Shown: positions 1 to 64,000 of the stretch, one piece after another
How the letters are laid out: each line of letters begins with the position of its first letter
How positions within the stretch are numbered: the stretch's first letter is position 1
Assembly (NCBI RefSeq): GCF_004005945.1
Contig: NZ_SACS01000003.1
Location: 80,790 to 144,789 of the forward strand
DNA: 64,000 bases
Direction: 5' to 3'
DNA from: Rheinheimera riviphila
Lineage (GTDB): Bacteria; Pseudomonadota; Gammaproteobacteria; Enterobacterales; Alteromonadaceae
Made by a program: the position numbers and the translations under genes
The notes under the pieces: model-generated
The model's input: the letters and a program-made list of their open reading frames with translations, nothing else
Database searches by the model: none
What the model was told of the DNA's origin: nothing

Positions 1-2230
1 CCGGACCAAGGCCAAGTCGGGGAATTTGTTCCCACATCAACCGATTCACCCCCAAATGCTGCAATTGAGCACCTTTGGGTAATCCGGTTGTGCCAGAGGT
101 ATAGACCAGATACATCAGGCTGTGCAGATCACCGGATATCGGCGGCGCTGTCACGGAAAAGTCGCTTAAATCCAGCAGATCCAGATCCTGTCGTTGGCAC
201 TGTCCTTGTTCCGGCTGCAGCGATTCAGATTGCCACTGCACAGGTAACTGCAGCTCTGGCAATACCACGGTACTCTCGGTCAGCAGCAATGTCGCAGCGC
301 TGTCGGTCAGAATGTGGCGGATGCGTGCGTGCGGATAATCTGGATCAACAGGCACAAACACGGCACCGGTTTTTGCAACCGCCAGCCAGGCCACGGCCAG
401 TTGTGGGCCACGTGGCAGGCTGATAGCAACCCGCTGGCCATAACGAACTCCCTGTTGCAGTAAAAAATTCGCCAACTGATTGGCCTGCTGATCGAGTTGC
501 TGGTAACTAAGTTGTTGCTCCAAATACTGGATCGCAGTTTGCTGCGGCTGCTGTCTGGCCTGCTCTGCCACCCACTGCTGAATTTGCCAGTCACGCCATT
601 CAACCGGTAAGGCATTATTTTGTGAGCTGGCCGCTGGTTGCTGCGGTGGTTGCTGGAACTGCGCCAACAGCTGCTGCTGGGCCGGTGACAGCCAACCAAG
701 CGTCGCCAGTTTTGCCTGAGGTTGCAGCGTCATTTGCTGATACAAGGCCAATAATGCATCAAGCCAGTGTTGCAAGATATCGGTATCAAACAGCGCCGAC
801 GCATAATGCAGATTCAGTGCAATCTGCCCTTGTTGTTCAATCAGCTCCAGACAGAGATCAAAACTGCTGACGCCTGGGTCAAATGGCAAATCACGCACCT
901 GCAGCCCCGGCAGGTTGAGCACCCGATCATCAGCATTTTCAAAGACAAATATCACATCAAATAACGGATTACGTGCCGATGATTGCGATCGACTTGCAAC
1001 ATTGTTGACCAAATCCGCAAACGGCAGTGCCTGGTGCTGGTAAGCGCCAACACAACGCGCCCGCACCTGCTGCAGCAATTGCGCCAGCGTTTGCTGTTCA
1101 TCGATGTCCTGGTGCAGCACCAGCGTATTGGTGTACATCCCCATGGTATGTGCGGCGGCCTCATTGCCACGAACCACGGCGGGCACCCCGACCTGGACTT
1201 CAGACTGGCGGCACAACCGGGATAACCACAACTGACAACCAGCCAGCAGCAGCATAAACAGGCTCACCTGATGCTGCCTGGCTGTTTGCTTCAGTGCTTG
1301 CGTCAGATTGAGATCCAGTTTGCTGAACAAGCGCCCCCCCAGGAACTCTTGCCGTGCTGGTCTGGCGCGGCACAAAGGTAATTCCGTGGGTGGCCGGTTT
1401 CCCAGACTTTGCTGTTGCCAGTACTGTAAATCTTGCTGATAACGGACTGACTGGCAGTACTGCTGCTCCCAAAGCAGGTAGTCGCCATATTGTTGACTGA
1501 CAGCCGGCAAAGTCTCGCCCTGGTAATGTTGCAGCAATTCCCGGACAAACACCGACAGCGAAAAACCGTCACTGATTGCATGATGAAAATCGGTCAACAG
1601 CAAATGATGATCCGGTGCCAGTTGCAACAGATATACCCGTGCCAGCGGCGCCTGCTGTAGATCAAACGGCTGTAACAAATGACGCAACCGGCTACTGAGT
1701 GTTGTGGCGTCGAGCTCTTGCCAGTCTTGACACTGCAGACCAAACACCGCTTCACTTTGAATATGTTGCCAGAACAGTTCGTCGGCTCCTGCACGCTGCT
1801 GTTGCGATAATCTGGTCCGCAGCACCTGATGCCGGTCAGCCAGAGCCTGCATCGCTTGATCCAGGCGCGACACATCAAGCGGCCCGGTTAGTTCGGTCAG
1901 CGACGTGATGTGATACGACAACTCCGCATCCGGTTGCTGACATAACAGATATAACCGGCGCTGTGCCGAAGTCATCGGCAACCACTGAGACTGAGATGGT
2001 ATGACTGCAGCTGAAGCCGACAGCTGCACTTTTAACGGGGCTGCGACAGGAGCTGCCACTGCATCCGGTAACCCTGCTGCGCTGCGGCGGTGGTGACTGG
2101 TTTGTGGTCGTTGCAATTGCTGCAGCTGTACTGACATCAGATGCTGCATTTGGCTCATCCGTGCCAGCTGCTGCACAAAAAGTTCAATTAACGGGGTATT
2201 GCCGGGGCGGCCTGGTAGAGAAGTCTTCAC
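1..2230 (-). CDS. Non-ribosomal peptide synthetase, condensation + adenylation (3' end outside window)
   Basis: The reading frame stays open to base 1, so only about the first 743 residues are visible. Start chosen: GTG at 2230, with AAGGAG six bases upstream. The upstream-looking ATG at 2234 is in another frame. Residues 1-80 are a Gln-rich helical and linker segment resembling the segment before the aminotransferase domain of the PKS at 16772-21751. A condensation domain spans about 85-510 with an intact HHxxxDG motif (HHAISDG, near residue 215). An adenylation domain starts near 545 and shows the phosphate-binding loop YTSGTTGLPKG near 705. The substrate-selecting pocket lies outside the window. 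A synthetase that begins with a condensation domain takes its donor from another protein, plausibly the aminotransferase-ended PKS here. It follows the MATE gene by 32 nt and is probably co-transcribed with it. Confidence 0.93.
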   Translation of the reverse strand, partial: MKTSLPGRPGNTPLIELFVQQLARMSQMQHLMSVQLQQLQRPQTSHHRRSAAGLPDAVAAPVAAPLKVQLSASAAVIPSQSQWLPMTSAQRRLYLLCQQPDAELSYHITSLTELTGPLDVSRLDQAMQALADRHQVLRTRLSQQQRAGADELFWQHIQSEAVFGLQCQDWQELDATTLSSRLRHLLQPFDLQQAPLARVYLLQLAPDHHLLLTDFHHAISDGFSLSVFVRELLQHYQGETLPAVSQQYGDYLLWEQQYCQSVRYQQDLQYWQQQSLGNRPPTELPLCRARPARQEFLGGRLFSKLDLNLTQALKQTARQHQVSLFMLLLAGCQLWLSRLCRQSEVQVGVPAVVRGNEAAAHTMGMYTNTLVLHQDIDEQQTLAQLLQQVRARCVGAYQHQALPFADLVNNVASRSQSSARNPLFDVIFVFENADDRVLNLPGLQVRDLPFDPGVSSFDLCLELIEQQGQIALNLHYASALFDTDILQHWLDALLALYQQMTLQPQAKLATLGWLSPAQQQLLAQFQQPPQQPAASSQNNALPVEWRDWQIQQWVAEQARQQPQQTAIQYLEQQLSYQQLDQQANQLANFLLQQGVRYGQRVAISLPRGPQLAVAWLAVAKTGAVFVPVDPDYPHARIRHILTDSAATLLLTESTVVLPELQLPVQWQSESLQPEQGQCQRQDLDLLDLSDFSVTAPPISGDLHSLMYLVYTSGTTGLPKGAQLQHLGVNRLMWEQIPRLGLGP

Positions 2231-2262
2231 ACATCACTCCTTGGTTTGGCGTCAGATCGCGG

Positions 2263-3735
2263 TCAGACCGCTTCAGAATATGGGTTGGCCTGGGCAGGAT
2301 TATCCCGCTTCGTTAAAGCAGCTGGCGCTTTGAGCGGGTGCCACAAGGCAAGTAGCAGGCAAAGTGCACCCAGCACTGCGGCGGCAACATCGGTGGCAAC
2401 AAACGCCCACCAAATGCCACTTGTGGCCCAGTACGCTGGAAAAATGAAAACGAAAGGCAGAAAAAACAGGTAGTTATGTGATAAGTAAATCAATAGCGCC
2501 AATCCGGCCCGGCCCGTCGACAGGAAAAAACCAGCTGAAACAAAAAACAGTGCATACAGTGGAAACGCCAGACAAGCAGCCTGGGTAATCACTATCGCTG
2601 CTGTACTGACTTCAGCCGGCGCCATAAATGCACCGTACAACCATTGCGGTTGCAAATACATCAGCAGATACACCAGCGTGGCATAGGCTAGGGTCCAACC
2701 GAGTGCGGCATAGACCGTCAGGCGTAATCGCCGATCGTCTCCAGCTCCGGCATGATATGCCGCCAGCGTCTGAAATGCTGCCGCCAGCCCTTGTAATGGC
2801 ATCACCACTATCACCATCATTTTGATAAAAAGCCCAAAAGCAGCAGTCGCGAGCAATACATCGGCGGTACCAGCAAGCTGACTGTTGACTGCGGCAACCA
2901 TCAGACCGATCCCGAGCTGATTTAAAAATAACGGCAGACCCAGTAGCAGCATTTCCCGCTTCACGCCCGGCGTCGCCGGCTGACGCGACCAGGTTAACAA
3001 GTCCGATCCCGGGCTACTCTCAGCGGTCTCTGCTGCAGTTTCTAGATCAGCCGCTTGCTGATCCAACGTGCTGCGCCGCCCCTGCAGTAGCCATAACGCC
3101 AGCAGTGCCGCCAATAACTGCGAAATGGCAGTGGCGATACCCGCCCCACTCACCCCCCAATCCAGACCGACGATCAACAATGTATTCAGCAGCACATTCA
3201 ACAGACAGCTGCTGACGACCACGATGACCATCAGCTTTACCCGAGCCTGAGCGCGAAAGGCTTCACACCACAATTGAGCCAGCAACACGGGCAGCGTGCA
3301 CAAGAGGACCGGATAGCCGTAGTCAAGGGCCAGCGGCATGACGTTTTCAGGGGTCTGCAATAATGCCAACATCGCAGGCAGCCCGGCACACAGCGCGATA
3401 GTTAACACAATGCCGAGCCAAAATGTCAGCAGCGTCGCTTGCCATAACGCGCGCTGTGCTTGTTCCGGTTGGCCTGCTCCCAACGCGCGGGTCAGCACAC
3501 TGGCAAGCGCGCCACCGAGTGCAGTGCCGAACGCCGCGACCAGCATTTGCAGCGGAAAAATCACTGACAATGCAGCAATAGCCCGATCGCTCTGACTGAA
3601 CTGGCTGATAAACGCCATGTCCACAGCATTAGCCAACGCACCAAACACCAGCGACAACATGATGGGCAGCGCCAGCCGCCAGAGGGTCGGAAACACTGGC
3701 GCGGCAGCCAGTGCAGATAAAGCAAGTCCGGACAT
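2263..3735 (-). CDS. MATE-family multidrug/metabolite efflux transporter
   Basis: 490-residue polytopic inner-membrane protein with two similar halves of about six hydrophobic segments each, the usual size and layout of MATE (NorM-type) exporters that expel compounds using Na+ or H+ gradients. The longer open frame reaches 3927. The ATG at 3735 is preferred because AGGGAG lies just upstream and the hydrophobic N-terminal MATE segment begins there. The extra 64 upstream residues look like translated intergenic DNA. It is the first gene before the NRPS on the same strand, 32 nt apart, so the likely role is export of or resistance to the cluster product. That role is inferred from position, since MATE substrate cannot be read from sequence. 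Confidence 0.88.
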   Translation of the reverse strand: MSGLALSALAAAPVFPTLWRLALPIMLSLVFGALANAVDMAFISQFSQSDRAIAALSVIFPLQMLVAAFGTALGGALASVLTRALGAGQPEQAQRALWQATLLTFWLGIVLTIALCAGLPAMLALLQTPENVMPLALDYGYPVLLCTLPVLLAQLWCEAFRAQARVKLMVIVVVSSCLLNVLLNTLLIVGLDWGVSGAGIATAISQLLAALLALWLLQGRRSTLDQQAADLETAAETAESSPGSDLLTWSRQPATPGVKREMLLLGLPLFLNQLGIGLMVAAVNSQLAGTADVLLATAAFGLFIKMMVIVVMPLQGLAAAFQTLAAYHAGAGDDRRLRLTVYAALGWTLAYATLVYLLMYLQPQWLYGAFMAPAEVSTAAIVITQAACLAFPLYALFFVSAGFFLSTGRAGLALLIYLSHNYLFFLPFVFIFPAYWATSGIWWAFVATDVAAAVLGALCLLLALWHPLKAPAALTKRDNPAQANPYSEAV

Positions 3736-4044
3736 GGGGTACTCCCTTAATATGTGAGCAATCGCGCTACGGTCAGCAGGACGTGCAGCGGCTGCATCGC
3801 TAAAGTGCCGCCACAATATGACAAGAGTTGAACGCCAACTTGATGAAAAGATTATTTTTATCTGATGAAGCCATCGACAACAACACGCCAAAAGCACGGG
3901 AATACATGTTATCCGCACCCGTTGCACTTCAAGCCAGATAACAACGCTTTATCACAATTCACAGCCAGCAGCCGTGAAAACAAGCAGGCTAAGCCCACCT
4001 GATTTTGGGATCTGTGTTTCGCATTCTGTTCAAGGAGTACCAGC
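3736..4044. promoter_or_regulatory. Divergent intergenic region between MATE-NRPS and the ABC operon
   Basis: About 309 bases with no convincing gene. It must hold promoters firing both ways. I see a short direct repeat, TGATGAA at 3841-3847 and again at 3863-3869, exactly 22 bases apart, inside an AT-rich stretch. A 22-base period is what LytTR-type regulators commonly bind, and a LytTR regulator is encoded in the operon to the right, but the repeat does not match the usual LytTR consensus. No sigma70 box pair is clear enough to place. Confidence 0.4.
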
Positions 4045-4740
4045 ATGAGCCTGGCGCAATTACATCACCTGTCGAAAACCTATGCCCTCGGTCAGCTGCG
4101 GGTTCCTGCGCTGACGAACATCAGCCTGCAACTAAAACCTGCTTGTTTTACCGTGTTGTCAGGACCGTCCGGCAGCGGCAAAACCACCTTGTTGAATCTG
4201 ATCGCCGGCATTGACCGGCCGGATCAAGGCAATATCGAAATCGCCGGCCAGTCACTGCAACGACTCAGTGACAACGCACTGACCGACTTTCGTGCCCGTC
4301 ACATTGGCTATATCTTCCAAAATTTCAATCTGTTACCGGTACTGTCGGCATATGAAAATATCGAATATCCGCTGCGATTGAATAAAACGCCGCCCGTCAA
4401 ACGCCGTCAACGCGTGCTGGAACTACTGGACGCAGTAGGCCTTGCCGACAAAGCCAGCCACCGTCCCAATCAGTTATCCGGTGGACAACGCCAGCGGGTG
4501 GCAATTGCCAGAGCGCTGGTGCACCAGCCGGTACTGGTGTTGGCGGACGAACCGACCGCCAACCTCGACAGTCAGACCGGCGCACAAATTATTGCACTGA
4601 TGCGGGAGCTGCAACGAGTGCAACAAACTGCTTTTGTGTTTTCTTCACATGATCCACAGGTCATCGCCAGTGCCGATCATCTGGTGTTATTAAAAGATGG
4701 CCATCTGCTGACGCCAGAGCCAATCCGGGAGGCGGTATGA
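4045..4740 (+). CDS. ABC transporter ATP-binding protein, LolD/MacB family
   Basis: 231-residue soluble ATPase that would power the FtsX-type permease encoded next. Visible motifs are Walker A GPSGSGKTT, signature LSGGQRQR, Walker B VLVLADEP followed by TANLDS, and the switch His in FSSHD. This is the compact LolD/MacB/FtsE class used for extraction or mechanotransmission, not for classic pore transport. AAGGAG lies eight bases before the ATG. The stop overlaps the permease start (ATGA), so the two are translationally coupled. It is the first gene of an eight-gene plus-strand operon. The substrate is unknown; the neighbours suggest a lipid-like or lipopeptide-like molecule. Confidence 0.92.
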   Translation: MSLAQLHHLSKTYALGQLRVPALTNISLQLKPACFTVLSGPSGSGKTTLLNLIAGIDRPDQGNIEIAGQSLQRLSDNALTDFRARHIGYIFQNFNLLPVLSAYENIEYPLRLNKTPPVKRRQRVLELLDAVGLADKASHRPNQLSGGQRQRVAIARALVHQPVLVLADEPTANLDSQTGAQIIALMRELQRVQQTAFVFSSHDPQVIASADHLVLLKDGHLLTPEPIREAV

Positions 4741-6131
4741 TTGCGCTGGCATTACGTAATTTGTGGCGCAATCAGCGCCGATCTTCAACCACGCTCTTGG
4801 CAATGATGATAGGCATGTTGTCTATTTTGCTGTTTGGTGGCTACAGCCGCACCGTCTACTACGGCCTTGAAACCGATTTTGTCGGACGTAGCGGCCATCT
4901 GCAGTTACAACGCAAAGACTATTTCTGGTTTGGTAGCGGTGACCCACAGGGCTACAGCCTGCATGGATATAAGCAACTGGTGAACGATATTCAGCAGGAC
5001 CCGGTGTTAGCGCCACTGCTTCGGGTTGTTACTCCGGTACTACAGTTTGGCGGGATTGCCGGTAATTTTGATGCAGGTCTGTCCAAGCTGGTGATCGTGC
5101 AGGGTGTGGACGTCACAGCACAAAACGAAATGCGGCGCTGGAATGATTATCAGCTGGCGATTACACCGGAACTACACAGTATGAATCCGGCGGCCGGCAA
5201 TGAAGCCGAAATTGGTATTGGTGTGGCGCGGATGCTACAGCTGTGCGCCCAACTGGACGTGCCGGATTGCCCACAGCCGCAACTTTCGGCGATTGACCCA
5301 AATACCCAGACGCTCGCTGCTGACATTGCCGCGCTTGCTGCTGGTCAGTTACCAAGCGAACCGGCAACACCCGCAAAGTCCGGTGCCCAGCTGGAATTGC
5401 TGGCGGCAAGTACCGGCGGCGCACCAAACGTTAACCGGCTGCAAATTAACCGGGCTGTTACTACCGGCGCCAAAGAACTGGACGAAGTTTATCTGGCGAT
5501 GCAACTGGCCCAGGCCCAACAACTCCTTTATGGCGAGTCTGAAGAGCGGGTAACAGCACTGCAAATCCAGTTGTATCACAGTGCCGACTTAGAAGTCGCA
5601 CGGACGAGACTGCAAGAGCTGATTAGCAATCGCTGGCCGGAGCAGCCACTGGAAGTACACGATTTTCGTACCTTAAATCCGGCTTTTGGCCAAATCACCG
5701 GCATGTTTGCCGCCATCTTTGGTTTTATTACCATCCTGATCAGCGCCATCGTGTTGTTTACGGTAGGTAACACCATGAGTATGGCGGTACTGGAGCGCAC
5801 CGTCGAAATCGGCACTTTACGTACGCTGGGCTTACGTCGCAGCGGTATCCGCCGGCTTTTTATCAGCGAAGGTCTGCTGCTCGGACTGACCGGTGCTCTG
5901 CTGGGCACCGCGTTGGCGTTGCTGTTCGCCGCGCTGATTAATCAGGCCGGTTTTACCTGGTTGCCACCGGGCAACAGTAATCCGGTGCCGATCACCATCC
6001 GGCTGTGGGGCGAACATCAGATGTTGCTTGGCATCGGCCTGACCGTGGTGCTGGTAGCGACAGTCTCCGCCTGGTGGCCTGCACGTCGTGCCGCACAGCA
6101 GGATGTGGTCGATGCATTACGTTATGTTTGA
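4737..6131 (+). CDS. FtsX-like ABC transporter permease
   Basis: 464-residue inner-membrane permease of the MacB/LolCE type. There is one N-terminal membrane segment (near residues 15-40), a large periplasmic domain (about 45-310), then an FtsX domain with three C-terminal helices, and the run of small residues before the C-terminus (WWPARRAAQQD) typical of the family. The periplasmic part contains an unusual Ala/Pro/Gln-rich insert around residues 180-220. It overlaps the ATPase gene by four bases. Such permeases work with the ATPase as a dimer, passing lipoproteins or amphiphiles to a periplasmic partner. The LolA-like protein 18 nt downstream is the obvious candidate partner. Confidence 0.9.
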   Translation: MIALALRNLWRNQRRSSTTLLAMMIGMLSILLFGGYSRTVYYGLETDFVGRSGHLQLQRKDYFWFGSGDPQGYSLHGYKQLVNDIQQDPVLAPLLRVVTPVLQFGGIAGNFDAGLSKLVIVQGVDVTAQNEMRRWNDYQLAITPELHSMNPAAGNEAEIGIGVARMLQLCAQLDVPDCPQPQLSAIDPNTQTLAADIAALAAGQLPSEPATPAKSGAQLELLAASTGGAPNVNRLQINRAVTTGAKELDEVYLAMQLAQAQQLLYGESEERVTALQIQLYHSADLEVARTRLQELISNRWPEQPLEVHDFRTLNPAFGQITGMFAAIFGFITILISAIVLFTVGNTMSMAVLERTVEIGTLRTLGLRRSGIRRLFISEGLLLGLTGALLGTALALLFAALINQAGFTWLPPGNSNPVPITIRLWGEHQMLLGIGLTVVLVATVSAWWPARRAAQQDVVDALRYV

Positions 6132-6149
6132 AATCAATGCCGGAGTAAA

Positions 6150-6932
6150 ATGATGAAATTTGTATTCAGGACGTTACTGCTGAGCTTGTTATTACCGGTC
6201 TTTGCCGGACAAGCCAGCGCCACGGATGACGCCGCGGCATTACTACAACGGGCTGATGAGGTCAGAAATCCCCGTCAGTCTTATCGGCTCACGTCAACAC
6301 TGATTGAGTATCGTAACGGGAAGGAAATCAGCCGCAACCAGTTGGCGGTGTTTACCCGCTACGAAGCTGAGCAGCAGCAATTTCGTAATCTGATCCGTTT
6401 TTTGCAGCCAAGACGCGATAACGGCAAATTGTTACTCAAAGATGGTGCCGATCTGTGGTTTTACGATCCTGCCGGTAAAGCCAGCATCCGCATCTCAGCA
6501 CAACAAAGGTTGCTCGGACAAGCCGCGAACGGCGATGTAGTGACCACCGATCTGCGTCGTGATTACAGTGCTGTAATATCGGGTACCGAGACACTGAACG
6601 ACGCCGAAGGTCAGCTGCGTCAGACGGTGCTGCTCGAATTGACTGCCCGGCACCCCGATGTCACTTATCCGCGAATGCAATTGTGGCTGGATCCGAAAAA
6701 CGGCCAGTCGGTCAAAACCGCTTTATATGCCCAAAGTGGTAGTCTGCTGAAAACGGCCTGGTTCCGTCACTACAAAGACGCGCTCGGCCAACTCAGACCC
6801 CAGGAGACCATCATTATTGATGGCCTGAATCCACAACTGGTGACGGTGATCCAAAGTCAGGATCATCAGGCCATGGATGTACCAGCGCAATGGCTGCAAC
6901 GCCAGGCACTGGAAAGTTTTACCGGACGCTAA
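6150..6932 (+). CDS. Outer membrane lipoprotein-sorting (LolA-like) periplasmic protein
   Basis: 260 residues with a clean signal peptide cleaved after about residue 25 (FAGQASA, then TDDAA). The mature part matches the LolA-like 'outer membrane lipoprotein-sorting' family that accompanies MMPL/RND or FtsX-type transporters: a half-open beta barrel that carries a lipid-modified ligand across the periplasm. Recognisable are the early helix with Arg-rich turn, FLQPRRDNGK, and the long central stretch LWFYDP. Two ATGs lie in tandem at 6150; GGAG is five bases upstream. The housekeeping LolA is a separate gene at 49,959, so this is a dedicated paralogue. Assignment by fold family is fairly safe; the cargo is unknown. 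Confidence 0.8.
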   Translation: MMKFVFRTLLLSLLLPVFAGQASATDDAAALLQRADEVRNPRQSYRLTSTLIEYRNGKEISRNQLAVFTRYEAEQQQFRNLIRFLQPRRDNGKLLLKDGADLWFYDPAGKASIRISAQQRLLGQAANGDVVTTDLRRDYSAVISGTETLNDAEGQLRQTVLLELTARHPDVTYPRMQLWLDPKNGQSVKTALYAQSGSLLKTAWFRHYKDALGQLRPQETIIIDGLNPQLVTVIQSQDHQAMDVPAQWLQRQALESFTGR

Positions 6933-6935
6933 TTG

Positions 6936-8210
6936 ATGTCGCCGCTGCTGCTTATCTGTCTGCTGCAACCGGCAATTGACCCGGCGCTAGAGCCGGCATT
7001 GCCTGCTTTTTTGGCAACCGATTTGCCGGAGGTGCTGGCTAAACCACATCCAACCGCTGCCAGCAACGGTACAGCCACCGACTGGCAACTGTCTGCCGAG
7101 CTAGCGTTGAGCCGACAGCAACGACATTGGCAAAGCAGGCTGGCATTGGACAGCCGCTTCAGCCATAACAGCGACGACCAATCCGCCTATGTCCGCTGGA
7201 ACAGCAGGCTGGATGGATTTGGTGGCACGTCCGATTCCGACGACAACAGCGCTGCGGTGATGTCCTGGAAAGAGTTATACGTTGGTTATCGCTGGAACGA
7301 CAGCTGGCTGACCGAGTTGGGTCGGATCAATCAAAAAAACGGCGTGGCGCGTGGTTACAATCCAACTGATTTTTTTGCCGGTAACGCGGTTCGGGCGGTC
7401 ATTTCACAACAACCTGCGGTACTGCGTGAACAACGACTCGGCAGTTTGATGCTGCGCCAGCAATGGCTGGGTGACGCTCAGTCAGTCACGCTGTTATGGA
7501 GCCCTCAACTGGCAACCCAGCCCGACGATGCCACTTTTTCGCCGGACTGGGCGCGCACCAATGCCGTTGCCCGCTGGCAGATCAGCGCCGAGCAGCAGCT
7601 GTATACCGGCTGGACGCTCGGCCTGCTCTCTTACCAGAGTAAAAATGCTGAGCCACAGTACGGCCTGAACCTGAGCGGCGCTTTAAACGAGCGCTGGTTA
7701 TACCATCTGGAAGCCGCAACAGGTTCACAACCACAGTTCATAGTGCCGCCGGATAGCGCTTGGCATGCCAGCGATATCGCTGCCAACGTCAACGCCGGCA
7801 GCACTGCCAGCAGAGTGGCGACCGGCGTTAGTTACAGTCTGGAATTGCCGCTGACACTCACCCTCGAATGGCAATATGACGACGCCGCCGCCGGGCGCCA
7901 CGACTGGCAACAACTGCTTGAACTACCGGCATTGTGGCAACAATACCTACAACAGCGCCAGGGGCAACAACCAACCCGGCAAGCGTTGCTATTCCAGGCA
8001 CAAAGTCAGCAATGGTGGCCCGGTTTTGACTGGTCCTGCCTGTGGCTACATGATTTGCAAGACAATAGTGATATGTTATTAACTGAGTTAACATGGATGA
8101 AACCTGAGTATGACATTGTACTGCAATGGCAATGGGCTCCCGGCCCTACCCGTAGTCACTTTGGCGCAGCCAGCAGTCAGTTACAACTGCTGTTGCGTTA
8201 TTACTTCTGA
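6936..8210 (+). CDS. Putative outer-membrane beta-barrel protein
   Basis: 424 residues. A short hydrophobic N-terminus is followed by many alternating amphipathic strands rich in Trp, Tyr and Gln, ending in Tyr-Tyr-Phe. A C-terminal Phe after alternating hydrophobics is the signal recognised by the BAM complex. A motif ELGRINQKNG and a following YNPTDFF resemble DUF1302/alginate-export-like barrels often paired with LolA-like sorting proteins. I used ATG 6936; an adjacent TTG at 6933 is the alternative. No strong ribosome site is seen, so coupling to the preceding stop three bases away is likely. It may be the outer-membrane end of the export route. No TolC-type gene is present here. Confidence 0.7.
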   Translation: MSPLLLICLLQPAIDPALEPALPAFLATDLPEVLAKPHPTAASNGTATDWQLSAELALSRQQRHWQSRLALDSRFSHNSDDQSAYVRWNSRLDGFGGTSDSDDNSAAVMSWKELYVGYRWNDSWLTELGRINQKNGVARGYNPTDFFAGNAVRAVISQQPAVLREQRLGSLMLRQQWLGDAQSVTLLWSPQLATQPDDATFSPDWARTNAVARWQISAEQQLYTGWTLGLLSYQSKNAEPQYGLNLSGALNERWLYHLEAATGSQPQFIVPPDSAWHASDIAANVNAGSTASRVATGVSYSLELPLTLTLEWQYDDAAAGRHDWQQLLELPALWQQYLQQRQGQQPTRQALLFQAQSQQWWPGFDWSCLWLHDLQDNSDMLLTELTWMKPEYDIVLQWQWAPGPTRSHFGAASSQLQLLLRYYF

Positions 8211-8226
8211 TAAGAGCTGAAAACTG

Positions 8227-9363
8227 ATGCCTGCACCTGCCGCCCAAACCAAAGATCTGCGCCACTGGCTGCGTGAGATCCTGATCCTGTTGGCAATTAA
8301 TTTTGTCATCGCCAGTCTGATGTATTTGCTCGATGACAGCACCAGCTGGCCAACCAAACTGGTGTACGCCAATGCGGTTGGTTGTTGTATCTGGGGTTTA
8401 ACCCAGCTCGGCCACGTACTGGCCAGGCAAAGGTTGCCCGTGTGGCTGATCCAGTTACTGGCGGTCCCACCGGGTTTATTTCTTGGTCTGAAAATCGCCG
8501 CCGGACTGGGTACACCTGACGTATTTCAATTTATGCAACAAAACCCGGATATTGGCTGGCGTAGCCTAATCCTGCCGCTGGTTGTTGCCATTATTGCCGC
8601 CAGCTTTGTGCTGGTACGGTATCAGGGTCAGGTCTACCGGGCAGAGCTAGAGCGCGAAAGGCGATTACTGGCAGAATACCGTCAAGCTGATACCCAGGCC
8701 CAGCTCATGTTGCTACAGGCTCAAATTGAACCGCACTTTTTGTTTAACACCCTGGCCAACGTTCACAGCCTTATCATGTTTAATCCGCAGCAGGCTCAGA
8801 CCATGCTGACCCACTTTAATGGCTATCTGCGGGCTAGCCTGCAACGCACCCGCCGCCCGCTGTCGACCTTACATCATGAGATAGAACTGATCGAAAAACT
8901 GTTGGAAATTGCCCGTATTCGCCTTGGTGATCGGCTGTCGTTTGATATTGACATCATGCCGGAACTGCACGGCAAGCTACTGCCACCGTTATTACTACAA
9001 CCGCTGGTGGAAAATGCCCTGGCGCATGGAATTGAACCCTCGCTGATCAAAGGCCATATCCGGGTACACGCCGAACTACATGGCGAACAACTATGCCTGA
9101 AAGTTACCGACAACGGCGTCGGTCTGGAAGCACAAACCCGGCAGTCGACCGGCGGCATCGGGCTGGCCAATGTCCGTAAACGGCTGCATCACCTGTATGG
9201 CGATAAAGCCCGGCTCGCGTTATACGAAAATCCACCCCATGGATGTATCAGCGAACTTTGCCTGCCGATGTCAGCCCTGGATACACCACCGGCAGTGCTG
9301 TTACCGGAAGTGCTGTTGCAGAACCGTAAGGCCGACCTTAACCCAGCTCATTATCAAGAGTAA
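8227..9363 (+). CDS. LytS/YehU-type sensor histidine kinase
   Basis: 378-residue membrane kinase. About four hydrophobic segments in residues 1-140 form the sensor, and a short coiled linker rich in Arg/Glu/Gln follows. The His_kinase domain has its phosphoacceptor in QIEPHFLFNT (His170), and the HATPase part shows QPLVENALAHG and DNGVGL with a later GIGLANVRKRL. This is the LytS/AlgZ-like class that pairs with LytTR regulators, as here: the regulator begins six bases after the stop. It probably senses an envelope or product signal and controls the flanking export or biosynthesis genes. The target is inferred from location. Confidence 0.92.
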   Translation: MPAPAAQTKDLRHWLREILILLAINFVIASLMYLLDDSTSWPTKLVYANAVGCCIWGLTQLGHVLARQRLPVWLIQLLAVPPGLFLGLKIAAGLGTPDVFQFMQQNPDIGWRSLILPLVVAIIAASFVLVRYQGQVYRAELERERRLLAEYRQADTQAQLMLLQAQIEPHFLFNTLANVHSLIMFNPQQAQTMLTHFNGYLRASLQRTRRPLSTLHHEIELIEKLLEIARIRLGDRLSFDIDIMPELHGKLLPPLLLQPLVENALAHGIEPSLIKGHIRVHAELHGEQLCLKVTDNGVGLEAQTRQSTGGIGLANVRKRLHHLYGDKARLALYENPPHGCISELCLPMSALDTPPAVLLPEVLLQNRKADLNPAHYQE

Positions 9364-9369
9364 CGCCGT

Positions 9370-10101
9370 ATGCCGACCGCTTTAATCGCCGATGACGAAC
9401 CTTTACTATTGAACTATCTATGTGACCGGCTTGCCCATTTATGGCCAGAGCTGGAGGTAGTAGCCACCGCCCGCAACGGTGTTGAAGCACTCAGTCTGGT
9501 GCACCAGCACAAACCAGATTTTGCTTTTCTTGATATTCGCATGCCAGGACTCAATGGCTTGCAGGTGGCAGAAAGCCTGCAACAGACCAGGGCGGTATTT
9601 GTCACCGCTTTTGACGAATACGCAGTTGCGGCTTTTGAACGCGCGGCCACAGATTATTTGCTGAAGCCAGTGTCCGACGAACGCTTAAAAAAATGTATCG
9701 ACCGCCTGCGTCAGCAGTTACAACCCGATCCGGCCCTACTGGCCCAATGTCTTGCCGGATTGCAGTCCCACAAAAGCAAACTGCACTGGTTTCATGTTGG
9801 ACTTGCCAACCAGACCCGGCTGGTCGCGCTGGATGAAGTGCTGTTTTTTCAGGCGTCAGACAAATACACCGAACTGGTCACTGCACATGAACGGCACGTG
9901 ATCCGTACACCGCTTAAAGAGCTGATCCGCCAGCTTGATGGCTATTTATATGCACAGGTGCACCGTAGCTACATTGTCAGTTTAAGAGCCGTTGCATTTG
10001 TCGAAAAAGACTTGTTCGGCCGCCACCAAATCCATCTGAAAGAGCACCCGGATGTGTTACCGCTGAGTCGCTCTTTTGCGGCTCAGTTTAAACAAATGTA
10101 A
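9370..10101 (+). CDS. LytTR-family response regulator
   Basis: 243 residues. The receiver domain is residues 1-120 with acidic pair D8/D9, phospho-acceptor D55 (FAFLDIRMPG), Thr in FVTAFDE and Lys in YLLKPV. A LytTR DNA-binding domain follows at about 140-243 (VLFFQASDKYTEL, RTPLKELIRQL, HRSYIVS). It is the cognate partner of the kinase gene just upstream. LytTR proteins bind pairs of 9-base repeats about 22 bases apart; the divergent regions near 3.8 kb and 33.9 kb are the first places to look. All phosphorylation residues are intact. Confidence 0.93.
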   Translation: MPTALIADDEPLLLNYLCDRLAHLWPELEVVATARNGVEALSLVHQHKPDFAFLDIRMPGLNGLQVAESLQQTRAVFVTAFDEYAVAAFERAATDYLLKPVSDERLKKCIDRLRQQLQPDPALLAQCLAGLQSHKSKLHWFHVGLANQTRLVALDEVLFFQASDKYTELVTAHERHVIRTPLKELIRQLDGYLYAQVHRSYIVSLRAVAFVEKDLFGRHQIHLKEHPDVLPLSRSFAAQFKQM

Positions 10102-10120
10102 GGAAACAGGAGATAGACGT

Positions 10121-10777
10121 ATGCGTAGAATCATTTTGTTATCAAGTATCGCGCTGTTGGTTTTACCTGGCTGTAAGGTCAGCAAAGTGCGGGACATTAT
10201 CAAAGACTATGACTACAAAAATAGTTACCAACTGATTAACGCCAGCACTGAGCCAGTGGACATCCATATTGGTTCACATGACAACAGCGGGCGGGCACCC
10301 AATATCAGCGACGGCAAATATCGTGTCGGCAGTCTTGAAGCCGGTCAGGACAGTGTCAGCACCAAAGTTAAACGTGACAACATCGATTACCGCGTTTCAG
10401 TACAAAGCTTTCAGCGACTGGATAAAATCGGCAGTAACCACCTGATTTATGACGTTAAAAACGACGACGACCAGACCGTCATCGCTTGGCAGGACAATAA
10501 AACCCCACGTATCAGCGCTTTTAAAAAACACAGCAGTGATCAAAGTGGCGTTTACCGGGTGCGTTTTTTCGCCGTTGCCAATGGCATTGAAATCAAAGCC
10601 GGCGGCATCAGCCAATTGCTGGAAAAAGGTCAGCCCAGTGGCTGGTTCAGCCTGCAGAATTGCAAGGGCGAATTCAGCATTAATGGCAAAGCACTGGATA
10701 TCTGTCAGGCCACGGCCGGTCAATCGTTCTTGCTGGTCATCGGTCCCGACAAAGTGTTAAGTATGAGCCGCGGCTGA
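10121..10777 (+). CDS. Hypothetical lipoprotein
   Basis: 218 residues, not a family I recognise. The N-terminus is a lipoprotein signal: MRR, a hydrophobic run, then the lipobox LPGC with Cys19 or so as the lipidated residue. The mature protein looks all-beta, with a pattern like LINASTEPVDIHIG reminiscent of immunoglobulin-like or DUF4397-type repeats; that is a weak impression. Start set at ATG 10121, which has AGGAG eight bases upstream, not at the longer frame. It sits between the response regulator (19 nt gap) and the thioesterase (one-base overlap), so it belongs to the operon. A periplasmic accessory to the exporter, or self-protection, is possible. Confidence 0.75.
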   Translation: MRRIILLSSIALLVLPGCKVSKVRDIIKDYDYKNSYQLINASTEPVDIHIGSHDNSGRAPNISDGKYRVGSLEAGQDSVSTKVKRDNIDYRVSVQSFQRLDKIGSNHLIYDVKNDDDQTVIAWQDNKTPRISAFKKHSSDQSGVYRVRFFAVANGIEIKAGGISQLLEKGQPSGWFSLQNCKGEFSINGKALDICQATAGQSFLLVIGPDKVLSMSRG

Positions 10778-11592
10778 TGGGGTCCCTCGTTTCGGCCAGC
10801 CGTTGGTTCAGTTCGCAGCGTCTGATAACCGGTAGGATAAGCGGGCAACAGTTGCCAGAGCAAGCTCAGGCGCTGTTGCTGGCGGTGCCTTTTGCAGGCG
10901 GCAACGAGCATGTGTACCGGCCTTGGCTTGAATTATTACCACCGTGGCTGGACTTTCAAACCGTGCAGTTGCCCGGGCGTGGCCGGCGCTTTTTTGAGCC
11001 CAATGATTTGTCGATTGAACAAATGGCGGCCGCAATCGTCGCCGGTTTACCTACACTGCTGGCAAACCGGCCCTGGGTGTTGTTTGGCCACAGTATGGGG
11101 GCCCGTATCGCTTTTGAAATATTGCATTTGTTACCTACTCCATTGCAACCGGCAGCGGTGGTGCTAAGTGGCGCCCGCGCGCCGTTTTTACCAGCGACCA
11201 CCCGCGATGTTGCCAAAAAAGATCGTACAGCTTTTATTCAGCTGCTGCGCGAAATGAACGGCACGCCAGCTGAGATCCTGCAAAACGACGAGCTACTCGA
11301 TTTGTTTCTGCCGATGTTGCAACGGGATTTTGCGCATGTTGAACACTATCGCAGTGCGCCGGAACGGCCTTTGCTGCACCAGCCTAACTGCTTTGTGTTT
11401 GGTGGTGATCAGGATCCGGACATCAATCAAAGCCATCTGGTTGCCTGGCAACAGTGTTTTGCCGAGCCGATTGCGGTACAGCTGCTTACGGGTGACCATT
11501 TTTTTATCTTCGGTCACGGCCAGGCATTGCTGGAACCGCTGCTGCAGGCACTTCAACCGCTGGTGTCAGCCAGATCACAGACAACGGCATAA
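10777..11592 (+). CDS. Type II thioesterase (GrsT/RifR-like)
   Basis: 271-residue stand-alone alpha/beta hydrolase. Visible are the early VPFAGG loop, the QLPGRG motif, the nucleophile elbow GHSMGA (Ser near residue 108), Asp in FGGDQDP and the catalytic His in GDHFF. These are the marks of editing thioesterases that free stalled or mis-primed carrier proteins in NRPS/PKS lines. It overlaps the lipoprotein stop by one base and ends the plus-strand operon, tying that operon to the assembly line on the other strand. It could also hydrolyse an aberrant starter from the first PKS carrier. No terminal (type I) thioesterase is visible in the window. Confidence 0.92.
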   Translation: MGSLVSASRWFSSQRLITGRISGQQLPEQAQALLLAVPFAGGNEHVYRPWLELLPPWLDFQTVQLPGRGRRFFEPNDLSIEQMAAAIVAGLPTLLANRPWVLFGHSMGARIAFEILHLLPTPLQPAAVVLSGARAPFLPATTRDVAKKDRTAFIQLLREMNGTPAEILQNDELLDLFLPMLQRDFAHVEHYRSAPERPLLHQPNCFVFGGDQDPDINQSHLVAWQQCFAEPIAVQLLTGDHFFIFGHGQALLEPLLQALQPLVSARSQTTA

Positions 11593-11643
11593 CCTTGTGC
11601 CTTCGCCACACTTTATCCGGCATTGAGTCAGGCACAGACTGCC

Positions 11644-12636
11644 TCAGCGGCTCAGTTGCTGCAACAAGACGGCACTTTGTACTGCCTGGGCATCCGGCTG
11701 ATAGGGTGTACGGTTCAGCGACTGTGGATCAAAATCGCCAAGGGCGACCGGCGCAGTTAACGGTCGGCCATAACCTGTTGCAGCGCCTGGCATCGGTGGC
11801 GCCAGTTCCAGTTGTAACCGGCTTAACTCCGCTACAAAACGTTTGTCCGGTAGCACCGAATGGTGGGCTCGCAACCGGATGTGCTGACTGCCACTTTCCA
11901 GCACAAATTCCCCCTGCAAAATAGCCAAAGGTTCTGCCGGCGTTTGTTGCTGGCCAAGTACTGCCTGTACCCGGTACAAACCGGCCTGTTGAACTTGCAG
12001 CTGCAACGGCAATACTAAATCACTGTCGTCTGCTTCCAGCGCCAAGGGTTGCTCCAGCCAGGCTACCGGCTGGTTGTAACTAAGTTTCGCCAGCGCACCA
12101 TGGCCAGGTTCACTTTCCACACTCAGTTCGAGTTCCGCAGGGAAATCCGTTTGCCCCTCCAGTTCAAGCCGGAACAGGCCATCAGTCTCCGCTACTAATA
12201 CGCCACTACTGACCAGTTGTTGGTCAAGACTACGCAGTTGGTAACGTATGACCGCCAGCTGCTCCCCCTGCACCCTGACCGTTGCTGTAATAGGCTCCGG
12301 ATAACTGAAACGGTATTGGCTGAGCTGTAATTGCCAGACGATGCCATCGTCCAGCGGCACTGTGATTGCTGCCACTGCGGGCGGTTCAGTTTGCGCCAGA
12401 TTTTCGGCCGTCACAGCCTGAGAATAAGGTGGGCTCAGTAGTTGTGCGGTAAATTTTTGAACCTGATCGGACGGCGTTGGCGTCGCTGCAAGCAATGGTG
12501 CTGCCGGGGTCTGAGCCACAGCTTCAGCTGGCGCATCGACCCGCGCTGGTAACACAGGGGCCAACACTTCGGGCTGCCAGTACCAGGCCGTCATCAACAT
12601 CGCCAGCGCCATCAGCATTAACATTATTGGTTTCAT
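11644..12636 (-). CDS. Hypothetical exported or membrane-anchored protein
   Basis: 330 residues, unrecognised. A Met-rich hydrophobic N-terminus (about residues 3-20) serves as signal peptide or anchor, followed by an Ala/Pro/Thr-rich linker (about 25-75) and then a region of beta-sandwich-like strands (about 85-290) full of Gln, Leu and Val. Start chosen: ATG 12636 with GAGGAG five bases upstream; a GTG six bases earlier overlaps that site. It follows the hydrolase gene by about 80 nt with a strong hairpin between. Its size and place behind a secreted hydrolase recall lipase helper proteins, but I see no sequence support for a Lif-type foldase. The stop lies about 50 bases from the convergent thioesterase. 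Confidence 0.6.
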   Translation of the reverse strand: MKPIMLMLMALAMLMTAWYWQPEVLAPVLPARVDAPAEAVAQTPAAPLLAATPTPSDQVQKFTAQLLSPPYSQAVTAENLAQTEPPAVAAITVPLDDGIVWQLQLSQYRFSYPEPITATVRVQGEQLAVIRYQLRSLDQQLVSSGVLVAETDGLFRLELEGQTDFPAELELSVESEPGHGALAKLSYNQPVAWLEQPLALEADDSDLVLPLQLQVQQAGLYRVQAVLGQQQTPAEPLAILQGEFVLESGSQHIRLRAHHSVLPDKRFVAELSRLQLELAPPMPGAATGYGRPLTAPVALGDFDPQSLNRTPYQPDAQAVQSAVLLQQLSR

Positions 12637-12658
12637 AAGCACTCCTCATCCGCATCAA

Positions 12659-12681
12659 GGCGGCCAGCGATGCTGGCCGCC
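12659..12681. other. Perfect 10-bp stem hairpin between hydrolase and downstream gene
   Basis: GGCGGCCAGC, a 3-base loop, then GCTGGCCGCC. There is no T run on either strand, so it is better read as an mRNA-stabilising or attenuating hairpin inside the minus-strand operon than as a standard terminator. Confidence 0.55.
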
Positions 12682-12714
12682 GACTCTGTTTTAAAATAAA
12701 TCTGACAATTCTGC

Positions 12715-13770
12715 TTACATTGCTTTTCGCTGCACCAGTGCCGAAACCGGCGTCGTGGCCGAATCGACGACAAAACGATAAGTACCGCTGAAAGGCCATT
12801 TGGCTTTTTCATCTTTACTAGCAATCGACAACCGGCCACTACCAAAGCTGACATTGTTACTGGCCGTGGTGTACTTACCCGCCGTTTTGTTGCTGACCAA
12901 CGCTGAATGGGAATAACCCAACGCCATCAATAACGGCAGGTGATTTGGCATAAAGCTGGTCACTGCATCGCTGGAGAAACCAACTTTACCATCCAAATCA
13001 ACCTGATGACTGCAGCTGACATAAGCCGCCGCTTTTGCAGCACCACAAGAAGAGTGACTTGCGACCACCCCGTCATCCTGACCGGGTAAAAACGACTCCG
13101 TGATCCAATAATAATCAGTACCACCGCCAATAAACCGCACTCGCGGCACTCGGTTCACCGGCGCACTGATCAATGCCCGGGCGGTATTGACCGACAAATC
13201 ATTTAAAACACCGACATTGGCACGGGTCGGTTCAAATCCGAGCCAGGCCTGCACGGCTTTTTTCACCAGCGTCCCGGCTTTTCCGTCGGCCACGTTCAAT
13301 GCCAGATCTGCTAATTCAGAACCACCACCAGCACCGGCAAAGTCAAAAGTCGCAATAATATTCAGCGGAGCCAATCCGGCATTGCGTAACCAGTTGGCCT
13401 GGTTCTCCAGCAGATAACGCGCGACCAGATCGCCGGTTGAATGTGTGACCAGCACACAACCCGGTTGACACAGATTGTCTCTGGACATCTGCTGCAGTTT
13501 TGGCCACAGATAATGGCTGGCAATTTTACCTTCAATCCGTTCATGTGACGGCCAGTCAATCCGTGCGCTGGCATGCTGTAACCAGAATTCCTGCCAGTAT
13601 GTTTCGCCATTGGCGGTGACGGCAGCTGCGTCCGGCTTGCTTTGTAACTGTGACGGCTGGAAGCCATGTAACAGCACATACTTATAATCTGCCGCCTGAG
13701 CGGTGCTCATCTGTAAAGTTCCCAGCGTGGCAGCCAGTGCCAGCATCAGCATATGTTTTTTCATCATCAT
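12715..13770 (-). CDS. Secreted alpha/beta hydrolase, lipase-like
   Basis: 351 residues. A Sec signal peptide is cleaved after the TAQA around residue 26. The oxyanion loop LLHGF comes straight after it, and the nucleophile elbow is THSTGD (Ser near 111; Thr replaces the usual first Gly). Later conserved Asp in PGQDDG and His in FMPNHLPLL are plausible triad partners. It fits bacterial triacylglycerol lipase/esterase families. AAAGGA lies upstream of three tandem ATGs at 13770, 13767 and 13764; the second or third has the better spacing. It is the first gene downstream of iorA, 270 nt away, so it may have its own promoter. Whether it acts on the cluster product is unknown. Confidence 0.78.
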   Translation of the reverse strand: MMMKKHMLMLALAATLGTLQMSTAQAADYKYVLLHGFQPSQLQSKPDAAAVTANGETYWQEFWLQHASARIDWPSHERIEGKIASHYLWPKLQQMSRDNLCQPGCVLVTHSTGDLVARYLLENQANWLRNAGLAPLNIIATFDFAGAGGGSELADLALNVADGKAGTLVKKAVQAWLGFEPTRANVGVLNDLSVNTARALISAPVNRVPRVRFIGGGTDYYWITESFLPGQDDGVVASHSSCGAAKAAAYVSCSHQVDLDGKVGFSSDAVTSFMPNHLPLLMALGYSHSALVSNKTAGKYTTASNNVSFGSGRLSIASKDEKAKWPFSGTYRFVVDSATTPVSALVQRKAM

Positions 13771-13960
13771 GGTCCTTTGTTGTTTTGATCCAAACCTGTC
13801 GGCTGACAGGCCAGCCTACGATAAGAAAACAACGCTGGAACTCAATGACAATCGCGCGCAAAAACTTGCTAATATTCTGATATTTTCACTGCAATTCGCT
13901 TCATTTCGCCGAAATTAGTCTAGTAAAAAACCTTTCATCGCAGCAAATGGCCATTGGTCC

Positions 13961-13993
13961 GGCCCGGCACCGCTTCGGCGGATTTTCCGGGCC
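13961..13993. other. Nested GC-rich hairpin with TTCG tetraloop downstream of iorA
   Basis: The outer stem is GGCCCGG/CCGGGCC and the inner stem CCGC-TTCG-GCGG. It lies in the 270-base gap between iorA and the hydrolase. There is no poly-T tract on either side, so it is either a Rho-assisted or stabilising 3' structure for the long PKS-ior message, or a short palindromic repeat. Confidence 0.45.
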
Positions 13994-14040
13994 ACAACAA
14001 TTTCAGCGCCAAGACAAGGCTGTCTTCCGGACAAAACAAT

Positions 14041-16041
14041 TCATTCTGCCGGATAAAACTGCACAGCGTCGACTTTGGCCGCGGCAGCCGCTTTTTGCTG
14101 GCGTCGATCCAACAGGGCGCGCAAGCGATGCTCCAGTTTTTTTAGCCAGGGTGCCAGCACCGGTTGCTGATTTAAAATCCGAATCATCCTTGCCCATGGC
14201 AGTTTGCCTGCAACTCGCGCCAGTGGTTTGGCCAACGGACCTGTTGCCGGTACCAGCATACTGACAGACAACGGCACAATCGCCTGTTCCGGACAAAGCT
14301 GACTACAGAGTCCACAGCCGATACAGCTACTGCTGATTGCGATATGCGCTTGATCTTGATCCAGCGCCGTCACTTCAAAATTCTGGCAGTTCGTTTCCTT
14401 CACGCAATCGCCACAGCTGGTGCAGACTGACTCCAGAATGGTGTAGCGAAACGGCGTTTCGTCTTTGATATTGAGCTCCTGTACACAACTGCCTTTAAGC
14501 ACCAACACCGACAATGCCGGACGGGCCAGTTCCGTATCAAGCCAACGCTCAATTGCCGCTGGCTCCAGTGAAGGCAGCACCTGACAATGCACCACACCAA
14601 GACTTTGCAGCAGTGCCAGCCACTTGTCTGCGGTCAGCGATAAACTGGTGTACTGCATGCCCGTCATCGCCGAGCCGCTGTTGTCGAGAATAATCACAGT
14701 CCCATGACATTCCTGACGAGCCAGCGCCATCATGCCGGTCATCCCAGAGTGGAAGAACGTCGAATCACCCAGCACCGCGACACATTCGGTAGCCGCCTGC
14801 ACACCTAAACCGTCGAGATAACCTTGTAACATGCCAAGACTGGCTCCCATGCAGAGGTTGGTATGTAAGGCACTGAACGGTTCAAGCGAACCAAGCGTCG
14901 AGCAGCCGATATCCCCGACCACATACAACTCACGCTGTCTGAGGATCTGAAAAATACCGGTATGCGGGCATCCGCCACAAAAGCCTGGCAAACGCGGTGG
15001 TAGGTTATCCAGCCAGCGAATATCGATGGTCGCAGGCATGGTCGCGCGAATAAAACTGTCCAGCTCCGGTGCTTGCTCTGATCGCAGCGTCTGCAGACTA
15101 AATTCACCGACCCCGTCATAATCCGGTTTATCCAACGTCGCTATACCCAGACTGCGCACTTGCTGGTCAAGGTACCCAGACGACTCTTCCGCCACCAGAA
15201 TTCGCTCACATAGCGCAGCAAAGGCGCGGATCTGTTGTTGAGGCAGCGGATAAACCAGCTGCAACTGCAGCAATGGCAAATCCTGCCCCAGTAACTCCTG
15301 TACCACGCCGGATGGGAAACCACTGCTGATAATGCCAAGCGGATACCGACTTTGCAGTTTATCCGGCAGCGTCCGTACACAGAGCTTGTCTGCTATCTGA
15401 CTTTGTGCCAGTGCCTGTAGATTGTGGTTTCGTCGTTCATGGCAGCCGGGGACAAAAGCCGGCAACAGCAAGTATTTCTGAATTGGGCTGGCAAACGAAC
15501 CAATGTGATCTTGTGGTTGCCTGTCCTGACGCTCCAACTTATCTTTGCTGTAACACAGCCTCGAAGTCAGGCGTAATACCACCGGCAAATCAAACTGTTC
15601 GGACAGCTCAAATGCCAATCGGGTCAATGCCTGCACTTCCTGCACCGTCGCCGGTTCAAGCACCGGCACGCCAGCTGCCAGACAAAGCAGGCGGGTATCC
15701 TGTTCATTTTGCGAATTACGCGCACCAGGATCGTCACCAACCACGACCACCAATCCGCCCACTACACCGGTGTAAGCAAGATTGAAAAATGGATCGGCAG
15801 CTACATTTAAGCCAACGTGTTTCATCACCACCAAAGTGCGGGCACCACTGTGGCAAGACCCCGCGGCCATCTCCATCGCGACTTTCTCATTGGTCGCCCA
15901 GCAGCTTTTCACTTGCGGCAGCCGTTGCATGACTTCAACAATTTCCGTGACCGGACTTCCCGGATAGGAATACAGCATTTTGACACCGGCCTCCCAGGCA
16001 CCAAAAGCAGCAGCTTCACAACCTGAGTGATAATTCAGCAT
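14041..16041 (-). CDS. iorA: Indolepyruvate (arylpyruvate):ferredoxin oxidoreductase, alpha subunit
   Basis: 666 residues. The family converts aryl-pyruvates plus CoA to aryl-acetyl-CoA, CO2 and reduced ferredoxin, using thiamine diphosphate and Fe-S clusters with an IorB partner. The pyrimidine-binding domain is N-terminal (YPGSPVTEI near 30, ATNEKVAMEMAAG near 50). The TPP domain follows the GGCPH motif and ends with GDSTFFHSG and LDNSGSAMTG. Two [4Fe-4S] motifs follow: CTSCGDCVKETNC and CIGCGLCSQLCP. An extra tail of about 70 residues after the clusters, hydrophobic then Lys/Ala-rich, is unusual. AAGGA precedes the ATG. It is the downstream gene of the PKS-iorB run. A role in starter-unit supply is inference; general aromatic amino acid breakdown is the alternative. 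Confidence 0.9.
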   Translation of the reverse strand: MLNYHSGCEAAAFGAWEAGVKMLYSYPGSPVTEIVEVMQRLPQVKSCWATNEKVAMEMAAGSCHSGARTLVVMKHVGLNVAADPFFNLAYTGVVGGLVVVVGDDPGARNSQNEQDTRLLCLAAGVPVLEPATVQEVQALTRLAFELSEQFDLPVVLRLTSRLCYSKDKLERQDRQPQDHIGSFASPIQKYLLLPAFVPGCHERRNHNLQALAQSQIADKLCVRTLPDKLQSRYPLGIISSGFPSGVVQELLGQDLPLLQLQLVYPLPQQQIRAFAALCERILVAEESSGYLDQQVRSLGIATLDKPDYDGVGEFSLQTLRSEQAPELDSFIRATMPATIDIRWLDNLPPRLPGFCGGCPHTGIFQILRQRELYVVGDIGCSTLGSLEPFSALHTNLCMGASLGMLQGYLDGLGVQAATECVAVLGDSTFFHSGMTGMMALARQECHGTVIILDNSGSAMTGMQYTSLSLTADKWLALLQSLGVVHCQVLPSLEPAAIERWLDTELARPALSVLVLKGSCVQELNIKDETPFRYTILESVCTSCGDCVKETNCQNFEVTALDQDQAHIAISSSCIGCGLCSQLCPEQAIVPLSVSMLVPATGPLAKPLARVAGKLPWARMIRILNQQPVLAPWLKKLEHRLRALLDRRQQKAAAAAKVDAVQFYPAE

Positions 16042-16118
16042 TTATATATCCTTCTGAGCTCAATCCTGTTGAGCTAAATCCGTGGTGTTTTTATCCAATC
16101 AACCCAGCCACCGATCAA

Positions 16119-16754
16119 TCAGGCCCGCTTGAGACCGTGTTCTGGTGCGTCCGGTAAATCCTGTTGTTCCAACCAGTCAAAACCGGCGGCCAAGGCGCGT
16201 TGATTTGGCTCCAGGTACGCGGACGGCACCGTTTCACCGAGCAATTGCGCAGCAAAACTGTGTGAAAAACCGTAGCTGGCACAAAACACCCCAAACATCA
16301 CGGCCGAGCTGAACTTGTCAGCCAGTTGTTCACGGCGTAACAGCTGTTGCATTGGGATCACCAATAACGCGCAGTGCTGCGAAAACGCCTGTACAATATG
16401 TTGAAAATCAGGGTATTGCCGCTGTCGCGCCAGACTACGGCCTGTCGGAAACTGTAAATCAGATAACAATGTCATAGTGCCCCGCTGACACAACGGCAAT
16501 TTACGCAACGCTTCCAGCGGCTCCAGCCCAAGCAGATAATCGGTGTGCTGTGAATACAGACACGACGTTTCGATATGCCGGCCCGCCCGCAACACCGCGC
16601 TGACGCTGCCCGTACGCTGGGCGATGCCCCGCTCTTCAGAAGTAATCACCCGCGGATGACGTTGGTATAACGCCATGCCGGTCAACCGGGTCAGCAGGAT
16701 ATTGCCAAGACCACCGACGCCGGTGATCACCACATTGGTATAGGATTGCCGCAT
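16119..16754 (-). CDS. iorB: Indolepyruvate:ferredoxin oxidoreductase, beta subunit
   Basis: 211 residues of the pyruvate-ferredoxin oxidoreductase gamma-type fold. The nucleotide-loop-like motif is VVITGVGGLGN at the N-terminus, followed by TSEERGIAQRTGSVSAVLR, which is highly typical of IorB. It pairs with the alpha subunit gene 77 nt downstream to form the arylpyruvate oxidoreductase. AAGGAG lies six bases before the ATG. Its start is only 17 nt after the stop of the aminotransferase-bearing PKS, so it is almost certainly in the same transcript. Separate iorA and iorB genes are the archaeal/anaerobe layout, whereas many proteobacteria carry a single fused enzyme. Confidence 0.9.
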   Translation of the reverse strand: MRQSYTNVVITGVGGLGNILLTRLTGMALYQRHPRVITSEERGIAQRTGSVSAVLRAGRHIETSCLYSQHTDYLLGLEPLEALRKLPLCQRGTMTLLSDLQFPTGRSLARQRQYPDFQHIVQAFSQHCALLVIPMQQLLRREQLADKFSSAVMFGVFCASYGFSHSFAAQLLGETVPSAYLEPNQRALAAGFDWLEQQDLPDAPEHGLKRA

Positions 16755-16771
16755 ACAAAACTCCTTTTGTG

Positions 16772-19700
16772 TCAGATTGTTAAAGCCGATGGTATAGCAT
16801 GGCCGTGCGCTTCTTTATGCTGCTCGGCCTGCCGGTAAAACGCAAAACCGCCGTGCCGTAACTGCGTCGCAGCAGCACGGCAGGCCTGTAAGATCACGTC
16901 GATATCGTCATACTGATGGGCAACTGAAAGGAAACAAGTGCGTCGTTCCCAGACGTACACACCTTTGGTCAGCAACAAACTGAAAAACAACTGCTGTTGG
17001 AGTCCCTGTAACCGGAAATCCACCCCACCACAAGGTTCAAAACGGAACAACGAACCAAAGTGACTGATTTGCAGTGGCACGTTGTCGGTGCTGAAATACT
17101 GATTCAGTGCTGTCACTAAGGTTGTGGTCAGGTCATTGACCTGCTGCTGCAGCACACCGTTGCTGTCACGCAGCCGCAGTAATACCGCCCGGGCAGCAGC
17201 CATCGTCAGCGGATGTTTGCAGAACGTACCGGCAAACACCGTGGTTTTTTGATTTGGCACAGAATCATCGCCAAACTGCCAGCTGCCGCCATCGATACAC
17301 CCCATAAACTTGGCTTTACCGGCTACGACACCCAGGGGCATGCCGCCGCCCAGTACTTTGCCGTAAGTGACCAGATCGGCCTCCACCGCAAAGTGCTGCT
17401 GCGCGCCTTTTTGCCCGGTGCGAAAACCGGTAATAATTTCATCGATGATCAGTAAGCAGCCCTGTTGCAGGGTCAGTTGGCGCAGTTGTTGTAAAAAGGC
17501 GGCTGGTTGCAAACCAGGTTTACGGCTCTGTACCGGTTCAACCAGCACCGCTGCAATTTCAGCTCCCTGCGCGGCAATAGCTGCAAGCGCTTCGTCACTG
17601 CCATACCGCAGCACAATGACATCCTCAACCATACCCGCCGGAATGCCTGGCGCACTCGGCACCGCACCATATTCGCCATTATCAGCGAGTACACCGTCAT
17701 AAGTACCGTGGTAAGAGTCTTTAAAAATCACAATTTTGCTGCGCTGCGTGACAGTGCGGGCAACCCGCACAGCCACGGTGACAGCTTCAGAGCCGGTGTT
17801 GCAAAATGCCACCCGCTCCACGCCGGTCAGCTCGCAAATCAGACTCGCCACTTCACCGGCTAGCGCGTTTTGCGGCCCTAAATCAACACCAAGAGCCAGC
17901 TGTGTCTGCATGGCTTCGCGGACAAAATCCGGATTATGGCCAAAAAATCCCACGCCATAACTGCCCGAAATATCCAGATACTCGTTGCCGTCAACATCGG
18001 TAAAACGCGCGCCAGCCGAGCGGGCTGACACAATGGGATACACCATTTCCTTTAACGTCAGACTGAAATTCAGGCTGGCGATCCAGTCGGCTAGTACCGG
18101 GCGGTACTGACCCGCATATGCCTTTGACTGACCGGTACGGGCAACATGATCAGTCACCAGGTGTTGCACAAACGTCAGCTGTTGCGGATTTAACCCTTCG
18201 CGGTTAAACAACATGCCACGTGCCTGGTTACTCTGGCCATTGGCAATGTCGGCCGGAACCGCAGCCATCGCCGCCGGCTGCCGTACTTTTGCCGGCGTGA
18301 CGCTGTCATCCTCGGGACTGAGATGAGAGGTACTTTCAGGGACTGCACTGGCAAGATCCGGTTCGAAGTCAACCGGAGTCTGTGCCAATAAGTGCAGCTG
18401 CTGAGCCATCAGTTGATTCATTTGATCCATTTGTGCCAGCTGCAGCTGCAATAGCTGCGCCAGTCCGGGTTCCAGCACGCTGCCCGTGGTCACCTGCAAA
18501 TTCGGTTGCGGCAACGTCGGTCGTAGTATTGCGGTGGTGCTTGACGCCATCGAAACAACCGGCGCGGCAGCGATAGTCACTGCTTGTGGCGCCGGTGCAA
18601 GTTGTGCCTCTAACTCGGCCGGATATTCACTGAGTAAATAACTCACCAGCGCACTGACGGAGCTGTGCTGCTGGAACAACTGCTCCACCGCCACTTCCAA
18701 CTGATATTTCTGCAGCAACCGTTGTTGCAGCTGCACCACCATCAGGCTGTCGAGCCCCAGTTCAAACCAGTGTGCGTCCGGTTTAATCTCGGCGGGCGTC
18801 AGCCCGGAAATCTGGCTGAGTAGTTGCTGTAATTGTTCCTGTAATAGCGCTGGCAATTGACCAGACGCACTGCCGGTTGCCATGGCAGAAGCCATCACGG
18901 CGCCGGGCGAAAGAGCTGAAAGTTCAGAAAAGGACATTGAAGACTCCTGTACCGGCCCGGCGGGCACGGTTTGGTCATTTAACGGGATCCAGAATTGCTG
19001 GTGATCAAAGGGATAAGCCGGTAACGGCAATAGTGCAGTTGGTTCGCTGTATAACGCTTGCCACTTTACATCGAAGCCGGTTTGCCATAACTGGCCAACC
19101 GCATCCAGCCAGGCCCGGTCGGCCGGCCAGCTTTTACGCAGGCTGCACAGTACCAGTTGCTGTGGATAATCGGCGGTCAACAGCGCACTTAACGTGGCGT
19201 GGCCACCAAGCTCCAGCAAGATACCGGTATTGGCACAAGCCACGGCGGCAGCTTCGCGAAACCGCACCGGTGCCGTAATTTGTCCTGTCCAGTACTCAGC
19301 GGTTAAATCAGCGACTTGCAGCGGTAATGCGGTCACATCAGAAATACATGGGATCCGACCTTGGCGCGGCTGAATATGTGCGATTGCAGCGGCAAATTCG
19401 GTCTGCATACCCGCGAATGCAGGACTGTGAAAAGCCTGGGTGACATCCAGCAATTTGTTGCGAATGTGCTGACTGTCAGCCCACTGCTGCGCCAACGCTA
19501 TTGCAGCCGGATCACCACTGAGCGTGATACTGTGCCGGGCATTGTCCGCCGCCAAGACCAGTCCAGCGTCCGTCCGTTGACTGTTGACAGCCGCCAAACA
19601 TTCCGGCCAGCGCTCTGCTGCCATTTGCAGCGCCAGCATCTGACCTTCACCACAACGCTGCATTAGCTCGCCACGGATACAGCAAATTTCCAGCGCCTGC

Positions 19701-21751
19701 TCCAGTGTGTAAAAACCGGCGACGGCAGCAGCGGCAATACCACCGATACTGTGACCAACCACCACAGCTGGCGCCAGTCCCAGACTTTGCCAAAGCTTAA
19801 ACAGCGCCCATTGCACGGCCACGATAGCAGGCTGTGTCCTGCTGGTTTGCTGTAAGGTTGCTTGTGCTTCATCGGCTTGCCCGTCAGCTGGATACAACAA
19901 GGCCAATAAAGACCAGCCGCGCTGTGTCGTCAGCCACTGCTCAGCTTCATCCAGCGCTTGACGAAATACCGGATAATGCTGGTAAAGCGCCAGTCCCATT
20001 TGCAGTGACTGACTGCCCTGGCCACTGAAGCACCAGACCATACTTTTATTGCTACGTTTTGCTGGCAGTTGCAGCGTTGCCCCGTCAATGGCTGCCGTTG
20101 CAATTGCAGCCTGACATTGCTGCGCCAATGCCACGGCACTATCCGCCAGCAGTGGCAAGCGCAGTGGCAGACTGGCTCTGCTACGCCAGGCACTCGCGCA
20201 ATAAGCCATAAAATCTTTTTGTATCAATGCCCTATCTTGGTAACGCCTCACGAGCTGCGCCAGTGCTGCCGGGCTTTTTGCCGACACTGGCAGGAGCTGC
20301 CAGCGTGGTGTTGCTTCCTCGGCTGTGGCGCCGACCACAGCAGCCGGTGCACGCAATACCACATGCGCATTGCTACCACTAAAGCCAAAGGCGCTGATCC
20401 CGCAGGTCGGTCGGCCACTGCGTCCGGTAAATTGTTCCAGCGAGGTTTGCATCTGTAGTGGCAACTGCTCCAGTTGGATCAGCGGGTTCGGCTTTTGAAA
20501 ATGCAGGCTTGCCGGTAGTTGCTGGTGTTTGATACAGAGCACCAGTTTAATCAGCCCGGCAATCCCTGCGGCCGCTTCCAGATGACCAATCTGTGATTTC
20601 ACACTGCCGATCCGCACCGGCGTAGCGGCATCGGCAAACACTTCAGCCAGCGCCTGTGCTTCTATCGGATCACCAAGCGGGGTGCCGGTGCCGTGCAGTT
20701 CCACATAATCAACTTCATCCGGTTGCACACCGGCCGCCTGCAATGCCTGACGGATCACCTGCTGCTGCGCCAGTCCGTTGGGAGCAGTCAGGCCATTACT
20801 GCGACCGTCCTGATTCACTGCACTGCCACAAATCAGCGCCAGCATCTCATCACCAGTTGCTATAGCATCAGCTTCACGTTTTAACACCACCACCCCACAA
20901 CCTTCACCACGGCCATAACCATCGGCACTGGCATCAAAGGTTTTGCAGCGGCCATCCGGTGCTAAGGCATCAAGCTGTGAAAATGCCACAAAAGGCTCAG
21001 GTGTCAGCATCAGATTGACCCCGGCAACGATGGCCAGATCACACTCGCCGGCACGCAGGCTTTGTACCGCCTGATGTAGCGCAACCAGCGATGATGAACA
21101 AGCCGTATCGACGGCAAAACAAGGGCCATGCCAGTCATAAAAATAACTCAGCCGACCGGAAGCGGTACTGGCATGCACGCCGGTCAGGGCATAAGCACTG
21201 ATGTTGTCGCTGTTCAGCGAACCCATATGCGCTTTAAAATAATCATTGCTGCCAAGACCAACAAAGACCCCGGTATTGCTGCCGCGCAGTTGCTGTGGAT
21301 CAAGCCCGGCGTGCTGTAGCGCCTGCCAGCTGACTTCGAGTAACAGCCGTTGCTGCGGATCCAGCGCCTTGGCTTCTACGGGCGTGATGTCAAAAAAGCG
21401 CGCATCAAAACCGGCGACATCGTCGATAAAACTGGCATGACGCACATAACTGCGACCGCTGACTTTGGGCTGACGCTGGCCGTCGAACCATTGCTCGGCG
21501 GCAAAACGGTTGGCCGGCACCGGCCCCACCGCATCAACACCGCCCGCCAACAGCTGCCAGTAAGCATCGGCATCATTGGCGCCGGCCGGGAACCGGCAAC
21601 CAACGCCGATCACCGCCACTGCCGACTGCCGCTGCGCCTGACTGGCTTTCAGATCGGCATCCAGTTTCTGGATTTGACCGACCGCCCGGCGCAGTGCCTC
21701 TTTATATTTCACTTCAGCTTGCTGATATTTAACTTCCGTTTGCTGATCCAT
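16772..21751 (-). CDS. Polyketide synthase with terminal aminotransferase (KS-AT-ACP-AMT)
   Basis: 1659 residues. After a short N-terminal docking helix, KS runs about 42-470 with triad Cys218 (DTACSSS), His353 (HGTGT) and His390 (GHLEAAAG). AT spans 570-880 with GHSIGG (Ser668), malonate-binding Arg693 and QAFHSP, consistent with malonyl-CoA. ACP has LGLDSL (Ser1002). A Gln/Leu-rich linker follows, then a class III PLP aminotransferase from about 1180 to 1659 with Asp1437 and Lys1465 (TYGKVLGGG). There is no KR or DH, so the beta-keto thioester would go directly to a beta-amine, as in McyE and mycosubtilin-type systems but without the C-methyltransferase of McyE. The protein ends at AMT; the next partner must be a separate NRPS. 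Start ATG has GGAG upstream; 12 nt from the preceding PKS. Confidence 0.95.
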   Translation of the reverse strand: MDQQTEVKYQQAEVKYKEALRRAVGQIQKLDADLKASQAQRQSAVAVIGVGCRFPAGANDADAYWQLLAGGVDAVGPVPANRFAAEQWFDGQRQPKVSGRSYVRHASFIDDVAGFDARFFDITPVEAKALDPQQRLLLEVSWQALQHAGLDPQQLRGSNTGVFVGLGSNDYFKAHMGSLNSDNISAYALTGVHASTASGRLSYFYDWHGPCFAVDTACSSSLVALHQAVQSLRAGECDLAIVAGVNLMLTPEPFVAFSQLDALAPDGRCKTFDASADGYGRGEGCGVVVLKREADAIATGDEMLALICGSAVNQDGRSNGLTAPNGLAQQQVIRQALQAAGVQPDEVDYVELHGTGTPLGDPIEAQALAEVFADAATPVRIGSVKSQIGHLEAAAGIAGLIKLVLCIKHQQLPASLHFQKPNPLIQLEQLPLQMQTSLEQFTGRSGRPTCGISAFGFSGSNAHVVLRAPAAVVGATAEEATPRWQLLPVSAKSPAALAQLVRRYQDRALIQKDFMAYCASAWRSRASLPLRLPLLADSAVALAQQCQAAIATAAIDGATLQLPAKRSNKSMVWCFSGQGSQSLQMGLALYQHYPVFRQALDEAEQWLTTQRGWSLLALLYPADGQADEAQATLQQTSRTQPAIVAVQWALFKLWQSLGLAPAVVVGHSIGGIAAAAVAGFYTLEQALEICCIRGELMQRCGEGQMLALQMAAERWPECLAAVNSQRTDAGLVLAADNARHSITLSGDPAAIALAQQWADSQHIRNKLLDVTQAFHSPAFAGMQTEFAAAIAHIQPRQGRIPCISDVTALPLQVADLTAEYWTGQITAPVRFREAAAVACANTGILLELGGHATLSALLTADYPQQLVLCSLRKSWPADRAWLDAVGQLWQTGFDVKWQALYSEPTALLPLPAYPFDHQQFWIPLNDQTVPAGPVQESSMSFSELSALSPGAVMASAMATGSASGQLPALLQEQLQQLLSQISGLTPAEIKPDAHWFELGLDSLMVVQLQQRLLQKYQLEVAVEQLFQQHSSVSALVSYLLSEYPAELEAQLAPAPQAVTIAAAPVVSMASSTTAILRPTLPQPNLQVTTGSVLEPGLAQLLQLQLAQMDQMNQLMAQQLHLLAQTPVDFEPDLASAVPESTSHLSPEDDSVTPAKVRQPAAMAAVPADIANGQSNQARGMLFNREGLNPQQLTFVQHLVTDHVARTGQSKAYAGQYRPVLADWIASLNFSLTLKEMVYPIVSARSAGARFTDVDGNEYLDISGSYGVGFFGHNPDFVREAMQTQLALGVDLGPQNALAGEVASLICELTGVERVAFCNTGSEAVTVAVRVARTVTQRSKIVIFKDSYHGTYDGVLADNGEYGAVPSAPGIPAGMVEDVIVLRYGSDEALAAIAAQGAEIAAVLVEPVQSRKPGLQPAAFLQQLRQLTLQQGCLLIIDEIITGFRTGQKGAQQHFAVEADLVTYGKVLGGGMPLGVVAGKAKFMGCIDGGSWQFGDDSVPNQKTTVFAGTFCKHPLTMAAARAVLLRLRDSNGVLQQQVNDLTTTLVTALNQYFSTDNVPLQISHFGSLFRFEPCGGVDFRLQGLQQQLFFSLLLTKGVYVWERRTCFLSVAHQYDDIDVILQACRAAATQLRHGGFAFYRQAEQHKEAHGHAIPSALTI

Positions 21752-21763
21752 ATCCGGCTCCGT

Positions 21764-24700
21764 TTAATCCAGCAACGCGGCGATATCCGCCAGCACGTCG
21801 GCACTGCTTTCGGTGGCCACGATCTTCGGCTGCAGCTCCGGTAACGCCTGCTGCAACAGATAGTCGGCCGCTTTACGCAATGTTGGATAATTAAAGAAAA
21901 ACGATGCCGGCAACTTCACCCGATAGGCGCTCGCCAACTGGCTGCGTGCTTCGACCATCATCAGTGAATCGGCACCAAGGTCCATCAGCGGCAGGTCCGG
22001 ATCCAGACTTTGCTGCGGGCTATATCCCAGGACTTTGGCGGTGATGGTATTCATCTGCTCCAGCAATAAGGTGAGGCGCTGTGCCGGTTCGGCTTGTTGC
22101 AACAAACTCAACCAAGCCGGAACTGCAGCTGAATTTGTAGTCGTCTGCGCATCCGGTAACAGCGCGCTGAACAGGCCATAACGCTGAGCCGGTGCGGCAA
22201 ATCCCTGATGTAATGCCCAATCCATATCGACCACCGCTGGTGCAGCCACTTGTTGTGTCAGGAGTTGCCACAACGCAGCCATGCCCTGCGCCGGACTCAG
22301 GCTATGAATGCCGCGCGCCGCCAGTCGATCACCACGCCTCGCATCGTCACTTGCCATACCGCCGTCCAGCCAGGGGCCCCAATTCACAGCGGTCGCGACT
22401 AATCCTTGTTGTTGACGCAACGTTGCTAATGCGTTCAGAAACTGGTTGGCGGCGACATAGTTACTTTGGCCTGGACTGCCAAACAATGCCGTCACCGAGC
22501 TAAACAACACAAAACAATCCAGAGTCAGCGCCCTCGTCGCCTGATGCAGATGCCAGGCCCCCAGCGCTTTACCGGCAAACACCTGACTGAAGCGTGCCAT
22601 CGTCTGGTCGGCAATCAGCCCGTCGTCCAGCGCACCGGCGCAGTGGAACACACCACCCAAGTCCGGCGTTTGCGCCACCAGTGCACTCACCGCCGCGCTA
22701 TCCGCCACCTCCAGCAACTGATACTGAACTTTGATTTGTTCGTTGCCAGCCAACGCCTGCAGCCATTGCTGCGTCGCCGCATCCGGCGCCTTGCGCCCGG
22801 TCAGCAATAACGAACAAGCCCCACGCTGCAACAATGACTCAGCCACCTGCCGACCCAGTGCACCAAGCCCGCCGGTGATTAAATATGTGCGATTAGCCTG
22901 CGGTTTAAATGCCGCAACGGCCGGCAGCCGCAACCGTTCCAGTCGCGCCAGCGCCGCACTGCCTTGTTGCAAACGCCACAGCGGTTCGTGTTGGGTCGCT
23001 TCAATATCGGCCTGCAACAAAGTGGTCAGAGCGCTGATGTCAGCAGCTGATCCACCATTCGTCTGGCCTTCAGTCACACCATCCATCAGCACCGTCGCAC
23101 GCCACAGATCCGCATGTTCCAGCGCGATAACCTGTGACAAACCAAGCAACGCCGACTGAGCCACTGCACTGGACGCCGTATTGTCCAGCAACAACCACAG
23201 CTGGAACGGATGAGCTCCCTGCGCAATTTGTTGCACTAAAGTCAGCAGTGCGCCGTAATGCGCGGTAAGTTCGGTTTGAAACTCTGGCGTGGCAACAGAT
23301 AAATCCAGTGCTGCGGCATAAACCAGCTGCGTCGGCGTCGTGACAACACCTTGTTTAGACACCGAGGCGCAGTGCTGCCACAGACTTTGCAGTTCAGCCT
23401 CTGTAGTCAAGTCCGCGTGCAGATGTCGCAGTGCTGGTAACGACGCCTGAGCCACCTGCAATTCGCTGAAGGTCGGCCACAGCAGACTGACAACGTGGCC
23501 TTGTAAGGCCAGTTCGCTGCCAAGCCGGGTCGCCACACCACTTCTATCTGCCACCAGCAGATAATGTTGCGGGCTTGGGCTGCTGCTTGTGCTGATTTGA
23601 GGTAATGCTGCGGGCAACCAGTCTTGCTGATAAAGCAGTGGCGCTGTATTGACCTGCAAATTGCGCAGCAATACCGACTCGGCACTGCGTTTGGCGGTAA
23701 TGCCTTCTATCGTCAGTAACACGGTGCCGGTGGCGTCACACACCGTGATATCACTGGTCATCACGTCAGAGCCCTGCTGCACATCATAGTCACAGGTATA
23801 AGCCCAGACTTCTGCCGGGATTGTTTTGGCATAAAGGCAAACCCGACCAATCGAAATCGGAATAAATGCCCGGCGGTCTTGTTGCAGCTGAACAAAATCA
23901 AGTGCTGACACCGGTAACGAGGTATGGAACAAAGAGTCAATCAACCCCGGGTACACCAGATAAATATCCTGATCCGGTACATCAGCCTTTAACGTCAGCC
24001 GTGATAAACCTTCGTTATGGCCTTTAAACACCTGTTGGATGCGGCGAAAGCCATCTCCGAGTTTAAAACCAAGACCAGAGAAAAACTGATTAAAGGCACT
24101 GACATCAACTTCAGTGGTGAACTTTTGTCGCAGTGCCGCCAGATCCAGAGCCGCCGGCGTCTGGTTGATACCACTTAGCACCCGGCCGCTGCAGTGCCGG
24201 GTGAAGTCACTGCCTGCCAGCAACGCATCACGGCTGACCAGCACAAACTGATGCTGCTGTTGCTGTGGCTGTTGTTGAAGATCAGGGGTCAGGATCACCT
24301 GCCCGGCACGGCGTTCACCGTCGCGGGCAATCAAAGGTGCCAGAAAATCAATGTTTTCCAGCACGGCGACCGGTTGCTGCAGTACATCACGGGCGGCTGA
24401 CAACAACATCGACACATGCGCAGCCGCCGGCGAGATTGGCGTGTCATACACAATATGTTCGGCCATAAAATAAGGGGTGGTGGCGCTGTATTCGCGCGCA
24501 AACACAATTTGCTCACCCAATGCCGGCGTATCAAAACGCTCGCCCAACAATGAATGTTGCAGTCTGGCGCCAAGCTGCGACTGTTGCGTCCGCTCTGATG
24601 ATGTCGGCTGCGGCGAGGTAAAGTCATAACGCAGCGGCATCCAGTGGGACTCACGCTGGAACGGGTATGTGGGAATGGCCACGCGTCGCGCCTGTTGCGC

Positions 24701-27427
24701 TCGATAAAAAGCCGCCACACCGGGCATCGGTTGCACTAACTGTAACTGCCCGAGTGCCAGCAGATAGGTATTGAGTCCGGGCTGGTCGCGTTTCTGACTG
24801 GCAATTAACTGCGGCATTGCCGTTTTGCTGCTTTGCTGTAGCAACCGCCGCGCCAGGCCGAGCAGAGTGTCGGTGCCGCCGACTTCCAGCCACAGCTGCA
24901 CCTGTTGTTGTTGCAGATACTGCAGGACCGGCAGAAACAACACCGCTTCACGGACGTGCGCGACCCAATAATCCGGCCGCGTTAATGCTTTACGCTCCGG
25001 CTGGCCGGTCAGTGCGCTGACAAAAGTGATGGCTGGCTCATGGTATTGCACTGTCGCAGCCACTTCAGCAAACGCCTGTAACACCGGCTCCATCAATGGC
25101 GAATGAAAACCGTGCGACACCACCAATGGCCGGGTTTCCAGATCCTGCGCCTGACAATCGGCAATAAATTGCGCCATCGCATCCAGCGCACCTGACACCA
25201 CGGTGACATCAGTGGCATTGACCGCCGCGACCGACAACTGACCACGATAGCCAAGCAGCAGACTGTCGACGGCCGGACGTGGTGCAAAAACCGCCGTCAT
25301 GCCGCCGTGGCCCGGAGCCTGCTGCATCAGCCGACCACGTGCTGCGACCAGCCGGACCGCGTCCGCCAGACTAAATACACCAGCGACAACCGCAGCGGCA
25401 TATTCACCGATACTGTGACCAGCCACATAGTGTGGTGTCACACCATCGGCTAGCCATTGTTGTGCTAAAGCATACTGCACGGCAAAAATAGCCGGTTGCG
25501 CATAGGCCGTCTGATTAATCAGGTCGTCAGCGATATCGGTATTGGTGTTGTGCCACAACACATCCAGCAACGGCAGCTCCAGTTCGGGGCTAAATAGCGC
25601 CGTCACTTCGTCCAACGCCTGACGGAATACCGGCTGCTGCTGATACAGCTCCCGCGCCATGCCGACATACTGCGAACCCTGGCCGGTAAACAGTAGCGCC
25701 AAGGACTGAGATTTATGCTCATGACTACTGATGCGGACACGATCAGCGCCCTGCAATTGGCCGTCGGCAATTTGACGTAACGCGTTGATCGCCGAAGCCT
25801 TATCAGACACCACCAGCGCCAGCCGCTCCTGAAACAGACTACGGCCACAGGTCGAGGTATAGGCCAGATCGGCCATTTCCACATTTTGCAATTGCAGGAA
25901 ATCAGCAAAACGCTCGGCCTGTTGCTGTAAAGCGCTCAGCTGACGACCACTTAAAATCAGCAACTGGGCGCTGGCACTCTGTAACTGCCGGGATATTTGA
26001 GGTGCCTGTTCCACGATGACATGGCTGTTGGTGCCGCTAAAACCAAAAGAACTTAACCCGGCGCGGCGTACACCATGACTGTCATCAGCGGCGACCGGCG
26101 CTTGCCAATCCTGTAATTCACTGATCACCTGCACCGGCGCACCTTGCCACTGAATATGTGGGTTTGGCGTGGCAAAATTCAGACTGGCCGGCAACTGACG
26201 ATGCGAAAACGCCAGCAACAGTTTAATCAACCCGGAAATGGCAGCCGCCGGTTCCAGGTGACCAAGATTCGTTTTCACCGAGCCGAGTTTCAGCGGATGT
26301 GTCGCCGGCCGACCTTCGCCATACACCGTTTGCAGCGCTTCGACTTCAATCGGATCCCCCAGCGGTGTACCGGTACCGTGCGCTTCCACATAATCGACAT
26401 CAAGCGCGTTCAGTCCGGCATTTTGTAACGCCTGACGGATCACTTTTTGCTGTGCCAGACCGCTCGGCGCCGTGAAGCCGTTGCTACGCCCATCCTGATT
26501 CACCGCGGTACCACGCACCAGCGCCATGATCGGATCACCGTCACGCAGTGCATCCGACAACCGTTTGACCACCACCATGCCACAGCCCTCGGCACGGACA
26601 TAACCACTGGCGTCAGCGTCAAAAGTCCGGACGATACCGTGCGGCGAAATCGCCTGTAGTTTGGTAAAGGCAATATGAGCAATCGGCGTCAGGATAAGGT
26701 TCACACCTCCAACCAGCGCCAGATCAGATTCACCGCTGCGCAGGCTCTGGCAGGCCAGATGTAACGCCACATTCGATGAAGAGCAGGCCGTATCAACAGT
26801 CACAGCAGGGCCTTCAAAACCAAAAGTGTAAGACAAGCGGCCGGCCGCGGTACTGTGAGTCGCTCCGGTCATGCTGTAGGCATCGATGGTGGTTGGATCG
26901 CCGGACTTCAGATGCGCATGGGCATAATCGTCACTGGACATCCCAATAAACACACTGGTCGCTGAACCTTTAAGCTGCTGTGGATCCAACGCCGCAACTT
27001 CCATCGCCTCCCAGCTGACTTCTAACAACAACCGTTGTTGTGGATCCAGCGCTTTGGCTTCTTTTGGCGATACCGCAAAAAACTGGTGATCAAACTGATC
27101 GAGCGCCAGTTGTAGGTAACCACCATGCGTGGTGTACATTTTGCCAGCTGCCTTTTGTTCGTCAGCGTAATAATGTGCGGCATCCCAACGTTTGGGGTCG
27201 ACCGGCGTGATGGCATTGATACCGTCAGACAGCACTTGCCAGAACTGCTGCAGGTCATTGGCACCACCAGGGAAACGACAACTGGCACCAATAATGGCCA
27301 GAGGTTCAGTGCGTTGTTGCTGCAACTGCTGCAATTTATCCTGAGCTTTTTTATATTCAACAAACAGTTTTTTCATCGCCTCTGCTGACTGAGTTGCTTC
27401 AGGTTGGGTCTGGATATGTTCGCTCAT
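21764..27427 (-). CDS. Modular polyketide synthase (KS-AT-DH-KR-ACP)
   Basis: 1887 residues, one complete reducing module. An N-terminal coiled docking helix covers about 15-40. KS triad is Cys215, His350, His390. AT has GQGSQ, GHSIGEY (Ser672), Arg697 and SHGFHSP, so malonyl-CoA is expected. DH from about 955 has HxxxDxxxxP (His991, with Asp in the usual Gly position) and the second acid in PGLIDSLFH. KR from about 1514 has an intact GGLGALG loop, LDD (predicting a B-type, D-hydroxy product) and Tyr/Asn in SNYVAAN. ACP has LGADSL (Ser about 1821). The module should add two carbons and leave a double bond. GGAG lies five bases before the ATG. It sits 21 nt after the first PKS and 12 nt before the third. 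Confidence 0.96.
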   Translation of the reverse strand: MSEHIQTQPEATQSAEAMKKLFVEYKKAQDKLQQLQQQRTEPLAIIGASCRFPGGANDLQQFWQVLSDGINAITPVDPKRWDAAHYYADEQKAAGKMYTTHGGYLQLALDQFDHQFFAVSPKEAKALDPQQRLLLEVSWEAMEVAALDPQQLKGSATSVFIGMSSDDYAHAHLKSGDPTTIDAYSMTGATHSTAAGRLSYTFGFEGPAVTVDTACSSSNVALHLACQSLRSGESDLALVGGVNLILTPIAHIAFTKLQAISPHGIVRTFDADASGYVRAEGCGMVVVKRLSDALRDGDPIMALVRGTAVNQDGRSNGFTAPSGLAQQKVIRQALQNAGLNALDVDYVEAHGTGTPLGDPIEVEALQTVYGEGRPATHPLKLGSVKTNLGHLEPAAAISGLIKLLLAFSHRQLPASLNFATPNPHIQWQGAPVQVISELQDWQAPVAADDSHGVRRAGLSSFGFSGTNSHVIVEQAPQISRQLQSASAQLLILSGRQLSALQQQAERFADFLQLQNVEMADLAYTSTCGRSLFQERLALVVSDKASAINALRQIADGQLQGADRVRISSHEHKSQSLALLFTGQGSQYVGMARELYQQQPVFRQALDEVTALFSPELELPLLDVLWHNTNTDIADDLINQTAYAQPAIFAVQYALAQQWLADGVTPHYVAGHSIGEYAAAVVAGVFSLADAVRLVAARGRLMQQAPGHGGMTAVFAPRPAVDSLLLGYRGQLSVAAVNATDVTVVSGALDAMAQFIADCQAQDLETRPLVVSHGFHSPLMEPVLQAFAEVAATVQYHEPAITFVSALTGQPERKALTRPDYWVAHVREAVLFLPVLQYLQQQQVQLWLEVGGTDTLLGLARRLLQQSSKTAMPQLIASQKRDQPGLNTYLLALGQLQLVQPMPGVAAFYRAQQARRVAIPTYPFQRESHWMPLRYDFTSPQPTSSERTQQSQLGARLQHSLLGERFDTPALGEQIVFAREYSATTPYFMAEHIVYDTPISPAAAHVSMLLSAARDVLQQPVAVLENIDFLAPLIARDGERRAGQVILTPDLQQQPQQQQHQFVLVSRDALLAGSDFTRHCSGRVLSGINQTPAALDLAALRQKFTTEVDVSAFNQFFSGLGFKLGDGFRRIQQVFKGHNEGLSRLTLKADVPDQDIYLVYPGLIDSLFHTSLPVSALDFVQLQQDRRAFIPISIGRVCLYAKTIPAEVWAYTCDYDVQQGSDVMTSDITVCDATGTVLLTIEGITAKRSAESVLLRNLQVNTAPLLYQQDWLPAALPQISTSSSPSPQHYLLVADRSGVATRLGSELALQGHVVSLLWPTFSELQVAQASLPALRHLHADLTTEAELQSLWQHCASVSKQGVVTTPTQLVYAAALDLSVATPEFQTELTAHYGALLTLVQQIAQGAHPFQLWLLLDNTASSAVAQSALLGLSQVIALEHADLWRATVLMDGVTEGQTNGGSAADISALTTLLQADIEATQHEPLWRLQQGSAALARLERLRLPAVAAFKPQANRTYLITGGLGALGRQVAESLLQRGACSLLLTGRKAPDAATQQWLQALAGNEQIKVQYQLLEVADSAAVSALVAQTPDLGGVFHCAGALDDGLIADQTMARFSQVFAGKALGAWHLHQATRALTLDCFVLFSSVTALFGSPGQSNYVAANQFLNALATLRQQQGLVATAVNWGPWLDGGMASDDARRGDRLAARGIHSLSPAQGMAALWQLLTQQVAAPAVVDMDWALHQGFAAPAQRYGLFSALLPDAQTTTNSAAVPAWLSLLQQAEPAQRLTLLLEQMNTITAKVLGYSPQQSLDPDLPLMDLGADSLMMVEARSQLASAYRVKLPASFFFNYPTLRKAADYLLQQALPELQPKIVATESSADVLADIAALLD

Positions 27428-27448
27428 AGGTACTCCGTTTCCTTTGGT

Positions 27449-30400
27449 TTAAACAGCACTGAATTCCTGCAGGATCAGCGCATTCAGCTCTGCTTCTGAC
27501 AGGTTTTCCAGATAATTAAATGGATTGTTATGGGGCAATTCAACGGCTGGTGCGGTACTTATCACAGTCGGCGCCGGTCCAAACAGCTGGCGACACAATT
27601 CAGCCGCCAGTAACTCAATACTCGGAAAATTAAATATCAGGCTGACTGGTAAACTGAGCGCCAGTTGTTGGTTGAGCGTACTGCGGATAGTGACGGTGCC
27701 AAGCGAATCGACACCTTGCGCCATCAGCGATTGATCAACACTCACGACAAAACCAGTAATGGCTTCAACCTGCAAAACCAGCCAGTCCTGCAATGCCAGT
27801 TCCGCCTGCGGCCGGGACAGTTGCCGCCAACTGTCGAAATCGACAGCACTGTCAGCGAGGCTTGTTGCAACGCCCGACACTGCGGTTTTAGCGTTGTTGA
27901 CCAGCGGTTGCAACAAATCAGGCTGGTGTAAATTAGCGGCAAGTTTTGACCAGTCGGCCTGAGCAATGACCAAATGACCGGACGCTGCGCACAATACTGA
28001 CCAGTGCGGTTCTAACAGCTGTGGTGTCAGCCACTGATATCCTTGTGCGGCTATTTTTTCTGCCTGAGCCAGCGCCATTCCCCCTTGTTGCCAGGGCCCA
28101 AAACTCAGCGACAGCCCAGACAGACCAAGCTGCTGTCGCATCAACACCAAACCGTCCATAAAACCGTTGCCAAGGGCATAATTGGCCTGACCAAAATTGC
28201 CAAACACCGAAGCGACGGAGCTAAAGAGGACAAACTGACGCAGCGGCAAACCGATGGTGGCAAGATGCAGATTCAGGCTACCCCGTACTTTGGGGGCCAA
28301 CACCTCCGATAACTGCGGTTTGCTCATCCGGGCCAGACTGACGTCTGCCAGCTGACCGGCACAGTGCCAGACCGCCTGCAGCGGTGGCAGATGTTCAGCT
28401 ATCCACGCCAGACAAGCTTGCAACGCCTGTTCATCGCAGACATCGGTCCTTGACCAATGGACTTTGCCCTGCGCTGCTGGATCTGGCAGCAACGCCGACA
28501 ACCATTCGGCAAAATCGGCCGGTTGCGGCCGCCGGCTACAAATCACCACGGCGCTGGCCCCTTGCAACAACAGCTGGGGCAATACCACCGCCGCAAGCGC
28601 GCTTTGGCCGCCGGTGAGCAACACAGTGCCGGATAAAGCCGGTGTATTGTCGGAAGCTGCCGTTGTTACCGGTGTTAATACAGCTGGCAATGCAGCCGGC
28701 TGCAACTGTGGGATCAACCACTGGCCGCCTGACGCGCGCTGTTGCCAGCGTCTGATCTGACCTTGTGGTGCTTTGTCTATCTGGCTCAGCGCCGGTTGCA
28801 GCGTGTGGGCCGGGCAATCGGCAGGCAGGATCAACAGATCAGCGACCTGATCCGGATATTCCAGCCGCAATACTTGCTGCAGAGCACTCATCGCACAACT
28901 TTGTGGCGTGTCTGCTGGCTGCGCATCAATGTGCGCACCGGCGGCTGGTACAGCGACGGCACCGGTAAGTTCCGGTTGCACCAACACCAGTTGCAGCTGC
29001 CGGCAGGTTTCCAATAACGCTGGGATCTGCTGGCGCAGCCACTCGGACTGTCGTTCCAGCGAAGTAGCTAATTCTGTATCGAACGGCAACGCCGGCAGGA
29101 TCAGTACTTGCTTGTCGACATGTTGTTCGTGCCCTGTCGCCTGGCGGAATGGCGTCAGCAGGGTGTCCCACCCGGCCGGCAACACGCCTTCCGGCGCAAT
29201 GGCGTAACACACATTCGCCGACAGCGGTGGAGCTCCCGTAGCTACCGTAGCTACCGCTGACGCAGCTGTGGACAGCACAACTTCAGGCCGCCATTCAGTG
29301 CGCCAGTATAAGGGGGCCGGTGCCGGTTGAAATTTGCCCAGCAACACCTGCTGATCGGTTTGTTTCACTGAGAAATCATCGGCCAGCAGCTTTAATTCAC
29401 CATCAGCCCCAAACACCAGCACCCGGCCAGTCAGCAGACTGCCCTGGGCCTGACTTTCGCTGTAACACCAGTAATATGGCTGGTCTAATGGTGCAAACTG
29501 GCTGATTTCCCCCATGCTGAACGGTATATAGATCCAACCACCTTGTTGCATCTGACTGAGCAAGTCCGGCACTGAACAAATCAGCGTTTGTAACAGTGAA
29601 TCCATCAAACCTGGCGCTACCACAGCGCCTGCGGCATCTTGATCCGGCAAGCTGTCGACCCGGCACCAGGCTTGCTGCGGTGCGGTGCGCCAGATCTGCT
29701 GGATACGCCGGTAGCCATCGCCGAGCTGATAACCCAAAGCTGCCAGATGTTGATACCAGGGCGCCGCCGACTCTGCTTCCCCGGCCGGTGGAGCTTGCCA
29801 GTAGCGTTGTAGTCGCTGCTGCTGTTGCAGGTACAGACTATCCGGTTGTAGCTGGATCTCAGCACGGGCGTGTAACAGCCAGTCTGCTGCAGCATGGGAT
29901 GCATCATCACAGCTGCGTAGTTCCACCGCTGCCTGTGCCCCATGACCAGAGATCAACGGCCCTTGCAAAGTCAGCTGTACCGACCGCTGACGGGAATCAC
30001 CCGCCAGCACTAACGGCTGATGTAATTCGAGCTGGCGGATACTCAGTTTCCGGGCGCCGGCAAGCTGCGGCAATGCAGTCAATAACATCGAAATATGCGC
30101 CGCCGCCGGCGAAATCGGCGTATTAAAAATCAGATGTTCGGCCAAAAATTGTTGTGAGCGTTCAAACTGCAGGCTGTACCAGCATAGCTCGGGCACAGCC
30201 GCCAGCTGCTGTCTGGTATTCATCAATGCAGGTTTGGGAGCCTGGGTGCTGACCCTGTTGTCTGCTTTATTCGGGAGCGGATCCAGCCAGAAGTGTTTTT
30301 TCAAATAAGGATAAAGTGGCAATAACGCAGCAGTACCCGCCGCCGGTCGCCCCCACCAATGTTGCAATGCAGGCCAGTAGACGGCGGTGCCGCTTTGGTA

Positions 30401-33400
30401 ATGTGCCGCAATTTGTAATACCAACCAGTTGCGATCCGGCCAGTTCAATTGCTCGTCTGGCGCCAGTATTTTTACATCGTGAGCAGGCGTCAGTATTTGC
30501 CCGGCACAGAATTGTAGCCATAACGGACTGAATGCCTCATCTTCCGCCAACAACAACGGTAACCGGGTTAAATCGTCAGCAGCAGCGCTCAACAACTGCT
30601 GAACAACCGGTGTCGCTGTAGTCAGCACCTCGCTGCTGTCGATACCTGCTTCTGACAATAACAACAACGCCACCTGCATCCGGAGTAGGTCGGTCGCAGC
30701 CAGCATTCGTGCGGAGTCGTTTTGCCAAATCAGTGCTGAACTTTGTAACCGGCTGCGCCAGTGTGTACAAAAATCTGCCGCTTGTGGCCAGAGCACAGGC
30801 AGCAGATCATGATTGCCAGCTTCTGCCATTCCACAATGTTGTAATAAAGCTTGCCAATAATCAGCCGCCTGGGCTTTGGTCAGTGCGCCAAAGTACAGCC
30901 CTGGGGCCTGGGCCGAACGCCATCCGCTATTCGTCAGATGTTGTTGCAATTGTTGTTGTAACTGTTGTTGTAACGCCGCGGCGTCGACACCGGTCAGTGC
31001 CAGGCGGTGGCGCTGATGGCCGCGCTGCAGATAGCTGGCCCGACACAGATCCGCCAGCGGCAAATCCGGCTGCCGCAACAGGTGCAACCAACGTGCCGCC
31101 AACTCAGTCAGCGCCTGCGGCTCCCGGGCGCTAAGAGTTAGCAACTGACGCTCTGGTGCTGATTGGGGTTGCGTCTGGCTCGCAGGTGCCGCTTTTAAAA
31201 TCACATGGGCATTGGTGCCGCTAAACCCAAAAGAGCTAACCGCGGCATACGACAATTGTCGCCGGATGGTTCCGGTCACCACTTGCAGTTGTAAGCCAGC
31301 AAAATCTATCAATGGGCTGGGCTGGTCGAAATTAGCACTGGCAACCAGTTGTTGTTGTTGCAGACATAAGGTCGTTTTAATAACTGACAAAATACCGGCT
31401 GCGGCTTCCAGGTGGCCAAACACCGTTTTGCCGGAACCAATCAACAAAGGTTCGCTGCGATCGGCAGCCTGACCGTACACAGTGCCAAGCGCCTTCGCTT
31501 CTATCGGATCGCCAAGCGGTGTGCCGGTACCATGCGTTTCGACATAACTAACCTGCCCGGCACTGATGCCAGCGCGTTGCAGCGCTGTGTGGATCACTTG
31601 CTGCTGCGCCGCACCATTCGGGGCAGTCAGATTGCTGGAGATGCCATCCTGGTTCACCGCCGTTGATGCAATCAATGCCAGAATATGATCACCGTCGGCC
31701 TCGGCCTGCTTGCGTGATTTCAGCACCAGTACACCACAACCCTCGCCCCGGACATAACCGTTGGCGCCGTCAGCAAATGCCCGGCAAATACCATCCGGCG
31801 ACAATGCACCAAGAGCAGAGAAACAGACAAATAAATGCGGCGTCAGTAGTAAATTAACACCGGCGACCAAAGCAGTGCTGCACTCGCCGTGGCGGATCGC
31901 CTGGCAGGCGTCATGCAGCGCGACCAGTGACGACGAGCAAGCAGTATCAACCGCTTTATTCGGCCCTTGTACACCCAACCAATACGACAATCGACCCGCC
32001 GCAGCACTGTACATACAACCAGAGCCGGTGTAAGTACCTATCCGGCTTAAATCACCACTGTATAGCTGAGACGCTTTGTAGTCGTCAGTCGAAATGCCGA
32101 CAAAAACTCCGGTATCCCGGGCTAAGTTTTTGCCGGGCACCAACCCTGCATGTTGCAATGCTTCCAGACTGACTTCCAGCAACAAGCGTTGCTGCGGATC
32201 GAGTGCCCGGGCTTCTGCCGGGGAAATGTCAAACAATGCAGCATCAAACTGCTGCGGATCCCAGTCTTGTAAAAATCCCGCCCATTTTGAGCGACTTTTC
32301 CCCGGCTGATCATCAGAAGCATAATAAGCATCAGCCTGCCAGCGTTCAGTTGGCACTTCACGGATCGCTGAATTGCCCTGCACCAACCGCTGCCAGAACA
32401 ACTGTGGGTCATTGGCACCGCCGGGGAAACGGCAGCCGATCCCGATAATGGCAATGTCGTCAGTTTCAGCCAGCGAAGGTGCCACTGCATTATGCTCCTG
32501 GCGCTGCCCTGCAAGATAAGCTGCCAACTGCAGTGGCGTTGGATAATCAAAACACCAGCTCAAATCAACGTCACAAAAAAGCTCGGCTGCCAGGCGCTGA
32601 CAAAAACCGATCACCTGCACCGATGTCAGACCCAATTGAAAAAAACCACGCTCGGGGTCCAGCTTGGTATCCGCCTGTTGCGGCAACATTTTCTGCAGCT
32701 GCTGATCAATCAAACTCAGAATAGACGCCTGCGATAATCGGTTTTGATTTAACTTTGTCGGTGCAGAAACCAGTTTCATCAGATCCGTCGGCGCTTGCCA
32801 GTGCGGCAAAAATACCGCCAGTTCTGCCAACGCCTTTTGTAAACTGAGGTGGCAGTTTTCACCACGTTTTAACGTCGGCTGTGCCCGGGATTTGCTGCCG
32901 GTCGTTTTTATAATGTCGTGCAGACAAAACAACAACACATGGTGTGGTGCAATTTCCAGCAAAATGTCGGCACCGTCGGCGAGCATCGCCTCGACCGCCG
33001 GATAGAATTGCACCGGTTGCCGAATATGCTGCTGCCAATAGTCCGAATTGAGTTCGTCGGCATTGATCTTACGGCCACGCAGACTCGAATATAAATCAAG
33101 CTTGGACGGCGCCGCTGTGATCACCGGAGCTGCAATATCGCCTTCGGGTAAATACGGACTGTGAAAAGGTACGGCGCCATGCAGCAGTCGGGCAAATTTT
33201 TGTTGCGCCTGTTGCAACCCGACTAATTCCTGCAGTTGGGCAAGCGGGCCACTGACAATCTGGATACCCGGACTGTTGTACGCAGCAACGACAACCCCCT
33301 GCCATAAATCAGGTGCATTGCTGCGCGCCTGGGCCATGTCAGCAGCACTGATGCTCAGCTGAGCCATCCCATAACCAGATTGTGGATCGACTCGTTCGAT

Positions 33401-33769
33401 TAACTGATTATGGCTTTGCATCAACGCCAGCGCCTGAGTGACATCCAGCACCCCCGCAGCACAAGCAGCGGCAAACTCGCCGGTACTGTGGCCGAGCACC
33501 ATGTCAAACTTTAAGCCGAGCGCTTGCAGTTGGCGAAATAAAGCCAGTTGCACTATAAAGATACATGGATTAGCGATGGCAGGTTGTTGTAATAAAGTGT
33601 CGCTGTCTGTGGTATTGAGGAGTTGCAGTACCGACCAGCCCAACTGTACTGAAACTTGTTGATCAAGTATCTCCAGCTCCTGCTGAAAAGTGGGCCAATG
33701 GGGTTGCAGTGATAAGGCCATTTGCGGCCACTGCGACCCCATACCCGAAAAAATGCCCGCCAGTTTCAT
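27449..33769 (-). CDS. Loading and first-extension polyketide synthase (AT-ACP-KS-[degenerate AT]-DH-KR-ACP)
   Basis: 2106 residues and first in the transcript. The loading AT is residues 1-300: Ser95 in GHSTGEF; His120 stands where extender ATs have the carboxylate-binding Arg; VPFH (200-203) replaces HAFH. Loading ACP has LGLTSV (Ser383). KS (437-860) has Cys611, His746 and His786. Residues 950-1110 align in place with an AT but lack GQGSQ and GHSxG; the elbow position reads TTATP. A normal post-AT linker follows. DH has His1212 and Asp1390. KR has Lys1827, Ser1851, Tyr1864 and Asn1868, but its cofactor loop reads TGGQSALA. ACP (GVDSL, near 2015) ends the protein. AAGGA precedes the ATG by seven bases. 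The sequence suggests starter loading of a monocarboxylic acyl-CoA; KR activity is doubtful. Confidence 0.94.
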   Translation of the reverse strand: MKLAGIFSGMGSQWPQMALSLQPHWPTFQQELEILDQQVSVQLGWSVLQLLNTTDSDTLLQQPAIANPCIFIVQLALFRQLQALGLKFDMVLGHSTGEFAAACAAGVLDVTQALALMQSHNQLIERVDPQSGYGMAQLSISAADMAQARSNAPDLWQGVVVAAYNSPGIQIVSGPLAQLQELVGLQQAQQKFARLLHGAVPFHSPYLPEGDIAAPVITAAPSKLDLYSSLRGRKINADELNSDYWQQHIRQPVQFYPAVEAMLADGADILLEIAPHHVLLFCLHDIIKTTGSKSRAQPTLKRGENCHLSLQKALAELAVFLPHWQAPTDLMKLVSAPTKLNQNRLSQASILSLIDQQLQKMLPQQADTKLDPERGFFQLGLTSVQVIGFCQRLAAELFCDVDLSWCFDYPTPLQLAAYLAGQRQEHNAVAPSLAETDDIAIIGIGCRFPGGANDPQLFWQRLVQGNSAIREVPTERWQADAYYASDDQPGKSRSKWAGFLQDWDPQQFDAALFDISPAEARALDPQQRLLLEVSLEALQHAGLVPGKNLARDTGVFVGISTDDYKASQLYSGDLSRIGTYTGSGCMYSAAAGRLSYWLGVQGPNKAVDTACSSSLVALHDACQAIRHGECSTALVAGVNLLLTPHLFVCFSALGALSPDGICRAFADGANGYVRGEGCGVLVLKSRKQAEADGDHILALIASTAVNQDGISSNLTAPNGAAQQQVIHTALQRAGISAGQVSYVETHGTGTPLGDPIEAKALGTVYGQAADRSEPLLIGSGKTVFGHLEAAAGILSVIKTTLCLQQQQLVASANFDQPSPLIDFAGLQLQVVTGTIRRQLSYAAVSSFGFSGTNAHVILKAAPASQTQPQSAPERQLLTLSAREPQALTELAARWLHLLRQPDLPLADLCRASYLQRGHQRHRLALTGVDAAALQQQLQQQLQQHLTNSGWRSAQAPGLYFGALTKAQAADYWQALLQHCGMAEAGNHDLLPVLWPQAADFCTHWRSRLQSSALIWQNDSARMLAATDLLRMQVALLLLSEAGIDSSEVLTTATPVVQQLLSAAADDLTRLPLLLAEDEAFSPLWLQFCAGQILTPAHDVKILAPDEQLNWPDRNWLVLQIAAHYQSGTAVYWPALQHWWGRPAAGTAALLPLYPYLKKHFWLDPLPNKADNRVSTQAPKPALMNTRQQLAAVPELCWYSLQFERSQQFLAEHLIFNTPISPAAAHISMLLTALPQLAGARKLSIRQLELHQPLVLAGDSRQRSVQLTLQGPLISGHGAQAAVELRSCDDASHAAADWLLHARAEIQLQPDSLYLQQQQRLQRYWQAPPAGEAESAAPWYQHLAALGYQLGDGYRRIQQIWRTAPQQAWCRVDSLPDQDAAGAVVAPGLMDSLLQTLICSVPDLLSQMQQGGWIYIPFSMGEISQFAPLDQPYYWCYSESQAQGSLLTGRVLVFGADGELKLLADDFSVKQTDQQVLLGKFQPAPAPLYWRTEWRPEVVLSTAASAVATVATGAPPLSANVCYAIAPEGVLPAGWDTLLTPFRQATGHEQHVDKQVLILPALPFDTELATSLERQSEWLRQQIPALLETCRQLQLVLVQPELTGAVAVPAAGAHIDAQPADTPQSCAMSALQQVLRLEYPDQVADLLILPADCPAHTLQPALSQIDKAPQGQIRRWQQRASGGQWLIPQLQPAALPAVLTPVTTAASDNTPALSGTVLLTGGQSALAAVVLPQLLLQGASAVVICSRRPQPADFAEWLSALLPDPAAQGKVHWSRTDVCDEQALQACLAWIAEHLPPLQAVWHCAGQLADVSLARMSKPQLSEVLAPKVRGSLNLHLATIGLPLRQFVLFSSVASVFGNFGQANYALGNGFMDGLVLMRQQLGLSGLSLSFGPWQQGGMALAQAEKIAAQGYQWLTPQLLEPHWSVLCAASGHLVIAQADWSKLAANLHQPDLLQPLVNNAKTAVSGVATSLADSAVDFDSWRQLSRPQAELALQDWLVLQVEAITGFVVSVDQSLMAQGVDSLGTVTIRSTLNQQLALSLPVSLIFNFPSIELLAAELCRQLFGPAPTVISTAPAVELPHNNPFNYLENLSEAELNALILQEFSAV

Positions 33770-33987
33770 CGCTGATTCCTTGTATTTGTTTCATCAATGG
33801 TTCGTCAACACGACATTTAACTGGCTTAAACCGCTGACATTTAAGGTCTGCGACATGCTGAAGGTCCAAAAGCCGGACCAACTGCCAGCAATGACTGACG
33901 AAGTGGCGGCCATGCTACGAAGGAAGTTTGAAGTTTTATTTACATCAAAGTTATATATATTTGATATTTATTAGATAAAATAAACCC

Positions 33988-34176
33988 CTCAACCGCCAAC
34001 CACCACTCGTCAGCAATGGATGCAACTCAGGCTTGAAATGAGCCGCTTCGTCGGAATTACTCACCATCGACAAAAAAAGTTCCCGCGGCCATGGCCACGG
34101 CAAAACGACTCACCGATCCCGGGTGAAAGGCGATAACCTGCAAAAAAATGCTGACGAATGGCGGGTGGTTGGATGT
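33988..34176. repeat. Element flanked by imperfect 27-bp inverted repeats (candidate MITE/REP)
   Basis: Left end (from 33988) and right end (to 34176) are inverted copies sharing the inward end CGTCAGCA and most of a preceding C/A-rich run; about two thirds of 27 positions agree by eye. The inner 135 bases are unique in this window. No transposase is present, so if mobile it is non-autonomous. Confidence 0.4.
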
Positions 34177-34271
34177 TAAAACGGCTCTTAGCCAGCCTGG
34201 TGTTGAGATAGTCAAACGACATACTTCGGAAAAGTTGATCTAAAGTGGCAATGGTAGGCTTAGTAGAATAC

Positions 34272-34398
34272 TATACCCAAAATCATTGAAGATTCGGGTA
34301 GGCGACGAGGAGCGAGACCCCAGGAGCATAGTTGTCCTATGTGACTGGGGCGAGCGAGCGAAGGCAACACCCCCGAATCTTCAAGGATGACGGGTATA
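34272..34398. repeat. 127-bp palindromic interspersed repeat (MITE-like)
   Basis: It begins TATACCC and ends GGGTATA. The arms ATTGAAGATTCGGG and CCCCGAATCTTCAAGG pair across the element, and the middle forms a second hairpin, CCCCAGGAGCATAG with CTATGTGACTGGGG (34318-34350). The layout and many of its bases match a repeat I recall as widespread in Shewanella, Vibrio and relatives. It lies in the non-coding junction between the cluster and the core genome. Confidence 0.75.
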
Positions 34399-34446
34399 AA
34401 TCGGGCGATCCGGCAAGACATCAGCAAACTGTCCATCCCTGAACAT

Positions 34447-34482
34447 AAAAAAACCTGCGACATCGCTGTGGCAGGCTTTTTA
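34447..34482 (-). terminator. Rho-independent terminator, possibly bidirectional
   Basis: Stem AAAACCTGC...GCAGGCTTTT with a T run on both strands. It is placed 74 bases beyond the stop of the nitroreductase gene, which it should terminate. Confidence 0.75.
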
Positions 34483-34555
34483 TGGTCAGAATGACAGTTT
34501 TTATGTCCGTTGAACTTCAGTCACAAATGCACGACTCTTTATCGATATAACGACG

Positions 34556-35116
34556 TCAGACAAAATCAGAAAAAAACTCACTGCAATCGACGTTTTTACG
34601 TTCCGGAGCGTCTGTGGCACAGGTCCCTAGATATAAATAACCAACAATTTCATCGTCTTCACCTAAACCTAAAGTTTGTTTTACAAACTCATACTGGGTG
34701 TAAGCGCCGGTGCGCCAAATGCCACCAAAGCCAAGTGCAAAGGCCGCTTGTTGCATCGCCATTACCGCACAGGCGGCGGATTGCACTTGCTCTTGCACCG
34801 GCACTTTATGATGTTCAGTGCATTTGGCAATACAAGCAATCACCATCGGCGCGCGCAGCGGTAACTGGCGAGCCCGTTCCAGAATTTCGTTGGCGATAGA
34901 TGGGTCATCTTCCACCGCCGCTTCCGCGAAAATATCACCCAGCTTAGACAGGGCAACCCGGCCACTAAACACCACAAAACGCCATGGTTTTAAACCGCCA
35001 TGATCCGGTACCCGCAATGCGGCTTGTTTAATCAGAGTTAATGCTTCACCACTCGGTGCCGGCTCAATCAGTCGTGGCGAAGAATAACGGGTGGTTAATA
35101 AGGTGATCGCATCCAT
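34556..35116 (-). CDS. NAD(P)H nitroreductase, YdjA family
   Basis: 186 residues, the length of E. coli YdjA. This is a flavin-dependent cytoplasmic oxidoreductase of the nitroreductase superfamily, and the natural substrate is unknown. The N-terminal flavin-binding pattern (RYSSPRLIEPAPSGEAL, then RVPDHGGLKPWRF) closely follows YdjA, and the C-terminal GYLYLG motif is present. AAAGG lies upstream of the ATG. It is transcribed alone towards the cluster boundary, with its own terminator. It is the first core gene to the right of the biosynthetic cluster. Confidence 0.88.
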   Translation of the reverse strand: MDAITLLTTRYSSPRLIEPAPSGEALTLIKQAALRVPDHGGLKPWRFVVFSGRVALSKLGDIFAEAAVEDDPSIANEILERARQLPLRAPMVIACIAKCTEHHKVPVQEQVQSAACAVMAMQQAAFALGFGGIWRTGAYTQYEFVKQTLGLGEDDEIVGYLYLGTCATDAPERKNVDCSEFFSDFV

Positions 35117-35286
35117 AAAAGCTGCCTTTGGGGGAAATTCTCTGTAAGGCTAGCAAATAAAGTCAAAGCACGACAATAGTTTTCATCAATGCCGACATCG
35201 TTTGCTGATCCGGTAAGCAATAGCCACCCCTTGTCTGCCGCCGCTTGGCAATAACGGCTGGCAAACACAACAAGCTGCTTGGTGGA

Positions 35287-36708
35287 TCAATTGCTTAAAG
35301 CACGTTGATATAATTGCTGATACCACAACGCCGCTTGATCCCAGCCAAAGTATTGCTGCATCGCCCGCTGTTGCATCGTTTTGTATTTGCGCTGATCCGC
35401 ATATAAGGTGACAGCTTGCTGCAAAGCAACCATCACATCATCCGCCGACGGATGTTCAAACGAAATACCGGTCGCGCCGCGTTTGCCAAGGCCGACCACG
35501 GTATCCTTCAGACCACCGGTGGCACGAACAATCGGCAAGGTGCCATAACGCAAACTATAAATCTGATTCAGACCACAGGGTTCAAATAAACTGGGCATCA
35601 GGAAAAAATCGCCGGCTGCTTCCAGTTGATGCGAAAAGTCGTCATCAAAACCTTCAATAAACCGAAACTTATCCGGATACTGCTGCTGCAGCTGTTTCAG
35701 TGGTCCAATAAACTGTTGTTCACCGGTGCCCATCATCACCACTTGTGCCTGTGCATCACCGAGCCACTGCGCCAGCGCCGGAATTAAGTAACTAAACCCC
35801 TTCTGGCCGGTCACCCGACTGACGGCTACAAAAAGCGGTGCTTTCGTTTCTGTCAGATTGACCTGTTTACGCAGCTGCGTTTTGCACAAGGCTTTACCTT
35901 GCAGGTCGTCTGCGTTGTAATGGGCGATTAACGAGTGATCGGTCGCAGGGTCCCAACGGCTGTAGTCACAGCCATTCAGAATGCCGCTAAAATCGGCTTG
36001 CCTCGCCTGATAAAGCTGACTTAAGCCATTAGCAGCGGGTTCAGATAACAACTCCTCCCGATAACCCTGGCTCACGGTATTCAGCTGACTGGCATTTTTC
36101 ACGCCAATACTGAGCATCGACAGCTGCACCTGCACTGGCACTTCATCTGGACTCAGGCCAAGCACAGGTAAATCGTGCCAGCCAAGCCCTTGCTGGTATG
36201 CCGCATTGTGAATACTCAGTACAAAACGGCTCTTGAGCAGCTGACCTTGTTGCTGCAACTGTTTCAGATACACCGAACCCAATGCCGACTGCCAGTCATG
36301 ACCATGAATAATGGCCGGGCTTTGTGACTCTGGCAGCGTCGCCAAATACGCCAATGCCGCTTTACAGAAAAACGCAAACCGTAACGCGTTGTCCGGATAA
36401 GCGTGCTCGCCATCGTCGTATGGCCGTGGCCGGTTAAAAAAGTCATGATGTTCAATCAGGGAGATATGGATGTCGTCATGTTGCAGGTGGCGAATGGCAG
36501 CACCGATGTGCTGACCGTTCAATTCAACATACACCGACTGCCACTGCTCCAGCAGCGGCAACGGGTACAAGGCGCCATAGCGCGGCAGCAGGATGGTCAG
36601 TTGATGCCCTTGCTGGCGCAGTGCTTGCGCCAAGCCACGGGTTGCATCAGCCAGGCCACCGGTTTTCAGCAAACCTTCGTATTCACTACATAAAAACACT
36701 ATTTGCAT
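35287..36708 (-). CDS. glgA: Glycogen synthase (ADP-glucose type)
   Basis: 473 residues, normal for bacterial glycogen/starch synthase (GT5). It adds glucose from ADP-glucose to the growing alpha-1,4 chain in the cytoplasm. The ADP-glucose binding loop KTGGLAD is at residues 16-22, IHGHDWQS and the C-terminal catalytic motif FEPCGLNQIYSLRYGTLP are intact, and TGGLKDTV follows. AAGG precedes the ATG. It lies 79 nt downstream of glgC on the same strand, so the two probably form a glgC-glgA unit. No branching enzyme or phosphorylase is in the window. Confidence 0.95.
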   Translation of the reverse strand: MQIVFLCSEYEGLLKTGGLADATRGLAQALRQQGHQLTILLPRYGALYPLPLLEQWQSVYVELNGQHIGAAIRHLQHDDIHISLIEHHDFFNRPRPYDDGEHAYPDNALRFAFFCKAALAYLATLPESQSPAIIHGHDWQSALGSVYLKQLQQQGQLLKSRFVLSIHNAAYQQGLGWHDLPVLGLSPDEVPVQVQLSMLSIGVKNASQLNTVSQGYREELLSEPAANGLSQLYQARQADFSGILNGCDYSRWDPATDHSLIAHYNADDLQGKALCKTQLRKQVNLTETKAPLFVAVSRVTGQKGFSYLIPALAQWLGDAQAQVVMMGTGEQQFIGPLKQLQQQYPDKFRFIEGFDDDFSHQLEAAGDFFLMPSLFEPCGLNQIYSLRYGTLPIVRATGGLKDTVVGLGKRGATGISFEHPSADDVMVALQQAVTLYADQRKYKTMQQRAMQQYFGWDQAALWYQQLYQRALSN

Positions 36709-36787
36709 GTCAAACCTTATTCAGCTGCAGCGCTGTTGGCCTGCCGATCAAAACCAATTTAGTTAAAACCAACTTAATCAAACCAAC

Positions 36788-38020
36788 TTAATCAAACCCA
36801 ATCAGGGCGCCTTTCGGGATCACCACCACACCATCCGGCGACACGTGGAACCGCTCTTTATCCAGCACCGGATCTTCGCCAATCACCGTACCAGGTGCAA
36901 TCTTCACGTCTTTGTCGATAATAGCGCGACGAATACGGCAACCACGACCAATGTCGTTATTGCCCATCAACACGCTTTTTTCGATATACCCATGGCTATG
37001 CACGTGGACGTTGTAGCCCAAAATCGAATGATAAACGATAGAGCCACTGACAATACAGCCAGCTGCAACCATTGAACTAATCGCCTGACCGGTGCGGTTC
37101 GCTTCGTCATGCACAAATTTCGCTGGTGGCACTGGCGGCGTGTAACTACGTAGCGGCCAGTATTTGTTATATAAATCAATCGGCGGCACGACGGAGATCA
37201 AGTCCATATTGGCTTCATAATACGAATCGATGGTGCCAACATCACGCCAGTAACCCCAGGCTTCTTCTTTTTCACCACGAATAATATTGGTCGAAAAATC
37301 ATAAACGTAGACATCACCTTGCGGGAATAACTTCGGAATAATGTTGTGACCGAAATCGTGTTTTGATTCCTCGACTTTGGCATCTTCTTCCAGCACATCC
37401 ACCAGACACTTGGCTTCAAAAATATAATTGCCCATTGAAGCCAGTACAAAACCTGGTTTACCCGGAATGGTTTTCGGATTTGATTTTGGCTTTTCTTCAA
37501 ACCCAATCATTTTGCCGTTGGCGTCCACTTCAATCACGCCAAATTCATGCGCCTGTGAAATCGGCACCGGAATGGCCGCAACTGTCAGTTTGGCATTGTG
37601 CTGACGGTGAAAGTCCAGCATCTGCCGCACGTCCATTTTGTAAATATGGTCACCACCAAACACACAAACATGTTCCGGATCAAGGCCATGGATCAAGTGC
37701 AAATTCTGATACACCGCATCGGCAGTGCCAAGATACCAGTGTTTACCGGTTTGCATTTGGGCTGGGATCGGGTCGATAAATCGGTTGGTTAAACCTGTCA
37801 CCCGCCAGGAACGGCTTAAATGCTTCATTAATGAATGCGACTTAAACTGGGTGATGACAAAAATCTGCAATAAATCTGAATTGACGAAATTGTTCAGCAC
37901 AAAGTCGATAATCCGGTAGTTGCCGCCAAATGGCACTGCGGGTTTGGCGCGGATCCCGGTTAACGGAGCCAGTCTGGTGCCTTCACCCCCGGCCAAAATC
38001 ATTGTTAATACACCTGACAT
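36788..38020 (-). CDS. glgC: Glucose-1-phosphate adenylyltransferase (ADP-glucose pyrophosphorylase)
   Basis: 410 residues. It makes ADP-glucose from ATP and glucose-1-phosphate, the committed step of glycogen synthesis. The nucleotide loop GGEGTRLAPLTG lies at residues 10-21, the GGDHIYKMD catalytic region and FEEKPK follow, and the C-terminal left-handed beta-helix has the expected length. Start set at ATG 38020, which has AGGGAG six bases upstream; the frame extends ten codons further to 38044 without a good site. A palindrome in the leader (38051-38075) may be an operator. Confidence 0.95.
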   Translation of the reverse strand: MSGVLTMILAGGEGTRLAPLTGIRAKPAVPFGGNYRIIDFVLNNFVNSDLLQIFVITQFKSHSLMKHLSRSWRVTGLTNRFIDPIPAQMQTGKHWYLGTADAVYQNLHLIHGLDPEHVCVFGGDHIYKMDVRQMLDFHRQHNAKLTVAAIPVPISQAHEFGVIEVDANGKMIGFEEKPKSNPKTIPGKPGFVLASMGNYIFEAKCLVDVLEEDAKVEESKHDFGHNIIPKLFPQGDVYVYDFSTNIIRGEKEEAWGYWRDVGTIDSYYEANMDLISVVPPIDLYNKYWPLRSYTPPVPPAKFVHDEANRTGQAISSMVAAGCIVSGSIVYHSILGYNVHVHSHGYIEKSVLMGNNDIGRGCRIRRAIIDKDVKIAPGTVIGEDPVLDKERFHVSPDGVVVIPKGALIGFD

Positions 38021-38050
38021 CTGAGACTCCCTGTTACTGATCACTGTGAC

Positions 38051-38075
38051 GGGTCAAGATTTGCGATGTTGACCC
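38051..38075. promoter_or_regulatory. Perfect palindrome in the glgC leader (candidate operator)
   Basis: GGGTCAA, 11 bases, then TTGACCC, about 30 bases upstream of the glgC start. The symmetry is exact. Its regulator is unknown. Confidence 0.4.
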
Positions 38076-38098
38076 ACCAGCATTACCCTCTCCGATGT

Positions 38099-38338
38099 TC
38101 AAACTGATGCCTGAACGGCGAAGAGTAAATAGGTACTACCAACAAGGTATAGCAAAGCTAATACCATGATTGTCATAACACCGATAAATCCTTGGATAGG
38201 CGGAAATAACTGCGCGGTGTGCAGCTTAATGTATGTCCCGGGTATGGCATCTGTATGACAATCTGCGCCAAACTGGTGCAGATTGAGATTTCTGCACCAG
38301 CGCGGCACAACATCAAACTGTGATGATTGTAATACCGC
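38099..38338 (-). CDS. Possible small membrane protein (doubtful)
   Basis: A minus-strand frame of about 79 codons if started at the ATG at 38338, with one clear C-terminal hydrophobic segment of about 22 residues. There is no recognisable family, no good ribosome site, and the frame lies in the 424-base gap between glgC and the fadH terminator. Codon use is not distinctive. It could equally be chance reading through the glgC upstream region, and I see no other gene in that gap. Confidence 0.22.
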   Translation of the reverse strand, partial: AVLQSSQFDVVPRWCRNLNLHQFGADCHTDAIPGTYIKLHTAQLFPPIQGFIGVMTIMVLALLYLVGSTYLLFAVQASV

Positions 38339-38390
38339 CATCGATGCACAAATGGCAAGCAAAATCAGCGTTTTTTAGCAAAAACTGTAG

Positions 38391-38419
38391 AAAAACGGGC
38401 GCTCAGAGCGTTGAGCGCC
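38391..38419 (-). terminator. fadH Rho-independent terminator
   Basis: Minus-strand reading: GGCGCTC, 8-base loop, GAGCGCC, then CGTTTTT. It lies 25 bases beyond the fadH stop. Confidence 0.85.
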
Positions 38420-38444
38420 GCGATGAAATATTACCGCTTAAAGA

Positions 38445-40487
<2,043 letters not shown>

Positions 40488-40621
40488 TTAATGGCAAGAC
40501 TTTAGCCGCTTTTAACTGCACTGACAAGGAATATACATTTACTTACAAATTCCGTTTAAGTTCATTCAGCATTTTCGGTATCTTAAGCGATTAATGAAGT
40601 TGTTTTATAAGGTGAATACGT

Positions 40622-42502
40622 ATGTCAGCAGAAAGGCCTGGTCTGTTCCGTCGGTTATTTGGTGCCATTTGGGGCGGATTTAAAGTGATCCGGAATCTGG
40701 TGCTCAACCTGATTTTCCTGGTGTTTTTTATTGGTTTGATCAGCGTGATGTTCTCTGGCGAAGATAAAGTTCAGGTTCCGCAAACAGCTGCATTGGTGTT
40801 AGAACTTAATGGCGATTTAGTTGAAGAACAAAGTTGGGTTGACCCGGTTGAAGCCATCATTAATGAAAGTGCCGGCGGCAGCGAAGAAACCCCGGAAATT
40901 CTGGTGCGCGATTTAGTTAAAGTGATCCAAAACGCCACCAAAGATGACAAAGTGAAGGTTATCGTACTGGCGCTGGCCGATTTACGCTCAGGCTCACTGG
41001 ATAAACTGCAAGCCGTTGGTGTGGAACTGGAGAAATTCAAAGCCGCGGGTAAAAAGGTCTATGCAACTGGCAGTTTTTACTCACAAAACCAATATTTCCT
41101 GGCAAGTTTTGCCGATTCCATCAACCTGCAGCCTGGTGGCACCATTATTTTAGAAGGTTATGGTAGCTACCCGATGTACTACCGTAGTGCGCTGGAAAAA
41201 CTGAAAGTCACCACCCATGTGTTTAAAGTGGGTACCTACAAATCTGCAGTCGAACCTTTCCTGCGTGACGATATGTCGCCTGAAGCCAAAGAAGCCAATA
41301 GTCTGTGGTTGAATGAACTGTGGAGCACCTACAAAACTCAGGTCGCGGCACGCCGTGGTTTTGAAGTGACTAATTTTGATGAAACCTTTGCCAGCCTGAC
41401 CGAAAAACTGACCGCAGTTGATGGCGACATTACCCAGTACGCCTTAAACGCCAAATTGGTGGATACGCTGAAAACCCGTGAAGGTTTCCAGCAAGACATG
41501 ATCGCGCTGGTCGGTGCTGACGAAAAAGAGCACACGTTTAACCAGGTTCACTACGAAGACTATCGCAAGCTGGTCATTCCGCCGGTGAACGTGGTCAACC
41601 CACTGACCGATAAAGTGGCGCTGGTTATTGCACGTGGCAACATCGTTGATGGATCTGCTAAAGCTGGCACTATCGGCGGCGACAGTACGGCCCGCTTATT
41701 ACGCCAGGCCCGTCACGATGAAAAAGTCAAAGCCGTGGTGCTGCGCATCGACAGCGGCGGCGGCAGCAAATTTGCTTCAGAAATTATTGCTGAAGAAATC
41801 AAACTACTGAAAGAAGCTGGCAAACCGGTGATCGCCTCCATGGGTGCAGTCGCTGCTTCCGGCGGTTATTGGATTGCCGCATCAGCCAACGAAATCTGGG
41901 CTGCCCCCACCACCATCACGGGTTCTATTGGTATTTTCGCGATGTTCCCTACTGCCGAAAAAGCGTTCAGTGCGCTGGGCGTCAATGTTGATGGCGTCGG
42001 TACCACAGAAATGGCAGGCTTTAACTCAGGTCTACCATTTTTCCGCGGCCTGACACCGGACGCCGAAAAACTGATGCAGTTAACGGTTGAACGTGGTTAC
42101 GACGATTTTATCAGCTTTGTTGGTAGCAGCCGTAATCTTGAAAAACTCGCTGTTGATAAAGTTGGTCAGGGTCGGGTTTGGACCGGTACTAAAGCCTTGG
42201 AATTTGGCCTGGTCGATAAACTGGGCACGCTGGATGACGCCATCGCTTCTGCCGCAGCCAAAGCCAGCCTGACGCATTTTGATGTAATGGTGGTTGAACA
42301 GGAACTGACGCCACAACAACAAATGTTAAAACAGCTGTTTGGGTCGGCCAAAGCCAGCGGCTGGTTGCCAGAAATGAGCAGCCAATCGAAGTTAAGCAGC
42401 CTTGGTCTGTTGCGTCAGCTCGACAAAGAGCTTGGCCAATTCACGCAGTTTAATGATCCAAATGGCATTTACTCTTATTGCTTTACCTGTGCCGTGCAAT
42501 AA
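40622..42502 (+). CDS. sppA: Signal peptide peptidase SppA, 67-kDa type (protease IV)
   Basis: 626 residues, the long double-domain form found in gammaproteobacteria. It is anchored in the inner membrane by a helix at about 23-45 and degrades cleaved signal peptides. Both tandem S49 halves are visible. The N-terminal half supplies the catalytic Lys in VGTYKSAVEPF, and the C-terminal half supplies the Ser in AASGGYWIA. The motif before the Ser reads DSGGGSKFAS where many homologues have Pro in the first Gly position. AAGGTG precedes the ATG. It is followed by a strong terminator. Confidence 0.95.
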   Translation: MSAERPGLFRRLFGAIWGGFKVIRNLVLNLIFLVFFIGLISVMFSGEDKVQVPQTAALVLELNGDLVEEQSWVDPVEAIINESAGGSEETPEILVRDLVKVIQNATKDDKVKVIVLALADLRSGSLDKLQAVGVELEKFKAAGKKVYATGSFYSQNQYFLASFADSINLQPGGTIILEGYGSYPMYYRSALEKLKVTTHVFKVGTYKSAVEPFLRDDMSPEAKEANSLWLNELWSTYKTQVAARRGFEVTNFDETFASLTEKLTAVDGDITQYALNAKLVDTLKTREGFQQDMIALVGADEKEHTFNQVHYEDYRKLVIPPVNVVNPLTDKVALVIARGNIVDGSAKAGTIGGDSTARLLRQARHDEKVKAVVLRIDSGGGSKFASEIIAEEIKLLKEAGKPVIASMGAVAASGGYWIAASANEIWAAPTTITGSIGIFAMFPTAEKAFSALGVNVDGVGTTEMAGFNSGLPFFRGLTPDAEKLMQLTVERGYDDFISFVGSSRNLEKLAVDKVGQGRVWTGTKALEFGLVDKLGTLDDAIASAAAKASLTHFDVMVVEQELTPQQQMLKQLFGSAKASGWLPEMSSQSKLSSLGLLRQLDKELGQFTQFNDPNGIYSYCFTCAVQ

Positions 42503-42530
42503 CTTGCAAGTTGTTGTAACTTAACAGCAG

Positions 42531-42560
42531 ATAACCCGGCGTGATGCCGGGTTATTTTTT
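42531..42560 (+). terminator. sppA Rho-independent terminator
   Basis: Perfect 10-bp stem ATAACCCGGC / GCCGGGTTAT with a 5-base loop, followed by a T run. Confidence 0.92.
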
Positions 42561-42587
42561 GGCTGACAATCAATGCGAAGGACCATA

Positions 42588-44165
42588 ATGAAACTTGTAC
42601 CGACTTTTCTTATCCTCAGCAGTTTATTCAGTGGCGCTGACGCAGTTGCCTCTTCAGTCGATCCTGCGTCTGCCACTGCCACGCTTGACCTAAAAAAAAT
42701 AGACCAGATAGTGACATCCGCCATGGCCGAGTTTCAGGTGCCGGGTCTGGCGATTGCGGTGGTATCCCAGGACAAGGTGTTACTCGCCAAAGGCTACGGC
42801 GTGCGGGATATTGGCAACAATCAGCCGGTCACAGCACAAACTTTGTTTGGCATTGCTTCAAATACCAAAGCCTTTACCGCCGCGGCACTGGCGATGTTGG
42901 TCGATCAGGGCAAATTATCCTGGGATGACAAGGTCATCCAGCATCTTCCTGAATTTCAATTATTTGATGCGTATGTCAGCCGCGAAATGACCATCCGTGA
43001 TTTATTAAGTCATCGCTCTGGTTTAGGCCTTGGCGCCGGCGATTTATTGATTTGGCCTGATACCAACAAAAGCACGGCCGACATCATCAAGGCCCTGCGT
43101 TTTATCAAACCAGCCAGCAGTTTTCGATCCGAATACGCCTATAACAATCTGATGTTTGTCGTGGCCGGTGAAGTGGTCGCCAGAGTGTCAGGCCAAAGCT
43201 GGCAGCAATTTGTCGAACAACAACTATTCAGCCCGCTAGGCATGACCACCACAGCAGCCGGATTCTCCAGAATCGCAGCCGACAACCAAAACCGTGCCGT
43301 CGGCCATATTCCGCTGGACAACAAGCTACAACGCTACCCACTGGATTACCTGGAAGATTTCCGCGGCGCTGGCGCTATCGCATCCAATGTCAGCGAGATG
43401 AGCCTGTGGCTGCGCACCCAACTGGCCAACGGCGTGATGCCTGATGGCAAAAGGCTCTTTAGCGCGGCCCAACAACAGCAAATGTGGCAGCTGCATATCA
43501 ACGCACCGGTATCGCAGAACAGCTTTGACAGCACCCGCCAGCAGTTTGCCGGTTATGGCCTCGGCTGGTCGATTGATGATTATTTTGGCTATAAACGTTT
43601 AAGCCATGGCGGAGGCATTCTGGGGATGGTGTCACAGGTCACGCTTGTGCCGGAGCAAAAGCTTGGCATTGTGATCCTGACCAATCAGCAAGCATTTCCA
43701 GCCATTACCGTCATCAGCCGCGAAGTACTAGAGCAGGCTTTGGCATTGCCGGACAAAGATTGGCTGCAGGAACTTAGCGGCAAATACCACAGTGGCCGCG
43801 AAAAACTGTATAAAAATAGCGGTCCGCTACAACTGACTGAAGTACAACCGGCCTTAACCAATCAGCATTACAGTGCCAACTTTGCCAGCGACTGGTACGG
43901 TCATGTCAGTATCAAACAGATCGATGGCAAGCTGCGGATTAAATTTTCGCACACGCCAAAACTGCAAGGCTGGCTGGTACACCACAGTGGCAATAGGTTT
44001 GTAGTGCAATGGGATGACCGACTGATGGAAGCCGACGCCTATATTGACTTTGAATTTGGTGCTAAAAATCAATTACAAGGCGCTAAAATGCAGTTGGTGA
44101 ACCCGGACATCACCGATTTTAGCTTTGATTTTCATGATTTAGTGTTATCCGTGACCAAGCCATAA
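42588..44165 (+). CDS. Secreted serine hydrolase, class C beta-lactamase/AmpC-like family
   Basis: 525 residues with a Sec signal peptide (cleavage near residue 20-25). The beta-lactamase/penicillin-binding fold has Ser-x-x-Lys as SNTK (FGIASNTKAF), the Tyr-x-Asn motif as YAYNN and the third box HGGG. A C-terminal beta domain of about 100 residues (DUF3471-like) follows. Such proteins are usually D-aminopeptidases or esterases of peptidoglycan-type substrates and not true beta-lactamases, so I give no resistance call. Start ATG 42588 has GAAGGA five bases upstream; the ATG 15 bases earlier overlaps that site. The gene stands alone between two terminators. Confidence 0.88.
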   Translation: MKLVPTFLILSSLFSGADAVASSVDPASATATLDLKKIDQIVTSAMAEFQVPGLAIAVVSQDKVLLAKGYGVRDIGNNQPVTAQTLFGIASNTKAFTAAALAMLVDQGKLSWDDKVIQHLPEFQLFDAYVSREMTIRDLLSHRSGLGLGAGDLLIWPDTNKSTADIIKALRFIKPASSFRSEYAYNNLMFVVAGEVVARVSGQSWQQFVEQQLFSPLGMTTTAAGFSRIAADNQNRAVGHIPLDNKLQRYPLDYLEDFRGAGAIASNVSEMSLWLRTQLANGVMPDGKRLFSAAQQQQMWQLHINAPVSQNSFDSTRQQFAGYGLGWSIDDYFGYKRLSHGGGILGMVSQVTLVPEQKLGIVILTNQQAFPAITVISREVLEQALALPDKDWLQELSGKYHSGREKLYKNSGPLQLTEVQPALTNQHYSANFASDWYGHVSIKQIDGKLRIKFSHTPKLQGWLVHHSGNRFVVQWDDRLMEADAYIDFEFGAKNQLQGAKMQLVNPDITDFSFDFHDLVLSVTKP

Positions 44166-44190
44166 GGTGTTCATGGATCACCCATAACGA

Positions 44191-44218
44191 AAAAGCCCAG
44201 CGATTAAGCTGGGCTTTT
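44191..44218. terminator. Bidirectional terminator between serine hydrolase and tRNA-Ser
   Basis: AAAAGCCCAGC, a 6-base loop, GCTGGGCTTTT. It serves the plus-strand hydrolase and also ends the minus-strand tRNA transcript. Confidence 0.9.
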
Positions 44219-44223
44219 AAATA

Positions 44224-44314
44224 TGGCGGAGAGAAAGAGATTCGAACTCTTGAAGGGCTACTAACCCTCGCCGGTTTTCAAGACCGGTGCATTAAACCAC
44301 TCTGCCATCTCTCC
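44224..44314 (-). tRNA. serT: tRNA-Ser (anticodon UGA)
   Basis: A 91-nt gene read on the minus strand from GGAGAGATGGC to an encoded CCA. The acceptor stem GGAGAGA pairs with TCTCTCC. The anticodon stem CCGGT/ACCGG encloses CTTGAAA, giving anticodon TGA. The long variable arm CGAGGGTTAGTAGCCCTTC is characteristic of serine tRNAs, and the T loop GTTCGAATC is present. In E. coli serT also lies beside yccA and tusE, as here. Confidence 0.97.
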
Positions 44315-44476
44315 AATGCGGCGTATCTTAATCAGATCACTCTCGAAAAGAAAGTGTTTTTTGAAGATTTAACATCTTGAATTGATTTATAAAGATCAAA
44401 CGTTTATTTTTTAGTCTGTTCGAGGCACCTTTCGTCGCAACAACTGAATTATTCCGCCAACCAAAGGTCAAAATAG

Positions 44477-44505
44477 CTGACTTCAATCACAGATACTTGT
44501 ATAGT
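44477..44505 (+). promoter_or_regulatory. Candidate sigma70 promoter of the yccA-like gene
   Basis: CTGACT, a 17-base spacer, then TATAGT, about 30 bases upstream of the start codon. The -35 box matches 4 of 6 bases and the -10 box 5 of 6. Confidence 0.45.
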
Positions 44506-44535
44506 TTGCCCGTATTAACCATCACAGGAGTGCTT

Positions 44536-45201
44536 ATGTCTTACCAAAACCAACAGATCCTTACTGGCTCAGACAGCTTAAGTATCAACAAAGTACTGCG
44601 CAATACTTACACTTTACTGGCCATGACGCTGACGTTGAGTGCTGTTACTGCAGGCATCGCGATGATGCTCGATTTTGGCCCAATGGTCGGTCTTGGCTTA
44701 ACGTTACTGGCGCTGGTGCTGGTGTTTGTCGTGATCAAAAAAGCCGACACTGCCGCAGGTTTATTCTGGGTATTTGCCTTTACCGGCGTGATGGGTGCTT
44801 CGATTGGCCCAATGCTCAATCGTTATGCTGCGATGCCGAATGGCCCGGAAATTATCATGCAAGCCTTTGGCGCTACTGCATTAATTTTCTTCTCTCTCTC
44901 TGCCTACACCTTAACCAGCAAAAAAGATTTCTCATTTATGGGTAACTTTTTGTTTGTTGGTTTAGTGATGGCGGTGATTGCAGGTATCGCCAATATCTTC
45001 TTTCAGGTTCCGGCATTACATTTAGCAATTAACGCGGTTGTGGTGCTGTTGATGTCAGGATTTATTCTGTATGACACCAGCCGTATCGTGCAAGGTGGCG
45101 AAACCAACTACATCCGCGCCACGGTTTCTTTGTACCTGAACATTTTTAACCTGTTCACGTCATTGTTATCGTTACTTGGTTTTATGAACAGCGACGACTA
45201 A
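44536..45201 (+). CDS. yccA: Bax inhibitor-1 family (YccA-type) inner-membrane protein
   Basis: 221 residues with about seven hydrophobic segments and the usual short polar N-terminus. The final Asp-rich SDD, preceded by the loop LYDTSRIVQGGETNYI, is typical of the UPF0005/BI-1 family. E. coli YccA interacts with and inhibits the FtsH protease. ATG 44536 has CAGGAG five bases upstream; the frame extends 13 codons further without a site. Position between tRNA-Ser(UGA) and the tus genes repeats the E. coli neighbourhood, which strengthens the yccA name. A terminator follows. Confidence 0.88.
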   Translation: MSYQNQQILTGSDSLSINKVLRNTYTLLAMTLTLSAVTAGIAMMLDFGPMVGLGLTLLALVLVFVVIKKADTAAGLFWVFAFTGVMGASIGPMLNRYAAMPNGPEIIMQAFGATALIFFSLSAYTLTSKKDFSFMGNFLFVGLVMAVIAGIANIFFQVPALHLAINAVVVLLMSGFILYDTSRIVQGGETNYIRATVSLYLNIFNLFTSLLSLLGFMNSDD

Positions 45202-45230
45202 TAGTTGCAGCAAAACTGAAGTTCGTTAAA

Positions 45231-45258
45231 ATGCCCCGCTAGTCGGGGCTTTTTTTTA
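45231..45258 (+). terminator. yccA Rho-independent terminator
   Basis: GCCCCG, 5-base loop, CGGGGC followed by eight Ts. Confidence 0.92.
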
Positions 45259-45304
45259 GCTGCGGTTCTTCATCATATTGTTGATTTTATTCGGGCGGTT
45301 CTCG

Positions 45305-45667
45305 ATGGCAGTTTTTGCTTTATACGTTCAATCAAGCACTTATGCCTGCCCTACCTTGGCCTCAGTGTTGCGCTTCGCCAAGGCCGCTTTGTTACAGCAC
45401 CATCAGCTTGACCATATTTTCTTTTATCAGGACGCAGTACAAGCCATTGTCGCGGGCATTGACTTACCTGCGGACGAGCCCGATAGCGCAGCGCTGCTAA
45501 TTGCCTTTTGCCAGCAGCACGATATTCCATTGTTGTATTGCGTCACCGCCGCCGAAAAACGTGGTTTTGCCACAGCAGCAGCCCCAGCCAGAGCTGGTTT
45601 TATCGCCGCCGGCCTGGCTGAATTTGCGATGCGTTTGGACGCTGTTGATCAGGTGGTGCAATTTTAA
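45305..45667 (+). CDS. tusD: Sulfurtransferase complex subunit TusD
   Basis: 120 residues of the DsrE fold. It accepts persulfide sulfur from TusA within the TusBCD heterohexamer and passes it on for 2-thiolation of tRNA wobble uridine by MnmA. The catalytic Cys lies in LLYCVTAAEKRG, as in E. coli TusD, and the C-terminus DQVVQF matches. ATG 45305 is chosen over an upstream in-frame start, giving the family's length. It overlaps tusC by one base. Confidence 0.93.
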   Translation: MAVFALYVQSSTYACPTLASVLRFAKAALLQHHQLDHIFFYQDAVQAIVAGIDLPADEPDSAALLIAFCQQHDIPLLYCVTAAEKRGFATAAAPARAGFIAAGLAEFAMRLDAVDQVVQF

Positions 45668-46023
45668 TGAAAAAAATCGCGGTATTACTTAGCCACAGCC
45701 CGTTTGATGGCGCCATCAGCCGTGAAGCGCATGACATGATTATGGCGCTGGCAGCAGTTGAGCATCAGGTGACAGTGATTTATCAGGAGGCTGCGGTGTT
45801 GCAACTGCTGCCAGTGCATAGCGCCGCCATGCTTGGCTGCAAAGATTACACCCCAGCACAGAAACTATTTGAGCTCTATGAAGTTGCCGCTGTCGTCGCC
45901 AGCGCTTGCGCGTTGCAGCGGTATCAGATGTTACCGGAGCAATGTTTAATCGCCGTCACCGCAATGGCAGATCCCGACATCCAAGCGCTACTGGCACAAC
46001 AACAGCAGATCCTGAGGTTTTAG
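45667..46023 (+). CDS. tusC: Sulfurtransferase complex subunit TusC
   Basis: 118-residue DsrF/TusC-like subunit (KIAVLLSHSPFDG at the N-terminus, then FELYEVAAVVAS). Structural partner in the TusBCD relay; the active-site Cys is supplied by TusD. It is sandwiched between tusD and tusB with a one-base overlap upstream and no gap downstream, so the proteins are made together. Confidence 0.92.
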   Translation: MKKIAVLLSHSPFDGAISREAHDMIMALAAVEHQVTVIYQEAAVLQLLPVHSAAMLGCKDYTPAQKLFELYEVAAVVASACALQRYQMLPEQCLIAVTAMADPDIQALLAQQQQILRF

Positions 46024-46275
46024 ATGATTTTGTATCAATGTACTGCTGGCTCTCCCCGCTTGCTCAGCCTGGTCACAAAGGATGATGCTTTGTTGTTTCG
46101 GCAAGATGGCGTTTATCAGTTGCTGACCGCTCAGCAGTGGCCGACAGCAAAACTCTACGCATTACAGCAAGATATCAATGACCGACAGCTATTATGCCCG
46201 GCGTCGGTGCAATTGCTGAGTGATGCAGAGTGGGTTGAATTATGTCTGGAAGCGCAACAGGTGGTGTTATGTTAA
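46024..46275 (+). CDS. tusB: Sulfurtransferase complex subunit TusB
   Basis: 83 residues, DsrH/TusB-like, third subunit of TusBCD. The start directly follows the tusC stop, and its 3' end overlaps the tusE start by seven bases. Similarity is low in this small family, so the call leans on gene order as well as size. Confidence 0.88.
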
Positions 46276-46604
46276 GTCTGATCATCAAAGCGCAAAGCAT
46301 TCCGCTGGATCAGCATGGTTATCTGGCGGATCTTAGTTTATGGTCAGAGCCTTTAGCGCTGGAATTTGCCAGGTTGGAACAAGTCAACATGAGCGCTGAA
46401 CACTGGGAAGTGGTGCTGTTTGTGCGTGATTTTTATCAGGAATTTCGAACATCACCGGCCATTCGGGTATTGGTGAAAGCAATTGCTGCCAAATTGGGGC
46501 CGGAGAAGGGGAATAGTAAGTATTTATTTATGCTGTTTCCGGAAGGTCCGGCAAAGCAAGCGACCCGAATTGCGGGTTTGCCAAAACCGGCGCGTTGTTT
46601 GTAA
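46269..46604 (+). CDS. tusE: Sulfur relay protein TusE (DsrC family)
   Basis: 111 residues. It takes the persulfide from TusD and hands it to MnmA. The penultimate cysteine on the flexible tail (PKPARCL) is the sulfur carrier, and the conserved core [15 protein letters not shown] is present. Start at ATG 46269, overlapping tusB; the longer frame from 46242 runs inside tusB and is rejected. It completes a contiguous tusDCBE operon, whereas E. coli keeps tusE apart from tusBCD. Confidence 0.94.
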
Positions 46605-46699
46605 ATTGCCGATAGTTATAAATGGTCGAAATTGATGGCTTGTAGGGCGACACTCACCGCGTCAGCAGTAGTGCGCCGATCGTTGCCATCGCAATATGG

Positions 46700-46888
46700 C
46701 TACGCGCGGGTGTTTGAATACCAGATCCAGGCTGCTTCGAAGATCACAAATCCAACAACCCCAACCACGGCCAGAACGATCAACCAGTACACCCAGCGCA
46801 GCATTAGCTTGGTGAGACTGACCCGCTCTTTTCGAACCACTTTTTTAATGACTGCGGGTTTGTCGGCAGCCTTCGCTGTGTTTGGCAT
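46700..46888 (-). CDS. Small single-span membrane protein, unknown function
   Basis: 62 residues. A basic N-terminal half (AVIKKVVRKERVSL) is followed by one membrane helix of about 22 residues, ending WIWYSNTRA. ATG 46888 has GGAG six bases upstream. The longer frame to 46936 would start inside the serS terminator and is rejected. It lies just downstream of serS on the same strand, so it is expressed by read-through past that terminator or from a promoter I cannot place. No family recognised. Confidence 0.6.
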   Translation of the reverse strand: MPNTAKAADKPAVIKKVVRKERVSLTKLMLRWVYWLIVLAVVGVVGFVIFEAAWIWYSNTRA

Positions 46889-46898
46889 GAACAACTCC

Positions 46899-46927
46899 AA
46901 AAACGCAGCCGGTGTTAACACCGGCTG
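46899..46927 (-). terminator. serS Rho-independent terminator
   Basis: Minus-strand reading: the perfect palindrome CAGCCGGTGTTAACACCGGCTG, then CGTTTTT. It lies 18 bases after the serS stop and just before the ribosome site of the small membrane gene. Confidence 0.88.
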
Positions 46928-46944
46928 TTTCAACATAGAATAAA

Positions 46945-48618
<1,674 letters not shown>

Positions 48619-48626
<8 letters not shown>

Positions 48627-49962
48627 GGCCTTCCCCATTGGCTTTGGCGTCTGCGTCTAACTGCTGCAGATACTTAAGTTTTTCCAGCAACTGCTTTTCC
48701 AGACCCCGGTCGCTTGGCTGATAAAACTGCTGCCCGGCAAGCTCGTCCGGTAAATAACGCTCGCCGGCGGCATAAGCGCCCGGTTCATGGTGCGCATAAC
48801 GATAACCATCGCCATGCCCCATTTCTTTCATTAACTTGGTTGGCGCATTGCGTAAATGCAGTGGCACTTCAAAAGAAGGTGACTGCTGCACCAAAGCGCG
48901 CATCTGCTTAAAAGCACTGTAGACCGCGTTACTTTTCGGCGCTAATGCCAGATAAATCAACGCTTGGGCAATGGCTCTTTCGCCTTCGGCTGGCCCGACC
49001 CGGCTAAAAGTATCCCAGGCATCCAGTGCAATCGTCAGCGCTCTGGGGTCGGCGTTGCCGATATCTTCCGAAGCTATCGCCAGCAACCGGCGCGCTACAT
49101 ACAATGGATCGCCACCACCTTCTAAAATACGGCAATACCAATACAAAGCGCCATCCGGACTGGAACCACGTACTGATTTATGCAAGGCCGAAATCAGATC
49201 GTAAAACTGATCACCCTGATTATCAAAACCAGGCAGTTGCCGTGGTACCAACTGTTTTAACAGTGCCGCGCTGATATAACTTTCGCCTTGTGCGTGCACC
49301 GATTGCGCCGCTAGTTCCAGTAAATTCAGCAAACGTCTGGCGTCGCCATCGGCCAAGCCTAGTAATAACTCGGTAGCAGCCGGCTCCAACGTCAATTGCT
49401 GTGCGCCTAAACCAGCCTCAACATCGGCCAGTGCCCGGTTCAACACGCTTTGCAGCTCTTCAGCAGCGATTTTTTTCAGGATACAAACCCGTGCCCGCGA
49501 TAACAATGCGTTATTCAGAGAAAACGACGGGTTTTCGGTGGTCGCGCCAATAAAAATAATGGTGCCATCTTCAATATGCGGTAAAAAAGCGTCTTGCTGA
49601 CTTTTATTAAACCGGTGCACTTCATCGACAAACAACAAGGTGCGCTGCTGCCGCTCGATTAACCGCTGTTTAGCGGCGGCAATTTCTTCGCGGATTTCTT
49701 TCACACCAGCAGTCACCGCAGAGATTTTCGCAAGAAATGCATCGGCATGGCTGGCCACCAATTCGGCCAAGGTGGTTTTGCCGGTGCCAGGTGGCCCCCA
49801 GAAAATCAGCGACGTGACGCGCCCGGCTTCAATCGCCTGGCGCAGTGGTGTACCAGGGCCAACTAAATGCTGCTGGCCGACATAGTCGGCCAGTTGTAAC
49901 GGCCGGAGTCTGGCAGCGAGTGGCCGGACGTCAGGCAAAAAGTCGAAACTTAAACTGGTCAC
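48619..49962 (-). CDS. rarA: Replication-associated recombination protein RarA (MgsA), AAA+ ATPase
   Basis: 447 residues, clamp-loader-like AAA+ ATPase acting at stalled replication forks and interacting with SSB. Walker [10 protein letters not shown] near residue 57, Walker [11 protein letters not shown], sensor 1 GATTENPSF and the MgsA-type C-terminal tetramerisation domain ([13 protein letters not shown]) are intact. It starts with GTG at 49962, the G being shared with the lolA stop (AAGTGA), so translation is coupled. It lies between lolA and crcB, the usual order in this group. Confidence 0.95.
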
Positions 49963-50573
49963 TTGTTGCGCAAATCATCCACTTCGACACCTTTGGGTGC
50001 CTCAAATTTAAACAAACTGCTTTCGATATTGACGTTATTTTGGATCGCCAAAAATTCGAAGTCGCTACGCTGACCGTTATTATCCAGCACCGCCATATGC
50101 GATAAGCCAACGCCAGAGAAGGTCAGGGTTAATTGGCGCACCGGATTGTCAGCGCTTTTTGGGGTGATAACAAACTTCTGGCCTTCACCGCTGACTTCGT
50201 ACTGTTGCCACAAGCTAGCATCGTTGGATGTTAACAACACAAACGGCGTCCGGTTCACTTCTTTTTTGGCATCATACAAGCTGACTTGTTCCAACAATTC
50301 GTTGTAATGCCACAAGGTTTTGCCATCACCAATAAACAGGTTTGGCTCCGGGCTTAAAGTTTCAAAGCGAAACAATGACGGCTGCTTTAACGTCAACATG
50401 CCTTCACCGGCTTCTTGTACCGGTTGATTTTTCGCATCAACCACGGTTTGTACAAAGCTGGCTTGATAGCTGTGCAGCCGCGCCAATTTGTTTTTCAGTG
50501 CATCCGCTTGCTCAGCGGCAGCTTGTACACCACCGGCGAACAATAAGCCCAATACAACAACTAACTTTTTCAT
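49959..50573 (-). CDS. lolA: Outer-membrane lipoprotein carrier protein LolA
   Basis: 204 residues with a signal peptide cleaved before AAEQADAL. It carries lipoproteins from the LolCDE complex across the periplasm to LolB. The early helix ([13 protein letters not shown]), the hydrophobic cavity strands and the conserved [17 protein letters not shown] stretch are clear. It follows ftsK with no gap and overlaps rarA. It is the housekeeping copy, distinct from the LolA-like protein at 6150-6932. Confidence 0.95.
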
Positions 50574-53408
50574 TTAAAACCCTTTTGGCGGTGGAGGAGC
50601 TAAAACTTCGCGATTTCCGTTGTGACCGGGTCCGCTGACAATGCCGATCTGCTCCATGGTTTCGACCAGGCGGGCAGCGCGGTTATAACCGATCCGGAAG
50701 CGTCGTTGCACGCCGGATACTGAGGCTTTGCGGCTTTCCGTGACAAAAGCCACCGCCTGATCAAACAACGGATCGGCTTCAGCATCTTCGTCTTCCAGCG
50801 TTTCACCCGGTAACAGATTTTCCTCAGTGGTTTCGCCATTGAGAATTTCCGGAATGTAATTCGGACGACCCCGTTTTTTCCAATCGGCTACCACAGCATG
50901 CACTTCGTGGTCATCGACAAAAGCACCATGCACCCGATTTGGCACACCAGAGCCCGGCGGCAAATACAACATATCACCCTGGCCTAATAAACTTTCGGCG
51001 CCTTGTTGATCTAAAATGGTTCTGGAGTCGATTTTTGACGACACCTGAAAGGCAATCCGGGTTGGAATATTGGCTTTAATTAAGCCCGTGATCACATCCA
51101 CCGAAGGTCGTTGTGTCGCCAGAATTAAGTGAATACCAGCGGCCCGCGCTTTTTGCGCAATCCGCGCAATCAGCTCTTCAACCTTTTTGCCCACAATCAT
51201 CATCATGTCAGCGAATTCGTCGATCACCACCACGATTGAAGGTAATTTTTCCAGCAGTGGCGGTTCGGTGCGCATATCGTCCGCCGGGCGCCAGATCGGG
51301 TCACGCAGCGGTTTACCTTCAGCAATTGCATCTGCAACTTTGACGTTGTAGCCCTTGAGGTTACGCACACCAAGTGCCGACATCAGCTTATAACGCCGCT
51401 CCATCTCTCCGACACACCAGCGCAGGCCATTGGCCGCTTCTTTCATATCGGTGACCACTTCGGTCAGCAGATGTGGAATGCCTTCGTAGACTGAAAGCTC
51501 CAACATTTTCGGGTCAATCATTAAGAACCGCACGTCTTCCGGCGTTGATTTATACAGCAGACTACAAATCATCACATTAACGCCAACTGACTTACCAGAA
51601 CCAGTGGTACCAGCCACCAACAAATGCGGCATCTTGGCTAAATCTGCCACCACCGATTTACCGGCGATATCTTTGCCCAGTACCATGGTAAGCGGCGATT
51701 TAGATTGTTCAAACACTTCATCGCCAATCACTTCCGATAAGCGGACGATTTCGCGATGTTGATTTGGTAGTTCCAGACCGATAAAGGACTTGCCTGGAAT
51801 TACTTCCACCACCCGCACGCTAATGGCAGATAAAGAACGGGCTAAATCTTTGGATAAACCAGTGATTTTACTGACTTTCACGCCAGGTGCTAAATCCAGC
51901 TCAAACCTTGTAACCACAGGTCCCGGACAAACCCCAACGACTTTGGCATCGACGTTAAAATCAAGCAGTTTCAGCTCGACTAAGCGCGACACCTTGTCTA
52001 AATCTTCCTGCGAAATTGGATTCACGGTTCTATTCGGGCGGTCTAATAAACTCAGTGCTGGCAGTAATTCGGCCAGCGTTTGCGCCTGAACTGCAGAAGT
52101 GCTGACTGGATCGTCGTCATCGTCCAGATCAAAGGGCGGTTCATCGTTTAACACCGGTGGCGCATAAGGGCTTTGGGTGTGGGCAAAACTTTGTTGTAAA
52201 TCAGCGGTATCGTAACGATCATCAATGGCACTGTAACTTAATTCATCGTCGGCCAGTTCGTCCACACTGACAAAGGCACGGGCTTCAGTGCGGGCGTCCA
52301 GTGGCTGAAATGGCAGCGGCTCCACATGCGCATTAGCGGCTGGGAAAAACGCCCGGCTTTGCAGCTGCGGGTCAATTTTAATGGCAGTTGTGTCCTGAAC
52401 TGTTGGTGTTGCTTGCACCGGCGCAGACTCGGCATAACTATATGCACCAGGTTCGGCCTGGCCATCTGCGGTTTGGATATGTTCCATTTGAGGAACTTCC
52501 ATGTAGTGAAGCTCGGCATATTGTGGTTGAACCGCAGGTTGCTCAACACTTTGCGGCGTTTGCTCCGCATGCAGCGATGCCATATCAAAAGTAGGCTCGA
52601 CCATTTCGCGCATATCAAAACTAAAGGCAGGTTCTTTGCGTTCCTGTACCGGCGGGATCACCTGCACTTTGGCACTGGCAGGCTCGGGTTCAGCAACGTC
52701 GGCAACAACATCATAGGCCGGAATTTTATCTTTGCTGCGCGCAACGGCTTTCACCGCAGGAATTTCAGCGCTGCCAGGGAACGCTGCTTGCGGTGGCGCC
52801 TTTTGGAAACGTGCCGGTAACTGGCGTAAAAAGTGATAACTGTCCATCACAAACCGGCCAAGTTCATCGGCGACGGTTAACCAGGAAATGCCGGTCAGCA
52901 TGGTCAAACCCATGCAAAAACCACAGAGTAACAACAGGCTGCTGCCAACAAAATTCAGATTAGGCAATAAGATGCCGACAATCACATCACCAACCACGCC
53001 ACCGGAGGAATAGATAAAAAAGTCATCAAAATTAATGCTGCTGATGGCACAAGCTGTAATGACCGTGACCAACAAACCCAGCAGACGCAGGCCCAGGATC
53101 AGGTAATCAATCGAAATCAGGTCTTTAAAGCGTTTAAACAGCAGATAACCGCAAAAACCAAAAAATGGTGGGAATAAATAAGACAACCAGCCAAACACCG
53201 CAAACAACACGTCCGCAGTGCGGGCGCCGACCGGCCCGGCAAAATTGTGAATATCGGTGTGGTATCCGGTTTGCGACCAACTCGGGTCCGCGGGATCGAA
53301 ACTTAACAGCGCCAGCAACATAAATGCCGACAAACCGATGAAGATAATTAATCCAACTTCAACCAGTCGTTGGATACCATTGAGTGAGAATACGGTTTTA
53401 GCTTGCAA
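50574..53408 (-). CDS. ftsK: DNA translocase FtsK
   Basis: 944 residues. It couples chromosome dimer resolution and segregation to septum closure. Four N-terminal membrane helices (about 20-190) anchor it at the divisome. A Pro/Gln/acid-rich linker of about 250 residues follows, then the RecA-like motor with Walker [11 protein letters not shown] and Walker [12 protein letters not shown], and a C-terminal gamma winged helix (about 870-935) that reads KOPS. The start is TTG 53408, which gives the family's N-terminus; no ATG serves better. The linker is shorter than in E. coli FtsK. It heads the ftsK-lolA-rarA-crcB-serS run. Confidence 0.95.
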
Positions 53409-53544
53409 GCGCCAGGCCCTATTAAAAGTCGAAAAAAATACCCTGCCAAGATACCAGAGAGCTGGCAGCCGTGCATCTGTTTCAATGCTGCACCACCAGC
53501 GTAACCCATGCTATCTGTTTGTTATTTAACCAATGAATACAACT

Positions 53545-54033
53545 TCAGCCACTGACAGCAACAAAAGTGGTTTGTTTCACTTCTTCCATCACCACATAGG
53601 TCCGGCTTTCCCGGACACTGGGCAGTCGCAATAAGGTTTCGCCTAATAATTCACGATAGGCGGCCATATTGGCAACCCTGGTTTTTAATAAAAAGTCGAA
53701 ACTGCCGGACACCAGGTGACATTCCAGAATTTCATCGAGTTTTTGCACCGCTTTACTAAACTCATCAAAATCTTCCGGCGAGGTTTTACTTAAGGTAATT
53801 TCCACAAACACCAGCAGCGCAGCGCCGACTTTATTCGGGTCCACTCTGGCGTTGTAACCTAAAATAAATTTATCCAGTTCCAGCTTACGCACCCGCTCCA
53901 GACAAGGCGTTGGGCTAAGCCCTACCCTTTTCGCCAGTTCGACATTCGACAACCGGCCATCTTTTTGCAATTCGACCAGAATTTTCCGATCGATGCGGTC
54001 GAGCTTTTTTGCACTGTTATTTTCCGCCAACAT
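53545..54033 (-). CDS. lrp: Leucine-responsive regulatory protein
   Basis: 162 residues. An AsnC/Lrp family DNA-bending regulator with an N-terminal helix-turn-helix (NVELAKRVGLSPTPCLERV) and a C-terminal RAM ligand-binding domain (LVSGSFDFLLKT). It is nearly colinear with E. coli Lrp. It is divergent from ald, a classic Lrp/AsnC arrangement for alanine metabolism. The ATG has no obvious ribosome site, and an Lrp-like operator ends only three bases before it, so strong autoregulation is expected. Confidence 0.95.
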   Translation of the reverse strand: MLAENNSAKKLDRIDRKILVELQKDGRLSNVELAKRVGLSPTPCLERVRKLELDKFILGYNARVDPNKVGAALLVFVEITLSKTSPEDFDEFSKAVQKLDEILECHLVSGSFDFLLKTRVANMAAYRELLGETLLRLPSVRESRTYVVMEEVKQTTFVAVSG

Positions 54034-54035
54034 GC

Positions 54036-54111
54036 TAGTGTATTATTCTGCTAAAAACTGAATGTCAGATGATTATGCTACAAAGATTCAGAAATTCAAA
54101 CATTCATTCTG
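54036..54111. promoter_or_regulatory. Three phased Lrp-like operator sites between lrp and ald
   Basis: Compared with the E. coli consensus YAGHAWATTWTDCTR: TAGTGTATTATTCTG at 54036-54050 matches 14 of 15, CAGATGATTATGCTA at 54066-54080 matches 13 of 15, and CAAACATTCATTCTG at 54097-54111 matches 11 of 15. Centres are 30 and 31 bases apart, close to three helical turns. A TATACT -10 box for ald lies at 54124-54129, so the third site covers its -35 region. Confidence 0.65.
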
Positions 54112-54177
54112 CAAATTCCCCACTATACTAGCCGAATATTTTTACCCCCCTACAGCTCTTACTCAAAGGCGAATATT

Positions 54178-55299
54178 ATGATTATTGGCGTGCCAAAAGA
54201 AATTAAAAACCACGAATACCGCGTCGGTATGACTCCGGCCAGCGTGCGCGAACTTGTTGCACATGGTCACACCGTTTTTGTAGAACATAATGCTGGTAAC
54301 GGCATTGGTTTTGGCGATGCCGACTACACCACTGCTGGCGCCACCGTGCTGGCTACTGCCGCTGAAGTTTTCGCTAAAGCCGACATGATCGTCAAAGTAA
54401 AAGAGCCACAGGCCGTTGAACGTGCCATGTTACGCGAAGGCCAAATCCTGTTTACTTACCTGCACTTAGCTCCTGATTTACCGCAAACTGAAGACCTGAT
54501 CAAATCCAAAGCCATCTGTATTGCCTACGAAACTGTCACCGACAACCGTGGTGGTTTACCGCTGTTAGCGCCAATGTCAGAAGTGGCTGGCCGCATGTCA
54601 ATCCAAGCCGGTGCCCGCGCTCTGGAAAAATCATGTGCTGGTCGTGGCATGTTGTTAGGCGGTGTGCCAGGTGTTGAACCGGCTAAAGTTGTGGTGATTG
54701 GTGGTGGTATGGTTGGTACCAACGCGGCGCAAATGGCCGTTGGTTTAGGTGCCGATGTTGTGGTACTGGATCGCAGTGTTGACGTGTTACGTCGCATTAA
54801 CGCCCAGTTTAACGGTGCAGTGAAAGCCATTTACTCCACTGCTGATGCGTTGGAAAAACACATTCTGGAAGCCGATTTAGTCATTGGTGGTGTGTTAATT
54901 CCAGGTGCTGCAGCGCCTAAATTAGTGACCCGCGAACACGTACGTAAAATGAAAGCCGGTTCAGCCATTGTTGACGTGGCGATCGACCAAGGCGGTTGTG
55001 TTGAAACTTCATACGCGACGACCCATGCTGATCCAACCTTTATCGTTGATGACGTGGTGCATTATTGCGTGGCGAACATGCCAGGCGCAGTACCACTGAC
55101 TTCAACGTTTGCCCTGAACAACGCCACCCTGCCATTTATCATTAAACTGGCCAACAAAGGCTACAAAGCTGCATTACTGGAAGATCAGCATTTAATGAAT
55201 GGTCTGAACGTGATTGGCGGCAAAGTGGTGAACCAACACGTGGCAGAAGCACTGAATCTGCCGTTTGTGGACCCACGACTGGCGTTAAACGCCAACTAA
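54178..55299 (+). CDS. ald: Alanine dehydrogenase
   Basis: 373 residues. It reversibly deaminates L-alanine to pyruvate with NAD+. Arg15 (YRVGMTP), Lys75 (KVKEPQ) and His96 (YLHLAPD) bind the substrate, the Rossmann loop reads [13 protein letters not shown], and the conserved acid lies in VDVAIDQGG. Length and motifs match the soluble hexameric enzyme. An AAAGGCGA ribosome site precedes the ATG. Codons are strongly biased towards the common set, as in highly expressed genes. It probably responds to alanine through the Lrp sites upstream. Confidence 0.97.
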
Positions 55300-55320
55300 G
55301 CACTAAAGTTCTTGTCATCT

Positions 55321-55346
55321 AAAAGCCAGCGAAAGCTGGCTTTTTT
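55321..55346 (+). terminator. ald Rho-independent terminator
   Basis: AAAAGCCAGC-GAAA-GCTGGCTTTTTT, a GNRA-looped hairpin with T run. Confidence 0.93.
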
Positions 55347-55399
55347 ATGCGCCGGATGTTTTGATAACCGTCTGATACTGCAACACAAAGGAAATTTTG

Positions 55400-55873
55400 G
55401 TGAAAATACATACCGGTCTGGTTTTGGCTGGACTGCTGATCAGCGGCTGTCATGCACAACCGCCACAAACAGAATTTCCTGAAAAGTTTGAACTGGTGCA
55501 GCTTCGTGTTGGCTCTTCAGTCCAACAAGTGCAGCTTGCCGATACGGAAGCGAAAAGACGACAAGGTTTGATGGGACAAATTCCGCTACAGCACGGCATG
55601 TTGTTGTTACATCAAACCCCCAAACGGATGGTGTTGTGGATGAAAAATACCCCAAGCGCCCTGGACGTAGCCTTTATCGATGCCAACTGGAACATCGTCG
55701 GCGTGACCCAGATGCAGCCGTTTAGTGAAGATTTACATGAATCACCGGGGCCGGTGTTGGGCGCGCTGGAAATGCCTTTAGGCTGGTTTGCCAAAGCGAA
55801 TATCACTGTTGGCCAGCAACTCGTTTTATGTACAACACCCTGTGAACCGTCAATGAGCAGCAATCCCGATTAA
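55400..55873 (+). CDS. DUF192-family lipoprotein
   Basis: 157 residues. The N-terminal lipobox ISGC puts the lipidated Cys near residue 17. The mature part is a compact DUF192 domain (KRRQGLMGQ..., VLWMKNTPSALDVAFID, EMPLGWFAK), a small beta barrel of unknown biochemical role found across bacteria and archaea. GTG 55400 has AAGGAA six bases upstream and is preferred over the TTG just before it. Two C-terminal Cys (LCTTPC) are four residues apart. It is a single gene convergent with the next one. Confidence 0.88.
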   Translation: MKIHTGLVLAGLLISGCHAQPPQTEFPEKFELVQLRVGSSVQQVQLADTEAKRRQGLMGQIPLQHGMLLLHQTPKRMVLWMKNTPSALDVAFIDANWNIVGVTQMQPFSEDLHESPGPVLGALEMPLGWFAKANITVGQQLVLCTTPCEPSMSSNPD

Positions 55874-55893
55874 AGGATTACCGCAACTCAGGG

Positions 55894-56145
55894 TTAGATA
55901 TCTTTGTCGTCTTTATGCAGGAATATCTCGCTAAAGCCAAAGCGGATAAACTCTTTTTGGCGGAAATCTTTAATCGCAGCGGTGCGCTTTGCAGTCATCG
56001 CCACTTGCTGCTCCATTTTCAGAAACTGTGTTAAATCAATGCCTTCGGCTGCGGCTACTGCTTCATAAATATCATGAAACTTGTCGTAGCTAAATGGGAT
56101 CTGCCGTGGCTGGCCTTTAAATTTATAGGTAATAGCACGGGCCAT
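55894..56145 (-). CDS. Small conserved protein, DUF2960-like
   Basis: 83 residues, soluble, with IPFSYDKFHDIYEAVAAAEG as the recognisable stretch. I associate it with the DUF2960 family of Vibrio/Shewanella-type bacteria; function unknown. Its ATG overlaps the stop of the acyltransferase gene by one base, so the two are coupled. The family name is from memory. Confidence 0.7.
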   Translation of the reverse strand: MARAITYKFKGQPRQIPFSYDKFHDIYEAVAAAEGIDLTQFLKMEQQVAMTAKRTAAIKDFRQKEFIRFGFSEIFLHKDDKDI

Positions 56146-57278
56146 CAGTGTTGCTCCTTGCTGCGCGCTGCGTTAAGGAGCGGATTGGCATACATCTGAC
56201 AAAGCACCGGCCGAATTTGCTCCGGCACTGCCGCTAACCGGCGTTTAAACTGCTCCACCGTACTGTCGTTGGCGTCGACCGCATCAGTCTGATTGGCCGC
56301 CAGGTAATTGGCTGGATACAGCTGATACCCCTGATAAATTTCCCGATCAATGGCTGCTGCCATCGTTTCCGGACTGGCTAAATCTTCGGCATTTTGAATC
56401 ACCGCACCAAAATGCACATGCACCCGGCCTTTCTCGCCAACAATACCCTGCACAATACTTTGGATATCTTCAAACTCGGCTTTTTGATAATTGCCTTCGG
56501 TCTGACGCTGGTACAACTCCTGGGCTTTGGCCAAATCACACGGGTCAAATTCATACGACAAACAGACCGGCACAATCTGCAACGATGCCATATAGTCGGG
56601 GAAAGCCAGTTGTTGTTGCTTGCCGGCGATATAAAACATTTTCAGAATGGCCGGATCGGTCAGATCATTACCATCTTTGGCGCGGCCTTCTTTTTGCGCG
56701 ATCCAGATATGATTGTTGGTATCCAGTGAATGGCGAATATACCCAGATAATTGCCCTAACGCTTTTAACATCTCCCGCGGGCCCTTGGCCGAACGTTTGA
56801 CGATAAAGCTTTTGTTGAGCTTCATCAGCTCGGTGACACAGGTTTTTTTCAGTAAATTGTCGCCAATGGCAATGCGGGCGGTGGTGAAACCATGTTGATG
56901 TAAACACCAGTTGACCAGCGCCGGATCCATCGCGATATCACGATGATTCGATACAAATAAATATGCCTGATTTGGATTCAGTGCAGCAAGACCACTACAG
57001 GTAACCCCTTGGGTGGTACGTTTTAAGGTGTTATCCAGATAACGCGACACATAACGTTGTACCGATTCAACTGTTTGAAAACCGGACCACTTCCGGCGTA
57101 AATACCAGGTCAGTAATGGCGCGGCTACGGCACTCAGCCAGGATGATGCACTACCAAACCGAAATCGGATCACCGCGCGGATAAATTCCGGATCGGCAAT
57201 AATCCGCTGCACAGCAGCCGGAACTTCAGCGTCGTTATAAGGACGGATATCATCAAAATTGTCGGTTACTTCAGTCAC
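56145..57278 (-). CDS. 1-acyl-glycerol-3-phosphate acyltransferase (PlsC-like) family protein
   Basis: 377 residues. It contains the acyltransferase HxxxxD box as SNHRDIAMD (near residue 111) and a later PEGT-like loop that here reads QKEGRAKDG. It would transfer an acyl chain to a phospholipid precursor or related acceptor at the membrane. It is longer than housekeeping PlsC, with extra N- and C-terminal regions, so it is probably one of the uncharacterised paralogues. Translationally coupled to the DUF2960-like gene downstream. Confidence 0.82.
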   Translation of the reverse strand: MTEVTDNFDDIRPYNDAEVPAAVQRIIADPEFIRAVIRFRFGSASSWLSAVAAPLLTWYLRRKWSGFQTVESVQRYVSRYLDNTLKRTTQGVTCSGLAALNPNQAYLFVSNHRDIAMDPALVNWCLHQHGFTTARIAIGDNLLKKTCVTELMKLNKSFIVKRSAKGPREMLKALGQLSGYIRHSLDTNNHIWIAQKEGRAKDGNDLTDPAILKMFYIAGKQQQLAFPDYMASLQIVPVCLSYEFDPCDLAKAQELYQRQTEGNYQKAEFEDIQSIVQGIVGEKGRVHVHFGAVIQNAEDLASPETMAAAIDREIYQGYQLYPANYLAANQTDAVDANDSTVEQFKRRLAAVPEQIRPVLCQMYANPLLNAARSKEQH

Positions 57279-57413
57279 GCTACAGGCCTTTATTAAATCA
57301 ACCCGGCTATTTTACTGATTAACGGCCAGCTGCCTAGCAGATTCGATTGATTTGGCGGAAAAAGCCCAAAAGAAACCCGATATTGAGACTAGATCAGACT
57401 AGGCCAGACCAGA

Positions 57414-57953
57414 TCAGGCTGACTTGGCAAAGTGACGCTGAGGTGTCGGTTTTTGTTGCAGTGCCGGCTGTAAACGGTCATTGAGAACTACGATAGCTTG
57501 GCCGGCAAGCAATTGTTTTCCTTGCAGGTTTTCGCCGCTATCGAGCAACAACAACTGACTGCTGGCGCCATAATTGTTGGTGACAATCGCCAGCATTGAG
57601 ACACGCCCGGCCAGAAACACCAGCTCGGCAATCGCGGGCTGATAGTGTTGAGATACCGGATTAAAACCCCAGCTTTTATGACCGGTTTGGCGCACAAACT
57701 GCTGACAACAAAGCGCATCAACAGACGCGGCAAAACACGCTTCTTCACTAAACTTCAGCTGTTCGAGTGAATGCCAGAAGGTCCAGTAAAACTGCGCTTG
57801 CTCTAAAGTGAAATGGCTTTCTTCGATGGTAATCAGCTGTGATGATGAAAATGGCGTCAACTGCAACGCAGCACCGGTATCGAGTTGCAGTTGCGATTGC
57901 TGCTGCGAAGGCACCAGCCATTGCCACTTAGCGGTCGGAGTATAAGCTGACAT
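57414..57953 (-). CDS. zapC: Cell division protein ZapC
   Basis: 179 residues. ZapC stabilises FtsZ polymers in the Z-ring. Although divergent from the E. coli protein, it keeps WQWLV near the N-terminus, KSWGF in the middle, LLLLDSGEN and the C-terminal VVLNDRLQPAL. It lies immediately downstream of pyrD on the same strand, as in E. coli, which supports the assignment. Confidence 0.88.
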   Translation of the reverse strand: MSAYTPTAKWQWLVPSQQQSQLQLDTGAALQLTPFSSSQLITIEESHFTLEQAQFYWTFWHSLEQLKFSEEACFAASVDALCCQQFVRQTGHKSWGFNPVSQHYQPAIAELVFLAGRVSMLAIVTNNYGASSQLLLLDSGENLQGKQLLAGQAIVVLNDRLQPALQQKPTPQRHFAKSA

Positions 57954-58058
57954 GTCATTTCACCTTGACGATTGAATACCATGTCAGCGTTTTACACTTT
58001 GCCGATCAATAAGTTAAAGATTAATTTGCTCTAACTAACCATGATCCGCACTGGATCG

Positions 58059-59069
58059 TTATAAGCTGTTGACGATCGACCGGATCAAGTCTGGCCCTTG
58101 ATAAATAAAGCCGGTATAAACTTGCACCAGCTGCGCACCAGCGGCAAATTTTTCTTTTGCTGCATCAGCACTCTCAATACCACCGACACCAATAATCGGG
58201 AATTCTGGCCCTACTGCAGCACGCAATTGCGTGACCACAGTGGTACTTTTCGCCCGCACAGGCGCGCCGCTTAACCCACCCATTTCTTCAGCAAATTGAA
58301 GACCTTGCACCAAACTTCTATCCAAAGTGGTATTGGTAGCAATAGCGCCATCCATCTTACTTTGCAATAAAGTATCGGCGACTTGCTGCACCGCAACTTC
58401 ATCCATATCCGGCGCGATTTTGACAAACACCGGCACATACTTCTGATATTTCGCCGCCAGATCCAGCTGCTCATTTTTGACGCTGATCAATAAGTCCATC
58501 AACGCATCGCCAAACTGGAGATCCCGAAGTCCGGGCGTATTGGGCGAAGAAATATTCACCGTGATATAACTGGCGTACGGATACACCTTGCGCATGCAGT
58601 GGATATAGTCGTCTTTACCCTGCTCGTTTGGCGTGTCTTTGTTCTTGCCAATGTTGATGCCAAGCACGCCTTTATAACGAGCGTTTTTGACGTTCTCGAC
58701 CAGATAATCCACGCCTTTATTGTTAAAGCCCATCCGGTTAATAATGGCATTGGCTTGTGGCAGACGGAAAATCCGTGGTTTGTCATTGCCAACTTGTGGC
58801 CGCGGGGTCACGGTGCCGACTTCGATAAAACCAAAACCCATCTGTGAAAATGCGTCGATACAGTCAGCGTTTTTATCAAGACCTGCCGCCAGTCCAACCG
58901 GATTCTCAAAGCGGATCCCGGCAACCGTCACCGGTTTGGCCGGCAGTTGCTGGCGCCACAACGCCGACAATGGGGTGTGTTGCAGTGTTTTTAGACTACC
59001 CAGCGCAAAATGATGCGATTTTTCGGCATCAGCACAAAACATCAGTTGTCTTGCAAGTTGATAAAACAT
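58059..59069 (-). CDS. pyrD: Dihydroorotate dehydrogenase, quinone-dependent (class 2)
   Basis: 336 residues, the same as E. coli PyrD. The FMN enzyme of pyrimidine synthesis oxidises dihydroorotate and passes electrons to membrane quinone through an amphipathic N-terminus ([20 protein letters not shown]). Catalytic Ser in [11 protein letters not shown] marks class 2; [10 protein letters not shown] and [11 protein letters not shown] bind FMN. It is followed on the same strand by zapC. Confidence 0.97.
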
Positions 59070-59141
59070 AACAAACCTATTTGTTGTTGAAAATAATCAG
59101 CGGCATCGACTTAGACTATCGCACCAACGCCCACCATTAAA

Positions 59142-59174
59142 CGATAAAAGAATGCCCCGGATAATCGGGGCATT
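59142..59174 (-). terminator. gdhB Rho-independent terminator
   Basis: Minus-strand reading: AATGCCCCG, 5 bases, CCGGGGCATT, then a T-rich tract CTTTTAT. It lies about 33 bases past the gdhB stop. Confidence 0.75.
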
Positions 59175-59206
59175 CAGCGGTGTTCAGTTAGTTCGGCATC
59201 AAAGCC

Positions 59207-62200
59207 TTACTTGACTGAATCACAGTGGTGGCTTAACAACATCAGCTCACGCAGCGCCACTGAGAACTTGGCAAACTCATGGCTCTTGGTTGTTTTGAAC
59301 TCAGCCAGCATCAAGCTCCAGCGTGCCAGAACCAGTTCGTTTGAGGTTAACCAACGACTGATCACCTCTTCCGCCTGACATTGACCGCTACAGGTTCTGA
59401 CAACGACCTGGCTCAACGCCCGTTGTTGCCAATCCAGCTCTTCGCGGTATGACGCGCGCGCCAGTGCCTGCCAGTGGTTGGTAACCGGCTGATGGGTAAT
59501 TTGCTCCAGGAACCAGTGCAGATCCAGCTTATCGCCGAGCTTGAAGTAGATTTCTGCGACCAGCAGTAAATCAGTTTTTTCACTGTCAGCAACCTGGGCG
59601 ATATCCATCACTGAGAATACCGTGCTTAACTGCGCCAGGTAACGGGCGACATCGGCTGGAATTTGCTGCGCGGTCAGTTTGTCTTGATGCGCTTGCAGTG
59701 ATTCAGCTTCGTTCGCGGCTAATAAACGCGGTAATTCAGCGGCAATTTGCTGGTAAGCCGGTTTAAAGAACGCGACCGATTGCTCAATCCCCAGCGCTTT
59801 GTTGCGATGACGCAGGAACCAACGGGTAGCGCGGCGCATGGTACGACGTAGCTGGAACAATAACCGCGTTTGCAGCTCAGCCGGAATGGTGGTGTCTAAT
59901 TCTTCCAGCTGATGCCAGACGGTTTCCACATCAAACAAGTCGCGGGCGATGGCGTAACTAATTGCCACTTCAGACACCGTTGAACCGGTTTCTTCCATCA
60001 TCCGCTGGGCGAAGTTGGCACCCATGTCGTTCACCAACATATTGGCCAGTTTCGTGGCAATAATTTCCGCTTTCAGCGGATGGTTTTCCATCTCTTTGGC
60101 GTACTTGTCTTGCAGCACTTGTGGGAACGCCTGGAACAGCTCTTGTTTAAAATAACTGTTCTCAAAAATTTCCGGCAGTACCAGCTGCTCTTTGAGCACC
60201 ATCTTGCCGTAAGCGGTCAGAATGGCCAGTTCAGGACGTGTCAGACCCGCGCCTTTGACCATCCGCTCAGCCAACGCATCGTCTGATGGCAGGAATTCCA
60301 GTTCGCGGTTTAGCTTGCCGTCTTTTTCCAGCGCGTGAATAAAGCGGGTGTATTCTTTCATCTGCTCGGCACCGAGCAACGACGACACTGAAATACTTTG
60401 CGTCTGGCGGTAACAGTCGTTGATCACGATATCAGCGACATCGTTGGTCATGCTGTACAGCAATTCGTTGCGTTGTTTCAGCGTTAAATCACCACTGGCA
60501 ACCAGGGCGTTCAGCAGGATTTTGATGTTGACTTCGTTGTCCGAACAATCGACACCACCGACGTTGTCGATAAAGTCGGTGTTGATGCGGCCACCGTTGC
60601 TGGCGTATTCAATCCGGCCACGTTGGGTAGTACCCAAGTTACCGCCCTCGCCGATGATTTTCGCTTTCACTTCTTTACCATTGACCCGCAGTGGTTCAGA
60701 AGCACGATCGCCAACTTCGGCATGCGATTCATCGGTGGCTTTGACGTAAGTACCGATGCCACCGTTCCAAATCAGGTCGACTTCCATCATCAGCGCCGCA
60801 CGAATTAACTCGTTTGGCGTTAAAGTGGTTTTGTCGGTGCCCAGCATTTGTTGCATTTGCGGGCTTAACTTGATGGCTTTGGCACTACGCAGGAAAATAC
60901 CACCGCCTTCAGAAATCAGCTCGCGGTTGTAATCATCCCAGGTGGAGTTTGGCAGTTTAAATAACCGGTCGCGCTCCACAAATGACGTTGCTGACACCGG
61001 GTTCGGGTCCACAAAAATGTGCATGTGGTTAAACGCAAGCTGCAGGCGAATGTGCTCTGATAACAGCATGCCGTTACCAAACACGTCACCGGCCATGTCA
61101 CCAATACCCACCACGGTAAAATCAGTGCTCTGACAATCGATGCCAACTTCACGGAAGTGACGTTTTACCGATTCCCAACCGCCCCGTGCGGTAATACCCA
61201 TGCCTTTATGATCGTACCCGTTAGAACCGCCTGAGGCAAAAGCGTCACCTAACCAGTGGTTGTACTCGAGCGAAATACCGTTGGCGATATCCGAGAACGT
61301 CGCGGTGCCTTTGTCGGCTGCAACCACTAAGTACGGGTCGTCTTCATCCAGGCGCACCACGTTTTTCGGCGGCACAATCTGACCTAATACGATGTTGTCC
61401 GTGATATCCAACAGCGCGCGGATAAAGGTACGGTAACAGGCTTTACCTTCGTTCAGCCAGGCTTCGCGGCCACCGGTTTCCGGTAATTTTTTACAAACAA
61501 AACCACCTTTGGCGCCAACCGGCACGATCACGGTGTTTTTCACTTGTTGCGCTTTGACCAGACCCAGCACTTCGGTGCGGAAATCTTCACGACGATCCGA
61601 CCAGCGCAGACCACCACGGGCCACTTTACCAAAGCGTAAATGCACACCTTCAACTTTTGGCGAGTAGACAAAAATCTCGAAGAATGGCAATGGTAATGGC
61701 ATATCGGGGATCATTGCCGGGCGCACTTTAAATGAAATGTACGGCTTGTCACTGCCATCTTCGGCAGTTTGGAAATAGTTGGTACGGACAATCGCCTGAA
61801 TAATCGCCAGGAAACGACGGATGATCCGGTCGTCATCCAGGTTCGCCACGTTTTCCAGCTGTGCCAGAATGTCAGCTTCCAGTTGCTCAGCAACAGCTGC
61901 ATCAGCTTTATCAAGTGCGAATTTGCTGTTAAACAGCTGCACCAATAAACCAGCTAACACCGGGTAACGACCAAAAGTCGATTCGATATAAGCCTGGCTA
62001 AAAGTGCCACCGATTTGCCGTTTGTATTTAGCAAAAGAGCGTAACAATGAGGCTTCACGACCGGTTAAACCCGCGCCTAAAATCAGCCGGTTAAAACCGT
62101 CATCTTCTAAATCGCCTTTCCAGACTTTGGCAAAAGATTCCTGGAACAACTGCTGCGCCGCTTCAAAATCCAGTGGCACTTTGCCATTCAGTTCCATGCT

Positions 62201-64000
62201 GAAGTTTAAGATCCAGCTGACCGAACCGTCCGGGCAACGCACGGCATAAGGCGTTTCACCAATCACCCGCAGACCGAAGTTTTCCAGCATTGGTAAAACA
62301 TCGGATAAATGAATTGGGTGATCTTTATGGAACAGGTTTAACCGCACCGCTTTGGAATCGTCTTTTTCTTCCTGCGGCCGGTAGAACAGCATTTCCAGGG
62401 TGTTGTCTTCAGTCAGCGCTTCCAGTTTGGCGATATCGACCAGCGCGTCGTTTGGTAACATTTCTTCTTTGTAAGAGCGCGGGAAAGCGTTGATATACTT
62501 CAAACCCAGTTCACGACCGGTCAGCTCACCGAAGCGGCCGATTAAGGCGCTTGCCAGCTTGTCTTCCCAGGTACGGGCGGCTTCAATTAAATTATTTTCG
62601 ATGTCTTTCACATTGAACTCGATATTGCTGTCGTTGATCCGGATAAAATAATGGGTCCGGGCCAGCATGGATTCAGAGAAATAAGTGGTAAATTCCACCG
62701 GCTCGGTACTGCCTAAGAAACTTTGCAGGATATTCTGGGTTTCTTTGCGCAGCTGCGTGTTGTAACGCTCACGCGGCACATACACCATCGCCGAGACAAA
62801 ACGACCAAAGGCATCTTTACGCATAAAGACGCGGGTCATGTCCCGCTCTTGCATTTGCAGCACGCCGGTTGAAATATCTAACAGCTCGTCTGCATCCGCC
62901 TGAATGAGCTCATCACGTGGATAAGTTTCCAGAATATTCAGCAGTGCTTTATAAGCGTGCGTGCCCACCGCAAAACCAGAAGCCGCCATCACTTTAGAAA
63001 GTTTGTTTTTCAGCAGTGGAATATCACCGGCACTGTTGTTGTAGAGCGACGATGAATACAAACCGATAAAACGATCTTCACCCACCACATGGCCCTGCGC
63101 GTCAAAACGCTTGATGCCGATGTAATCGATATAGGCCGGGCGATGCACCCGGGATTTATTATTGGTTTTGGTCAGGATCAGCGAACCGGTGCTCAGCGCT
63201 TGTTTGCGCGCGACATCAGGCAAATCTGACAACATTAAATCGCGTGAAACGCTGCGGCGCATCAAACCTAAAGCGGTATCGGCCATGCCTTCGATGCGGT
63301 AGTCACCCTGCACCGGCACGATGCTGTATTGGCGGTAACCGAGCAGGGTGAAGTTATCTTTGGCCAGCCACTTTAAAAACTCGGTGGTTTCTGCCAGTTG
63401 CTCAGGCGTTGCTTTGCCGCTATTGGCCGGTAATTCTGCAATCACCTGCTCCAGTTTAGCTTTGGTCGGTTTCCAGTCTTCCACCGCCAGTTTCACATCC
63501 TGCATCACTGAATCAAGTTCGGCGATCAGGTGATCCATGGTGGCTTTGTCGGTCATCCGGTCAATTTCAATATGAAATACCGTTTGCTGGGTTGAAGGAT
63601 TTTGTTTGGTGCCGAGTTTATGGAATTCAGTGATATCGCCTTTGGCATCGCGGAAAGTCTGCAATGGATAATGCAGCAATAAATGCGCGGTGATGTTGTG
63701 GCGGTTTAAGGCGATCCGGACTGAATCCACCAGAAACGGCATATCCTTCACCACGATTTCGACGATCGTGTGTTTAGATTCCCAACCGTGACGGGCGATC
63801 TCCGGGTTAAACACACGAATTTTTGCGCTGTCATCGGCATGGGTATTAAAGGTTTGCCACAGACTTAACGCAGCACCGTATAAATCGCTGTCGTTACGAC
63901 CGAACATATCTTCGTTGGCTACATTGCCATAGAGCGTGAAAGCAAATTTCTCAACCTGTTCAACCTGATCTTTTACTTTTTGTTTGATGAGTTTACTTAC
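59207..64000 (-). CDS. gdhB: NAD-specific glutamate dehydrogenase, large (GDH-180 class; N-terminus at or just outside window edge)
   Basis: About 1598 residues visible. An ATG at 63907 gives 1566, but the frame continues open to base 64,000 and translates to a plausible family N-terminus (VSKLIKQKVKDQVEQVEKFA), so the true start is likely just beyond the window. The enzyme oxidises glutamate to 2-oxoglutarate with NAD+. ACT-like regulatory segments occupy the N-terminal 700 residues. The catalytic region is about 760-1230, with VPVGAKGGFVCKK and the dinucleotide loop VVGIGDMAGDVFGNG. A helical C-terminal region completes it. With ald it supplies amino-acid catabolic capacity. It ends at a terminator before pyrD. 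Confidence 0.96.
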   Translation of the reverse strand, partial: VSKLIKQKVKDQVEQVEKFAFTLYGNVANEDMFGRNDSDLYGAALSLWQTFNTHADDSAKIRVFNPEIARHGWESKHTIVEIVVKDMPFLVDSVRIALNRHNITAHLLLHYPLQTFRDAKGDITEFHKLGTKQNPSTQQTVFHIEIDRMTDKATMDHLIAELDSVMQDVKLAVEDWKPTKAKLEQVIAELPANSGKATPEQLAETTEFLKWLAKDNFTLLGYRQYSIVPVQGDYRIEGMADTALGLMRRSVSRDLMLSDLPDVARKQALSTGSLILTKTNNKSRVHRPAYIDYIGIKRFDAQGHVVGEDRFIGLYSSSLYNNSAGDIPLLKNKLSKVMAASGFAVGTHAYKALLNILETYPRDELIQADADELLDISTGVLQMQERDMTRVFMRKDAFGRFVSAMVYVPRERYNTQLRKETQNILQSFLGSTEPVEFTTYFSESMLARTHYFIRINDSNIEFNVKDIENNLIEAARTWEDKLASALIGRFGELTGRELGLKYINAFPRSYKEEMLPNDALVDIAKLEALTEDNTLEMLFYRPQEEKDDSKAVRLNLFHKDHPIHLSDVLPMLENFGLRVIGETPYAVRCPDGSVSWILNFSMELNGKVPLDFEAAQQLFQESFAKVWKGDLEDDGFNRLILGAGLTGREASLLRSFAKYKRQIGGTFSQAYIESTFGRYPVLAGLLVQLFNSKFALDKADAAVAEQLEADILAQLENVANLDDDRIIRRFLAIIQAIVRTNYFQTAEDGSDKPYISFKVRPAMIPDMPLPLPFFEIFVYSPKVEGVHLRFGKVARGGLRWSDRREDFRTEVLGLVKAQQVKNTVIVPVGAKGGFVCKKLPETGGREAWLNEGKACYRTFIRALLDITDNIVLGQIVPPKNVVRLDEDDPYLVVAADKGTATFSDIANGISLEYNHWLGDAFASGGSNGYDHKGMGITARGGWESVKRHFREVGIDCQSTDFTVVGIGDMAGDVFGNGMLLSEHIRLQLAFNHMHIFVDPNPVSATSFVERDRLFKLPNSTWDDYNRELISEGGGIFLRSAKAIKLSPQMQQMLGTDKTTLTPNELIRAALMMEVDLIWNGGIGTYVKATDESHAEVGDRASEPLRVNGKEVKAKIIGEGGNLGTTQRGRIEYASNGGRINTDFIDNVGGVDCSDNEVNIKILLNALVASGDLTLKQRNELLYSMTNDVADIVINDCYRQTQSISVSSLLGAEQMKEYTRFIHALEKDGKLNRELEFLPSDDALAERMVKGAGLTRPELAILTAYGKMVLKEQLVLPEIFENSYFKQELFQAFPQVLQDKYAKEMENHPLKAEIIATKLANMLVNDMGANFAQRMMEETGSTVSEVAISYAIARDLFDVETVWHQLEELDTTIPAELQTRLLFQLRRTMRRATRWFLRHRNKALGIEQSVAFFKPAYQQIAAELPRLLAANEAESLQAHQDKLTAQQIPADVARYLAQLSTVFSVMDIAQVADSEKTDLLLVAEIYFKLGDKLDLHWFLEQITHQPVTNHWQALARASYREELDWQQRALSQVVVRTCSGQCQAEEVISRWLTSNELVLARWSLMLAEFKTTKSHEFAKFSVALRELMLLSHHCDSVK

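Follow-up and report, generated by a model that had tools for sequence, protein, structure and literature searches.

By their sequence, the iorA and iorB genes of Rheinheimera riviphila encode IorA- and IorB-like subunits of a thiamine-dependent 2-oxoacid:ferredoxin oxidoreductase. With a probability of about 0.6, this pair is dedicated to precursor supply for a PKS-NRPS island that moves horizontally, and would form the acyl-CoA starter from a 2-oxo acid that is probably an arylpyruvate. The basis for this role includes: (i) the gene content of the island, (ii) the co-inheritance of its genes across sites, (iii) purifying selection, (iv) the thiamine and Fe-S motifs, (v) the loss of an Arg from the loading AT, and (vi) the lack of a recognised rival starter gene. 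From these we infer the arylacetyl identity of the starter, the activity of IorAB, CoA as the acceptor, how intermediates pass from protein to protein and in which order the steps run.

The iorAB pair lies within a 45-kb island that encodes PKS1-3, a three-module NRPS with a thioesterase, a PPTase, exporters and regulators (Table 1). The island extends about 10.5 kb to the left beyond the start of the window (the whole 64,000-nucleotide stretch analysed), and its gene set exceeds the window. The ORFs and their spacing confirm that iorB lies 17 nt past the aminotransferase PKS and that iorA is next on the same strand, after a gap of 77 nt. The aminotransferase (AMT) of PKS3 shares 50.1% of its residues with bacillomycin BamA and 50.6% with a Planktothrix NRPS/PKS, has the TYGK motif and, by analogy with the BamA/iturin-type AMT, would install a beta-amino group. 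It is an in-line class III aminotransferase placed after KS-AT-ACP and, together with an NRPS in the cluster (three condensation, three adenylation and three carrier domains plus the thioesterase), gives the island the arrangement of an AMT-type beta-amino-acid PKS-NRPS. A MipA gene is a further member of the island.

Table 1. Features of the PKS-NRPS island (window positions; "clusters" are those of R. riviphila and the same-genus genomes G636 and G638)
Feature	Position	Strand	Description
NRPS, N-terminal part	1..2230	-	whole gene L126:8302-19020, 3572 aa
MATE exporter	2263..3927	-	
ABC exporter ATPase, FtsX-type permease, LolA-like protein, 425-aa protein without family	4045..8210	+	
Histidine kinase	8227-9363	+	in 3/3 clusters
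LytTR response regulator	9370-10101	+	in 3/3 clusters
233-aa protein, no family assigned	10076..10777	+	in 3/3 clusters
Stand-alone type II thioesterase	10777..11592	+	PF00975; also in G636 and G638
332-aa protein	11644..12642	-	weak DUF4785 match, below cut-off; adjoins hydrolase in 3/3 clusters
Hydrolase	12715..13770	-	start resembles a signal peptide; lipase-like on visual inspection; below all Pfam cut-offs
iorA-like subunit	14041..16041	-	666 aa; thiamine diphosphate domains, 8 Cys for two [4Fe-4S] clusters, basic C-terminal tail
iorB-like subunit	16119..16754	-	211 aa; POR gamma-type domain
PKS3	16772..21751	-	KS-AT-ACP-class III aminotransferase (Aminotran_3, Pfam)
PKS2	21764..27427	-	KS-AT-DH-KR-ACP (Pfam); Arg retained in AT
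PKS1	27449..33769	-	AT (residues 6-306)-ACP-KS-(no recognisable AT)-DH-KR-ACP (Pfam); candidate loading AT at the N-terminus

The ferredoxin-dependent 2-oxo acid oxidoreductases are mostly known for anaerobic amino acid breakdown, and those of the IOR type are oxygen-sensitive enzymes that usually convert amino-acid breakdown products to activated acids. The island IorA matches the IOR_alpha model TIGR03336 over its whole length (429.7 bits, E 1.5e-128, residues 4-588 on model positions 4-595 of 595) and contains POR_N (PF01855), TPP_enzyme_C (PF02775) and Fer4 (PF00037) domains, all over the Pfam cut-off. IorB has a POR domain (PF01558, 60.4 bits vs a cut-off of 27.4), and its top three beta models score 86.3, 78.3 and 78.1 bits. 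Both subunits are under the curated equivalog cut-offs (650.9 for IorA; 238, 237 and 205.8 for the three IorB models) and, thus, are divergent members of the IOR family. Among solved structures, IorA is weakly matched by four distinct sequences (best E 7.7e-6) and IorB has no match.

The divergence of IorA is resolved by an alignment of the island IorAs with 16 other IorAs (L022-L028, L053-L060 and L064), which are 32-38% identical to the island form; the partial L061-L063 and L065, the more distant L029-L050, and L155-L158 are outside this alignment. IorA retains Glu52, the GD...N stretch, the AMTG.Q stretch and each of the eight Cys residues that serve the two [4Fe-4S] clusters. By contrast, five positions that are invariant in 16/16 comparators are changed in 3/3 island IorAs (S109N, H164Y, V169L, Y381S and D393H), only 18 residues follow the AMTG.Q thiamine motif (vs 25-30 in 16/16 comparators), and an island-specific basic C-terminal tail runs 84 aa past the last cluster Cys (vs 3-30 in 16/16 comparators). 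Thus, the IorAB substrate may not be an arylpyruvate. One study found no motif that is predictive of indolepyruvate oxidation, and the enzyme groups overlap in their substrates (PMC13290082). VOR-type enzymes also use aromatic 2-oxo acids, such that the family does not settle the substrate. These features, and the scores of both subunits under the IOR cut-offs, are consistent with an IorAB that makes a non-aromatic starter (e.g., a branched or unusual acyl-CoA) from another 2-oxo acid. This reading has perhaps one chance in five or slightly better, as the IOR type is nonetheless the best family match. Moreover, ordinary branched acyl-CoAs usually come from the housekeeping branched-chain dehydrogenase, so that a dedicated gene pair would be superfluous.

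The loading domain of PKS1 is where an acyl-CoA starter would enter. As the original prediction held, PKS1 opens with a separate AT followed by a carrier domain, and its features suit a monocarboxylic acyl group: His occupies the carboxylate-binding Arg position in 3/3 clusters, while the active-site Ser of GHSTG is retained. Malonyl-type ATs use this Arg to bind the carboxylate, and it is retained in the host FabD as well as in AT2 and AT3. The PKS1 AT is the only one in the protein, as an unfiltered search of module 1 gave no credible hit (0.7 bits), and its loading role is that of a candidate because module 1 lacks a recognisable extender AT. At E<=1e-38, relatives of the loading AT occur in 3/369 class genomes besides its own, with identities of 32-35%, and those of plasmids (two records) are 31-34% identical. 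The predicted absence of the usual starter routes likewise stands for the scanned island genes (up to 44165), among which there is no recognisable CoA ligase, ammonia lyase or dehydrogenase complex. The best PaaK score in the same genome is 93.2 bits vs a cut-off of 646.3, a cut-off exceeded in only 1/14 control genomes. The two island proteins without a family could be an alternative starter supplier.

The proposed supply pathway would begin with a housekeeping aminotransferase that converts an amino acid, most likely an aromatic one, to its 2-oxo acid. IorAB would use thiamine diphosphate to decarboxylate the 2-oxo acid oxidatively, the two electrons passing via the [4Fe-4S] clusters to ferredoxin and the acyl group leaving as a CoA thioester. 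The PKS1 loading AT, devoid of the carboxylate-binding Arg, would transfer the monocarboxylic acyl group to the ACP of the loading module. Two units with DH-KR processing would then come from PKS1 and PKS2 and one more from PKS3, whose aminotransferase would generate a beta-amino thioester. The three-module NRPS is predicted to accept and extend the PKS3 product, which the thioesterase would release. A more speculative variant, and an improbable one, is that the altered active site and the basic tail dock IorAB on PKS1, such that the acyl group moves directly to the loading ACP rather than to free CoA and IorAB is an integral loading unit.

The position of iorAB downstream of the aminotransferase PKS would also fit an enzyme that provides a building block used further along the line or a tailoring group (e.g., an acyl or a 2-oxo acid that the NRPS would take up), or one that runs reductively, and the A1 and A2 codes of the NRPS are unlike any code known to us. 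By contrast, the Arg-less loading AT requires a monocarboxylic acyl thioester, of which no second source was recognised among the island genes, and reductive carboxylation demands strongly reduced ferredoxin; thus, such a later or reductive role is doubtful, at odds of roughly one in eight.

The distribution of iorAB supports its assignment to the PKS operon and not to the host core genome. IorA is found in 2/21 other same-genus genomes (G636 and G638) at 86-87% identity, or 3/22 counting its own, with no match at E<=1e-20 in the remaining 19. The order PKS3-iorB-iorA-hydrolase is identical in all three clusters, and orthologues of PKS1, PKS2 and the NRPS accompany it in both other genomes; IorB is 89-92% identical, the hydrolase 84-95%, and the NRPS stretches 80% (G638) and 82% (G636). 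No genes for the ABC exporter ATPase, FtsX-type permease or LolA-like protein are on the contig pieces examined of these two clusters. The island is absent from the R. riviphila site in 8/8 relatives examined (G636 and G638 among them), and the PKS1 starts in G636 and G638 adjoin other host genes, placing the three clusters at different sites. All three are from one genus, and two are spread over several draft MAG contigs. The presence of iorAB at this site in relatives that lack the PKS genes, the outcome set beforehand as contrary to the prediction, was sought in relatives and not found. A core-genome gene that adjoins the PKS by chance was considered separately and is ruled out by the eight empty sites and the 3/22 distribution.

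Both genes are under purifying selection, with omega values in the three species of 0.047-0.056 (iorA) and 0.044-0.063 (iorB) that are approximate, as dS exceeds 1. While the island has other genes of unclear role (the hydrolase and the 332-aa protein), an omega of about 0.05, the retention of iorAB within the operon in 3/3 clusters at different sites and the lack of an IorA match at E<=1e-20 in the other 19 same-genus genomes make it very improbable that iorAB is a passenger with no part in the product.

The pairing of iorAB with an AMT-bearing PKS recurs in the two other same-genus genomes. At 61 other loci (L003-L065 less L051 and L052), checked with flanks of <=1.5 kb for L003-L050 and <=10 kb for L053-L065, neither the KS nor the AT nor the AMT of the window has a match at 1e-8. 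A contig scan with IorA found 15 loci, of which two are close relatives (86 and 87%) and the other 13, with a short fragment among them, are distant, using six exact peptide patterns by which relatives of middling identity may be missed. Among the matches listed for 246 family, 398 phylum and 394 order genomes, each set a sample from a larger group, no further match to most of IorA exceeds 39% identity. Of 141 matching plasmid records, five span at least 80% of IorA, with a best identity of 37.6%.

The island pair resembles the two-subunit IorAB (TIGR03336/TIGR03334) in domain order, thiamine motifs, the eight cluster Cys and the adjoining of iorB to iorA, and differs from ordinary IorAB in score, residues, loop, tail and its location in a PKS-NRPS operon. 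The KS-AT-ACP-aminotransferase module with an NRPS is shared with the iturin/bacillomycin BamA and cyanobacterial Adda-type systems (AMT about 50% identical). By contrast, the BamA and Adda-type lines use fatty or phenylpropanoid starters that are activated by ligase or adenylation domains, and are not known to involve IorAB. Ripostatin is reportedly primed with a phenylacetyl starter formed from phenylpyruvate by oxidative decarboxylation in a pyruvate-dehydrogenase-like complex; in the island, a ferredoxin-linked Fe-S enzyme would take the place of that complex. No Adda-like line of the Alteromonadales came up in a literature search, and the titles and abstract openings of the papers listed on IorAB describe no use of it with polyketides or NRPS.

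An IOR-type conversion that supplies a secondary metabolite does have a precedent: Ior1 of Phaeobacter converts phenylpyruvate to phenylacetyl-CoA and feeds tropodithietic acid (PMC5577590). There, Ior1 is an alternate route beside PaaK ligases, and the compound is formed via phenylacetate catabolism and not from a PKS starter (PMC5577590). Unlike Ior1, the island iorAB is cluster-encoded, in a genome without PaaK over the cut-off. Thus, the novelty first claimed narrows: Ior1 and tropodithietic acid precede it as an IOR-fed metabolite, and the new element is a modified IorAB that is encoded in the cluster and apparently dedicated to a modular PKS.

If the starter-supply role is correct, a cluster-encoded ferredoxin-dependent oxidoreductase would be one more way, and an ATP-free one, to make unusual starters from common amino acids; starter units have a large influence on polyketide structure. 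The adjoining of iorAB to an aminotransferase PKS may then serve as a marker for finding new polyketide-peptides. The predicted product of the island is an arylacetyl-primed beta-amino dienoyl peptide. The A3 code of its NRPS, read by hand as D-I-L-Q-L-G-V-I-W, is similar to a glycine code and carries no weight in the argument.

The iorA and iorB genes of Rheinheimera riviphila, encoding the subunits of an IorAB-type 2-oxoacid:ferredoxin oxidoreductase, are, on sequence grounds, almost certainly members of a PKS-NRPS island that moves as a unit. In comparison to the close relative G137, the host flanks stop at contig position 70323 and restart at 115345 (window 34556), which delimits an insert of about 45.0 kb, with 10.5 kb left of the window. 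All eight same-genus relatives examined have the host flanks close together and lack the insert: the gap is about 95-235 bp on the fetched stretch in seven (G137, G045, G633, G223, G083, G636 and G638), while the nitroreductase of G632 begins, by its coordinates, 286 bp past the fetched stretch. IorA is detected in 3 of 22 same-genus genomes (E ≤ 1e-20). The clusters of G636 and G638 (MAGs; cluster-bearing contigs L051 and L052) are fragmented over draft contigs; both retain the order PKS3-iorB-iorA-hydrolase of the window, with hydrolase-332 aa-thioesterase-233 aa-regulator-kinase on other contigs and orthologues of PKS1, PKS2 and the NRPS on further contigs. Neighboring genes in these two genomes are those of the PKS1 side only: the PKS1 start adjoins chaperonin and DsbD-like genes in G636, and Dus and AICARFT/IMPCHase (PurH) genes in G638. 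Upstream of PKS1, likeness to the window ends after about 210-216 bp. The original prediction placed iorAB in the PKS operon and named a core-genome location in relatives devoid of the PKS genes as its alternative; three clusters occupy three sites and all carry iorAB, therefore this alternative is answered in favor of the PKS cluster. A hydrolase-like gene also travels with the cluster, and its paralogue (51-54%) is found elsewhere in 15 of the 22 genomes, including that of R. riviphila. NRPS clusters seem to be plentiful in the genus, as 45 matches to the condensation region of the NRPS lie on two contigs (C1 and C19) of the island-free G137.

Features of the PKS-NRPS island and its right flank (window coordinates unless a contig is named; G000:C48 is the R. 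riviphila contig carrying the window)
Feature	Coordinates	Strand	Basis or remark
PKS-NRPS island	1-34555 + G000:C48:70324-80789		clean empty site in relatives
PKS1, AT-ACP-KS-DH-KR-ACP	27449-33769	minus	domain search
PKS1 KS-to-DH stretch	30230-31102		residues 890-1180
PKS2, KS-AT-DH-KR-ACP	21764-27427	minus	domain search
PKS3, KS-AT-ACP-aminotransferase	16772-21751	minus	domain search
IorB-like gene	16119-16754	minus	starts 17 nt after PKS3
IorA-like gene	14041-16041	minus	77 nt after IorB-like gene
Hydrolase-like gene	12715-13770		
FadH/OYE-type oxidoreductase gene	38445-40481		adjoins glycogen genes

The NRPS (3572 aa) is encoded on the same strand as the PKS genes, extends left of the window and has three each of the condensation, adenylation and carrier domains, with a terminal thioesterase. 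Also on this strand left of the window, the island encodes a MipA/OmpV-like protein, and a phosphopantetheinyl transferase lies there (Pfam match over its cut-off, EntD model below). The genes between the NRPS and the PKSs encode exporters of the MATE and ABC types, a LytTR regulator together with a histidine kinase, a type II thioesterase and a few unknown proteins. No integrase is seen among the family-scanned genes. In the host flank, the FadH/OYE-type gene scores below curated cut-offs and is present in both relatives with the right flank fetched.

By model matches, IorA and IorB are genuine yet divergent family members, since their scores fall below curated cut-offs: the IOR alpha model gives 429.7 bits along the length of IorA (cut-off 650.9), and the best three beta models give 78-86 bits for IorB (cut-offs 205.8-238). 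At E ≤ 0.001, the genome yields a single match for the POR domain and a single match for IorA, and these are iorB and iorA themselves. Alignment of the three island IorAs with 16 others (32-38% identity) reveals conservation of Glu52, the thiamine-site stretches and all eight cluster Cys residues. At positions 109, 164, 169, 381 and 393, all three depart from the residue shared by all 16. The AMTG.Q motif is 18 residues from the next invariant Gly compared to 25-30 in the comparators, and the C-terminal tail beyond the last Cys is 84 residues long compared to 3-30. This tail is basic in all three (net +9 to +10), while the body of the window protein is net -21. The island IorAs form a long-branched clade and are read as working enzymes altered for a new job. 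Pairwise omega, approximate because dS is 1.1-2.1, is 0.047-0.056 for iorA and 0.044-0.063 for iorB, close to the aminotransferase domain (0.060-0.077) and regulator (0.028-0.045).

Starter supply is the best explanation for iorAB. IorAB supplies the starter, probably an aryl one, with a probability of roughly 0.6; supply of another acyl group by IorAB is considered unlikely. The GHSTG serine is retained in the N-terminal AT of PKS1, whose residue at the Arg position of AT2, AT3 and the host FabD is His in all three clusters; alignments with the tylactone and CurL ATs agree with this exchange. Absence of the Arg fits a monocarboxylic acyl thioester, for which this AT is a candidate. Among the scanned island genes, none is recognized as encoding a CoA ligase, an ammonia lyase or a dehydrogenase complex, and no phenylacetate-CoA ligase in the genome exceeds the cut-off (best 93.2 bits versus 646.3); ligase absence alone is weak evidence, as only one of 14 control genomes passes that cut-off. 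Another supplier may exist among the island proteins, since those of 425 and 233 aa match no family. If the starter is arylacetyl, the predicted chain is an aryl-CH2, a pair of unsaturated units and a beta-amino acyl terminus, followed by a short peptide.

IorAB joined with a PKS starter is not found in the titles and abstract openings of the literature searched, within which its placement inside a modular line appears new. The chemistry is already known and spread beyond one family: Phaeobacter Ior1 provides phenylacetyl-CoA from phenylpyruvate for tropodithietic acid once both PaaK ligases are inactivated (review, PMC5577590), and a study that characterizes the IOR cluster as enzymes for indolepyruvate, phenylpyruvate and hydroxyphenylpyruvate finds its own hydroxyphenylpyruvate enzyme to group with VORs (PMC13285125).

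No second AT is found in PKS1, and the approximately 290 residues from KS to DH contain no recognizable AT; the module 1 extender must be supplied from elsewhere. This stretch is 49% identical to the G638 orthologue versus 92% for the KS. The nucleotide motif of KR1 is weakened (TGGQSALAA versus TGGLGALG in KR2).
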